A stretch of 37,668 nucleotides of DNA from Endomicrobiaceae bacterium (lineage in GTDB: Bacteria; Elusimicrobiota; Endomicrobiia; Endomicrobiales; Endomicrobiaceae). Position numbers and translations under genes: made by a program. Positions 1 through 37,668 of the stretch are shown here, piece after piece. Position 1 is the first letter of the stretch. Every line of letters starts with the position of its first letter. A model generated the notes under the pieces. That model saw nothing but the letters and a program-made list of their open reading frames with translations, searched no databases and was not told the DNA's origin. The DNA lies in the NCBI GenBank assembly GCA_028690485.1, contig JAQVBD010000012.1, positions 1 to 37,668 of the forward strand. Reading direction: 5' to 3'.

Positions 1-1374
1 CAATCGAAAAGGTCAATTATTAATTTTTTTAATGATGCCGGATTTAAAACATTTTGGATTTCTAATCAAAACTTTTCAGGATGGGGCAAGGCAAGCCTTA
101 TTACTTTAATTGCAAAAGATTCAAAAGAATATAAATTTATTAATAGATTTAGTTGGGAATCTTTAAAAGCACCATATGATGAAAAATTATTGCCAAGTTT
201 TGAAAAAGCTGTTAATGACCCTTATAAGAAAAAAATAATTTTTGTACATTTAATGGGTAGTCATGATGCATATAGAGATAGATATCCAAAACAATTTAAT
301 ATTTTTAAAGAAGATAAAAATTGGAGAACTCAAACAGTTGCGGAATATGATAATTCTATATTATATACAGATTATATTCTGAAAAAAATTATTGATATCC
401 TAATGCAAAAAAAAGAATTATCATACATGCTTTATTTCGCAGACCATGGCGAGGATGTTTACGAAGATGAAAAAAGCACTTTTGCTCATGCAGACTTTAT
501 AGGAACAAGACATATGTATGAGATACCATTCGTTTTATGGTTGTCAGATAAATATAAAAAAGATAGAACGGATATTATAGAAGAAATAGAAAAAGGAAAA
601 AACAAACCATATAATATTCAGCATATGATCCATACAATAACAGAATTATCCAATTTAGATAGTCCTGATATAGATAAAACAAAAAGTTTATTTTATGATA
701 TAAAACCTAGTAATATAACTAAAAATATAAAATATTTTGGAAATAAAATATGGCTGTATAGAGTAAATAATAAAAAAAGACTTTTACATTATTTTGATAA
801 ATATGAAGGTTTTGAAATAGATATACATTTTAATGAAAACAAACAATATTTTAATGTAAGTCATGACAATGTTGATGGTAATACAAATTTATATGATATG
901 TTTAGTGATATAATAAATCTGAAATCAAAATATTTTTTGTTAGATTGCAAAAATTTATCTAAGGAAAATAAAGAAAAAGCATTGTATGAATTAGAACAAA
1001 TCGTAACAAAATACAAATTGAGTAAAGATCATATAATAGTTGAATCTACAAATCCTGAAATGTTAGAGATTTTTACTAAATCTGGATTTTACACATCGTT
1101 CCGTCTAAGTGATTATTCTTACGATAAATCTCAGGAATATAATAACTATATAAAATCGATACAAAATGACATTGAAAAATTATCAAAAAATAATGTTACT
1201 TTTGTCTCGTCTGATGCAATTTTTTTTAGATATGTAACTTATTATTTTCCTAAAATGCCACATTTATTTTATGCAACAAATAAAAATTTTCATGACACAA
1301 CTCAATATATTTTAGAAACAGACAAGAATACAATGGCTGTTTTTAACCCAAACATTCAAAAGTTTTATGAATAA
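1..1374 (+). CDS. Sulfatase-family (phosphoethanolamine transferase-like) protein with GDPD/menorin-like C-terminal domain, 5' partial
   Basis: The reading frame is open from base 1, so the N-terminus lies outside the window; 457 residues are visible. The first ~190 residues are alkaline-phosphatase-superfamily sulfatase: 'AGFKTFWISNQ', 'FVHLMGSHDAY' and the metal-binding 'FADHGED' (D148, H149), all typical of EptA/CptA-like enzymes that transfer phosphoethanolamine to lipid A or surface glycans. The nucleophile threonine and N-terminal membrane segments are upstream and not visible. From about residue 240 a second domain follows. It carries 'GFEIDIHF' (E272, D274), 'VSHD' (H288, D289), 'YFLLDCKNL' and 'HIIVESTN', the strand pattern of the GDPD/menorin (FAM151) TIM-barrel superfamily. 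The 'HRVN'-type first motif reads YRVN, so one expected catalytic His is absent. A TTG at 190 is only an internal codon. Substrate is unknown. Confidence 0.8.
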   Translation, partial: QSKRSIINFFNDAGFKTFWISNQNFSGWGKASLITLIAKDSKEYKFINRFSWESLKAPYDEKLLPSFEKAVNDPYKKKIIFVHLMGSHDAYRDRYPKQFNIFKEDKNWRTQTVAEYDNSILYTDYILKKIIDILMQKKELSYMLYFADHGEDVYEDEKSTFAHADFIGTRHMYEIPFVLWLSDKYKKDRTDIIEEIEKGKNKPYNIQHMIHTITELSNLDSPDIDKTKSLFYDIKPSNITKNIKYFGNKIWLYRVNNKKRLLHYFDKYEGFEIDIHFNENKQYFNVSHDNVDGNTNLYDMFSDIINLKSKYFLLDCKNLSKENKEKALYELEQIVTKYKLSKDHIIVESTNPEMLEIFTKSGFYTSFRLSDYSYDKSQEYNNYIKSIQNDIEKLSKNNVTFVSSDAIFFRYVTYYFPKMPHLFYATNKNFHDTTQYILETDKNTMAVFNPNIQKFYE

Positions 1375-1423
1375 TTAACTAAACATAAAAATTTTCCCCA
1401 TTAAGTTAACTCAAAAGAAAATT

Positions 1424-1447
1424 AAAAATACATATATTTGTATTTTT
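1424..1447 (+). terminator. AT-rich hairpin, possible terminator after the sulfatase gene
   Basis: AAAAATACA (1424-1432) and TGTATTTTT (1439-1447) form a perfect 9-bp stem with a 6-base loop about 50 bases after the sulfatase stop. The right arm ends in T's. The stem has only one G-C pair and overlaps the -35 region of the next promoter, so a terminator role is weakly supported. Confidence 0.25.
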
Positions 1448-1466
1448 AGCTGTAATTGGCTATAAT
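1438..1466 (+). promoter_or_regulatory. Sigma-70-type promoter for the phoH operon
   Basis: TTGTAT (1438-1443), a 17-base spacer, then a perfect TATAAT (1461-1466), 44 bases before the phoH-like start codon. The -35 matches only half the consensus. The strong ribosome-binding site GGGGG lies at 1500-1504, 5 bases before the ATG. Confidence 0.6.
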
Positions 1467-1509
1467 TAGTACGAAATATAGCAAAATAATAGTATAAACG
1501 GGGGATAAT

Positions 1510-2814
1510 ATGAGCACAAAATCTTTTGTATTAGATACGAATGTCTTGTTGCATGATCCTGATTCGATTTTTTCATTTAAGGACAATAAAGTTGTAATCC
1601 CTTTGACAGTTATAGAAGAGTTAGATAGTTTCAAAAAACTTAATGATGAAAGAGGAAGAAGTGCCAGATTAATATCTAGAATTTTAGATGGTTTAAGAGA
1701 TAAAGGAAAACTTTCTCAAGGAGTACCTCTTAAAAACGGTGGTACACTTGTTATAGAAATGATGAGGCAGGTTGAGTTTCCAAAAGAATTTATAGTTTCA
1801 AAGTCAGATCACCAAATATTATCAATAGCATTATACTTAAAGCAAAAAGGTGAAAATGTTATTTTTATAACAAAAGATATAAACTTAAGAATTAAAGCTG
1901 AAATTCTTGAAATAAAAACTCAAGATTATGAAAAATCAAAAGTAAAAATGGATGAAATATATACTGGTTGGAAAGAAATAAAAGTTTCTTCAGATAAAAT
2001 TGATCAGTTTTATAAAAATGGTAAAGTTTCAATCAAAGAAGAATTTTATCCAAATGAATGTGTGTTTTTAAAAGATGAAGCAGGTTCTTCAAAAAGTGCA
2101 CTTGCAAAATATTCTCCTGATGTTAAATGTCTTCAGCCATTGTTTCATATAAATGCTCAACCATGGGGTTTGAAACCTTTAAATATTGAACAGAGATTTG
2201 CTTTGGAACTTTTGCTTTGTAATGAAATAAGTTTAGTTACTCTTATTGGATTACCAGGTGCAGGTAAAACTTTATTGGCTCTTGCTTGCGGACTTCAAAA
2301 AACTGTAGAAGAAAGACAATTCAGAAGATTATATATTGCACGTCCTATTATTCCTATGGGGAAAGATATTGGTTTTTTACCTGGGACAAAAGAAGAAAAA
2401 TTAGTATCGTGGATGGGAGCAATTAACGATAATTTAGAATTTTTAATGGATAAAGGACATGAAGATTCAAAAGTTGAAGAAAAAATAGATTATTTGTTTA
2501 ATTCCGGACAGATTGAAGTTGATTCGTTAACTTATATTAGAGGGAGATCCTTACCTAAACAGTATATAATTATTGATGATGCACAAAATCTTACTCCTCA
2601 TGAAGTAAAAACTATTATTTCAAGAGCCGGTGCAGGTACAAAGATTGTTCTTACCGGTGATCCATATCAAATAGATAATCCTTATTTGGATGCATCATCA
2701 AATGGTTTAACATATTTAGTTGAAAGATTTAAAGGCCAATCAATTTATGGACATTTAATGTTCTCAAAAAGTGAAAGAAGTATACTTGCTGGTTTGGCAT
2801 CGGAGTTATTATAA
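1510..2814 (+). CDS. PIN domain-PhoH family ATPase (PhoH2/YlaK type)
   Basis: The 434-residue protein fuses an N-terminal PIN ribonuclease domain to a C-terminal PhoH P-loop ATPase, the PhoH2/YlaK architecture. The PIN domain shows 'FVLDTNVLLHDP' (catalytic D9) and 'VIEELDSFK' (E36/E37, D39). The PhoH part has Walker A GLPGAGKT near residues 247-254, 'ARPIIPMGKDIGFLPG', and Walker B 'IIIDDAQNLTPHE' near 352-357. Mycobacterial PhoH2 is an RNA helicase/ribonuclease, so an ATP-driven RNA-cleaving role in the cytoplasm is the best family-based guess. The start is fixed by a G-rich ribosome-binding site and an upstream consensus -10. It heads an apparent operon with a PHP phosphoesterase (3 bases downstream) and a DUF2779 nuclease. 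Confidence 0.93.
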   Translation: MSTKSFVLDTNVLLHDPDSIFSFKDNKVVIPLTVIEELDSFKKLNDERGRSARLISRILDGLRDKGKLSQGVPLKNGGTLVIEMMRQVEFPKEFIVSKSDHQILSIALYLKQKGENVIFITKDINLRIKAEILEIKTQDYEKSKVKMDEIYTGWKEIKVSSDKIDQFYKNGKVSIKEEFYPNECVFLKDEAGSSKSALAKYSPDVKCLQPLFHINAQPWGLKPLNIEQRFALELLLCNEISLVTLIGLPGAGKTLLALACGLQKTVEERQFRRLYIARPIIPMGKDIGFLPGTKEEKLVSWMGAINDNLEFLMDKGHEDSKVEEKIDYLFNSGQIEVDSLTYIRGRSLPKQYIIIDDAQNLTPHEVKTIISRAGAGTKIVLTGDPYQIDNPYLDASSNGLTYLVERFKGQSIYGHLMFSKSERSILAGLASELL

Positions 2815-2817
2815 CAA

Positions 2818-3693
2818 ATGCAACACGAAGATTTTTTTGTTGATTTACATATACATACGAGTTATTCTGATGGAGTTTTTTCGCCTTTTGAAGCAGTTGC
2901 ATATGCATCAAAAGTTGGACTATCAGCTATTAGTATAACAGATCATGACACAGTTGATGGAATTGGTGAAGCGATAGAAGCTGGAAAGCAATATGGTGTT
3001 GAGGTTATTCCGGGTATTGAATTATCAGCAGAGTTAAATAATATAACTAAAACTGAAATGCATATTCTTGGTTATTATATTAATTGGAAATCTCAAACTT
3101 TTAAAGATGCTTTGTCCATATTTAAAAAAGTGAGAGTTCAAAGAGCAAAAGAAATTTTTTCAAAATTAGAATCAATTGGTATAAAATTAAAGCCTGATGG
3201 TTTAATTGCTTGCATAGGTGAAAAAATAGTTGGAAGACTTCATTTCGCAAAAGCATTACTTGAAGGCAAATATGTATCGTCTATATCAGATGCTTTTCAA
3301 AAATATTTAGGGATAGATAAACCAGCATATGTTCCTAAGCATTATATAACTCCGGCTGATGCAATAGGTTTAATTATCAGAGCAGGCGGTATTCCTGTTT
3401 TAGCTCATCCATACTATGGTCATTATAGTAATAAAAATATTTTCAAAGGGCTCATTAACGATGGGCTTATGGGCATAGAAGCATGGCACAATAGACATCC
3501 TCAGCATATCGTTAAAAAGTTTTTAAGTATAGCAGATGAAATGAATTTAATTGCTACTGGCGGTTCTGATTGTCATGGGGCTTACGGTAATGAAACACCA
3601 ATAATGGGTAAAATAAAAGTACCATACAGTGTTGTTGAATTACTAGAAGAGAAGAAAAGACAATTAGATAAAAAAAACAATACTCTATTGTAA
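2818..3693 (+). CDS. PHP domain phosphoesterase (TrpH/YciV, RNase AM-like)
   Basis: The 291-residue protein is a stand-alone PHP-domain metallo-phosphoesterase. Metal ligands are visible: 'DLHIHTSYSDG' (H11, H13, D18), 'ITDHDT' (D42-H43-D44), 'GIELSAE', 'LAHP' and 'GGSDCHG'. The layout matches YciV/RNase AM, a 5'-3' exonuclease and 3',5'-nucleotide bisphosphate phosphatase that trims RNA ends, rather than histidinol phosphatase. The ATG lies 3 bases after the phoH-like stop; GGAG at 2802-2805 inside that gene is a rather distant ribosome-binding site, so translation is probably coupled. With PIN-PhoH upstream and DUF2779 downstream, it suggests a nucleic-acid processing unit, but the substrate cannot be read from sequence. 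Confidence 0.88.
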   Translation: MQHEDFFVDLHIHTSYSDGVFSPFEAVAYASKVGLSAISITDHDTVDGIGEAIEAGKQYGVEVIPGIELSAELNNITKTEMHILGYYINWKSQTFKDALSIFKKVRVQRAKEIFSKLESIGIKLKPDGLIACIGEKIVGRLHFAKALLEGKYVSSISDAFQKYLGIDKPAYVPKHYITPADAIGLIIRAGGIPVLAHPYYGHYSNKNIFKGLINDGLMGIEAWHNRHPQHIVKKFLSIADEMNLIATGGSDCHGAYGNETPIMGKIKVPYSVVELLEEKKRQLDKKNNTLL

Positions 3694-3707
3694 ATATTTT
3701 CCATAAT

Positions 3708-5165
3708 ATGAAACCAATAAATAAATCTCTTTTTCTTAAATCTATAGAATGTCCGGTTTTTGCTTGGCATTTATACAGAAATTTGGTTAAGAAAGATTCT
3801 TCTTTGAGTGATGATTTTTTAATTTTAGAAGCGAAAAATATTCACAATATGGCAAAGAGTTTATTTCCTGAAGGTGTTCAAGTTTCTGGTATTTTAGAGG
3901 ATGCAATAAATCAAACACAACAGTTAATATCTGATAAAAATATAAAAACAATTTTTGCACCGGTTTTTGAATATAAAGGTTTTATTGCCAGAGCTGATAT
4001 CATGCATAGAGTTAATGATGGTTGGCAAATTATAGAAGTAAAATCTGGTAATAAGTGGAAAAATAAATATATATCAGATATTGCATATTCTGCACTAATT
4101 ATTTCAAAACATATTAAATGCATATCAAAAGCTCGAATGATGCTTTTATCTAAAGATTTTCGTTTAGGGAAATCTTTAGATGAATTGTTTACAACAATAG
4201 ATTGTAGTTTTGATGTTTTCACTAAAGCTGATGATTTTAATAATCTTTTAGAACATTCAAAAGAAGTCTTACATGCTGATAATCCTCCGCAAGGAAAATT
4301 GAAAATGCCATGTAAAAAATGTTCTTTATTTAAAGAATGTACAGGAAAAGATATTGAATATCATATATTTGATCTTCCTAGATTATCAAAACTTGTTTTG
4401 GATAAATTATGTGAATCAAAGATATTTCAAATCAAAGATATTCCGGATGATATAGAATTGACAGAGATGCAAAAAATAGTTAAAAATTGTGTAATTCAAG
4501 ATAAAATTTTTATAAGACCAAATTTAAAAATAGAATTAGATAAAATAAAATTTCCGGTTTATTATCTTGATTTTGAATCTGTTATGACAATATATCCTCT
4601 ATATAGCAATATTCCTCCGCATACTCAGATTTTGACACAATATTCTGTTCATAAATGTGATAAACCTGCTAATATAGTTAACCATTTTGAATATATTGCT
4701 GATCATACAAAAGACTGTAGAAAAATAATTGCAGAAAAATTAGTTGAAGTTCTTGGAAAAGAAGGGAGTATTATTACATACTCTTCTTTTGAACAGCAAA
4801 TAATTACAAAATTAATAAAAATTTGTCCTCATTTAACAAAAGAGTTACAATCTATTTGTGATAGGATAGTAGATCTTGAGGCTATATTGAGAATAAATTA
4901 TTATGATAAAAATTTTCATGGCAGAACTTCAATAAAAAAAGTTTTACCGGTTATGATATCTGATATGAATTATAGCGAGTTGGAAATTGCTGAAGGCGGT
5001 GTAGCTTTGTCAGCATTTGCATATATGGCAATGGGTTTATATGAACAAGATAAAATAAAACAAACAAAAAAGAATCTTTTAGAATATTGTAAATTAGATA
5101 CATTAGCACTTGTTAAGATGCATAAATTTTTAGTTGATGTTGCTGAAAACAATATAAAAGATTAA
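3708..5165 (+). CDS. DUF2779 family protein: RecB/Cas4-like nuclease plus DEDD exonuclease-like domain
   Basis: The 485-residue protein matches the DUF2779 pattern. The N-terminal half looks like a PD-(D/E)XK nuclease: 'GFIARADIM' (D97) and 'IIEVKSG' (E110-V-K112). C15 in 'SIECP' together with CxxCx5C at C202, C205, C211 could ligate an iron-sulfur cluster, as in Cas4 and AddB. The second half looks like an RNase H-fold DEDD exonuclease: 'YYLDFESV' (D288, E290), 'TYSSFEQ', 'DLEAIL' and the closing 'YCKLDTLALV' (D464). The start is 14 bases after the PHP gene with no clear Shine-Dalgarno, consistent with coupling. No cas genes are near, so CRISPR adaptation is not indicated. It ends 40 bases from the convergent cysteine desulfurase gene. 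Confidence 0.85.
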   Translation: MKPINKSLFLKSIECPVFAWHLYRNLVKKDSSLSDDFLILEAKNIHNMAKSLFPEGVQVSGILEDAINQTQQLISDKNIKTIFAPVFEYKGFIARADIMHRVNDGWQIIEVKSGNKWKNKYISDIAYSALIISKHIKCISKARMMLLSKDFRLGKSLDELFTTIDCSFDVFTKADDFNNLLEHSKEVLHADNPPQGKLKMPCKKCSLFKECTGKDIEYHIFDLPRLSKLVLDKLCESKIFQIKDIPDDIELTEMQKIVKNCVIQDKIFIRPNLKIELDKIKFPVYYLDFESVMTIYPLYSNIPPHTQILTQYSVHKCDKPANIVNHFEYIADHTKDCRKIIAEKLVEVLGKEGSIITYSSFEQQIITKLIKICPHLTKELQSICDRIVDLEAILRINYYDKNFHGRTSIKKVLPVMISDMNYSELEIAEGGVALSAFAYMAMGLYEQDKIKQTKKNLLEYCKLDTLALVKMHKFLVDVAENNIKD

Positions 5166-5204
5166 ATAAACATATTTTATAAATTCATTAAATTCAATTA
5201 ACAA

Positions 5205-6398
5205 TTATTTATAATTTTTAGAGTTCCAAACCGGAGACATCTGTCTGACTTTGTCAACAAGTTTTGGTAAAACTTCCAAAACATAATCAATATCTTCTTT
5301 GTTATTCTGTTTGCCTAAAGAAAATCTTATAGTGCCTTGTGATGCAAGGGGGCTTGCTCCAATAGCTTTTAAAACATGAGAAGGTTCTGTTGATCCGGAT
5401 GCACAAGCTGATCCTGTAGAAACTGCAATTCCTTCCATATCTAACATTAAAAGTAATGATTCACCTTCTATGTAATTAAAACTTACATTCAAAATATTTG
5501 AAACGGAATTATTTATATCAGTATTTATTATAACTTCAGGTATTTGTGCTATAATTCCATCTTTTAATTTATTTCTTAAAATAGATGTTTTTTCATTTTC
5601 AATATCTATTCCTTTTGTTGCAAGTTCCAATGCTTTTGTCATACCGACTATACTAGGAATATTTTCTGTACCGGGTTTTAAGTCATTTTCGTGATGCCCC
5701 CCATGAAATAGAGGGGAAATCTTAGTCCCTTTTTTTATATATAAAGCTCCGACACCTTTAGGACCATAAAATTTATGAGCTGAAACTGATAATAAATCTA
5801 TTCCCATTTTCTGGACATCTAATTTTATTTTCCCTGCAGTTTGTACTGCATCTGTATGAAATAGAATTGGATTTGTTCTGGTTTTATTTATTTCTTTTAG
5901 CATTTTTCCTATTTCTTCTATTGGTTCAATAATACCAATTTCATTATTTGCATGCATAATACTTATGATAACAGTTTCATTCGTTATTTTATTTTTAATT
6001 TCTTCTATATTAACTTTTCCTGTTGAATCTGTTGAAATATAATCAACTTTGTATCCATTTTTTTCTAAATATTGGCAAGTATATAACACTGCATGATGCT
6101 CTATTTGGCTTGTAATAATATGATTGCCTTTGTTAGCTAAAAGGGCACCTTTTATTGCTATATTGTCTGATTCAGTTCCACAACTAGTAAATATAACTTC
6201 ATCAGTATATTGTGCATTTATTAGTTTTGCAAAAGACTCTCTTGATTTTAATAAAGCTTTTTTACTGTCTTGTCCATATTGATGAAATGATGAAGCATTT
6301 CCATAAATATCAGAAAAGTATGGCATCATTGCTTCAACGACTTCTTCCCGTACATAAGTGGTTGCACTATTGTCAAGATAAACATTTCTTTTTTTCAT
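5205..6398 (-). CDS. Cysteine desulfurase (NifS/IscS class)
   Basis: A 397-residue PLP enzyme that removes sulfur from cysteine as a protein persulfide for Fe-S clusters, thiolation and cofactors. 'YLDNSATT' opens the protein, 'HHAVLYTC' is the PLP-stacking His region, 'SVSAHKFYGPKG' carries the PLP lysine K209, and 'STGSACASGS' carries the persulfide cysteine C332. The C332 loop is of the long class I (IscS/NifS) type. Its ATG overlaps the mltG stop by 4 bases (ATGA), so the two are translationally coupled at the end of the minus-strand operon. No IscU or NifU scaffold gene and no thiolase partner is present here, so which sulfur acceptor it serves is unknown. Confidence 0.95.
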   Translation of the reverse strand: MKKRNVYLDNSATTYVREEVVEAMMPYFSDIYGNASSFHQYGQDSKKALLKSRESFAKLINAQYTDEVIFTSCGTESDNIAIKGALLANKGNHIITSQIEHHAVLYTCQYLEKNGYKVDYISTDSTGKVNIEEIKNKITNETVIISIMHANNEIGIIEPIEEIGKMLKEINKTRTNPILFHTDAVQTAGKIKLDVQKMGIDLLSVSAHKFYGPKGVGALYIKKGTKISPLFHGGHHENDLKPGTENIPSIVGMTKALELATKGIDIENEKTSILRNKLKDGIIAQIPEVIINTDINNSVSNILNVSFNYIEGESLLLMLDMEGIAVSTGSACASGSTEPSHVLKAIGASPLASQGTIRFSLGKQNNKEDIDYVLEVLPKLVDKVRQMSPVWNSKNYK

Positions 6399-7342
6399 TG
6401 TTTTGCCTTCTTTTTTGAAGCTATTTTATTTTTTACATGTTCATTGAAAGTACTTGAAAAAAAATGAGTCCCGTTGCCTTTTGATACAAAAAACAAATTA
6501 TCAGTAGTTGCCGGATATAAAACGGCTTCTATTGATTTTATTCCGGGATTACATATAGGTCCTGGAGGAAGACCATGGTATTTATATGTATTATACTCAG
6601 ATTCAAATTTTAAATCTTCAAAAGAAAGTCTTTCTTTGTTTATTCCCAAACCATATAATACTGTTGCACATGATTCCAGTTTCATTTTTTTCTTTAACCT
6701 GTTTAGAAATATAGCAGCAATCATAGGTCTTTCTTTTGGAGAAACAGCTTCTTTTTCTACTATAGATGCAAGAGTAATAATATCATAAACAGACATATTT
6801 AATTGCTTGCATCTTTCTTTCATATCTTTTGTAAAAGATTTGTTAAATTCATCGTTCATCATATTGATTATATCAATTTCACTAGATGAAGGTACAATAA
6901 AATATGTATCCGGGAAAAGAAATCCTTCTATCTTTTTTTCAGTTGCAATTTTTATAAAATTTTCTGATTTGCATATACCTTTCTCTTCTAAAATATTACC
7001 AATTTTTTTAATATCAAATCCTTCCGGTATAGTTAATTTTATATTTGAGTTTTCTCCGTTTTTTATTTTAAGTATTATTTTAAATACATTATCTTTTGTT
7101 TTGAATTCATATGCTCCAGCTTTTAATTTTTTAGAATAATTAAAAGTTTTTATTAATACAATAAAAACTTTTTCAGAGTAAATTAATTTAGAATCTTTAA
7201 GTATTGTAGCGATAGCTTTTGGTGATGAACCTTTAGGTATAATAACTTCCACAACATTATTTTCAGTTTTATGAAAAATTATTAATGTTAGAAATATTAC
7301 AAAAAATATAGAAACTAATATTGTTATCTTTTTTTTAGCCAT
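6395..7342 (-). CDS. mltG: Endolytic murein transglycosylase MltG (YceG-like)
   Basis: A 315-residue membrane-anchored lytic transglycosylase that cleaves nascent glycan strands and so sets peptidoglycan chain length. One N-terminal transmembrane helix (about residues 6-24) is followed by a LysM-like region ('VIIPKGSSPKAIATIL', 'LTIPEGFDIKKIG'). The catalytic YceG domain shows 'GFLFPDTYF', 'LASIVEKEA' (predicted catalytic E196), 'FLNRL' and 'YNTYKYHGLPPGPICNPG'. Length and motif order match the family. The 5' end overlaps the upstream NYN-domain gene by 19 bases and the 3' end overlaps the desulfurase start. In many bacteria mltG sits next to ruvX, and here only the NYN gene separates them. 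Confidence 0.95.
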   Translation of the reverse strand: MAKKKITILVSIFFVIFLTLIIFHKTENNVVEVIIPKGSSPKAIATILKDSKLIYSEKVFIVLIKTFNYSKKLKAGAYEFKTKDNVFKIILKIKNGENSNIKLTIPEGFDIKKIGNILEEKGICKSENFIKIATEKKIEGFLFPDTYFIVPSSSEIDIINMMNDEFNKSFTKDMKERCKQLNMSVYDIITLASIVEKEAVSPKERPMIAAIFLNRLKKKMKLESCATVLYGLGINKERLSFEDLKFESEYNTYKYHGLPPGPICNPGIKSIEAVLYPATTDNLFFVSKGNGTHFFSSTFNEHVKNKIASKKKAKQ

Positions 7343-7809
7343 AAATCACTGAGTTCTTTACTAATTTCAGAAAAATCGTCTTTTTGGTTAATTTTTATTA
7401 AATTATTTAGAGATGTTTTTTGTTTATGTTTAATATAAATAAAATCTGCAACTGACATCTTTTTTGCCCCTTTTCCACCAATTCGTCTATATATTCCTTT
7501 ATCATTAGAAACAACAACGATATTATATGGTTTTTCTGAGTTTTCAATATAATCAACTATTACATCATCAGCTGTTTTTTGTCCATCACTAAAGATTGTT
7601 TTTATACCTTTAATTGATGTCTTTGTATATCCGTCAAATTCATAAGGATTTTTGCTTTTGCAATCAAAAACTACAATAATAGTATTTTTCCCATGAGGTT
7701 GATATTCTATAATAAAATCTATCAATTTGTTTCTTGAAGTTTCAAGGTTTTTAGCATTAAACAAATCACTGTATTTTATAACATTATAACCATCAACAAT
7801 ATATTCCAT
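7324..7809 (-). CDS. NYN domain (YacP/Rae1-like) putative ribonuclease
   Basis: A 161-residue protein of the NYN/YacP family, PIN-like nucleases. 'YIVDGYNVIKYSD' gives the first acidic residue (D6). 'IVVFD' and 'DGQKTADDVIVDYI' give the central acidic cluster, and 'IVVVSNDKGIYRRIGGKGAKKMSVADFI' is the conserved C-terminal segment. Rae1/YacP in Bacillus is a ribosome-associated endoribonuclease. The visible acidic residues suggest an active enzyme, but the target RNA is unknown. The gene lies between ruvX and mltG in the minus-strand operon, 17 bases after ruvX, and overlaps mltG by 19 bases. Confidence 0.85.
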   Translation of the reverse strand: MEYIVDGYNVIKYSDLFNAKNLETSRNKLIDFIIEYQPHGKNTIIVVFDCKSKNPYEFDGYTKTSIKGIKTIFSDGQKTADDVIVDYIENSEKPYNIVVVSNDKGIYRRIGGKGAKKMSVADFIYIKHKQKTSLNNLIKINQKDDFSEISKELSDLWLKKR

Positions 7810-7826
7810 AAGATTTACACTATAAT

Positions 7827-8246
7827 TTAGTTTGCTTTAATATCTAAATATGTTTGCAAAATAAAAGTTGCTGCAATTTTATCTCTTAAATTTTTTCTTT
7901 TTTCCCTAGAAATATTAGCTTCTTCAATAAGAACTCTGTCTGCTTGCACAGTAGTTAATCGTTCATCTATTGTTTCTACTAGGATATCGGTTTTCTTTTT
8001 TAATTCTTCTACAAATTCTCTGGCAATATTAGCCATTTCGCCTTCACTGGAATTCATATTTATTGGAACCCCGACAACAATACAGCTCACTTCATTATCT
8101 TTTACTATTTTTAAAATATTATCTACATTATTATTGAGACCTTTACTTTCTATAACATCAAAAGGCTGTGCCATCATACCTAATATATCTGATAAAGATA
8201 ATCCTATTCTTTTTTTGCCGTAATCTATTCCTAAGAATCTTCCCAT
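7827..8246 (-). CDS. ruvX: Putative pre-16S rRNA nuclease / Holliday junction resolvase-like YqgF (RuvX)
   Basis: A 139-residue RNase H-fold protein of the usual YqgF length. 'FLGIDYGKKRIGLSLSD' carries the first catalytic aspartate (D8). 'CIVVGVPINMNSSEG' and 'VETIDERLTT' supply the remaining acidic positions, and 'RDKIAATFILQTYLD' is the conserved C-terminus. E. coli YqgF takes part in 5' maturation of 16S rRNA; a resolvase activity has also been reported for homologs. The start overlaps the cinA stop by one base, so the two are probably coupled. Confidence 0.94.
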   Translation of the reverse strand: MGRFLGIDYGKKRIGLSLSDILGMMAQPFDVIESKGLNNNVDNILKIVKDNEVSCIVVGVPINMNSSEGEMANIAREFVEELKKKTDILVETIDERLTTVQADRVLIEEANISREKRKNLRDKIAATFILQTYLDIKAN

Positions 8247-9544
8247 TATTTTCCTTTTGAAAGTTTTGTTTTGTTTTTTGTTTTTAATATTTTTCTTCTT
8301 ATAGAATCTAAAGCAACGGTAGTTGCTCTTTCTCTTATATCTGTTCTTGTACCTAAAAAATTATATTTAAATATCTCATTATCGCCTTTATAAGAAATAC
8401 CTATAAAAACAAGTCCTATCGGTTTATCTTCAGTTGCTCCATTAGGGCCTGCTATTCCTGTAACAGATATAGCATAATCCGATTTAGATAAATTTAAAAT
8501 TCCATTCAACATTTCATTTGCTGTATTTTCGCTTACTGCACCAAATTGTTTTAAAGTTTCATCTTTAACATTTAGTAAAGTAATTTTTGATTCATTTGAA
8601 TAAGTAACAACAGATTGTTTAAAACATAATGAACTTCCGGCAATATTTGTTAATTTGCTAGAAATCATACCTCCTGTACAAGATTCAGCAACTGAAATAG
8701 TTTTTTTGTTTTCAATAAGCAATTGTTGGACGGTGCTTTCTAAAGTATCATCATTATAACCAAAAATATTATCACCTAAAATATTAACAAATTCATTTTT
8801 GATATTATTTATTGTTTCATCTACAAGTAGTTCGTCCTCTCCTTTAACAGCTATTTTGACATCAATGAGAGATTGGTGTGCAAGAATTGAAAATTCAACA
8901 TCGTTGTTGTCTGCAAATAAATCTATGGTAGCTCTTATTTTTTCATCAACAAGTGATTCTGCCATTCCGCAAATATGTAATTTTAAGGATTTTTTCATCC
9001 CAAGTTGATAACTTTTAAAATAAGGAATAACTTTTTCTTGGAACATCGGCTTTAATTCTCTAGGAGGTCCCGGAAGTAAAAAAATAGTTTTTCTAGTTTT
9101 TTTATTATCAGAAATATGTTCAAAGTGCAACATTTGACTGGGTGCAGTGCCAAAACGATTGTCTAAAACTTTAGCATTTTCCAATATATATGATTGTCTT
9201 TCATTGTTTGCAGATGGAGTTGTTATTCCTCTTTTTTCAAAAAATTGGCATATTGCAAGTTGGACATTTTTGTCTTTATAAGTTTTTATACCTAATATTT
9301 CTGAAACAGTTTCTACTGTGATATCATCAAATGTCGGACCTAGTCCGCCAGTAATAATAATAACAGAACTTCTGCTTTTTGCTAATGATAAAATTTTAGC
9401 AAAATCATTTTTTCTATCAGCAACTGTTGTTATAAGAGATAAATCAAGCCCCAAAATAGATAATTGCTCTCCAATAAAAGATGCATTGGTGTTTAATTTA
9501 CCTGTTAAAAGTTCTGTTCCGGAACATATAAGTTCTATATTCAT
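8246..9544 (-). CDS. cinA: CinA family protein: MoCF-like domain plus nicotinamide-nucleotide amidase
   Basis: A 432-residue two-domain CinA. Residues 1-170 form the MoeA/MogA-like (MoCF) domain with 'ELICSGTELLTGKLNTNA' and 'ITGGLGPTFDD'. About residues 265-430 form the PncC amidase domain with 'ISVAESCTGG', 'TYSNESKI', 'GAVSENTA' and 'SVTGIAGPNG'. The protein salvages NMN by deamidation and has ADP-ribose pyrophosphatase activity in characterised homologs. Length is full. It is 14 bases downstream of the DUF3467 gene and overlaps ruvX by one base. No recA or other competence gene accompanies it. Confidence 0.95.
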   Translation of the reverse strand: MNIELICSGTELLTGKLNTNASFIGEQLSILGLDLSLITTVADRKNDFAKILSLAKSRSSVIIITGGLGPTFDDITVETVSEILGIKTYKDKNVQLAICQFFEKRGITTPSANNERQSYILENAKVLDNRFGTAPSQMLHFEHISDNKKTRKTIFLLPGPPRELKPMFQEKVIPYFKSYQLGMKKSLKLHICGMAESLVDEKIRATIDLFADNNDVEFSILAHQSLIDVKIAVKGEDELLVDETINNIKNEFVNILGDNIFGYNDDTLESTVQQLLIENKKTISVAESCTGGMISSKLTNIAGSSLCFKQSVVTYSNESKITLLNVKDETLKQFGAVSENTANEMLNGILNLSKSDYAISVTGIAGPNGATEDKPIGLVFIGISYKGDNEIFKYNFLGTRTDIRERATTVALDSIRRKILKTKNKTKLSKGK

Positions 9545-9558
9545 ATTAAAATCTCTTG

Positions 9559-9858
9559 TTAATTATAAAACTTTGATTTTTCAACAATAGGTATTTCCGG
9601 AGTTTTGACTTCTCCAAATCTTGTTTCATATTTTGCAATATTCTCTTTAAGTGCTTCCAGAACCTTTTTTGCGTGTAGAGGGGATGTTACAATTCTGCTT
9701 CTAACTTTAGCTTTACCATTTTGAGGCTGTACAAAAATAAAATCTATTACAAATTCTGTTTCTGAATGAGTAATAAGTGCTAAATTTGAATAAGTACCAT
9801 TTGCGGTTTGCTCATCTATTTCAATTTTAATTTCTTGCTTTTTAATTTCTTCTGACAT
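9559..9858 (-). CDS. DUF3467 family protein
   Basis: A 99-residue small protein. 'GTYSNLALITHSETEFVIDF', 'FVQPQNGKAKVRSRIVTSP', 'HAKKVLEALKENIAKYE' and 'FGEV' match the DUF3467 pattern. This is a widespread small bacterial family of unknown function. The N-terminal 20 residues are charged (MSEEIKKQEIKIEI). No signal peptide or membrane segment is seen, so it should be cytoplasmic. It lies 12 bases after thrC and 14 before cinA, clearly within the operon, and AGGAGAAT precedes the ATG on the coding strand. Confidence 0.85.
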   Translation of the reverse strand: MSEEIKKQEIKIEIDEQTANGTYSNLALITHSETEFVIDFIFVQPQNGKAKVRSRIVTSPLHAKKVLEALKENIAKYETRFGEVKTPEIPIVEKSKFYN

Positions 9859-9870
9859 TTTATTCTCCTA

Positions 9871-10935
9871 TTAAAGTCCGATAGCATTTATAATATCATT
9901 CATATTCGCTTTAACATTTTTTGGCTTGCTGGAACATATTACAGCTCTATCTGGATCTTTAAGTCCGTGACCAGTTAAAATACAAACAGCTTTTAAATCT
10001 TTTTTCCCTTCAAAATATCCGTTTCTTACATATTTTAAAAGCCCTGCAAAAGAAGAAGCTGATGCAGGTTCTGCGAAAACACCTTCATTAGCAGCTATCA
10101 TTTTATAAGCCTCAATAATTTCATCATCACTTACCATATCTATAACACCACCGGATTCTTCTTTTGCTTGCACGGCTGATTTCCAAGAAGCTGGGTTACC
10201 AATTCTTATAGCTGTTGCTAAAGTTTCAGGTTTTTCAATAGGATACCCTCTAACTATTGGAGCAGAACCTTCTGCTTGAAAACCCATAATTTTAGGTAAA
10301 GTATATTTGTCTGGAAATAATGAATTATATTCTTTGTAACCTTTCCAATAAGCAGTTATATTACCGGCATTACCTACCGGCATAAATTGATAATCTGGAG
10401 CTTGTCCTAATGCTTCACAAATTTCAAAAGAAGATGTTTTTTGCCCTTCAATTCTGTAAGGATTGACCGAATTTACTAATGTTAAAGGATAATTTTGGCT
10501 TAGTTGTTTTACTAATTCTAGTGCTACATCAAAGTTTCCATCAATTGCAAGAACAGTTGCACCATGCATAACAGCTTGAGACAGTTTTCCCAAGGCAATT
10601 TTACCCTCAGGAATTAAAACTACAGATTTTATACCGGCTCTAGCTGAATATGCAGCAGCTGAAGCAGATGTGTTTCCTGTAGATGCACAGATAACAGCTT
10701 TGCTGCCTTCTTCAATAGCTTTTGAAACAGCCATTGTCATTCCTCTGTCTTTAAAAGAACCGGTAGGATTAAGGCCTTCATATTTAAAATATATTGTTCC
10801 GGAAAAACCAATAACTTTAGCAAGATTTCTTGCAGGTATCAATGGAGTATTGCCTTCATGTAGAGTTATTACCGGAGTTTTTTCACTGACAGGAAGATAT
10901 TGCCTGTATTTTTCAATTAAACCAAGATATGCCAT
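9871..10935 (-). CDS. thrC: Threonine synthase
   Basis: A 354-residue PLP-dependent enzyme converting O-phosphohomoserine to threonine. '[13 protein letters not shown]' starts the fold, '[12 protein letters not shown]' contains the PLP lysine K62, '[18 protein letters not shown]' is the phosphate-cup region, '[14 protein letters not shown]' is family-specific, and '[16 protein letters not shown]' with '[15 protein letters not shown]' completes the active site. The length matches the short Bacillus-type ThrC rather than the long plant/E. coli type. It is the first gene of the minus-strand operon. A ribosome-binding site AAAGGAAA precedes the ATG and a promoter lies upstream. No thrA/thrB/hom neighbour is in the window. 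Confidence 0.96.
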
Positions 10936-10988
10936 TTACTTTTCCTTTACTATATTTTTGTTGAAATCAGATATGTTTTTATCTTAGA

Positions 10989-11018
10989 ATTCTATCTTTT
11001 TTACTAGTTAGCTGTCAA
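10989..11018 (-). promoter_or_regulatory. Promoter of the thrC operon
   Basis: Read on the minus strand: perfect TTGACA (11018-11013), an 18-base spacer, then TAGAAT (10994-10989), one mismatch to consensus. It lies 54-83 bases before the thrC start and faces away from the pilB promoter. Confidence 0.6.
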
Positions 11019-11112
11019 ACAATAATTAAAATGTTAATTAAAGAATATTTAAATAGTTGAAAAAAAATAATATTAATTCAATATATTTTACTGAATTGTC
11101 CCTAAAATTATC

Positions 11113-11141
11113 TTGACAAACATATTGATTTCATATATAAT
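11113..11141 (+). promoter_or_regulatory. Perfect-consensus promoter of the pilus operon
   Basis: TTGACA (11113-11118), a 17-base spacer, then TATAAT (11136-11141): both hexamers and the spacing are ideal. The pilB ATG lies 37 bases further on, behind GGAG (11169-11172). Confidence 0.85.
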
Positions 11142-11178
11142 TCGAGGGTATTATAATATTTATAAATTGGAGATCTAC

Positions 11179-12870
11179 ATGGTACTAGAGGCTTTGAAAA
11201 AGAAGTATCTTGGTGAGATTCTTTTGGAAGAAAGGTATGTAACAAAAGAGCAATTAGATGAGTCTCTTAAGGAATCAATAAGTAACAAAGAACAGTTAGG
11301 ACAAGTCCTTATTCGCAAGGGATATATTACAGAAGATAATTTATTAAATTCTTTATCAATTTCTTTAGGTATTGAATACCGCAGATTAGCAAATGTTCAA
11401 ATTGTACAATCCGTTTTAGGTCTTATTCCTGAAAAAGTCGCTAGAAAATATTTAGCTGTTCCATTAGATATAAAAAATGATATTTTAGTTGTTGCAATGT
11501 CTGATCCAGCAAATGTTGTTTATAAAGATGATGTCCAAAAATTAACAGGAAGAAGAATATCTGTTGTTTTATCATCCGAATCAGATATAAAAGAATTTAT
11601 TGAAAAATATTATGTTAGAACATCTCTAAGTGCTGAAATAGGTGAAGATGAGATAAATAATGAAAGGAAGCAAGATGAGATAGAAGATGATTTTTCCGGT
11701 GACAATGCTGATTCTGCGCCTGTTATAAAATATGTTAATTCAATATTTTTTGATGCTATAACAAAAAAAGCAAGCGATATTCATTTAGAGCCATTTGAAA
11801 AAGAAGTTTTATTAAGAATGAGAATAGACGGTGTATTAATTGTTTTCCCGGCACCACAGAAAAAATATTATGCAGCAATTGTTTCAAGAATAAAAATTAT
11901 GTCTGAGTTAGACATCGCTGAAAGAAGATTGCCTCAAGATGGTAAATGTAGAATAAAAATCTCAAATTATAAAGTTGATATCAGAGTTTCAATTCTTCCT
12001 ACAATATGGGGAGAAAAAGTTGTTCTGAGAATTTTAGCTAAAGGAACAACTTCTTTATCTATTGACGGTATAGGTTTTGCTCCTAAAGAATTGAATTTTT
12101 TTAAGGAAGCTATAGCTGCACCATACGGGATGGTATTAGTTACAGGGCCTACAAGCAGCGGAAAAACAACAACTCTTTATTCTGCATTAAATGACATAAA
12201 TAAAGATGATATAAATATTGTTACTGCTGAAGACCCCGTTGAATATGAATTGAGAGGTATAAACCAAGTTCACGTAAGAAGTGATATTGGACTCGATTTC
12301 GCAGCAATTCTAAGAACATTTATGAGGCAAGACCCAGATGTTATTCTAGTTGGAGAAATAAGAGACAAGGAAACAGCTCAAATTGCTATACAGGCTGCTC
12401 TTACAGGACATCTTGTTTTTTCAACATTGCATACAAATGATACTGTAAGTACAATTTCCAGAATGTCGTTTATGGGTGTAGAGTCGTTTTTATTGGCAGA
12501 TGCAGTAAATTTAATAATAGCCCAAAGACTGATAAGAACTATTTGTACAGCTTGTAAAAAAGAAGTTTTAGATCTTGATGATTCAGTATATAAAAAGCTT
12601 GGTATTGATAGATCTGTCAAAGTATATAAAGGAAAGGGATGCAGACAATGTGACGGTTCAGGATATAAAGGAAGAACTGCAATATTTGAAATGCTTAATA
12701 TTTCGTCTGCAATAAAAAAAGCTATAATATCTAATGCTGGTGATACTGAAATAAGAGAAATTGCTAAAAAAGAAGGAATTGTTACTTTAAGAGAATCAGC
12801 AATGATAAAATTAAAAGAAGGAAGAACTACAATAGAAGAAGTTTTATCTGTTACATTAAAGGTGGAATAA
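11179..12870 (+). CDS. pilB: Type IV pilus / type II secretion assembly ATPase PilB (GspE family)
   Basis: A 563-residue hexameric ATPase that powers pilus extension from the inner membrane face. The N-terminal MshEN/GspE-N domain reads 'LGEILLEERYVTKEQLDESL' and 'LGQVLIRKGYITEDNLL'. The motor domain has Walker A GPTSSGKT (323-330), an Asp box, Walker B 'VILVGEIRD' and His box 'GHLVFSTLHTND'. A zinc tetracysteine is present (C456, C459, C488, C491). The ATG at 11179 is chosen because the longer frame from TTG 11113 would begin on the promoter -35 box, and because GGAG sits 6 bases upstream. First gene of the pilus operon, 4 bases before pilC. Confidence 0.95.
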   Translation: MVLEALKKKYLGEILLEERYVTKEQLDESLKESISNKEQLGQVLIRKGYITEDNLLNSLSISLGIEYRRLANVQIVQSVLGLIPEKVARKYLAVPLDIKNDILVVAMSDPANVVYKDDVQKLTGRRISVVLSSESDIKEFIEKYYVRTSLSAEIGEDEINNERKQDEIEDDFSGDNADSAPVIKYVNSIFFDAITKKASDIHLEPFEKEVLLRMRIDGVLIVFPAPQKKYYAAIVSRIKIMSELDIAERRLPQDGKCRIKISNYKVDIRVSILPTIWGEKVVLRILAKGTTSLSIDGIGFAPKELNFFKEAIAAPYGMVLVTGPTSSGKTTTLYSALNDINKDDINIVTAEDPVEYELRGINQVHVRSDIGLDFAAILRTFMRQDPDVILVGEIRDKETAQIAIQAALTGHLVFSTLHTNDTVSTISRMSFMGVESFLLADAVNLIIAQRLIRTICTACKKEVLDLDDSVYKKLGIDRSVKVYKGKGCRQCDGSGYKGRTAIFEMLNISSAIKKAIISNAGDTEIREIAKKEGIVTLRESAMIKLKEGRTTIEEVLSVTLKVE

Positions 12871-12874
12871 AAAA

Positions 12875-14122
12875 ATGTCAAAATTTTCATATAAGGCTAT
12901 GGATTCTACTGGCAAAACAGTGTCAGGTGTTGAAGAGGCAGAATCTCAGCAGAGTGCAATATCAAGGTTGAAACTTCAAGGATTAACGGTTTTTTCTATA
13001 GAAGATAGTGAAAACAATAATTTCTTTTCTCGTTTAGATGCAAAATTACAATCAAAGACTAAGAAAAAAGGCGGGAAAATAAAAACAACAGAAATCGCTA
13101 TTTTCTGTAGACAATTATCCACTCTTGTTAATGCCGGCGTAAATGTATTGGATGCAATGTCGGATATTGCTTTAATGGTTACTAATCCGTATTTTAGTAG
13201 TGTATTGACTAATATTTCAGAAGATGTTAAGTCAGGTAAAAATTTGTCAGATGCTTTGTCTGCTTATCCAAAAATTTTTGATAATGCTTTTATTTCTATG
13301 GTAATGGTGGGAGAAAAATCTGGAAAGTTAGCAAGAGTTTTGGAAGATTTGGCTTTGTTTCTTGAAAGTTCTGTAAAATTGAAAAGGAAAATAAAATCTG
13401 CAGCTGCATATCCTGTTTTCGTTGGAACATTTTTTGTTTTTGTTTTTTTTGGATTGGTCTTAGGAATTATACCAAAATTCCAGGAAATGTTTGCTTCTTT
13501 TGGTGCGACTTTGCCTTTGCCTACTAGAATGGTTATGAATTTCAGTAACCTTTTGATACAAAAAATGCCGATTTTTATCATTGCTATAATAGCTCTTATT
13601 GTTGCTTTTAAACTTTTTACAAAAATGCCTGAAGGTAAGAGAAAATGGCATAAATTTATTTTTAAAGTTCCTATTTTTGCGCCAATATATACGAAAATGA
13701 TATTTGCAAGATTTTTTCAAACTCTTTCAACTCTTGTAAAGAGTGGGGTGGATATTATTTCCTCGGTTCAAATAGCTTCAAATACAGTTAACAATACATA
13801 TGTTAGAGGTATTATTACAGATATAAAAGAGCAAATTATTACCGGTGAACAATTTTCAGTTGAGATGGATAAATATGAGTTATTCCCTAAGATGATTGTG
13901 AGAATGACTGCGGTTGGAGAAAAATCTGGACAACTAGAAGAAATGTTTGATAAAATTACAGATTATTATTCTGATGAAGTAGATGTTGCTGTTGCTACTT
14001 TGAGTTCTGTGGTTGAACCTGTATTGATTATTTTCTTAGGTTTTATAGTTGGTATTGCTGTAATTGCTCTTTATTTACCAATTTTTAATCTTGCAAATGC
14101 TATGGTTAACCAATCAACATAA
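12875..14122 (+). CDS. pilC: Type IV pilus / type II secretion inner-membrane platform protein PilC (GspF family)
   Basis: A 415-residue polytopic protein that couples the PilB motor to pilin extraction. It opens with the typical 'FSYKAMDSTGKTVSGVEEAES' segment and contains two T2SSF repeats (about residues 75-200 and 275-400), each with 'FCRQLSTLVNAGV' / 'FFQTLSTLVKSGVD' and 'MVGEKSGKL' / 'AVGEKSGQL'. Three membrane segments are visible near 175-200, 220-245 and 375-405. A strong AAGGTGGA ribosome-binding site overlaps the pilB stop. Full family length. Confidence 0.95.
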   Translation: MSKFSYKAMDSTGKTVSGVEEAESQQSAISRLKLQGLTVFSIEDSENNNFFSRLDAKLQSKTKKKGGKIKTTEIAIFCRQLSTLVNAGVNVLDAMSDIALMVTNPYFSSVLTNISEDVKSGKNLSDALSAYPKIFDNAFISMVMVGEKSGKLARVLEDLALFLESSVKLKRKIKSAAAYPVFVGTFFVFVFFGLVLGIIPKFQEMFASFGATLPLPTRMVMNFSNLLIQKMPIFIIAIIALIVAFKLFTKMPEGKRKWHKFIFKVPIFAPIYTKMIFARFFQTLSTLVKSGVDIISSVQIASNTVNNTYVRGIITDIKEQIITGEQFSVEMDKYELFPKMIVRMTAVGEKSGQLEEMFDKITDYYSDEVDVAVATLSSVVEPVLIIFLGFIVGIAVIALYLPIFNLANAMVNQST

Positions 14123-14129
14123 ACTTTAT

Positions 14130-14537
14130 ATGATAAAAAAAATATTTAATAATCATGGCGTTTCTCTTATGGAGTGTATAATTGTTGTAATAATTATAGC
14201 AGTCTTGGTTTTATTATGGGGTTTTTATGGCGGAGATCATATAAGAATTGCCATAACAAATGAAGGTCATATGTTCATTGAAAAAATTATTTCGCAGGAA
14301 AAAATGTATAGAGCTAGAAAGTCTTCATATTTGCCTATAGTTTCTACTACGACATCATCAGTAGAATTAAATATAGATACTAATCAGAATAAATATTTTA
14401 AAACTTTTAATGTTACTGTTAGTAGTAATACTTTGTACGTCAGTGCTTATGGAGAAAATGAAGCATCAGGGATAACTGTAAGAGGTATTTACGATATAGG
14501 AGTAACAAGTGGGACAGTTTTTCAAGAATTTTTATAA
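14130..14537 (+). CDS. Minor pilin, type IV prepilin-like (GspH-like position)
   Basis: A 135-residue prepilin. 'NNHG|VSLMECIIVVIIIAVL' has the peptidase site after G10, Glu at mature position 5 and a hydrophobic helix. The ATG at 14130 is chosen because it gives a normal 10-residue leader and lies 7 bases after pilC; the frame upstream of it overlaps pilC and makes no leader. No good Shine-Dalgarno is visible, so translation is probably coupled. It is first of four consecutive pilin-like genes, the place GspH occupies in type II secretion operons. The globular part is not recognisable by eye. Confidence 0.85.
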   Translation: MIKKIFNNHGVSLMECIIVVIIIAVLVLLWGFYGGDHIRIAITNEGHMFIEKIISQEKMYRARKSSYLPIVSTTTSSVELNIDTNQNKYFKTFNVTVSSNTLYVSAYGENEASGITVRGIYDIGVTSGTVFQEFL

Positions 14538-14943
14538 AATAAATTTAGGATTAACATTAATTGAGGTGTTAGTCTCTGTTGTAATAACATCAATGGTTAT
14601 GGTTTATGGAATGTCTTTTTTCATGGCAGCATGGAGAATGGAAGTAGAAAGTTCTAATTACTCAAGAATTTTAGGAAATGTTGCAAAAATAATTGAAGAT
14701 AATAGAAGTGAATATTATTCTATTGTTCCGCCTTCAGGGACTGTAACTATATCAAGTGAGGCATTACCTTCTGGTAAAGTTGTAATGTATAGTTATACTT
14801 TTTCAAGAAATATTGTTACAAACAGTATGCAAGGAGTTGCTTTAGCTGAATGGCCTTGGACAAGTTCTGCAAGTGCTGCAGAAAAAGCTTCTTGGAGTAG
14901 GATTTCTATAAAAACACATTTTGCAGAAGAATGGAAAAAATGA
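14509..14943 (+). CDS. Minor pilin, type IV prepilin-like (GspI-like position), GTG start
   Basis: A 144-residue prepilin. 'KINLG|LTLIEVLVSVVI' shows the cleavage site after G13 and Glu at mature position 5. The GTG start at 14509 is supported by AGGAG at 14498-14502, six bases upstream, and by an in-frame stop just before it (14503). The gene overlaps the preceding pilin by 29 bases. After the hydrophobic helix comes a small mixed domain with no cysteines. It is likely one of the tip-priming minor pilins. Confidence 0.85.
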   Translation: MGQFFKNFYKINLGLTLIEVLVSVVITSMVMVYGMSFFMAAWRMEVESSNYSRILGNVAKIIEDNRSEYYSIVPPSGTVTISSEALPSGKVVMYSYTFSRNIVTNSMQGVALAEWPWTSSASAAEKASWSRISIKTHFAEEWKK

Positions 14944-15536
14944 TTACAGTTAAAAGTAAAAAAGGTTTTACATTGATAGAAGTAATGGTTTCAATGATAT
15001 TATCAGCTATTGTTATTTTTTTTATTTATACTATGATGACGGTATCATATACTTCATATTCAAAATTATTTGGTGTTTCCCAGCAAAGTAATGATACTAG
15101 ATTTTTTGAAACTATGATAAAAAAATCTATTGTAAATGCTGCTTATGTGAATATGTTGCCTTCTAAGTTTTCGTTTGGATATTATGATGATAACTTAGGT
15201 ATTTATAGATTGGATGAATATTCTTTTACTACAGGTGCTTTTACAAATAGTGCAACTTTATCTGTTAATCCACCTACAACTGTAGGTAGTATACCAAGTA
15301 CTAACAGAGTTCTAAAATTGACAGTTTATAATGCAGGAGCAAGCTATACCGGAAATACAGTTGTTAGAACAGAAATTATATTGCAAAATGTTAATGCTAT
15401 ATATTATCATGAAAATAAAACAGCTGTAATGGATAATATTAGTTTGGGCTTAATATATAATAAAGTATTAGCAGATGGTGAAGTAAATTACGAAATTAGG
15501 ACATTCAAATTTACATCTAGGGATGTTTTAATATGA
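14940..15536 (+). CDS. Minor pilin, type IV prepilin-like (GspJ-like position)
   Basis: A roughly 198-residue prepilin. 'KSKKG|FTLIEVMVSMILSAIVIFF' is a textbook class III signal with Phe at +1 and Glu at +5. The chosen ATG at 14940 overlaps the preceding stop as ATGA; an in-frame ATG at 14931, three codons earlier, is equally usable. Its larger globular domain and position third in the pilin series fit GspJ/PilW-like minor pilins. The downstream gene overlaps by 4 bases. Confidence 0.85.
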   Translation: MITVKSKKGFTLIEVMVSMILSAIVIFFIYTMMTVSYTSYSKLFGVSQQSNDTRFFETMIKKSIVNAAYVNMLPSKFSFGYYDDNLGIYRLDEYSFTTGAFTNSATLSVNPPTTVGSIPSTNRVLKLTVYNAGASYTGNTVVRTEIILQNVNAIYYHENKTAVMDNISLGLIYNKVLADGEVNYEIRTFKFTSRDVLI

Positions 15537-16063
15537 GCTTAAAAGAAAAAGGGTCAATATTACCGGTCACTATAGTTGCTATGCTTATTATGACAATTGT
15601 TGGTTTGATTTGTATACAAATGTTTATGTTACAGAATATGATGAATACAGTCGATCAGGCTAGAGTTAGGACTTTTTATGCTGCAGAGGGTGCTATGGAA
15701 ATGTTAAGAGGGTACATTAATCTTAATTATCCGGAAACGAATAATGCTTTTAGTTCTTTGGCAATGCCTTGGTCACCGATTGATATTTATATAAATAGTT
15801 CAGGTAATTATTATGATAGGACTATTCATCCGGGAATTTATGCTCGGGCAGTTTGTAATAGGTTAGCAAGTGCTAATGCTGTTCCGGGACTTCCTATTGT
15901 AACTGAAGAATTTGGTAAAACATATAATTATTATGCTATAACAGGTATATCTTCTGCAACTGTTAATTTTAAAGTAGTTGCATCTACTGTAGCATATTAT
16001 TTCTATACTGTTTATGATGGAACTAATAATATAAAGCATTTTAGAGGATGGAGGGAACTTTGA
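15533..16063 (+). CDS. PilX/GspK-like minor pilin lacking Glu5
   Basis: A 176-residue protein with the N-terminus 'KEKG|SILPVTIVAMLIMTIVG'. Prepilin-type cleavage follows G7, but mature position 5 is Val, not Glu. 'QARVRTFYAAEGAMEMLRGY' resembles the conserved stretch after the helix in PilX_N proteins ('AAE' motif). Loss of Glu5 is characteristic of GspK, the tip pseudopilin, and of PilX-like proteins. It is fourth in the H-I-J-K-like series and overlaps the preceding gene by ATGA. Confidence 0.82.
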   Translation: MSLKEKGSILPVTIVAMLIMTIVGLICIQMFMLQNMMNTVDQARVRTFYAAEGAMEMLRGYINLNYPETNNAFSSLAMPWSPIDIYINSSGNYYDRTIHPGIYARAVCNRLASANAVPGLPIVTEEFGKTYNYYAITGISSATVNFKVVASTVAYYFYTVYDGTNNIKHFRGWREL

Positions 16064-17067
16064 TTGGAATTGATTTAGGATCAAAATTTGTTAAAGTATG
16101 TAAGGTTATTAATGATGGTAAAAAATCTAGCCTTTCAATTTTATGTGCTATGACAATGTCATCTTCAGATACAGCTTTTCAAAAAATGGCTTTATTGTCA
16201 ATATTAAAAAAATTGAAAATTGATTCAGATGCAAGTTTTTTAGCAGTTGGAGGGCAAGGTTTAATTCACAGAGATTTGTTGGTATCTAAGAAAATAGATA
16301 AAAAAAATTTAAAAAATGTTATTAAATTAGAAGTGGAGCAATCAATAACAGAAGATTTGGATAAAATGTTTTCTTCTTTTACAATTACTAAGGATATTTC
16401 TGAAGAAGAGTGCAATGTTTTATTTTCAGCAGTACCTAGAGATCAAATCTTTTCAAAAGTTCATGTAGTCAAAAATGTACAGAATTTAAAACTTGTTGGT
16501 ATTACTATGGAATCCTTAGCATTAGTTAATGCATTTAACACATTTGGTCCAAGCTATAAGAATACTGAAAGTATAATTTTAGTAAATATTGGGCATACTA
16601 AAACAAATATTACTGTTTTAAATAATAAAGAATTAATTTTTATGAGAGATGTTGAGTTTGGTGGTAAAGATGTAACAAGTGATATATCGAATTTATATAC
16701 AATACCGGAAAAACTTGCAGAGGAAATAAAGAGAAGAACGGATTTATGGAATGATATAGGTTTTAATGTAAAGAATGTACTGAAAAAAAGTACAGCAACA
16801 TTATTAGAAGCAATATTTAGGACAATAGAACATTGCATAACTAGACAATATATTGTTGCTGTTGACAGAGTTGTTATTACTGGCGGTGGAGCTATGTTAG
16901 AAGGGATTGATGTTTTTATTGGTGATACATTAGGAATTGCGACTAATAAATGGAATCCTTTAATTGATAACAATGTTACTGGATATGTAAACCAAAACTA
17001 CGGCTATTTTATGCCGATATCTTTAGGTTTGGCTATTGAAAAGGAGTTTGATAATGTACAGAATTAA
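16060..17067 (+). CDS. pilM: Type IV pilus inner-membrane accessory protein PilM (actin-like)
   Basis: A roughly 335-residue actin/FtsA-fold protein that binds PilN's cytoplasmic tail. 'LIGIDLGSKFVKVCKV' is the phosphate-1 loop, 'SIILVNIGHTKTNITVL' the phosphate-2 loop, and 'VVITGGGAMLEGIDVFI' the adenosine motif. A TTG at 16060 is preferred: GGAGGG at 16050-16055 is correctly placed for it and it overlaps the previous stop as TTGA. The alternative ATG at 16048 gives four more residues but has AGAGG directly abutting it. No membrane segment is seen, which fits a cytoplasmic protein. Confidence 0.9.
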   Translation: MIGIDLGSKFVKVCKVINDGKKSSLSILCAMTMSSSDTAFQKMALLSILKKLKIDSDASFLAVGGQGLIHRDLLVSKKIDKKNLKNVIKLEVEQSITEDLDKMFSSFTITKDISEEECNVLFSAVPRDQIFSKVHVVKNVQNLKLVGITMESLALVNAFNTFGPSYKNTESIILVNIGHTKTNITVLNNKELIFMRDVEFGGKDVTSDISNLYTIPEKLAEEIKRRTDLWNDIGFNVKNVLKKSTATLLEAIFRTIEHCITRQYIVAVDRVVITGGGAMLEGIDVFIGDTLGIATNKWNPLIDNNVTGYVNQNYGYFMPISLGLAIEKEFDNVQN

Positions 17068-17632
17068 CTATATAACTGATATAGTAAGAAAAAATAAAAC
17101 TGAAATATATTTTATAAAATTTTGTAAAATATTAAATCTATTTGTTCAGCTTACAATTATATTTTTATTAGTGAGTTCTGTATATTTATACAATAAAATA
17201 AATGAATATAATGAAAATATAAAACAGATAAAACAATCGATAGAAGAAAAAAGACAATCTAATAATATGGATGCCGTTGAAAAAGAATGGAATGGTTATT
17301 ATTTTAAATTGACAGCAATGAAAGAACAGTTGAGTAAAAATACGAATTACGGTTTGATTTTTAAGGAATTAGGGAATTTCTTGCCAAGTGATGATTTTAT
17401 TACAACAGCTGCTGCAAATGATACAAATATGTTGATTAATTTAAATTTAGGTAAAAATAAATTAAAAGAGCTGAAAAATGTTTATGACTATGAAAATGTA
17501 TTAAAAATGGCTTTTGACAGAAGTGTATATTTTGATAAAAATATAAAGATAGAGTTGTTATATGAAGATAAAATTGATAATAAGCTTATTAATTTGTTAA
17601 AAGTTAATATGCCAATATATTCGAGGAAGTGA
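17054..17632 (+). CDS. pilN: PilN-like type IV pilus inner-membrane protein
   Basis: A 192-residue bitopic protein. A short cytoplasmic N-terminus ('YRINYITDIVRKNK') contains an INYI motif close to the INLLP-type motif that docks PilN onto PilM. One transmembrane helix (about 30-52) and a coiled-coil-prone periplasmic region ('NKINEYNENIKQIKQSIEEK') follow. Sequence identity to PilN is weak by eye; the call rests on topology, motif and position between pilM and a pilO-like gene. The ATG at 17054 is set by AAGGAG at 17041-17046. Confidence 0.78.
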   Translation: MYRINYITDIVRKNKTEIYFIKFCKILNLFVQLTIIFLLVSSVYLYNKINEYNENIKQIKQSIEEKRQSNNMDAVEKEWNGYYFKLTAMKEQLSKNTNYGLIFKELGNFLPSDDFITTAAANDTNMLINLNLGKNKLKELKNVYDYENVLKMAFDRSVYFDKNIKIELLYEDKIDNKLINLLKVNMPIYSRK

Positions 17633-17636
17633 TTAT

Positions 17637-18554
17637 ATGAATATTAATATGACAAATAGAAATTTTGCTTTTTTTGTAAATTTAATCGTTTTTATTGTTA
17701 TTATGTCTGGCATATATATATTTGTGTATTCAAAATATAATAGCATGTTAAACGAAAAAAAGATTATTTATGACAGATTTAATGCTATTAATATGCAATT
17801 AAATGATTTTTCAAACATACAGAGAAGTATAGATGAACAAAAAGACAAGATAACTGAAATAATATCTGAATATGAAGATTTTTTTATTCCTAATGATGAA
17901 ATAGTGAATAGATATAAGGTTCAGGTAATAAAATTACTTAAACAATATGAAATTCAATCTACTGATGATAATATCAAACAAATACAAAAAGAAGGAAATA
18001 ATATAGTTTTGACATTAAATTTAAAAGCTACATATGATCAAGTTTATAAATTTTTGTTTGATATAGAAAAATTTTCAACAGTTTCAAATGTTACAATGTC
18101 ATATACAGGTAATGTCACAATTGATTGCAGCCCTGTTCTTTATTCGTCATCTATTAATGACTATTTTAGTGGAAGAGTTGAACAGTCTATTGATGAAATT
18201 TCAGCAAAAGGGTATTTTAAAGAAATCTCTGATAAAATATTTTCGTCAATGGATGTCGGATATGTTCCTACTTGGAGAGATTTATTGCCTGTTCCTAGAA
18301 ATCCTTTCATTTCAGGTTTTGTTAAGAAAAAAGTTGTACAAAAATATGTTAGCCAACCTGTTATTTCTAGAGCTGTACCGGTTATTGTATTAGAAGGTAT
18401 CATGTATGAAACTAAAAATCCTATTGTTATTATAGAAGGACAGCTTTATCCTAAAGGGGCAATTTATAAAGGTGCTAAAATTATAAAGATAGAACAGAAT
18501 TCAATAACTGTTGATTTTTATGGAAAAAATTATACAATAAAAATGTTAAACTAG
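17637..18554 (+). CDS. pilO: PilO-like protein with a PilP/GspB-like C-terminal domain
   Basis: A 305-residue protein. Residues 12-32 are a single membrane anchor. A coiled coil (about 33-80, 'NEKKIIYDRFNAINMQLNDF...') and a ferredoxin-like PilO region (about 90-150, 'VIKLLKQYEIQS', 'ATYDQVYKFLFDIEKF') follow. After a linker with 'DLLPVPRNPF', residues 245-305 form a short beta-rich domain, 'IVLEGIMYETKNPIVIIEG', '...GAKIIKIEQNSITVDFYG', with the pattern of PilP, GspB or GspC homology domains that contact the secretin. Normal PilO is about 200 residues, so this looks like a natural PilO-PilP type fusion. AGGAAG (17624-17629) precedes the ATG. Confidence 0.75.
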   Translation: MNINMTNRNFAFFVNLIVFIVIMSGIYIFVYSKYNSMLNEKKIIYDRFNAINMQLNDFSNIQRSIDEQKDKITEIISEYEDFFIPNDEIVNRYKVQVIKLLKQYEIQSTDDNIKQIQKEGNNIVLTLNLKATYDQVYKFLFDIEKFSTVSNVTMSYTGNVTIDCSPVLYSSSINDYFSGRVEQSIDEISAKGYFKEISDKIFSSMDVGYVPTWRDLLPVPRNPFISGFVKKKVVQKYVSQPVISRAVPVIVLEGIMYETKNPIVIIEGQLYPKGAIYKGAKIIKIEQNSITVDFYGKNYTIKMLN

Positions 18555-18563
18555 GGAGAAAAG

Positions 18564-19832
18564 ATGAAGAAAAAAATTCTTGTGTTTTTAGTCGCTATTT
18601 TGGTTTCATGTTCTGGTTTTGTCTATGCTGTGAATGAAAAAACTGAAAAAGAAGTAACTTCTATTGGATTAATATCTATTGATTTCCAGGGAACAACATT
18701 GTACACAGTATTAAATGTTCTTAGTATGAAAACCGGTATGAGACTGATTACAGATACAACATTATATGATAAAAAAATAATGTTATCTTTAAAAGATGTT
18801 ACAGCTGAAGAAGCGTTGAATGCTTTGTTAGATACATATGATTTATATTATGTTAAACAAGGTGATGCTAATATTTATGTTATAAAAAGTAAAGCAGACG
18901 GTAGCCATATTACAGTTTCAAGAGTAATATTTTGCAATTATGCAAAAGCATCTGATTTAGAAAAAATATTAGAAACGAGATTATCCAAAGGCGGTAAAAT
19001 AGTTTCTGACATTAGAACAAATTCTGTAATTATTACAGATCTTGCAGACAGTATAGATAAAATGGAAAGTCTTATTAGGTCTTTAGATGTTCCAACTCAA
19101 CAAGTTATGCTTGAAGCGAAAATTGTTGATGTCAACTTGTCATCAGGGCTTTCTTTAGGAACAAAATGGAATGAAACTTATAGAAATGGATTAGTTAATC
19201 CTGTTTCAGGTTTAAACAATTTTACATATAGCACGCCTATGGGAACAGCTGCCGGGTTAGGATTAAATAAGTCTTTTGGTAAAATAGGAGTTTCTATTTT
19301 AGAAGGAGATTGGAATATTAATGCAATAATAGAGGCTGGAATAGAAGATAAAAATGCTAAAGTTCTTTCAAATCCTAAATTATTAGTTTTAAACAATCAA
19401 GAAGCTACAATTGATATAGTAGAAGAAGTACCTTATTTAGAGAGTAAGACAACATCTGCTTCAACAGGTGATACTTCTGGGACAACAGCTTTTAAACAAG
19501 TTGGTATTAAGTTGAAAGTTAAACCTCAAATTAATAGAGATGGTTCTATCGTTTTATCAGTTTCTCCTGAGCAGAGTTACAGAACAGGTGAGACTATTGG
19601 TACAGATAATACACCTGTAATTAATACAAGTAAAACAACAACGACATTAATGTTAAGAAGCGGAGAAACAGCAGCTATTGGTGGATTAATAAGAGAATCT
19701 GAAGATAGTACAATAAATAAAGTTCCATTATTAGGTGATATTCCAATTATAGGTTATTTATTTAAAGGGTACACAAAAAATAAAACCAGATATGAACTCA
19801 CGATCTTTATAACAGCAAAAATTGTAAATTAA
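18564..19832 (+). CDS. pilQ: Secretin (PilQ/GspD family)
   Basis: A 422-residue outer-membrane channel subunit. A signal peptide (1-22, ending 'GFVYA') also contains 'LVSC', which could be a lipobox. An N0/STN-like domain ('IDFQGTTLYTVLNVLSMKTG', about 38-107) and one N1 domain (about 115-175, 'NSVIITDLADSIDKMESLIRSLD') precede the secretin core from about 185 ('MLEAKIVDVN', 'VLSNPKLLVLNNQEA', 'VGIKLKVKPQI', 'SGETAAIGGLI', 'PLLGDIPIIGYLF'). It is shorter than typical PilQ (600-700 residues): no AMIN domains and only one N1. GGGAG precedes the ATG. Confidence 0.93.
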   Translation: MKKKILVFLVAILVSCSGFVYAVNEKTEKEVTSIGLISIDFQGTTLYTVLNVLSMKTGMRLITDTTLYDKKIMLSLKDVTAEEALNALLDTYDLYYVKQGDANIYVIKSKADGSHITVSRVIFCNYAKASDLEKILETRLSKGGKIVSDIRTNSVIITDLADSIDKMESLIRSLDVPTQQVMLEAKIVDVNLSSGLSLGTKWNETYRNGLVNPVSGLNNFTYSTPMGTAAGLGLNKSFGKIGVSILEGDWNINAIIEAGIEDKNAKVLSNPKLLVLNNQEATIDIVEEVPYLESKTTSASTGDTSGTTAFKQVGIKLKVKPQINRDGSIVLSVSPEQSYRTGETIGTDNTPVINTSKTTTTLMLRSGETAAIGGLIRESEDSTINKVPLLGDIPIIGYLFKGYTKNKTRYELTIFITAKIVN

Positions 19833-19843
19833 GGATTTAAAAC

Positions 19844-20413
19844 ATGGAAAATGAAAATGTTACGAAAGTATTAATTATAGAAGATGAGCCAAGTGAGAGA
19901 TTGAGTTTAAAAGCATCTTTGGAAGCTGTTGGAATGCAGGTAGAAGCTGTTGAGACGGGGTTAGAAGCAGAATCTTTAGTTAAAGATATGTTTTTTGATG
20001 TTTTAATAGTTGATTATAGATTACCTGATATAGATGGTTTAAATTTAATAAAAAAATTAAATTTGATTTCATCTGATTTAATACCAATAGTTGTAACTGC
20101 ATACAGCTCTGTTGAAATTGCTGTTGAAGCTATGAGGATGGGTGCATATGACTATATGGTAAAACCATTAAACATTGATTCTTTATTAAAAACTATTGAA
20201 ACAATGCTGTTTGATAGAGAATCTCTTATTAATGGAAGAAAAAAATTAACACAAATGGTTGGATCTAATATGAATTATGTATACAAAGATGAAGATGTGA
20301 CGGTTATATCTGCATTTGATTCTAATGTTTTATTAGATAAAACAGAAATTTCTGTAATGGATAAAATAAAAGTTATCTTTAATACAGTAAAAAATTATTA
20401 TTGGGGTTCATAA
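19844..20413 (+). CDS. Stand-alone response regulator receiver protein
   Basis: A 189-residue CheY-like receiver. Acidic pocket 'IIEDE' (about 11-15), phospho-acceptor D57 in 'VLIVDYRLPD', T85 in 'VVTAYSS' and K107 in 'YMVKPLN'. The receiver resembles NtrC-type domains but no AAA+ or DNA-binding domain follows. The last ~65 residues ('LTQMVGSNMNYVYKDED...') are unrecognised. No histidine kinase gene is in the window. Its place between the secretin gene and the secreted repeat protein suggests control of pilus assembly or activity by phosphorylation. AAGGA precedes the ATG. Confidence 0.88.
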   Translation: MENENVTKVLIIEDEPSERLSLKASLEAVGMQVEAVETGLEAESLVKDMFFDVLIVDYRLPDIDGLNLIKKLNLISSDLIPIVVTAYSSVEIAVEAMRMGAYDYMVKPLNIDSLLKTIETMLFDRESLINGRKKLTQMVGSNMNYVYKDEDVTVISAFDSNVLLDKTEISVMDKIKVIFNTVKNYYWGS

Positions 20414-20414
20414 A

Positions 20415-21212
20415 ATGATAATAAAGAAAATGTTGCTTTTAGGTTTAGTAGTTGTTTTATTTTCATCTCTTTCTTTTGCCGGGATAAAAAGTTATGGAAA
20501 TGAAGAATTAGTGAATAGTGAACAATCTAATAGTCCGGAATTCAAAAAGGTTAATATAAAGAGAGAGCTGGCCAAAGCGAAAAATGCTTATTTCCAAGGT
20601 GATTTGGAAAAAGCAGAGCAATATATTGATATCATTTTAAATGTATCAAGTGATAATTTAAAAGCAACGGAATTAAAAAATAAAATTTTAGTTTTAAGGG
20701 AAAAAATATCTTTTTTTAAGAAAGCTGTTGTTAGTGACTATGCAATAGAATTAAAAAGGGCTGTTAAAGATGGCAATTGTTATGAAGGTTTTTTGTTTAT
20801 AAAAAAGATTAATTCTCTAATACCAGAGGAAGATGTAACATCGTATTATCTTAGATTATCTGATGAGAAAGATTTAATCGCATCAACTATTGAAAATGAA
20901 AATGATAAAAAGGAATTTTTAAATTCAATTGAATATTTCAAAGACGGTAAATTTTTAAAGGCTAGCAGATTAATTTCAAAACTTTCTAAAAAATATCCTA
21001 AATTTGAGGATTTTGTTGGTATGAGTAGATGTTATATTTTACAAGAAACAAGTACAAAACGAATTTCAATGTATTATAAAGAAGCTCTGAAAAATATAAA
21101 ATATAACAGATATGGTAAAGCAAAAGATTGTATTGAACTTGGTTATATTTTACAACCTGAAAATATAAAATTGATAACGTTGATGGAACAAATTAACATG
21201 GAATTAATGTAG
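20415..21212 (+). CDS. Secreted TPR-like helical-repeat protein
   Basis: A 265-residue protein with a signal peptide (about 1-23, 'MLLLGLVVVLFSSLSFA') and a periplasmic or surface helical body. Repeated patterns such as 'AKNAYFQGDLEKAEQYIDIIL', 'SIEYFKDGKFLKASRLISKL' and 'ALKNIKYNRYGKAKDCIELG' match tetratricopeptide-type helix pairs. It starts one base after the receiver gene's stop. In pilus systems TPR proteins such as PilF/PilW act as pilotins for the secretin; this one has no lipobox Cys after the signal, so such a role is only a possibility. Confidence 0.7.
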   Translation: MIIKKMLLLGLVVVLFSSLSFAGIKSYGNEELVNSEQSNSPEFKKVNIKRELAKAKNAYFQGDLEKAEQYIDIILNVSSDNLKATELKNKILVLREKISFFKKAVVSDYAIELKRAVKDGNCYEGFLFIKKINSLIPEEDVTSYYLRLSDEKDLIASTIENENDKKEFLNSIEYFKDGKFLKASRLISKLSKKYPKFEDFVGMSRCYILQETSTKRISMYYKEALKNIKYNRYGKAKDCIELGYILQPENIKLITLMEQINMELM

Positions 21213-21219
21213 TTTTTAA

Positions 21220-22794
21220 ATGACTCTTAAAAATAGATTTTTAATAGCTGCTTTTGTTGTTTTTGCCGTATCATTTATTTCGAGAATCAATGTCTTAGAT
21301 AATTTGTTTGTTTTGGATGATTTTACTTTAATAATTGGTAACACATTCGTTCACAGCTTAAATAATATTTTAGAAGTTCTCAATCCTAAAAATATATTTT
21401 ATGTGTTACCAATACGTTGTGGAGCTAGACCTCTTGCTGTTGCCTCTTTAATTATTGATTATTCTGCTTTTGGTATTAATCCATTTGGTTATCATGTAGT
21501 TAATTTATTAATTCATTCTGTTAATTCTGTTCTTGTTTTTGTATTTGTGTATTTCTTTAATTATAAAAAAACTATAATTTACCCATTGATTGCTTCTTTG
21601 TTTTTTTCATTACATCCAATTCAAAGTGAAGTCATTAATGTTATCAGTTTTAGAGCGGATTTATTGTTAGTATTTTTTTATCTGTTAGCTTTAATTTTTG
21701 TTAATTTACTGCAACAATATTATAAAAATAATAAATTATTATATGTTTTAATTTTCATAACAATTTGTTGTGCTTTTTTTACAAAAGAAAATGCAATAAT
21801 ATTACCAATAGTGTTGCTGTTGTTTTCTGCTTTTTTATATAAAGATAAACAATTAAATAAATTTGCGATTGTTTCTTTTATCGTTATTATTTTCTTTTTT
21901 TTATTTTTTTGGATAACAAGATTTCCTGTTCCTTTATTTTATACGATATATCCTAATTTAGATGGGAATATCACACCTCTTGTTAGTCTTTTTACATATT
22001 TTAATACAATAATAGCATCTCTATTTTATAATATTATCCATATTGCTTATCCTGTCAACCTTTCGGTAGATTATATCGTTAAATCTTCAGTTTATGTTAA
22101 TATTGGAATATTTGTTTTTATTATCTCAATAATCTATTTATTTTTTTATAAAATAAAAGATAAAAATATTAAAATTTTCATCTTATTAACAATACTTACA
22201 TATTTACCGGTTAGTAATATTATTCCATTAGTTAATACAGTTGCAGACAGGTATATGTATATGCCTATGGTTGCTATATCAATATTATTTGGACTTGTAA
22301 TATTTAAAATTATGGGTACAATAAACAAAATAATAATATATGTTTTTATAATATCTTTATTTGCATTATTTACTATTATTTCCTATCAAAGAGGAGAAGA
22401 CTTTCGTAATTCCTATACATTGTATTCTGATGCAATTATAAAAAATCCAAATAATATTAGAACAGTATATAATATGGGGGTTGCTTATTTTTCCAATGGG
22501 GAATATGATAAAGCAATAATAGAGTTCGTTAAAATTAGTAAAATAAATCCTGTATATATGAGAGATAAAATTTGGCTTCTTACAGCAATGTCATATGATG
22601 AACAAAATAACAAAAATTTAGCACAACAGTATTACTATAAAGCATTTTTATTAAATCCGTTAGATGATGAAATAAGAGATAATTTTATTTATTCATTTAC
22701 TTCTTTTGAAGAGGCAAAAAAATATATTTTAACTAATACGGTCAGATTAAATGATAATATTTATACCGCATTACAAAAACGGTCAAAAATATAA
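21220..22794 (+). CDS. TMTC-like GT-C membrane glycosyltransferase with C-terminal TPRs
   Basis: A 524-residue polytopic protein with about ten membrane helices, then TPRs near 410-490 ('NIRTVYNMGVAYFSNGEYDKAIIEF', 'AMSYDEQNNKNLAQQYYYKAF'). Features match TMTC/O-mannosyltransferase-like GT-C enzymes: 'FVLDDF' with D33-D34 in the first outer loop, 'RPLAVASLIIDYSAFGINPF', 'YHVVNLLIHSVN', 'SLHPIQSEVINVISFRADLL', 'FTKENAIILP' and 'ADRYMYMP'. Such enzymes take polyprenyl-phosphate sugars and glycosylate exported proteins. Seven bases after the helical-repeat gene and last in the pilus operon, it could modify pilins; that is inference. Confidence 0.78.
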   Translation: MTLKNRFLIAAFVVFAVSFISRINVLDNLFVLDDFTLIIGNTFVHSLNNILEVLNPKNIFYVLPIRCGARPLAVASLIIDYSAFGINPFGYHVVNLLIHSVNSVLVFVFVYFFNYKKTIIYPLIASLFFSLHPIQSEVINVISFRADLLLVFFYLLALIFVNLLQQYYKNNKLLYVLIFITICCAFFTKENAIILPIVLLLFSAFLYKDKQLNKFAIVSFIVIIFFFLFFWITRFPVPLFYTIYPNLDGNITPLVSLFTYFNTIIASLFYNIIHIAYPVNLSVDYIVKSSVYVNIGIFVFIISIIYLFFYKIKDKNIKIFILLTILTYLPVSNIIPLVNTVADRYMYMPMVAISILFGLVIFKIMGTINKIIIYVFIISLFALFTIISYQRGEDFRNSYTLYSDAIIKNPNNIRTVYNMGVAYFSNGEYDKAIIEFVKISKINPVYMRDKIWLLTAMSYDEQNNKNLAQQYYYKAFLLNPLDDEIRDNFIYSFTSFEEAKKYILTNTVRLNDNIYTALQKRSKI

Positions 22795-22873
22795 TAATAT
22801 TAAAATATGAAGTAATAATAATAAGACAAATTTATTATCTCTACAATTCAGTATGTTTTATATCAATAAAATC

Positions 22874-22902
22874 TTGATAAAAATGCCAAAAACTTGTAAA
22901 AT
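22874..22902 (+). promoter_or_regulatory. Promoter of the nucleotidyltransferase-hisS-Tad gene string
   Basis: TTGATA (22874-22879), a 17-base spacer, then TAAAAT (22897-22902): each hexamer has one mismatch to consensus. The ATG is 50 bases downstream with GAGAGGTG as ribosome-binding site. Confidence 0.65.
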
Positions 22903-22952
22903 CTAATAATATAATTTTAAAAAAATAAAAATAAAAATTTGAGAGGTGCAAA

Positions 22953-25451
22953 ATGCAAGCTGTCATTATGGCAGGAGGTTTTGGCACGAGGCTCAGACCT
23001 ATTACCAGCAGTATTCCTAAACCTATGGCTCCAGTGGCTAACAAACCAATGTTAAGTCACATTGTTGAATTACTTAAAAAATATTCTTTTAAAGATTTAA
23101 CAATGATGTTATATTATCAACCGGAAATAATTACAAATTATTTTGGGAATGGTTCAAGTTTGGGTGTAAATATAAAATATTTGAGACCGGAATCCGATTT
23201 AGGTACAGCCGGCAGTGTCGGTTTTGCAAAAGATGATATAAATGGAACATTTCTTGTCATATCAGGAGATGTTTTAACTGATTTTGACATATCAAAAGCT
23301 ATTGAATTCCATAAACAAAAAAAAGCAATTGCTACAATGGTTTTAACCAGAGTATCAAATCCTTTACAATTTGGTGTTGTTATCACTGATAAAGACGGCA
23401 AAATAGAAAGATTTTTAGAAAAACCATCTTGGGGCGAAGTTTTTTCCGATACAATAAATACAGGTATATATATATTAGAGCCGGAAGTTTTTGATTATAT
23501 ACCGGAGAATAAAGATGTGGATTTTTCAAAAGATTTATATCCTAGGCTTCTTAAAGAAAATAAAGGTTTGTATGGTTATGTAGCAGAAGGATATTGGAAA
23601 GATATTGGCAATCATGATGAATATAGGTTTGCACATTATGATATTCTTGACGGCAAAGTTAAAATTGATGTGCCTGGTGTAAAAAAAGAAATAGATGGAA
23701 AAACTGTAATTATTGGTGAGAACACAGTAATTGAAGATGGTGTCATTTTTGACAGTAATGTTATTGTTGGAAATAACACTATAATCAAAAAAGGTGCAAG
23801 AATTGGTAAGTCAGTAATTGGATCCGATGTTACAATTGGAGAGAGTTCATTAATTTTAGGTTCAGTATTGTGGAATGGTGTATCTGTAGGAAGTGAAGCA
23901 AGCTTAAAAGAAGTAGTTATAGGTGCATCGACAAAGTTAGGAGAAAGATCTTCCGTTCAGGTTGGGACAATCATCGCAGACGAATGCAATATAGGCGCAG
24001 ATGCAACCATAAGAGCAAACTTAAGAATTTGGCCACATAAAATTGTTGAAAAAGGTGCTATTCTTTCTTCCAGTTTAGTTTGGGGTGAAAGATGGAATAA
24101 AGCATTATTTAATGCTTATGGTACTATTACAGGACTTGGTAATATAGAAATAACACCTGAATTCGCTGCAAAAATAGGTTCTGCTTATGGAGCATATGTT
24201 GGCAGCGGTGCATATGTTGTTATATCAAGAGATGATCATAGAACGACAAGAATGATAAAAAGAGGATTGATATCAGGATTGTTATCTGCCGGTGTTAATG
24301 TCGGAGATATGTTGAGTTCATCTATTCCTGTTGCAAGATACGAAATTGGTAATGACGGCGAAATAGGTGGAATTCATATAAGACAATCTCCTTATGATGC
24401 AAGGCTTATAGATATTAAATTTTTTGATAAATTTGGTGGCGATATTTCTATAAACCAAGAAAAATCTATTGAACAATTATTTTTTAGAGAAGATTTTAAA
24501 AGAGCAAATATGGATGAAGTTGGAGAAATTACAGTTCCTCCTAGAGCATTAGAATATTATAAAACCGGTTATTTAGATATAATCAAGAAAAAACAGACAA
24601 TAAATAAAATAAAGATAGTTATAGATTATGCGCACTCTTCTGCTTCAATGGTGTTTCCTGCAATATTAGGGGAATTAGGCGTAGATGTAGTTGCATTAAA
24701 TGCATATATAGATGCAAAAAAAATAACAAAAACAAGAGAAGAATTTGTAGAATCATTAAATCAATTATCAGATATTGTTACAACTTTAAAAGCCAGTGCA
24801 GGTTTCCTTATTGATAATGGAGCAGAAAAGTTATTTTTAGTTGATGAGAAAGGCAAAATAATGGATGATGAAACAGCTATGCTTGTTATGGCATATCTTG
24901 TAATGATAACCTACAAAACCGGAACTATTGCAGTTCCGGTAACCGTTTCATCTGTTATTGACGAACTTGCAGAAAAATTTGATTTTAAAATTAAAAGAAC
25001 CGGAACAAGTCCGCGAAATATTATGAATGCAACTAAAGATGAAAAAGTTATTTTTGTAGCAGATTGTCGTGGTGGATTTATTTTCCCTGAATTTCAACAA
25101 GCTTTTGATGCAATGTATTCTATTGGTAAATTGATAGAAATGCTAACACAAAATAATTTAACAATCAGTAGAATTAGAAGGGAAATTCCATCATTTGAGG
25201 TTTTTCATACGACTATTCCTTGTTCTTGGGATAAAAAAGGTCAGACAATGAGAAATGCTATTGAAAATACAAAAGATAAAAGGACAGAACTGATAGATGG
25301 TGTCAAAGTGTTTTTAAACAATGGGTGGGTCTTGTTGTTGCCGGATCCTGATGAGGCATATTTCCATATTTGGGCAGAAGCAAAAGATAAAACAACAGCA
25401 AAAGGTTTCATAGATATGTACACAGACAAAATTAGGCAGTGGCAGAAATAA
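22953..25451 (+). CDS. Mannose-1-phosphate guanylyltransferase-type nucleotidyltransferase fused to a degenerate phosphomannomutase domain
   Basis: An 832-residue protein. Residues 1-235 are a sugar-1-phosphate nucleotidyltransferase ('AVIMAGGFGTRLRPIT', K23 in 'PKPM', 'LGTAGSVGFA', 'ISGDVLTDFD', 'RFLEKPSW'). Residues 250-370 are a left-handed beta helix of hexapeptides ('VIGENTVIEDGVIF', 'SVIGSDVTIG'). The rest has the phosphohexomutase fold but lacks its catalytic motifs: TASHNP is replaced by 'HIRQSPYD' (475-482) and DGDADR by 'DNGAEK' (621-626). The same fusion occurs in cyanobacteria and several other phyla. It probably makes GDP-mannose (or another NDP-sugar) for surface glycans. The next gene encodes an intact mutase. 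Confidence 0.9.
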   Translation: MQAVIMAGGFGTRLRPITSSIPKPMAPVANKPMLSHIVELLKKYSFKDLTMMLYYQPEIITNYFGNGSSLGVNIKYLRPESDLGTAGSVGFAKDDINGTFLVISGDVLTDFDISKAIEFHKQKKAIATMVLTRVSNPLQFGVVITDKDGKIERFLEKPSWGEVFSDTINTGIYILEPEVFDYIPENKDVDFSKDLYPRLLKENKGLYGYVAEGYWKDIGNHDEYRFAHYDILDGKVKIDVPGVKKEIDGKTVIIGENTVIEDGVIFDSNVIVGNNTIIKKGARIGKSVIGSDVTIGESSLILGSVLWNGVSVGSEASLKEVVIGASTKLGERSSVQVGTIIADECNIGADATIRANLRIWPHKIVEKGAILSSSLVWGERWNKALFNAYGTITGLGNIEITPEFAAKIGSAYGAYVGSGAYVVISRDDHRTTRMIKRGLISGLLSAGVNVGDMLSSSIPVARYEIGNDGEIGGIHIRQSPYDARLIDIKFFDKFGGDISINQEKSIEQLFFREDFKRANMDEVGEITVPPRALEYYKTGYLDIIKKKQTINKIKIVIDYAHSSASMVFPAILGELGVDVVALNAYIDAKKITKTREEFVESLNQLSDIVTTLKASAGFLIDNGAEKLFLVDEKGKIMDDETAMLVMAYLVMITYKTGTIAVPVTVSSVIDELAEKFDFKIKRTGTSPRNIMNATKDEKVIFVADCRGGFIFPEFQQAFDAMYSIGKLIEMLTQNNLTISRIRREIPSFEVFHTTIPCSWDKKGQTMRNAIENTKDKRTELIDGVKVFLNNGWVLLLPDPDEAYFHIWAEAKDKTTAKGFIDMYTDKIRQWQK

Positions 25452-25466
25452 TAGGAGAGAAATACA

Positions 25467-26897
25467 ATGATTAAGTTTGGAACTTCAGGTTGGAGAGGCA
25501 TTATAGCAGATGAATTTACTTTTGATAATGTGAAGATAGTTACACAAGCTATAGCAAATTATATACTTAATGATGCAAAAGATTATAAAAAAGGTTCTGC
25601 AGTTATTATTGGGTATGATACAAGATTTATGTCGGAAAAATTTGCAGTAGTTTCTGCAGAAGTTTTGGCAGGAAACAAAATAAAGGCTTTACTTTGTAAA
25701 AGAAATACTCCGACACCTGTAATAGCTTATGATATTATAAAAAACAAACTTGCCGGAGGTATTAATTTTACAGCAAGTCATAATCCGCCGGAATATAATG
25801 GAATTAAATTTTCTCCTTCATGGGGTGGTCCTGCTCTTCCGGAAACAACAGAAAAGATAGAAAAATATTGTGCTGCTATATCAATAAAAGATGTTAAAAT
25901 TTTATCAATTAATGAAGGATTAAAATCGAAGATTATTGAATATTATGATCCAAGACCGGCATATTTAAAAAGAATAAAAGAGTTAGTTAATTTTAAAGTA
26001 TTAAAAAAATCTTCTATTAAGGTTGCTGTCGATCTACTACACGGGACTGGTGATGATTATTTAGATACTTTGTTAGCTAGTGCAGGTATAAAATTAAAGG
26101 TTATGAATAAAAACAGAGATGTTTTATTTGACGGACATTCTCCGGAACCTAATGAAGATAATTTAAAAGAGTTAAAATCTATTATAAAAAAAGAATCTTA
26201 TAAAATTGGACTTTCTGTAGATGGTGATGCTGATAGGTTTGGAATAATAGATTCAGATGGAACATTTATAACTCCTAACCAAGTTATACCTATATTGTTA
26301 TATCATTTAAATAAAACAAGAGGTTGGAAAGGTATAGTAGCAAGAAGTGTTATGACAAGTCATATGCTTGATAAATTAGCAGCAAAACTTAATATTGAAG
26401 TTAAAGAAACGCCGGTAGGGTTTAAATATATCGGTGAACTTATGACAGAAAGACCAAATGATTTTATTATTGGCGGAGAAGAGTCAGGAGGCCTTACTAT
26501 TAGAGGGCATGTTCCTGAAAAAGATGGGATATTAGCCTGTTTGCTTATGGCAGAAGCAGTTGCAATGCATAAAAAATCTTTAGGTGCAATTTTAAAAGAT
26601 ATATATAAACTTACAGGAAATATTATAACTTCTAGAGAAAATTTCCGTTTACCGAAAGAAACAATGGAAAAATTTAAAGAGACTTTGAAAAAATCTACAC
26701 CATCTAAAATAGGTGGGATGAAAATAAAACAAGTTGTAACATTAGATGGTTACAAATTTATTATTGATGATTTTACTTGGATAGGATTTAGATTATCTGG
26801 GACAGAGCCTATTGTAAGGTTATATGTTGAAGCGGCATCTAATGATACAATAAAAAAATTAATTTCAGCTGGAGAAAAATTTGTCAACGGAAAATGA
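25467..26897 (+). CDS. Phosphoglucomutase/phosphomannomutase
   Basis: A 476-residue alpha-D-phosphohexomutase interconverting hexose-6-phosphate and hexose-1-phosphate. All four active-site loops are present: 'INFTASHNPPEYNG' with phosphoserine S104, metal-binding DGDADR (252-257), sugar-binding 'IIGGEESGGLTIRGH' near residue 338, and phosphate-binding 'FRLSGTEPIVRLY' near the C-terminus. It follows the nucleotidyltransferase fusion by 15 bases with a GGAGAG ribosome-binding site, so the pair can channel hexose-6-P to an NDP-sugar. Whether glucose or mannose is preferred cannot be read from sequence. Confidence 0.95.
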   Translation: MIKFGTSGWRGIIADEFTFDNVKIVTQAIANYILNDAKDYKKGSAVIIGYDTRFMSEKFAVVSAEVLAGNKIKALLCKRNTPTPVIAYDIIKNKLAGGINFTASHNPPEYNGIKFSPSWGGPALPETTEKIEKYCAAISIKDVKILSINEGLKSKIIEYYDPRPAYLKRIKELVNFKVLKKSSIKVAVDLLHGTGDDYLDTLLASAGIKLKVMNKNRDVLFDGHSPEPNEDNLKELKSIIKKESYKIGLSVDGDADRFGIIDSDGTFITPNQVIPILLYHLNKTRGWKGIVARSVMTSHMLDKLAAKLNIEVKETPVGFKYIGELMTERPNDFIIGGEESGGLTIRGHVPEKDGILACLLMAEAVAMHKKSLGAILKDIYKLTGNIITSRENFRLPKETMEKFKETLKKSTPSKIGGMKIKQVVTLDGYKFIIDDFTWIGFRLSGTEPIVRLYVEAASNDTIKKLISAGEKFVNGK

Positions 26898-27588
26898 TGA
26901 AAACTCTAAAATAAAACAGTCAGAAATTAATGTATTTAAAAAATTTTTAAAAAAATATTTTGTAGCCGGTTTATTTGTTATTTTACCGTTATGGTTAACA
27001 TTTGTTGTTATCCTTATTGTCTTTGATTGGACTAGCGGTTTCTCAATGCCGTATTTGTTGCCAATTTTTAAATTTTTTATTGCAGATAAATCATGGGTAT
27101 ATGTTTTAGCAAAAATATCTAGTTTCTTTTTGACAATATTAATAATTTCTTTAGTTGGTTTTTTAACAACAAAACTTATTGGAAAAAAACTTGTTTCATT
27201 AATAGAAGATTTATTTGCAAAAATCCCACTGTTTGGTAGTATTTATTTATCATTAAAGAAGTTATTTTCATTTTTTTCAAACAATGATAAAAGTTTGAAT
27301 TTTCAAAAAGTAGTTTTTATCCCATTTCCTAATAAAGAATGTTATTGTGTAGCTTTTTCTACCGGAGAAAAAATTATAAATAATGAAAAATATATCAGTG
27401 TTTTTATGCCAACAACACCAAATCCTACTACCGGATTTTTGATGTTAATAAAAGAAAAAGATATTATAGAAAGTGATTATACTGTTGAGGAAGGGATTCA
27501 ATATATTATATCTGCAGGCATTATAAGTCCAGTATGTAAAACAGGATTGAAAGTTGAATTTTTGGAGAAAGAAAATGTCAATATATAA
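26881..27588 (+). CDS. DUF502 family membrane protein, TTG start
   Basis: A 235-residue integral membrane protein of the DUF502 family. 'KKYFVAGLFVILPLWLTFVV' is the signature first helix, a second helix lies near 72-98 ('FFLTILIISLVGFLTTKLIG'), then 'EDLFAKIPLFGSIYLSLKKL', 'VVFIPFPNKECYCVAFSTG' and 'VFMPTTPNPTTGFLML'. The function of the family is unknown. TTG at 26881 is supported by GGAG at 26871-26874; a nearby ATG at 26894 is out of frame. It overlaps the mutase gene by 17 bases and hisS by 14, so all three are likely coupled. Confidence 0.88.
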   Translation: MSTENDENSKIKQSEINVFKKFLKKYFVAGLFVILPLWLTFVVILIVFDWTSGFSMPYLLPIFKFFIADKSWVYVLAKISSFFLTILIISLVGFLTTKLIGKKLVSLIEDLFAKIPLFGSIYLSLKKLFSFFSNNDKSLNFQKVVFIPFPNKECYCVAFSTGEKIINNEKYISVFMPTTPNPTTGFLMLIKEKDIIESDYTVEEGIQYIISAGIISPVCKTGLKVEFLEKENVNI

Positions 27589-28900
27589 AGCACCTAGAGG
27601 AACACATGATATTTTTGGTAAGTTAGCTTTAGGACTAGAAAAATTAGATTTAATTTCAAGACAAGTATTTAGAAAACATAATTTTAAAGAAGTTAGAACA
27701 CCTATTTTTGAAGATGTCTCTTTATTTACGAGGTCTATTGGTGAAGCAACAGATATTGTTGAAAAGGAAATGTATGTTTTTGAAGATAGAAAGGGAAGAA
27801 AATTAGCTTTAAGACCGGAAGGGACAGCATCTCTTGTTAGAGCATATATAGAACATAGATTTGATATGACAGAACCTATCGGTAAATTTTTTTATTCAGG
27901 TGAAATGTTCAGATATGAAAGACCACAAGCAGGAAGATACAGACAGTTTTTACAAATGGGTGCGGAATATTTAGCAAATCCAAGTCCAAATGCAGATGTA
28001 GAAATTATTTTGGTAGCAAAAGAAATATTATCAACTTTAAATATAAAAGATATTACAATCCATTTAAATTCATTAGGTTGTCCTAAGTGCAGAGCAGAGT
28101 TTAGACAAAAATTAGTTGATTATTTTGCATCTATTAGTGATTTGTGTGAAGATTGTAAAAGAAGATTAGAAAAAAATCCTTTAAGATTATTGGATTGTAA
28201 AATAGATTCAAATAAATTTCAAAACGTTCCTACAATGCAGGAATGTTTATGTGATGACTGTAATAATCATTTTCAACAGGTTCAAGCATTGTTGAAAAGA
28301 GTTGATTGTGATTATATAGTTGACCATAAACTTGTTAGAGGATTGGATTATTATACAAGAACTGTTTTTGAGGTTCGTTCATCGTCGGTTGGTTCTCAAG
28401 ATGCTTTATGTGCAGGCGGAAGATATGACAATTTAGTAAAGGAATTAGGCGGGCAACAGATTCCAAGTGTAGGTTTTGCTTTAGGGTGTGAAAGAGTTTT
28501 AATGGCATGTGAACAAAATGGTTTTTTTGATAGTCTTCAAACAGATGATGTTGTCTTTATTGCATTGGCAGATGAAGAATTATTTGTAGATGCTTTTACT
28601 TTTGCAAATGACTTAATATTAAACAATAATGATATAAGAAAAGATATTTGTTTATCTGAAAATATAATAATAGAAGGTCCTTTTTTAAATAAAAGTTTAA
28701 AATCACAATTTAAACTTGCTGATAAAATTGGTGCTAAAAAAACAATAATTTTCGGTAAGAATGAATTTGATAAAGGCAAAATTATTGTTAAAGATATGGT
28801 TACTCAAGAACAAAAAGAAGTTAAATTGCCGGATTATTGTTTTAATCGTCAAATTTGTAATACAGATTCTAATGAAGTATTTAAAAATGTTAAAAAATAG
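27575..28900 (+). CDS. hisS: Histidine-tRNA ligase
   Basis: A 441-residue class II aminoacyl-tRNA synthetase. 'APRGTHDIFG' opens the protein, 'LRPEGTASLVRAYIEH' and 'FRYERPQAGRYRQFLQMGAEYL' are motif 1/2 elements, 'LVRGLDYYTRTVFEV' is the histidine-specific HisA motif, and 'GGRYDNL' with 'PSVGFALGCERVLMA' supplies motif 3. A C-terminal anticodon-binding domain follows. Two CxxC pairs ('GCPKC', 'LCEDC') and 'CLCDDC' sit in the insertion domain. The ATG at 27575 is chosen for GGAG at 27564-27567; the longer frame from 27554 lies inside DUF502. It ends inside the TadE-like gene. Confidence 0.97.
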   Translation: MSIYKAPRGTHDIFGKLALGLEKLDLISRQVFRKHNFKEVRTPIFEDVSLFTRSIGEATDIVEKEMYVFEDRKGRKLALRPEGTASLVRAYIEHRFDMTEPIGKFFYSGEMFRYERPQAGRYRQFLQMGAEYLANPSPNADVEIILVAKEILSTLNIKDITIHLNSLGCPKCRAEFRQKLVDYFASISDLCEDCKRRLEKNPLRLLDCKIDSNKFQNVPTMQECLCDDCNNHFQQVQALLKRVDCDYIVDHKLVRGLDYYTRTVFEVRSSSVGSQDALCAGGRYDNLVKELGGQQIPSVGFALGCERVLMACEQNGFFDSLQTDDVVFIALADEELFVDAFTFANDLILNNNDIRKDICLSENIIIEGPFLNKSLKSQFKLADKIGAKKTIIFGKNEFDKGKIIVKDMVTQEQKEVKLPDYCFNRQICNTDSNEVFKNVKK

Positions 28901-29405
28901 AAAAGGCAATGCTTTTGTTGAAGCTCTTTTTATTTTGCCGATGATGGTTTTGATGTTTGTCTCGGTTATATGGTTTGCAAGAGTTCTTTTAACTTGGCAG
29001 CAATTAATTTCTGCCACTAGATATGGTACGGATATGATAGCTACCACAACATTAAATGCCTATGATATAAAAAAAGATATTGAGAATTATTTAACACATA
29101 GAATGATAGATGGAAGAAGATTAGATGCTGAAAAGATTAAAGAAATAAATGTTGATATTAATGATTATCCAAAAATTGATATTAATGTTAGAGATTTAAC
29201 TAAGATTTTTAATGATATAAACGGATTGATAAAAGGATTACTTATTCCAAATGCGGATGTTTCATCTGTAAAAATTACTTATTGTTATGATTTACCTAAC
29301 ATTATGCATTTTGTTGGTTTAAAAGAAATTAATATAACTGCAAAATCATCTGTTTTATCCGGTAGTGGATGTAAAAATAATATACATAATAGGTCTTCAA
29401 AATAA
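28887..29405 (+). CDS. TadE-like pseudopilin
   Basis: A 172-residue TadE-family protein. 'KNRKG|NAFVEALFILPMMVLMFVS' shows a prepilin-type site with Glu at mature position 5 and the family's 'VEA...LP' motif in the single helix. 'TWQQLISATRYGTDMIATTT' is the conserved post-helix segment. The ATG at 28887 is preferred (GAAG at 28874-28877, normal short leader); ATG 28872 is possible. It overlaps the hisS 3' end by 14 bases, so it is read through from the hisS transcript and opens the Tad pilus module. Confidence 0.82.
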   Translation: MLKNRKGNAFVEALFILPMMVLMFVSVIWFARVLLTWQQLISATRYGTDMIATTTLNAYDIKKDIENYLTHRMIDGRRLDAEKIKEINVDINDYPKIDINVRDLTKIFNDINGLIKGLLIPNADVSSVKITYCYDLPNIMHFVGLKEINITAKSSVLSGSGCKNNIHNRSSK

Positions 29406-29425
29406 AAAAATGGAGGGAAGTTAAC

Positions 29426-29590
29426 ATGTTAAGAAGCAATAAAGGACAAGGAATGGTAGAATATATTTTAATCGTAGTATTAATAGTTATTGTTGCATTA
29501 GTAGGTGTTAAATTGTTTGGTAAAAATGTAAATGAAATTTTTACATCTTCTGCTGATAAAATATCTCAGGAAGCAAGTGCAAATAGATAA
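29426..29590 (+). CDS. flp: Flp/Fap-type pilin (major Tad pilin)
   Basis: A 54-residue small gene: MLRSNKGQGMVEYILIVVLI..., ending in ASANR. It matches the Flp signature exactly, with processing after G7, then four residues and E-Y (QGMVEY) and a hydrophobic helix, leaving a mature pilin of 47 residues. A strong GGAGG at 29412-29416 precedes the ATG. Flp is the only pilin of this class in the window and would form the Tad fibre; prepilin peptidase (TadV/CpaA) is not in the window. Confidence 0.9.
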   Translation: MLRSNKGQGMVEYILIVVLIVIVALVGVKLFGKNVNEIFTSSADKISQEASANR

Positions 29591-29591
29591 T

Positions 29592-30428
29592 ATGAAAAAA
29601 ACTTTTATACTATCTGGAATTTTGGCATTGTTATCAACAATTTTCGTTGTTCTTTATTTATATGATATTGAACAAAAAAATAAAGCAATGTCTGAACCTG
29701 TGAAAATTGTTGTTGCAGATGTAAAAATAGAACAGGGAAAAATAATTACATCTTCAATGCTTAAAGAAAAATTTGTACCTAAACAATATGTTCAGCCAAA
29801 GTACATATCAAGTATAAAAGATTTTTATGTTGACAAAAATCCTTCATTTATGTCAATAGTGGCTTTTGAAGAGGGTGAACAAATCACATCAACTAAAGTT
29901 TTACCAATTACATCTGATGCAGGTATATCTAATACTATACCTGATAATAAAAGAGCTGTAACATTAATTTTTGATAGAGATGAGATTGCAGGTATAGTTG
30001 CTCCCGGCAGCAGAATAGATTTAATATCAATTATTGAATATGAAAATAAAGATAAAACCCTTATAGAATCATCACTTGTAATAGCTCAGAATTTATTAGT
30101 TTTAGCTGTAGGTAATAATGTTATTGGCGGTATAAACGATATCAAACAAGAAAATATAACTGTAAATTTACCTGTTACTATGGCAGTATCAATTATAGAA
30201 GCTCAGCAAATAATGCTTGCTCAGGAAAAAGGTATTATAAAAATAGCATTAAGACCATCAGGTGATTTAACAGTTAATCAAATACAGCCAATAAAAATAA
30301 ATGATATTTTTAAAGATGCATCAAAAACTGTATTAAAACAATCAAATAGCGATATGCAAACTTTAAAAGAAATTCAAAAATCTCAAAAAGAAGCTATTGA
30401 TATAATAAACAGGTATTCTTCAAAATGA
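29592..30428 (+). CDS. cpaB: Tad pilus assembly protein CpaB/RcpC
   Basis: A 278-residue CpaB/RcpC protein, a periplasmic Tad component thought to work with the secretin. An N-terminal signal/anchor helix (about 4-22, 'FILSGILALLSTIFVVLYLY') is followed by an SAF domain ('IVVADVKIEQGKIITSSMLKEKFVP', 'FEEGEQITSTKVLP') and the C-terminal RcpC region ('RAVTLIFDRDEIAGIVAPGSRIDLIS', 'NLPVTMAVSIIEAQQIMLAQEKGIIKIALRPSGD', quoted here in pieces of the visible text). The ATG at 29592 sits one base after the flp stop. Confidence 0.9.
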   Translation: MKKTFILSGILALLSTIFVVLYLYDIEQKNKAMSEPVKIVVADVKIEQGKIITSSMLKEKFVPKQYVQPKYISSIKDFYVDKNPSFMSIVAFEEGEQITSTKVLPITSDAGISNTIPDNKRAVTLIFDRDEIAGIVAPGSRIDLISIIEYENKDKTLIESSLVIAQNLLVLAVGNNVIGGINDIKQENITVNLPVTMAVSIIEAQQIMLAQEKGIIKIALRPSGDLTVNQIQPIKINDIFKDASKTVLKQSNSDMQTLKEIQKSQKEAIDIINRYSSK

Positions 30429-32356
30429 AAAACAATAAAATAATATCAATCATTCAAATAGATAGTCCTTTATATGTAAATACATTGCTAAGCGGAATGT
30501 CAAGCTTGTATTCTTATCAAGATAAGAATACTGTTGTTGTTGATATTAGAAGCGTTAAAAGTGATATTCTTTGGTCTGTTTATGGTAAGGAAAACATAAA
30601 ATATATAGATGAAATATTAAATGTAGGATCAAGTATAAATACTCAGATGTTAAAAACATATCTTGATTCAAAAAGTGAAATTTTATGTGTTAGAGATATA
30701 AATAATATATTGCAAAATGTTAATATAAATTATTTTTTTGAATGTTTAGCATCTATATATGACAATATTATTTTAGTTATCCAAGATAAATCAGTAGAGT
30801 GCAAAAAGTTCGTTTTAGGTATCTCTGATATAATACTGTTTTCTTTTATTAAAGAACCAACTTCGTTTGAAAATTGTAAAAATTTGTATTTGGAACTTTC
30901 AACTGAAAAAACAAAAGAAATTAGAATGTTGCCCGTTATGTTTGATATAGAAACAAATTATGATTTTGATAATGAAGATTATGATTTTATTTATAAAGAA
31001 CTTATAGTATTGCCTCTTTCTTTTAAAATTAAACAAGAAGTTCTCAATGCAAATTTTTTATTTAATGATAAATCAAATGCATTTGTAAAAGCATTGGATA
31101 ATTTAATTGAAAAAATTTCAAAAAGCAATTGTATAGCTGTAAAAAAAGAATATTCTCCTTGTGATCCAATATCTAAATATAAAGAGATAAAATCTAAAAT
31201 ACATAAAGATTTAATTGTAAGAATGCAAGAATATGCAAATGAAAAAGATCAACAAAAATTACGCAATATTGTTGAGATGCAAATAGAAGGTTTGTTAAAG
31301 TTTATTGACATAGGATTAAGTTTTACTGAAGAACAAAGATTAACTAAAGAACTTTCAGATGAAATTTTAGGTTTAGGGGTTTTAGAAGATTTTCTTAACG
31401 ATAATGAAATTACAGAAATAATGGTAAACGGGTGTCAAAATATTTATGTTGAAAAAAATGGTAAATTGCAACAGACAGAAATAAAATTTCAAGATACAAA
31501 TAAGTTAAGAATAGTTATAGATAGAATCGCTTCTTCCGTTGGACGGCATATTGATGAAGCTTCTCCAATTGTTGATGCAAGGCTTCAAGATGGTTCAAGA
31601 GTAAATGCTGTTATTGCACCAATTGCTCTTAATGGTCCAATATTAACAATAAGAAAATTTGCAAAACATAAACTTTCTGCAGATGATATTATATCTTATG
31701 GCAGTGCCAATATTGAAATGATAAATTTTTTAACTCAGGCAGTTAAAAATAAACAAAATATTTTAATTTCCGGTGGAACAGGAACCGGTAAGACTACTTT
31801 ATTAAATGTGATATCATCATTTATTTCTGATGATGAGAGAATTATAACTATAGAAGATTCAGCTGAATTACAATTACAACAAAAACATGTTATCAGACTA
31901 GAAACCAGAACAAAGTCTATAGAAGGAACATCTGAGATAACAATCCGACAATTAGTTGTTAATGCATTAAGAATGAGACCGGACAGAATTATAGTTGGTG
32001 AATGTAGATCCGGAGAAACTCTTGATATGTTACAGGCAATGAATACTGGACATAATGGGTCAATGACAACAGTTCATTCTAATTCATGCAAGGATGCTAT
32101 TTCCAGACTTTTAGTAATGGTTATAATGGCAGGTGTGGATTTGCCGGAGAAATCAATACTTTCTATGATATATTCAGCAATAAATATTATTGTTCAGATT
32201 AAGAGATTCCCTGATGGAAGCAGAAAAATATCAGAAATTTCACTTCTTCAAAAATCAAGTGATAATTCGTATGAACTTGTTCCGGCTTTTCAATATGATA
32301 TAGAAAGTAATACTTTCAAGACACTTCTTTCATTAGAGCAAGGTTGTTGTAAATGA
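30425..32356 (+). CDS. TadZ-like/CpaF fusion: Tad secretion ATPase (TadA) with N-terminal degenerate MinD-like domain
   Basis: A 643-residue protein, about 200 longer than ordinary CpaF/TadA. Residues 300-640 are the secretion ATPase: 'EILGLGVLEDFLNDNEITEI', 'GSRVNAVIAPIAL', Walker A GGTGTGKT (450-457), 'TIEDSAELQL', Walker B 'IIVGECRSGE' and 'GHNGSMTTVHSN'. Residues 1-230 ('KIISIIQIDS...', 'NTVVVDIRSVKSDILW', 'YDNIILVIQDKS') have the alternating strands of a CpaE/TadZ MinD-like localisation ATPase but no Walker A. TadZ normally is a separate gene next to tadA, so this appears to be a natural fusion. It overlaps cpaB and tadB by 4 bases each (ATGA). Confidence 0.85.
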   Translation: MKNNKIISIIQIDSPLYVNTLLSGMSSLYSYQDKNTVVVDIRSVKSDILWSVYGKENIKYIDEILNVGSSINTQMLKTYLDSKSEILCVRDINNILQNVNINYFFECLASIYDNIILVIQDKSVECKKFVLGISDIILFSFIKEPTSFENCKNLYLELSTEKTKEIRMLPVMFDIETNYDFDNEDYDFIYKELIVLPLSFKIKQEVLNANFLFNDKSNAFVKALDNLIEKISKSNCIAVKKEYSPCDPISKYKEIKSKIHKDLIVRMQEYANEKDQQKLRNIVEMQIEGLLKFIDIGLSFTEEQRLTKELSDEILGLGVLEDFLNDNEITEIMVNGCQNIYVEKNGKLQQTEIKFQDTNKLRIVIDRIASSVGRHIDEASPIVDARLQDGSRVNAVIAPIALNGPILTIRKFAKHKLSADDIISYGSANIEMINFLTQAVKNKQNILISGGTGTGKTTLLNVISSFISDDERIITIEDSAELQLQQKHVIRLETRTKSIEGTSEITIRQLVVNALRMRPDRIIVGECRSGETLDMLQAMNTGHNGSMTTVHSNSCKDAISRLLVMVIMAGVDLPEKSILSMIYSAINIIVQIKRFPDGSRKISEISLLQKSSDNSYELVPAFQYDIESNTFKTLLSLEQGCCK

Positions 32357-33156
32357 CACCTCTTTATTTAGTATGTTTCTGTATATCCTTTTCATTGCTT
32401 ATATATATATTATTTTTGTTTGTTTTAGAAAAAATAAATAAAAGTAATAAAAAAAAATCTAAAATAAAAACATATGGTAATAAAAAAAATATTATAATTT
32501 TATTATCTATATTTATAATACTATCTGTAATTTTGAATATTATATTTTCAATCTTGATAAGTATGATAGTTATTTATTTTAATTGGTTGTATAAAAAGAA
32601 ACAAGAACAAAATTATAGAAAAAGTGTGGACAAACAGATTGTTGAATCAATAAGAATATTTAGAAATATTATTTTGTCAGGTCAATCAATATTACAAGCA
32701 ATAGATGCAGTTTCTAAGCAAGTAAAGCCCCCTTTAGCAGATGAATTCAGAAAGATATTTGAAAGAGTTTCATTAGGTGTTGGTTTAGATGAGGCATTGC
32801 AAGAATCTTCTTTGAATATTCAAAGTGAACAATATAAACTGTTTATAGATTCAGTAAGAATATCCAATATCACAGGTGCAAAGTTATCGGATATTTTAGA
32901 TAAAATAGAAAAATCTATTACACAAAGACTTGTCATATATTCAAAAGTAGAAGCATTAACTTCACAAGGCAAAATGTCAGGTAATATTATTAGTGTAGTT
33001 CCTTTTTTTATTATTTTATTTGTATATTTTATTGAACCTGATATGATGAGTGTTTTATTTACAACTTTAATTGGAAATATTATTTTATTTATATCAATCG
33101 TTATGATGTTATTAGGTTCTTTTTTTATGAGAAAAATATCGGAGATAGATATTTAA
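32353..33156 (+). CDS. tadB: Tad pilus inner-membrane platform protein TadB
   Basis: A 267-residue membrane protein of the T2SSF type. Two N-terminal hydrophobic segments (about 5-25 and 46-75) precede the T2SSF domain: 'ESIRIFRNIILSGQSILQAIDAVSKQVKPPLADEF', shown here as separate conserved blocks 'RNIILSGQSILQAI' and 'LGVGLDEALQESS', then 'LFIDSVRISNITGAKLSDIL' and two C-terminal helices. It couples the TadA motor to Flp pilin extraction together with TadC. ATGA overlap with the ATPase gene and one-base overlap with tadC indicate tight coupling. Confidence 0.88.
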   Translation: MTPLYLVCFCISFSLLIYILFLFVLEKINKSNKKKSKIKTYGNKKNIIILLSIFIILSVILNIIFSILISMIVIYFNWLYKKKQEQNYRKSVDKQIVESIRIFRNIILSGQSILQAIDAVSKQVKPPLADEFRKIFERVSLGVGLDEALQESSLNIQSEQYKLFIDSVRISNITGAKLSDILDKIEKSITQRLVIYSKVEALTSQGKMSGNIISVVPFFIILFVYFIEPDMMSVLFTTLIGNIILFISIVMMLLGSFFMRKISEIDI

Positions 33157-34037
33157 TGTATTTAATTTTAGCATCTTTATGTTTTTTTATATTATCGATA
33201 ATAATAATAAATTATTTATTAAGTACTTTTATAATTGTATCTAATAAAATGAAACAATATAATGTCAAAAAACATGATAAATATTTTCTATTATCGTTTT
33301 TTATATCTTTTTCAAAACCTTTGGTTTTTATATTAAAAAAAATCAAAACAAAATATTTTATTAATTATATCAATAAAGTAAATTCTATATTAAAAACTTT
33401 ACAGTATCCTTATACAAATCTGAATGGATATAGTTTTTTTGTTTTACAATTTGTAATTATGTTAATAAGTATTTTGGTTGCAGTTATTTTAGTAGGGTTT
33501 GATATAGTAATTATTGTCTGTGTCGGGATATTATTTTTTATTTTACCGTATTTAAAAATTTATGAAGAAAACAGGAAAAAAGTTTCATTAATAATCAGAC
33601 AATTACCTAATTTAGCAGATTTATTATCTGTAATGATTGTTTCCGGTGTAGATTTTAATAATGCACTTGTTAAAATAGCATCAATATTACAAGGTACATT
33701 GTCATCAGAGATAAAAAATATTATCTCAAAAGTATCATTTGGCATAGATGTTAAAGCCGCTCTTAATGAAATGGCTGAAAAATATAATTTAGAACAATTG
33801 AATTTATTTGTCAGGGCTGTAAATTCATCATTAGAATCAGGGCTTGGAATATCAGATGCATTAAATAAAATTTCAGAGCAGATTAAAATAGAAAATGCAT
33901 CTATTGCAGAGAAAAAAGCTCAAGAAGCTCCCGTAAAAATGTTAATCCCCATGACTTTACTTATTTTGCCGACAATATTTATATTATTATTTGCTCCGAT
34001 TATCATTTCTTTTATTAGAACAGGGTCATTTTTTTAA
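33156..34037 (+). CDS. tadC: Tad pilus inner-membrane platform protein TadC
   Basis: A 293-residue membrane protein with a T2SSF domain. An N-terminal helix (2-24), a helix pair near 90-130 and the conserved block 'QLPNLADLLSVMIVSGVDF', 'KVSFGIDVKAALNEMAEKY', 'LNLFVRAVNSSLESGLGISD' precede a C-terminal helix ('MTLLILPTIFILLFAPIII'). It is the paralogous partner of TadB. It is the last Tad gene; the heat-shock promoter begins 18 bases after its stop and no hairpin terminator is visible between them. Confidence 0.88.
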   Translation: MYLILASLCFFILSIIIINYLLSTFIIVSNKMKQYNVKKHDKYFLLSFFISFSKPLVFILKKIKTKYFINYINKVNSILKTLQYPYTNLNGYSFFVLQFVIMLISILVAVILVGFDIVIIVCVGILFFILPYLKIYEENRKKVSLIIRQLPNLADLLSVMIVSGVDFNNALVKIASILQGTLSSEIKNIISKVSFGIDVKAALNEMAEKYNLEQLNLFVRAVNSSLESGLGISDALNKISEQIKIENASIAEKKAQEAPVKMLIPMTLLILPTIFILLFAPIIISFIRTGSFF

Positions 34038-34054
34038 ATTCACCGTTAATAAAC

Positions 34055-34083
34055 TTGACAAAAAAATTTGTCTGTGTTATAAT
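34055..34083 (+). promoter_or_regulatory. Perfect-consensus promoter of hrcA-grpE-dnaK
   Basis: TTGACA (34055-34060), a 17-base spacer, TATAAT (34078-34083). The -10 directly abuts the CIRCE element. The spacer holds part of an inverted repeat, GACAAA-N4-TTTGTC (34057-34072). Confidence 0.9.
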
Positions 34084-34110
34084 TTAGCACTGTTAGTAAT
34101 TGAGTGCTAA
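34084..34110 (+). promoter_or_regulatory. CIRCE operator (HrcA-binding site)
   Basis: TTAGCACTG, nine bases, GAGTGCTAA: the canonical CIRCE inverted repeat with a single deviation, the last base of the left arm (G for C). It starts immediately after the -10 hexamer, so it covers the likely transcription start. Bound HrcA would block transcription, giving autoregulated heat-shock control of the operon it precedes. Confidence 0.95.
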
Positions 34111-34138
34111 AAAAGTTATTTAATATGGATGAAAAATT

Positions 34139-35191
34139 ATGAGACAAGTTGCCGAAAACATTTTAAAGGAAAGAAAATCCAGGGTTTTACATGCTGTTAT
34201 TCATGAGTATATAAAAACAGGCAAACCTGTAGGCTCTAGTTCTCTTGAAAAAGGCTATAATTTCAATCTATCACCTGCAACTTTGAGAAGTTTAATGGCA
34301 GAACTTGAAAAGGATGGATTTTTAACTCATCCTCACACATCTGCAGGCAGAATTCCTACAGATGCAGGATACAGGGCTTATGTCGATTCATTAATAGAGT
34401 TACAAAGACTTGCTGTTGAAGAAGAAGAAATAATTAAAAAAGAATACGAGAAAAAGACTAAAGAAATAGATAGTTTATTATCTCAGACATCTAAAATTTT
34501 ATCAGGTCTTTCAAATTATACCGGTTTTGTTATGGCTCCAAAAGCAAAAAACAATGAAATTAGAAATATAGAGTTAATACAAATATCTAGTGAGCAAATT
34601 TTAGTAGTTTTACTTACAAAAACAGGGCTTGTCAGACATAAAATGATAAATATTAGCATCGATAGTGATGATTTATACGAATTGAAGCATTTTTTAAATA
34701 GTAAATTAAGAGGAATATCTTTAGAAGAAGCAAGCAAAAGAATTATTGTTGAAGTTCAGAAATATCAGTCAAAACAACAAGATATGTTTAAATTAGCAGG
34801 ATATATAAGTAATGTCATAGACAGTATACAAGATGATATTTATATGAATGGGGCATCAAATGTTTTAGCGATTCCGGATTTTAATGATTTTGAGTCTGCA
34901 AGATGTTTAATGAACTTAAATGAACACAAAGACAGATTAATAGAGATAATAGGAAAAGATTTAGATATATCAAGTATAAAAGTACAAATTGGCGGAGAAG
35001 GTAATAGTGCAGAATTAAAAGATTTAAGTGTTATAACGACATCATATTCAGATGGTAATAAGACAATAGGTGTGTTAGGTATAATTGGTCCGAAACGAAT
35101 GGAATATGACAAAATGATGGCTCTTGTGAATTCTGTATCAAAAATAGTAAATGGTTTTTTATTAAAAATGGGAGAAGACAGCGATGACTAA
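34139..35191 (+). CDS. hrcA: Heat-inducible transcription repressor HrcA
   Basis: A 350-residue repressor. The N-terminal winged-helix domain reads 'RKSRVLHAVIHEYIKTGKPVGSSSLEK', noted here by its blocks 'VIHEYIKTGKPVGSSSL', 'SPATLRSLMAELEKDGFL' and 'HTSAGRIPTDAGYRAYVD', all diagnostic of HrcA. The GAF-like C-terminal part follows ('RLIEIIGKDLDISSIKVQIG', 'VLGIIGPKRMEYDKMMALV'). HrcA with GroEL's help binds CIRCE, present 28 bases upstream, so it is autoregulated. GGA at 34127-34129 precedes the ATG; grpE overlaps its end by 8 bases. Confidence 0.97.
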   Translation: MRQVAENILKERKSRVLHAVIHEYIKTGKPVGSSSLEKGYNFNLSPATLRSLMAELEKDGFLTHPHTSAGRIPTDAGYRAYVDSLIELQRLAVEEEEIIKKEYEKKTKEIDSLLSQTSKILSGLSNYTGFVMAPKAKNNEIRNIELIQISSEQILVVLLTKTGLVRHKMINISIDSDDLYELKHFLNSKLRGISLEEASKRIIVEVQKYQSKQQDMFKLAGYISNVIDSIQDDIYMNGASNVLAIPDFNDFESARCLMNLNEHKDRLIEIIGKDLDISSIKVQIGGEGNSAELKDLSVITTSYSDGNKTIGVLGIIGPKRMEYDKMMALVNSVSKIVNGFLLKMGEDSDD

Positions 35192-35792
35192 TGAAAATGG
35201 AAAAAATGAAGAAAAAATAGCAGAGGGAGAAAAACAAGAAGTTATTGAAGATATTGAAAATATTGCAAGAGAAGAAAAATTATCAGAGCTTGATATTTTA
35301 AAACAATCTGTTGAAGAAAAACAGAAATTAGCAGATGAATATTATGACCAGCTTTTAAGATTAAAGGCAGATTTTGAAAATTTCAGAAGAAGAGCTGAAA
35401 AAGAAAAACAGGATTTTTTAAATTGGGGAAGAGAAAAGATTCTTCTCAAACAAATCAGTATTTATGATGTTTTTCAGCATGCTATGCAAAGTGTCAGGTC
35501 CGGGCAAAATCTTGAAAGTATAAGAGTAGGTCTGGAAATGATAAATTGTGAATTTGAAAAAATGTTAAAAGAGGAAGGAGTTGAAAAAATAGATTGTATG
35601 GATAAACAATTTGATCCAAATTTTTGCGAAGCATTAGAGCAAGTTGAATCAGAAGATGAAGAAGGTAAAATACTCGGGGTTTATCAACAAGGGTATAAAT
35701 TGAATGGTAAATTAATGAGACCTGCAAGAGTCAAAGTAGCAAAATGTAAAGAAAAAACAAAAGAAGAACAACAAGAAAATACAGAAAAATAA
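35184..35792 (+). CDS. grpE: Nucleotide exchange factor GrpE
   Basis: A 202-residue DnaK co-chaperone. An acidic, charged N-terminal tail and long coiled coil (about 1-75, '[20 protein letters not shown]' being the family core) lead into the head domain with '[15 protein letters not shown]', '[21 protein letters not shown]', 'FDPNFCEAL' and the closing '[20 protein letters not shown]'. GGAG at 35171-35174 precedes the ATG inside hrcA. Gene order hrcA-grpE-dnaK is classical. Confidence 0.96.
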
Positions 35793-35817
35793 AATATGTG
35801 TAAATAGGAGGAGTATT

Positions 35818-37668
35818 ATGTCAAAGATTATCGGTATAGATTTAGGTACATCTAACTCAGCAGCAGCAATTATGGAAGGTGGTAAAGTTACACTTATACC
35901 TTCTGCAGAAGGTACGACACTTGGCGGGAAAGCATTTCCATCTTATGTTGCATTTACAAAAGACGGACAGCTTTTAGTTGGTGAACCGGCAAGAAGACAA
36001 GCAGTAACAAATCCGGAAGGGACAGTTTCAGCATTTAAAAGAAAGATGGGTGAAGATTATAAATATCAAATAAATGGTAAAGAATTTACACCTCAACAGT
36101 TGTCAGGTTTTATATTACAAAAAATTAAAAAAGATGCAGAAGCATATTTAGGAACAAAAGTTGAAAAAGCAGTTATTACAGTTCCTGCATATTTTAATGA
36201 TCATCAAAGACAAGCAACAAAAGATGCAGGTGCTATTGCAGGTCTTGAAGTTGTCAGACTTGTTAATGAACCAACAGCAGCATCACTTGCTTATGGTATA
36301 GATAAAGTTGGTAAAGAACAAAAAATATTGGTGTTTGACCTTGGCGGTGGAACATTAGATGTAACTATTATGGAAATGGGAACAGAAGGAACTTTTGAAG
36401 TATTATCAACATCAGGTGATACAAAACTTGGTGGTACTGATATGGATAAAGCATTAATAGATTATATTGCTGATACATTTAAGAAAGAAAATGGTATAGA
36501 TATAAGAAATGACAAAATGGCAGTTCAAAGACTTCAAGAAGCAGCAGAAAAAGCTAAGATTGAACTTTCAAATATTCTTGAAACAGACTTAAATCTTCCA
36601 TTTATTACAGCAGATTCTAACGGTCCAAAACATTTAGCAATGAAGCTCTCAAGAGCTACATTAGATAATTTGGTAGGTCCAATAGTACAAAGATGTAAGC
36701 CGTCAATAGATCAGGCTCTTGGTGATGCAAAACTTACAGTATCCGGCTTAACAAGAGTTATACTTGTTGGTGGTCCTACAAGAATGCCTATCGTTCAAAA
36801 ATTTGTTGAGGATTATGTCGGTAAAATTGTAGAAAGAGGAATAGACCCAATGGAATGTGTATGTAACGGTGCAGCTATTCAGGCAGCCGTTCTTACAGGT
36901 GAAGTAAAGGATATTCTTTTACTTGATGTTACACCTCTTACATTAGGATTAGAAACTCTTGGAAATGTTAGAACACCTATTATTGATAGAAACACAACAG
37001 TTCCTGTTAAAAAATCACAAATTTTTTCAACAGCACAAGATAATCAGCCTGGTGTAGAAGTTCATGTATTACAAGGCGAAAGACCAATGGCAAAAGATAA
37101 TGTTTCTTTAGGCAGATTTATGCTTGATGGTATTCCACCGGCTCCAAGAGGAGTTCCACAAATTGAAGTTACATTTGATATAGATGCCAGCGGTATTTTA
37201 CATGTATCTGCAAAAGATTTAGGTACAGGTAAAGAACAATCTATTAAGATTTCTGCATCTACAAAACTTTCAAAAGATGAAATTGATAAATTTGTTAAAG
37301 AAGCAGAACAATATGCTGATGATGATAAAAAGAGAAAAGAAGAGATAGAAGTTAAAAATGAAGCTGATAATTTAGTCTATGCTACTGAAAAGAGTTTGAA
37401 AGAACATGGCGATAAAATTTCAGCTGATGAAAGACTTAAAGTTGAACAAGCTATCAATGATACAAAAGAAGCTATAAAGACTAACGATCTTGATAAAATA
37501 AAAGATTCTAAAGAAAAACTTTCAACAGCATCACATAAACTTGCTGAAGAAGTTTACAAAAATGCACAACAACAGCAACAGGCAGGTCAAGCAGGACAAG
37601 CTAATGCTGGAGGATGTGCAGATGGTAGTTGCGGTTCTCAACAGGCAGGAGCGGAAGGACAGCAACAG
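35818..37668 (+). CDS. dnaK: Molecular chaperone DnaK (Hsp70), 3' partial
   Basis: 617 residues are visible with no stop, so only the extreme C-terminus is missing. '[19 protein letters not shown]' and '[17 protein letters not shown]' are the phosphate loops, '[20 protein letters not shown]' and '[12 protein letters not shown]' connect them, and '[16 protein letters not shown]' begins the substrate-binding domain. The region '[15 protein letters not shown]' (about 76-90) lacks the ~23-residue insert found in proteobacterial DnaK, and '[11 protein letters not shown]' (36-46) resembles archaeal and Gram-positive forms. The tail is Q/G-rich with C600 and C605 ('[10 protein letters not shown]'). 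AGGAGG at 35806-35811 is an ideal ribosome-binding site. Regulated by the CIRCE element ahead of hrcA. Confidence 0.97.

Follow-up and report, generated by a model that had tools for sequence, protein, structure and literature searches.

The window, by which we mean the whole analysed stretch of 37,668 nucleotides, is contig C76 of G000, the 1.63 Mb, 96.5% complete genome of an uncultured Endomicrobiaceae bacterium (Elusimicrobiota). It carries a pil operon whose last gene, an open reading frame with an ATG start that was given in the same form in an earlier note on this DNA, encodes a 524-residue protein, hereafter P0001 (Table 1). Up to this gene, neighbouring operon genes overlap or are separated by gaps of 1–11 nt, and the TPR-like gene ends 7 nt before it. 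A scan of positions 20300–23200 found no terminator, and returned 33 promoter sites against 23.8 (sd 4.5) expected, which is uninformative in AT-rich DNA. The receiver-domain gene upstream of the TPR-like gene stands alone here, while its counterpart lies in a longer frame in genomes G010 and G019 (304–330 aa) and at L076 (825 aa). We also noted a second, Tad-like apparatus at 28761–34037, between HisS and HrcA-GrpE-DnaK and also present in G001, with RcpC/CpaB and a CpaF-type ATPase assigned by Pfam and TadE-, TadB- and TadC-like genes assigned by eye; by contrast, HrcA directly follows the pil TPR gene in G010 and G019.

Table 1. Features of the pil operon, of P0001 and of the genes downstream.
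Feature	Position	Strand	Basis or remark
PilB/GspE-type ATPase with MshEN domain	11113-12870	+	
PilC/GspF	12875-14122	+	
Three pilin-like ORFs	14064-14537, 14509-14943, 14931-15536	+	N-methyl matches (one just below cut-off); candidate acceptors
PilX-like protein	15533-16063	+	Below cut-off; candidate acceptor
PilM	16048-17067	+	
PilN-like	17036-17632	+	Named by position
PilO/P-like	17637-18554	+	Named by position; weak T2SSB match
PilQ-type secretin	18564-19832	+	
Response-regulator receiver domain	19844-20413	+	No output domain found; kept between PilQ and TPR
Exported TPR-like protein	20415-21212	+	Ends 7 nt before the GT-C gene
GT-C glycosyltransferase P0001 with C-terminal TPRs, 524 aa	21220-22794	+	Motifs, alignment, model
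Membrane-embedded GT-C part, about residues 1-396	21220-22407	+	Predicted model, hand-made layout
C-terminal TPR domain, residues 397-524, periplasmic in the hand-made layout	22408-22791	+	Pfam, model
Motif residues of P0001	DD 33-34, RP 70-71, RAD 145-147, KE 189-190, DY 284-285, DRYMY 343-347		
NTP_transferase-hexapeptide-PGM/PMM fusion	22953-25451	+	Pfam
Second PGM/PMM	25467-26897	+	Pfam

In Pfam, P0001 matched TPRs alone: TPR_1, TPR_8, TPR_2 and TPR_17 exceeded their cut-offs, with the best stretches within residues 401–444, in agreement with the C-terminal TPRs that had been read from the sequence; no NCBIfam model reached its cut-off. Database matches came from Endomicrobiaceae, Endomicrobiales, Elusimicrobiales, Elusimicrobia and Candidatus Proruminimicrobium, plus one distant deltaproteobacterial protein, and 15 of 294 genomes of the phylum matched at E 1e-40. 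The signatures on which the earlier note had relied are all present (the DD pair, R70-P71-L72 with D80-Y81, H132-P133 with E137, and R145-A-D147-L-L). In an alignment of P0001 with ten homologues at 28–67% identity (A1, 11 sequences), residues D33, D34, A69-R70-P71, D80, H132, P133, E137, R145, D147, K189, R344 and Y347 were identical in all eleven, and E190 and D284 were nearly invariant. Two marks of the GT-C fold, an acidic motif in the first outer loop (D33-D34) and an Arg ahead of the tenth helix (R344), are among the residues shared by all eleven. PMT_2 matched two of the 11 members of A1.

The AlphaFold model of P0001, built on A1, has a mean pLDDT of 79 and a pTM of 0.81; its weak regions (residues 34–38, 233–242, 290–292 and 330–343) include or adjoin active-site positions. 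A Foldseek search with this model returned nothing below E 1e-3, the top GT-C row being 5f15 at 3.6e-3. VIA-align, a second comparison run on the Foldseek candidates, gave Z scores of 22.4 for OST-A STT3 (6s7o), 22.0 for Pmt4 (9i5l), 21.3 for Pmt1-Pmt2 (6p25) and 20.0 for ArnT (5f15), over 322–333 residues at 3.8–4.7 Å. STT3, Pmt4, Pmt1-Pmt2, PglB, AglB and ArnT all fell at Z 19.7–22.4 (one AglB entry at 17.5) and ALG12 at 19.2, followed at 14.2–16.7 by AftA/AftD/AftB, ALG3/ALG9, DPY19, GPI mannosyltransferase I and a GPI-transamidase chain. The first TPR proteins appeared at Z 13.5, below 41 rows that, judged by title, are all GT-C-fold proteins. By this computation, the modelled P0001 has a GT-C glycosyltransferase core; a predicted fold lacking that core, which had been named as grounds for abandoning the assignment, was not what we found. 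A layout assigned by hand from the model and hydropathy has 11 membrane helices, with the hydrophobic stretch 257–276 counted as a loop helix by analogy. In this layout the DD, RxD, KE, D and DRxxY residues lie on one side, the periplasmic one, and the TPRs are also outside.

The resemblance to TMTC O-mannosyltransferases that had been proposed for P0001 stood in part. In animals, TMTCs glycosylate adhesion proteins. They have 11 membrane helices and seven motifs, M1–M7 (PMC7801869), and we compared P0001 with the motif positions published in Table 4 of that paper rather than with TMTC sequences. The order of M1–M7 along loops EL1–EL5 and TM9 is kept, with M2, M4, M5, M6 and M7 matching only partly. 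M1 (D33-D34) and M3 (R145-A-D147) are intact. M4 retains K189-E190 and lacks the T/Q and Thr; M5 reads D284-Y285 where TMTCs have DW; M6 is reduced to a single proline, P330, one proline of PxxP being missing; and M7 reads D343-R344-x-x-Y347 where TMTCs have ERxxY. In M2, SHKSYRP is replaced by IRCGARP, so that two of seven positions match, the final Arg-Pro. The charged residues that TMTC models place at catalytic and phosphate-binding positions are kept in P0001, while the part that touches mannose in those models is altered. DUF1736 (PF08409), the domain of the TMTC TM7-TM8 loop, gave no match in P0001 at a maximum E of 10, where filters drop most matches above 0.1. Across the 41 genomes, 7 of 33 weak DUF1736 matches lay inside same-strand GT-C homologues (three of them members of A1), none over cut-off, at a threshold at which 5 of 14 control genomes also match. 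Membership of the TMTCs by way of DUF1736 was hence not supported, the domain being undetected in P0001. P0001 is TMTC-like in its working as far as residues tell, and not signature-positive.

We then consider where the gene occurs. A PilM search at E 1e-15 gave matches in 24 of the 41 genomes, and 17 of these, the window's own included, fell below E 1e-30, which we took to mark a close pil operon; operon ends were inspected in these 17, and the seven with a distant PilM (E 3e-21 to 9e-16) were left out. A GT-C gene is last in the operon in eight genomes (G000, G001, G007, G017, G009, G026, G027 and G029, from families f1, f3, f4 and f6), that of G009 being a 136-aa fragment at a contig end. 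A ninth positive from the genome collection, L076, has the order PilM, PilQ, response regulator, TPR and GT-C. The position at the end of a pilus operon, as first read from this one sequence, is therefore conserved. Three operon ends are cut by contig ends: those of G004 and G015 are out of view, and in G024 the contig runs no further than the response regulator while a 48%-identical GT-C fragment begins another contig. The gene is absent from the operon end in the remaining six, in which relatives of the upstream TPR-like protein persist. Here, the TPR gene is followed by HrcA (G010 and G019), by another gene (G002), or by a PPDK-like gene (G013, G020 and G021), gene labels PPDK, IDH, MoxR and VWA having been assigned by eye. 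Since the GT-C gene precedes a PPDK-like gene in G027, and does so after a 90-aa ORF in G029, the same junction occurs with and without the gene. Among the six, G002 has no pilin between PilC and PilM, G020 has no PilQ in its ORF list, and G013 and G021 are only partially in view. The Ser/Thr content of the operon pilins tended to be higher with the gene than without it (four versus two related genomes), and an uncertain fifth genome, G024, was lower, which goes partly against this trend. None of 32 pattern stretches from viral contigs encoded a relative. As a side observation, a MoxR-like ATPase comes next after the GT-C gene at L042, L043 (G007) and L040 (G017), and then a series of genes labelled VWA/Bat by eye.

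A midpoint-rooted tree was made from 46 of 56 profile matches, after 10 fragments, duplicates or TPR-only rows had been dropped by hand. All pilus-linked proteins fell within one group of 13 rows (support 100/100), inside which the four proteins of family f1 (100/100) stand apart from three of other families (82/85), and L076 groups weakly (88/50) with rows that are not pilus-linked. For the remaining five rows no neighbouring pil gene was found: the second copy of G026 and G158 show no pil match in about 9 kb on each side, and G030, the second copy of G029 and G156 have another gene just upstream, with contig ends 0.5–1.5 kb away. Because of these relatives outside pil operons, descent does not tie this type of enzyme to the pilus alone. 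In our reading, the tree fits vertical inheritance with losses. Residue Cys67 was considered as a pilus-linked signature and rejected: CGARP occurs in all seven labelled rows and in 0 of 38 other rows, but the pilus-linked L076 has NGARP, which makes 7 of 8. Sister GT-C genes for which no adjacent pil gene was found lie at L046:16646-18502, L047:8562-10496, L048:1042-2904, L082:478-2202 and L114:9259-11154; several adjoin proteins that look exported or repeat-rich by eye, and perhaps each such GT-C serves a co-encoded exported protein.

This distribution bears on the alternative that P0001 adds sugar to exported proteins other than those of the pilus, or to the cell surface at large, and is no more than a passenger at the pil operon's end. 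The window genome encodes five further TMTC-like GT-Cs away from the operon (six in all), there are pil operons without the gene, and several members of the 13-row group outside pil operons adjoin exported-looking proteins by eye. Nevertheless, the place at the operon end is constant in four families of the order even though the downstream genes change, and we regard this alternative as rather improbable. Of the six TMTC-like GT-Cs, only P0001 shows an acidic M5 in the alignment. Two of the others form a tandem gene pair at L054:12576-15949, both lacking the acidic M5.

A second alternative, close to what the earlier note had proposed, is a dedicated O-mannosylation pathway in which P0001 depends on GDP-mannose made by the two downstream genes. 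Among the NCBIfam models listed for the two downstream proteins (25 of 52 and 7 of 7), all sugar-specific ones were below cut-off. The best among those listed for the fusion protein was mannose-1-phosphate guanylyltransferase, at 287.7 of the 440 bits required, which is in the direction of mannose. The two genes adjoin the GT-C gene in only two of the eight positives with a visible downstream side (G000 and G001, of one genus), and in G027 about 8 kb separate the GT-C gene from a fusion gene farther downstream. Furthermore, 158 nt separate the GT-C gene from the fusion gene, against gaps of 1–11 nt within the operon. No type I phosphomannose isomerase (PMI) and no bifunctional PGI/PMI was found in the window genome, in searches that matched 7 of 14 and 3 of 14 control genomes, respectively, and the only type II PMI match, at 20.6 bits, was under cut-off. 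A mannose-type PTS is reported for Endomicrobiaceae (PMC11257099), hence mannose-6-phosphate could be imported. Also against mannose is the change of the mannose-contacting H-K-S-Y of TMTCs to R-C-G-A. Mannose is thus possible and not favoured by the sequence, and we consider the alternative as a whole unlikely. We also noted by eye that the fusion protein seems to read VDEKGK in its C-terminal, PGM/PMM-like half, against VDGDADR in the neighbouring PGM/PMM; this mutase half may therefore be inactive.

Because the sugar donors of GT-C-fold enzymes are lipid-linked, the downstream genes could supply precursors at most. The pair (22953–26897), adjacent in this genus only, is probably not part of the system. 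A candidate for the donor synthase lies elsewhere in the genome. One of its 14 GT2 matches, at G000:C14, was compared with solved structures, and its closest relative was a Dol-P-Man synthase (5mlz, E 2e-21), a likeness that counts for mannose as the sugar. DPM1-like relatives of this GT2 were found in 35 of 41 genomes. Tight co-occurrence with the GT-Cs was rejected across the 41 genomes: DPM1-like genes are present where no full-length GT-C was matched (e.g. G003, G006 and G018), and G038 and G040 have GT-Cs and no DPM1-like match at E 1e-20, so any donor coupling is loose. The DPM1-like matches G033:C1:51280-51954, G036:C26:14915-15592 and G039:C18:17791-18459 lie inside open frames of 932–942 aa and hence seem to be fused to another domain.

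It is very improbable that P0001 instead modifies a lipid or polysaccharide, as ArnT does lipid A. ArnT is among its structural neighbours (Z 20.0) and enzymes of the GT-C fold act on a variety of acceptors (PMC7801869), but the C-terminal TPRs and the location in a pil operon point to a protein as acceptor, and LptD is reported absent in all Endomicrobiaceae (PMC11257099). That P0001 is a catalytically dead GT-C whose TPRs serve as a scaffold when the pilus is assembled is scarcely credible: nothing direct speaks for it, beyond inactive GT-C relatives such as PIG-U being known (PMC7801869), D33, D34, K189, E190, D284 and R344 are retained, and the gene is missing both from G010 and G019, whose pil sets are complete over the contig stretch in view, and from G002, G013, G020 and G021, with a less complete stretch or gene set, so that pilus assembly seems not to need the GT-C.

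TMTC1–4 (CAZy family GT105) share with P0001 the GT-C core, DD in EL1, RxD in EL2, KE in EL3, Asp in EL4, (D/E)RxxY in EL5 and C-terminal TPRs, the last presumably fewer in P0001 than in the human proteins. Unlike TMTC1–4, P0001 is bacterial, is encoded in a pil operon and departs from them in DUF1736 and in M2 and M4–M7, as described above. Pmt/POMT and bacterial Pmt have the same fold (Z 21–22) and differ in their Pfam PMT or MIR matches, which are not listed for P0001. The oligosaccharyltransferases TfpO/PilO/PglL carry out pilin-associated glycosylation, as we propose for P0001; they are Wzy_C ligases, of a different family, and no Wzy_C match was found in P0001 with Pfam. To our knowledge, TfpW has no TPRs. 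This enzyme is the GT-C arabinosyltransferase of the group IV pilins of Pseudomonas aeruginosa, where it glycosylates its associated pilin (PMC11841053). Like P0001, as judged by their published description and not by sequence comparison, TfpW is a GT-C enzyme encoded with one pilin type and absent from others; it differs in its link to the gene of the major pilin and in adding D-arabinofuranose (PMC11841053). A glycosyltransferase gene conserved within a pilus cluster, after the manner of TfpW and TfpO, is what we observed in 8 of 17 genomes and at L076.

The GT-C fold, the TMTC-like motif order, the charged active-site positions and the optional last-gene placement all emerged from the computation. 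With moderate confidence, we favor the reading that P0001 is a predicted inner-membrane GT-C of the TMTC kind that transfers a sugar from polyprenyl phosphate to Ser/Thr of co-encoded pilins or other type IV pilus proteins, its periplasmic TPRs holding the acceptor. A cytosolic GT2, which may be the DPM1-like protein of this genome, would load the sugar onto polyprenyl phosphate, and the charged lipid would flip to the periplasmic face. There, by analogy with TMTC models, the DD pair would provide the catalytic or acceptor acid, with K189, E190, D284 and R344 near the metal and phosphate. P0001, which is presumably active, would pass one sugar to Ser/Thr residues of inner-membrane pilins that have yet to be assembled, and the TPRs may help to hold them. 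The acceptor would be a pilin or another pilus protein, but operon neighbors need not be substrates. A more specific form of this proposal is held tentatively, at somewhat less than an even chance: a pilus-dedicated O-glycosyltransferase of the TMTC type, passed down vertically within the pil operons of Endomicrobia with repeated losses, whose altered pocket (C-G-A-R-P) points to a sugar other than mannose. It would be a bacterial relative of the animal TMTCs whose acceptor is marked out by its genetic context.

Collectively, the conserved pilus linkage extends the earlier reading of a glycosylation pathway dedicated to this apparatus, with pilins or surface proteins as the presumed acceptors, whereas its GDP-mannose module, adjacent in one genus only, with sub-cut-off sugar-specific scores and no confident PMI, is rejected as a conserved part of it. 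On our best reading, the gene is accessory and not essential to the pilus, and P0001 would act as TfpW does, but as a TMTC-type enzyme. In P. aeruginosa, two pilin-associated glycosyltransferases, TfpO and TfpW, help to evade pilus phages (PMC11841053), and the optional distribution of the gene fits such a decoration, for example against pilus phages, rather than a part in assembly. In the open-licence PMC literature, a search of titles and abstract openings found no description of a pil operon that encodes a TMTC-like enzyme, nor of a TMTC-like bacterial enzyme tied to a defined substrate. If our proposal is true, P0001 would be such an enzyme, and at 524 aa it would offer a short model of how TMTC TPRs select proteins.

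What the first reader, a model, noticed from the sequence alone, without database searches (positions are those of the whole stretch)
30425..32356. TadZ-like domain fused to the TadA/CpaF ATPase
About 230 N-terminal residues precede the CpaF ATPase and show the strand pattern of a MinD-like CpaE/TadZ domain ('TVVVDIRS', 'YDNIILVIQD') with no Walker A lysine. TadZ localises the Tad machine and is normally separate. A covalent link would fix motor and localiser 1:1 and in a hexameric ring. I do not know this as a characterised architecture.
Basis: partly seen in the sequence, partly recalled or inferred. Interest (0 to 1): 0.6.

Follow-up and report, generated by a model that had tools for sequence, protein, structure and literature searches.

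The report
Pilus motor fused to dead localiser
In this bacterium, as in all inspected families of its phylum (Elusimicrobiota), the ATPase that drives the Tad pilus carries at its N-terminus a domain that is usually a separate protein placing the machine in the cell (TadZ/CpaE), and in this lineage that domain has lost its ATP-binding loop but is still kept by selection.

Summary
Observation confirmed. ORF 30425-32356 is a 643-aa CpaF/TadA motor (residues 248-633, complete, catalytic motifs intact) preceded by an extra domain (1-233) and a short flexible linker. The domain matches no family on its own, but intermediates from the phylum link it by profile comparison to TadZ/CpaE/MinD proteins (clean controls), and AlphaFold2 plus Foldseek give a ParA/MinD fold. 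No separate TadZ was found in the genome. The fusion is not peculiar to this MAG: it is in all 20 Elusimicrobiota families inspected, in part of Omnitrophota and in some Bacillota. The notable part is a gradient: on a tree of the CpaF core alone, outer relatives mostly keep KGGVGKT or PKEGVGKT, nearer ones have SKGGVGQT, then broken motifs; Endomicrobiaceae (this genome) have none. The dead domain is still under purifying selection (dN/dS 0.08-0.26). Best reading: a TadZ-CpaF fusion whose TadZ part is here a constitutive pseudo-ATPase scaffold at 6 copies per hexamer, against 12 CpaE modelled around the Caulobacter motor (PMC13170226). The mechanism is inferred. No open-access paper found describes this architecture; architecture databases could not be checked.

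The parts
30425..31123 (+). TadZ/CpaE-like (ParA/MinD-fold) N-terminal domain of the fused protein, residues 1-233, without P-loop
   Evidence: profile comparisons, AlphaFold2 pLDDT 80.5 / pTM 0.81, Foldseek to ParA/MinD structures E ~1e-8
30455..30484 (+). position of the eroded deviant Walker A motif (QIDSPLYVNT, residues 11-20; relatives have STKGGVGKTL, GPKEGVGKTS, GSKGGVGQTL)
   Evidence: alignment columns
30542..30544 (+). Asp40, retained A' aspartate, invariant in 34 of 34 Endomicrobiaceae domains
31124..31165 (+). flexible linker, residues 234-247
   Evidence: pLDDT below 50 at 235-247 in the full-length model
31166..32323 (+). complete CpaF/TadA motor: three-helix NTD1 (248-315), NTD2 and ATPase domain to residue 633
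   Evidence: invariant catalytic residues
31772..31798 (+). intact Walker A of the motor (GGTGTGKTT, residues 450-458)
28887..29405 (+). tadE-like pseudopilin gene (longest frame starts at 28761)
   Evidence: Pfam TadE 1.9e-07
29532..30428 (+). cpaB/rcpC, stop overlaps the start of the fused gene
   Evidence: NCBIfam TIGR03177 over cut-off
32353..33156 (+). tadB-like platform gene, start overlaps the stop of the fused gene
   Evidence: Pfam T2SSF 1.8e-15
33156..34037 (+). tadC-like platform gene
   Evidence: Pfam T2SSF 4.3e-15

Best explanation
The gene encodes a natural fusion of the Tad pilus localiser TadZ/CpaE to the N-terminus of the pilus motor CpaF. Shown: homology and fold of both parts, intact motor motifs, loss of the nucleotide-binding loop in the TadZ part, conservation of the fusion across the phylum, purifying selection on the dead domain, no separate tadZ found. 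Inferred: when CpaF forms its hexamer, six TadZ domains are carried on the ring through a short linker, so the localiser comes with the motor at 1:1 and needs no ATP-driven dimerisation; the domain then works as a constitutive scaffold that docks the motor to the inner-membrane platform or to a site in the cell. The fusion came before the diversification of Elusimicrobiota, and the ATPase site decayed afterwards in the lineage leading to Endomicrobiaceae.
For: Fusion and boundaries. Homology chain with controls. The profile of intermediates hits MinD/FleN/ParA structures, best 3ea0 at 1.7e-28, which is also the best hit of free-standing TadZ/CpaE; the motif-bearing profile also hits E. rectale TadZ, entry 3fkq, 5.4e-08. 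Fold. In L068 (Tenericutes) a separate tadZ lies 9 bases before cpaF and is aligned to this N-domain by the same tblastn match; free-standing TadZ/CpaE genes precede cpaF in many other loci. Phylum-wide fusion and motif gradient; nested on the CpaF-core tree, Endomicrobiaceae 100*. ParA-family proteins of the own genome are Soj, a Wzc-like kinase, two ferredoxin-type MinD proteins and Mrp, and no unfused TadZ lies beside the loci. dN/dS 0.08-0.26 in the domain versus 0.04-0.13 in the core for Endomicrobiaceae pairs. Other Tad parts are present.
Against: No Endomicrobiaceae N-domain is recognised by Pfam as ParA/MinD on its own, and their profile alone finds nothing significant in the PDB; the link goes through intermediates. 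The AlphaFold alignment of the N-domain contained TadZ relatives, so the fold is not fully independent of the homology claim. Many free-standing TadZ/CpaE proteins carry a receiver-like domain that is missing here. Full-length pTM is only 0.57, so domain arrangement is unknown. The genome is a 96.5%-complete draft in 122 contigs, so a distant separate tadZ cannot be fully excluded. No functional data.
Confidence: 0.85

Rival explanations
1. The N-domain is a TadZ relative that no longer localises the machine but regulates the motor allosterically, for example by reaching the CpaF nucleotide pockets as proposed for variable NTD0 extensions of other CpaFs.
For: Loss of the nucleotide site removes the ATP switch expected of a localiser; the linker is flexible; PMC11300603 reports variable NTD0 extensions and reduced retraction when NTD0 of Caulobacter CpaF is lost.
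Against: The domain corresponds to TadZ, which elsewhere localises the machine, and no other TadZ was found to do so. It is a folded domain, not a short extension.
Confidence: 0.3
2. The N-domain is decaying freight: it has no present function and is only slowly being lost.
For: All nucleotide-binding residues are gone in the family; it evolves about twice as fast as the motor core; a number of reduced Endomicrobiaceae genomes have no match to the fused protein at all.
Against: dN/dS of 0.08-0.26 in pairs from several genera, two positions invariant (Asp40, Trp50) and six nearly invariant in 34 sequences; no complete frame without the domain was found in the loci of the family that were read.
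Confidence: 0.1
3. The N-domain is an unrelated Rossmann-like domain and the TadZ resemblance is convergence.
For: No match of the family-level profile to any solved structure at a significant E-value.
Against: Stepwise profile links with clean reversed and shuffled controls, same position as tadZ in other operons, same nested order on the CpaF tree.
Confidence: 0.03

Closest known systems
TadZ/CpaE (ParA/MinD superfamily protein of Tad pili; E. rectale TadZ 3fkq, Caulobacter CpaE)
   Same: Homologous ATPase-like domain, encoded with the motor; atypical nucleotide sites are known in TadZ (PMC6668835, PMC13170226)
   Different: Here covalently joined to CpaF, without the receiver-like domain, and with the P-loop entirely lost
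CpaF/TadA Tad pilus motor (8rkd, 8rjf, 9e24)
   Same: Complete NTD1-NTD2-CTD with intact catalytic residues, 332-bit match over 320 residues
   Different: Carries an additional folded N-terminal domain where the Caulobacter protein has a disordered NTD0 (PMC11300603)
FHA-CpaF proteins
   Same: Also N-terminally extended CpaF, seen among the fetched relatives (L008, L025, L034, L044, L067)
   Different: Their extension looks FHA-like from its sequence (not tested against a library), not MinD-like
Motif-bearing TadZ-CpaF fusions of Omnitrophota and Bacillota (L017, L166-L174, L009)
   Same: Same architecture, about 680-745 aa
   Different: Most keep a KGGVGKT-type motif; whether they share one origin with the Elusimicrobiota fusion is not resolved

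Membership tests
CpaF/TadA motor | NTD1, NTD2 and ATPase domain with Walker A and other conserved motor residues | tested here: met
CpaF/TadA motor | Encoded with tadB, tadC, cpaB and pseudopilins | tested here: met
   short secretin, Flp-like pilin and TadG-like genes on another contig
TadZ/CpaE | ParA/MinD-superfamily domain by homology | tested here: met
TadZ/CpaE | Deviant Walker A motif able to bind ATP | tested here: not met
   absent in all Endomicrobiaceae domains read; present in relatives. Several free-standing CpaE proteins in the alignment also lack the standard motif
TadZ/CpaE | Separate protein, often with receiver-like N-terminal domain (as in E. rectale TadZ and Caulobacter CpaE) | tested here: not met
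   fused, starts directly with the first strand of the MinD fold; Bacilli TadZ of about 250 aa also lack the receiver-like domain
TadZ/CpaE | Localises the Tad machine, ATP-dependent dimer | not testable with these tools
   needs experiments

The most novel reading that the evidence does not exclude
In Endomicrobiaceae the pilus localiser has become a permanent, nucleotide-free collar of the motor itself: six pseudo-ATPase TadZ domains per CpaF hexamer replace the separately recruited, ATP-switched localiser, so positioning and motor assembly are one event.
Probability: 0.5. Interest if true: 0.65.

Novelty: new variant of a known kind. Interest (0 to 1): 0.55.

Why it matters
A natural, long-conserved CpaE-CpaF fusion is independent evidence that the two act as one unit, which in Caulobacter rests on a tomographic fit and predicted contacts. 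It fixes the ratio at 1:1, while the in situ model places six CpaE dimers (2:1) around the motor, so the fused systems test which features of that model are general. The graded loss of the ATP site within one phylum offers a ready series of proteins for asking what the TadZ ATPase is for.

Tried and rejected
Single-sequence Pfam and NCBIfam scans of the N-domain: uninformative. Family profile against PDB sequences: one weak hit (2oze, Orf delta', E 0.19), not used. Considered that the extension is the ordinary CpaF N-terminus: rejected, NTD1 follows it. Considered an assembly or frameshift artefact: rejected, same fusion in independent genomes. Considered a separate tadZ elsewhere: the ParA-family hits of the genome are other proteins. 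Short frames in the phylum search were followed up: several are cut by contig ends; one, L180 in genome G009, is an extra cpaF without the fusion in a genome that also has two fused copies. An N-domain tree did not resolve whether the Omnitrophota, Bacillota and Elusimicrobiota fusions have one origin. The long Micromonospora frames (L035, L036) look like frame read-through ahead of cpaF in high-GC DNA and were set aside (separate TadZ/CpaE frames overlap there). No paper found that describes the fusion.

Full report
What is there. The window is the whole contig C76 of a 1.63-Mb draft genome whose nearest named relative is Ca. Praeruminimicrobium purgamenti, Endomicrobiaceae, Elusimicrobiota. 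ORF 30425-32356 encodes 643 residues. It lies in a compact operon tadE-cpaB-[fusion]-tadB-tadC with 4-base start/stop overlaps on both sides of the fused gene. Residues 288-607 match Caulobacter-type CpaF structures at 332 bits, and the residues invariant among 32 CpaF proteins, including the Walker A loop at 450-458, are kept.

The extra domain. Residues 1-242 match no Pfam family and only noise in NCBIfam. AlphaFold2 gives a confident domain at 1-233 (pLDDT 80.5, pTM 0.81), and the full-length model shows a low-confidence linker at 235-247 followed by the normal three-helix NTD1, NTD2 and ATPase domain of CpaF. Foldseek places the N-domain with ParA/MinD proteins (E about 1e-8, probability 1.00, TM-score up to 0.73). 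A caution: that alignment held TadZ relatives, so I rely mainly on sequence profiles.

Homology. Four alignments were compared: A1, Endomicrobiaceae domains; A2, domains from related families with broken motifs; A3, fused domains of the rest of the phylum and of Omnitrophota, most with a motif; A4, free-standing TadZ/CpaE found upstream of unfused cpaF. A1-A2 gives E 1.3e-15, A2-A3 7.6e-49, A3-A4 4.5e-42, A1-A3 1.2e-07, A1-A4 9.6e-07. The same A1 profile against reversed or column-shuffled versions, or against the CpaF core, never reaches a probability above 1.6% or an E-value below 0.03. A2 and A3 find MinD, FleN and ParA structures directly, and A3 finds E. rectale TadZ, 3fkq. In L068 a separate tadZ sits 9 bases before cpaF, and one tblastn match of the window protein runs across both. 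That the domain is TadZ/CpaE rather than another MinD relative rests on this position and on the covalent link to CpaF; sequence profiles alone do not separate TadZ sharply from MinD.

Distribution. In a phylum sample 236 of 295 Elusimicrobiota genomes have the protein, and nearly all listed frames exceed 620 aa, much longer than an unfused CpaF of about 420-490. I read the N-terminus in loci from 20 families and all carry the fusion. Exceptions among listed matches: frames cut by contig ends, and one unfused extra copy. In Omnitrophota 13 of the 23 matching genomes (58 searched) have a frame of 694-744 aa, others have an ordinary CpaF, some both. A group of Bacillota also has it.

Erosion of the site. 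At the P-loop columns most Omnitrophota fusions read KGGVGKT/S; most Elusimicrobiota families read PKEGVGKT/S but have lost the A' aspartate; families f12, f15 (one copy) and f10 read KGGVGQT or KGGCGQT; families f7, f9 and f2-f6 have broken motifs; Endomicrobiaceae have none, yet keep Asp40 in all 34 sequences. On a tree of the CpaF core, from which the N-domain was left out, these groups nest in that order, Endomicrobiaceae at 100*, the deeper nodes at 86-94. So the fusion came first and the decay later; the deeper supports are moderate. Within Endomicrobiaceae the domain has dN/dS 0.08-0.26 against 0.04-0.13 for the core: constrained, but looser. For the widest pairs dS is near saturation, so those ratios are approximate; the close pairs L115/L116 and L117/L124 give 0.13 and 0.26.

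How it may work. In Caulobacter, six CpaE dimers were fitted around the CpaF hexamer, CpaE-CpaF contacts were predicted, and CpaE moves to the base of CpaF in the piliated state (PMC13170226). TadZ is held to localise at the pole and to recruit other Tad parts (PMC6668835). A covalent link gives six copies per hexamer. Without a P-loop, ATP-dependent dimerisation should be impossible in Endomicrobiaceae; the simplest reading is a constitutive docking or scaffold domain. This step is inference. An allosteric role on the motor is the main rival (PMC11300603).

Completeness of the system. A second cluster on contig C104 holds a short secretin, a Flp-like pilin, a TadE-like and a TadG-like gene (assignments other than the secretin are by my reading of the sequence), so the machine looks usable. 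PMC8809381 reports Tad-like regions in Endomicrobium proavitum and Elusimicrobium minutum, without mention of a fusion.

Verdict. It is a new variant of a known kind: both homologies are firm, the architecture is phylum-wide, and the loss of the ATP site inside a fused localiser is the notable part. The open-access library held no description of it; I could not check architecture databases or subscription papers, so priority is not established.

Noticed in passing
L177 7409-8140 (G000 contig C104) and L179 8832-9593: Tad-type secretins of only about 240-255 aa: signal peptide followed almost directly by the secretin domain, without the usual N-domains. Seen in the window's genome and in a distant Elusimicrobiota genome; a similar 283-aa frame precedes cpaF in L180.
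   Followed up: partly
L177 7409-9956 (G000 contig C104): The Tad genes of this genome are split: secretin, Flp-like pilin (59 aa), TadE-like and TadG-like genes lie away from the motor operon.
   Followed up: partly
window 11113-19832: A second type IV filament/type II secretion cluster in the same window: PilB/GspE-like ATPase, GspF-like protein, pseudopilins, PilM-like protein and a 422-aa secretin.
   Followed up: no
L145-L158, linker between the N-domain and CpaF NTD1: Elusimicrobiota outside the Endomicrobia lineage have a longer linker with a recurring motif of the type EF..GADLLWKP, absent in the short Endomicrobiaceae linker.
   Followed up: no
L017 6756-7979 and L029 4428-5648: In these Omnitrophota a second, unfused and very divergent CpaF is encoded directly after the fused one.
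   Followed up: no
window 19844-20413: Response-regulator receiver protein next to the secretin gene; the only non-fused protein in the Elusimicrobiota loci that the TadZ/CpaE profile touches, probably through the receiver-like part of that profile.
   Followed up: partly
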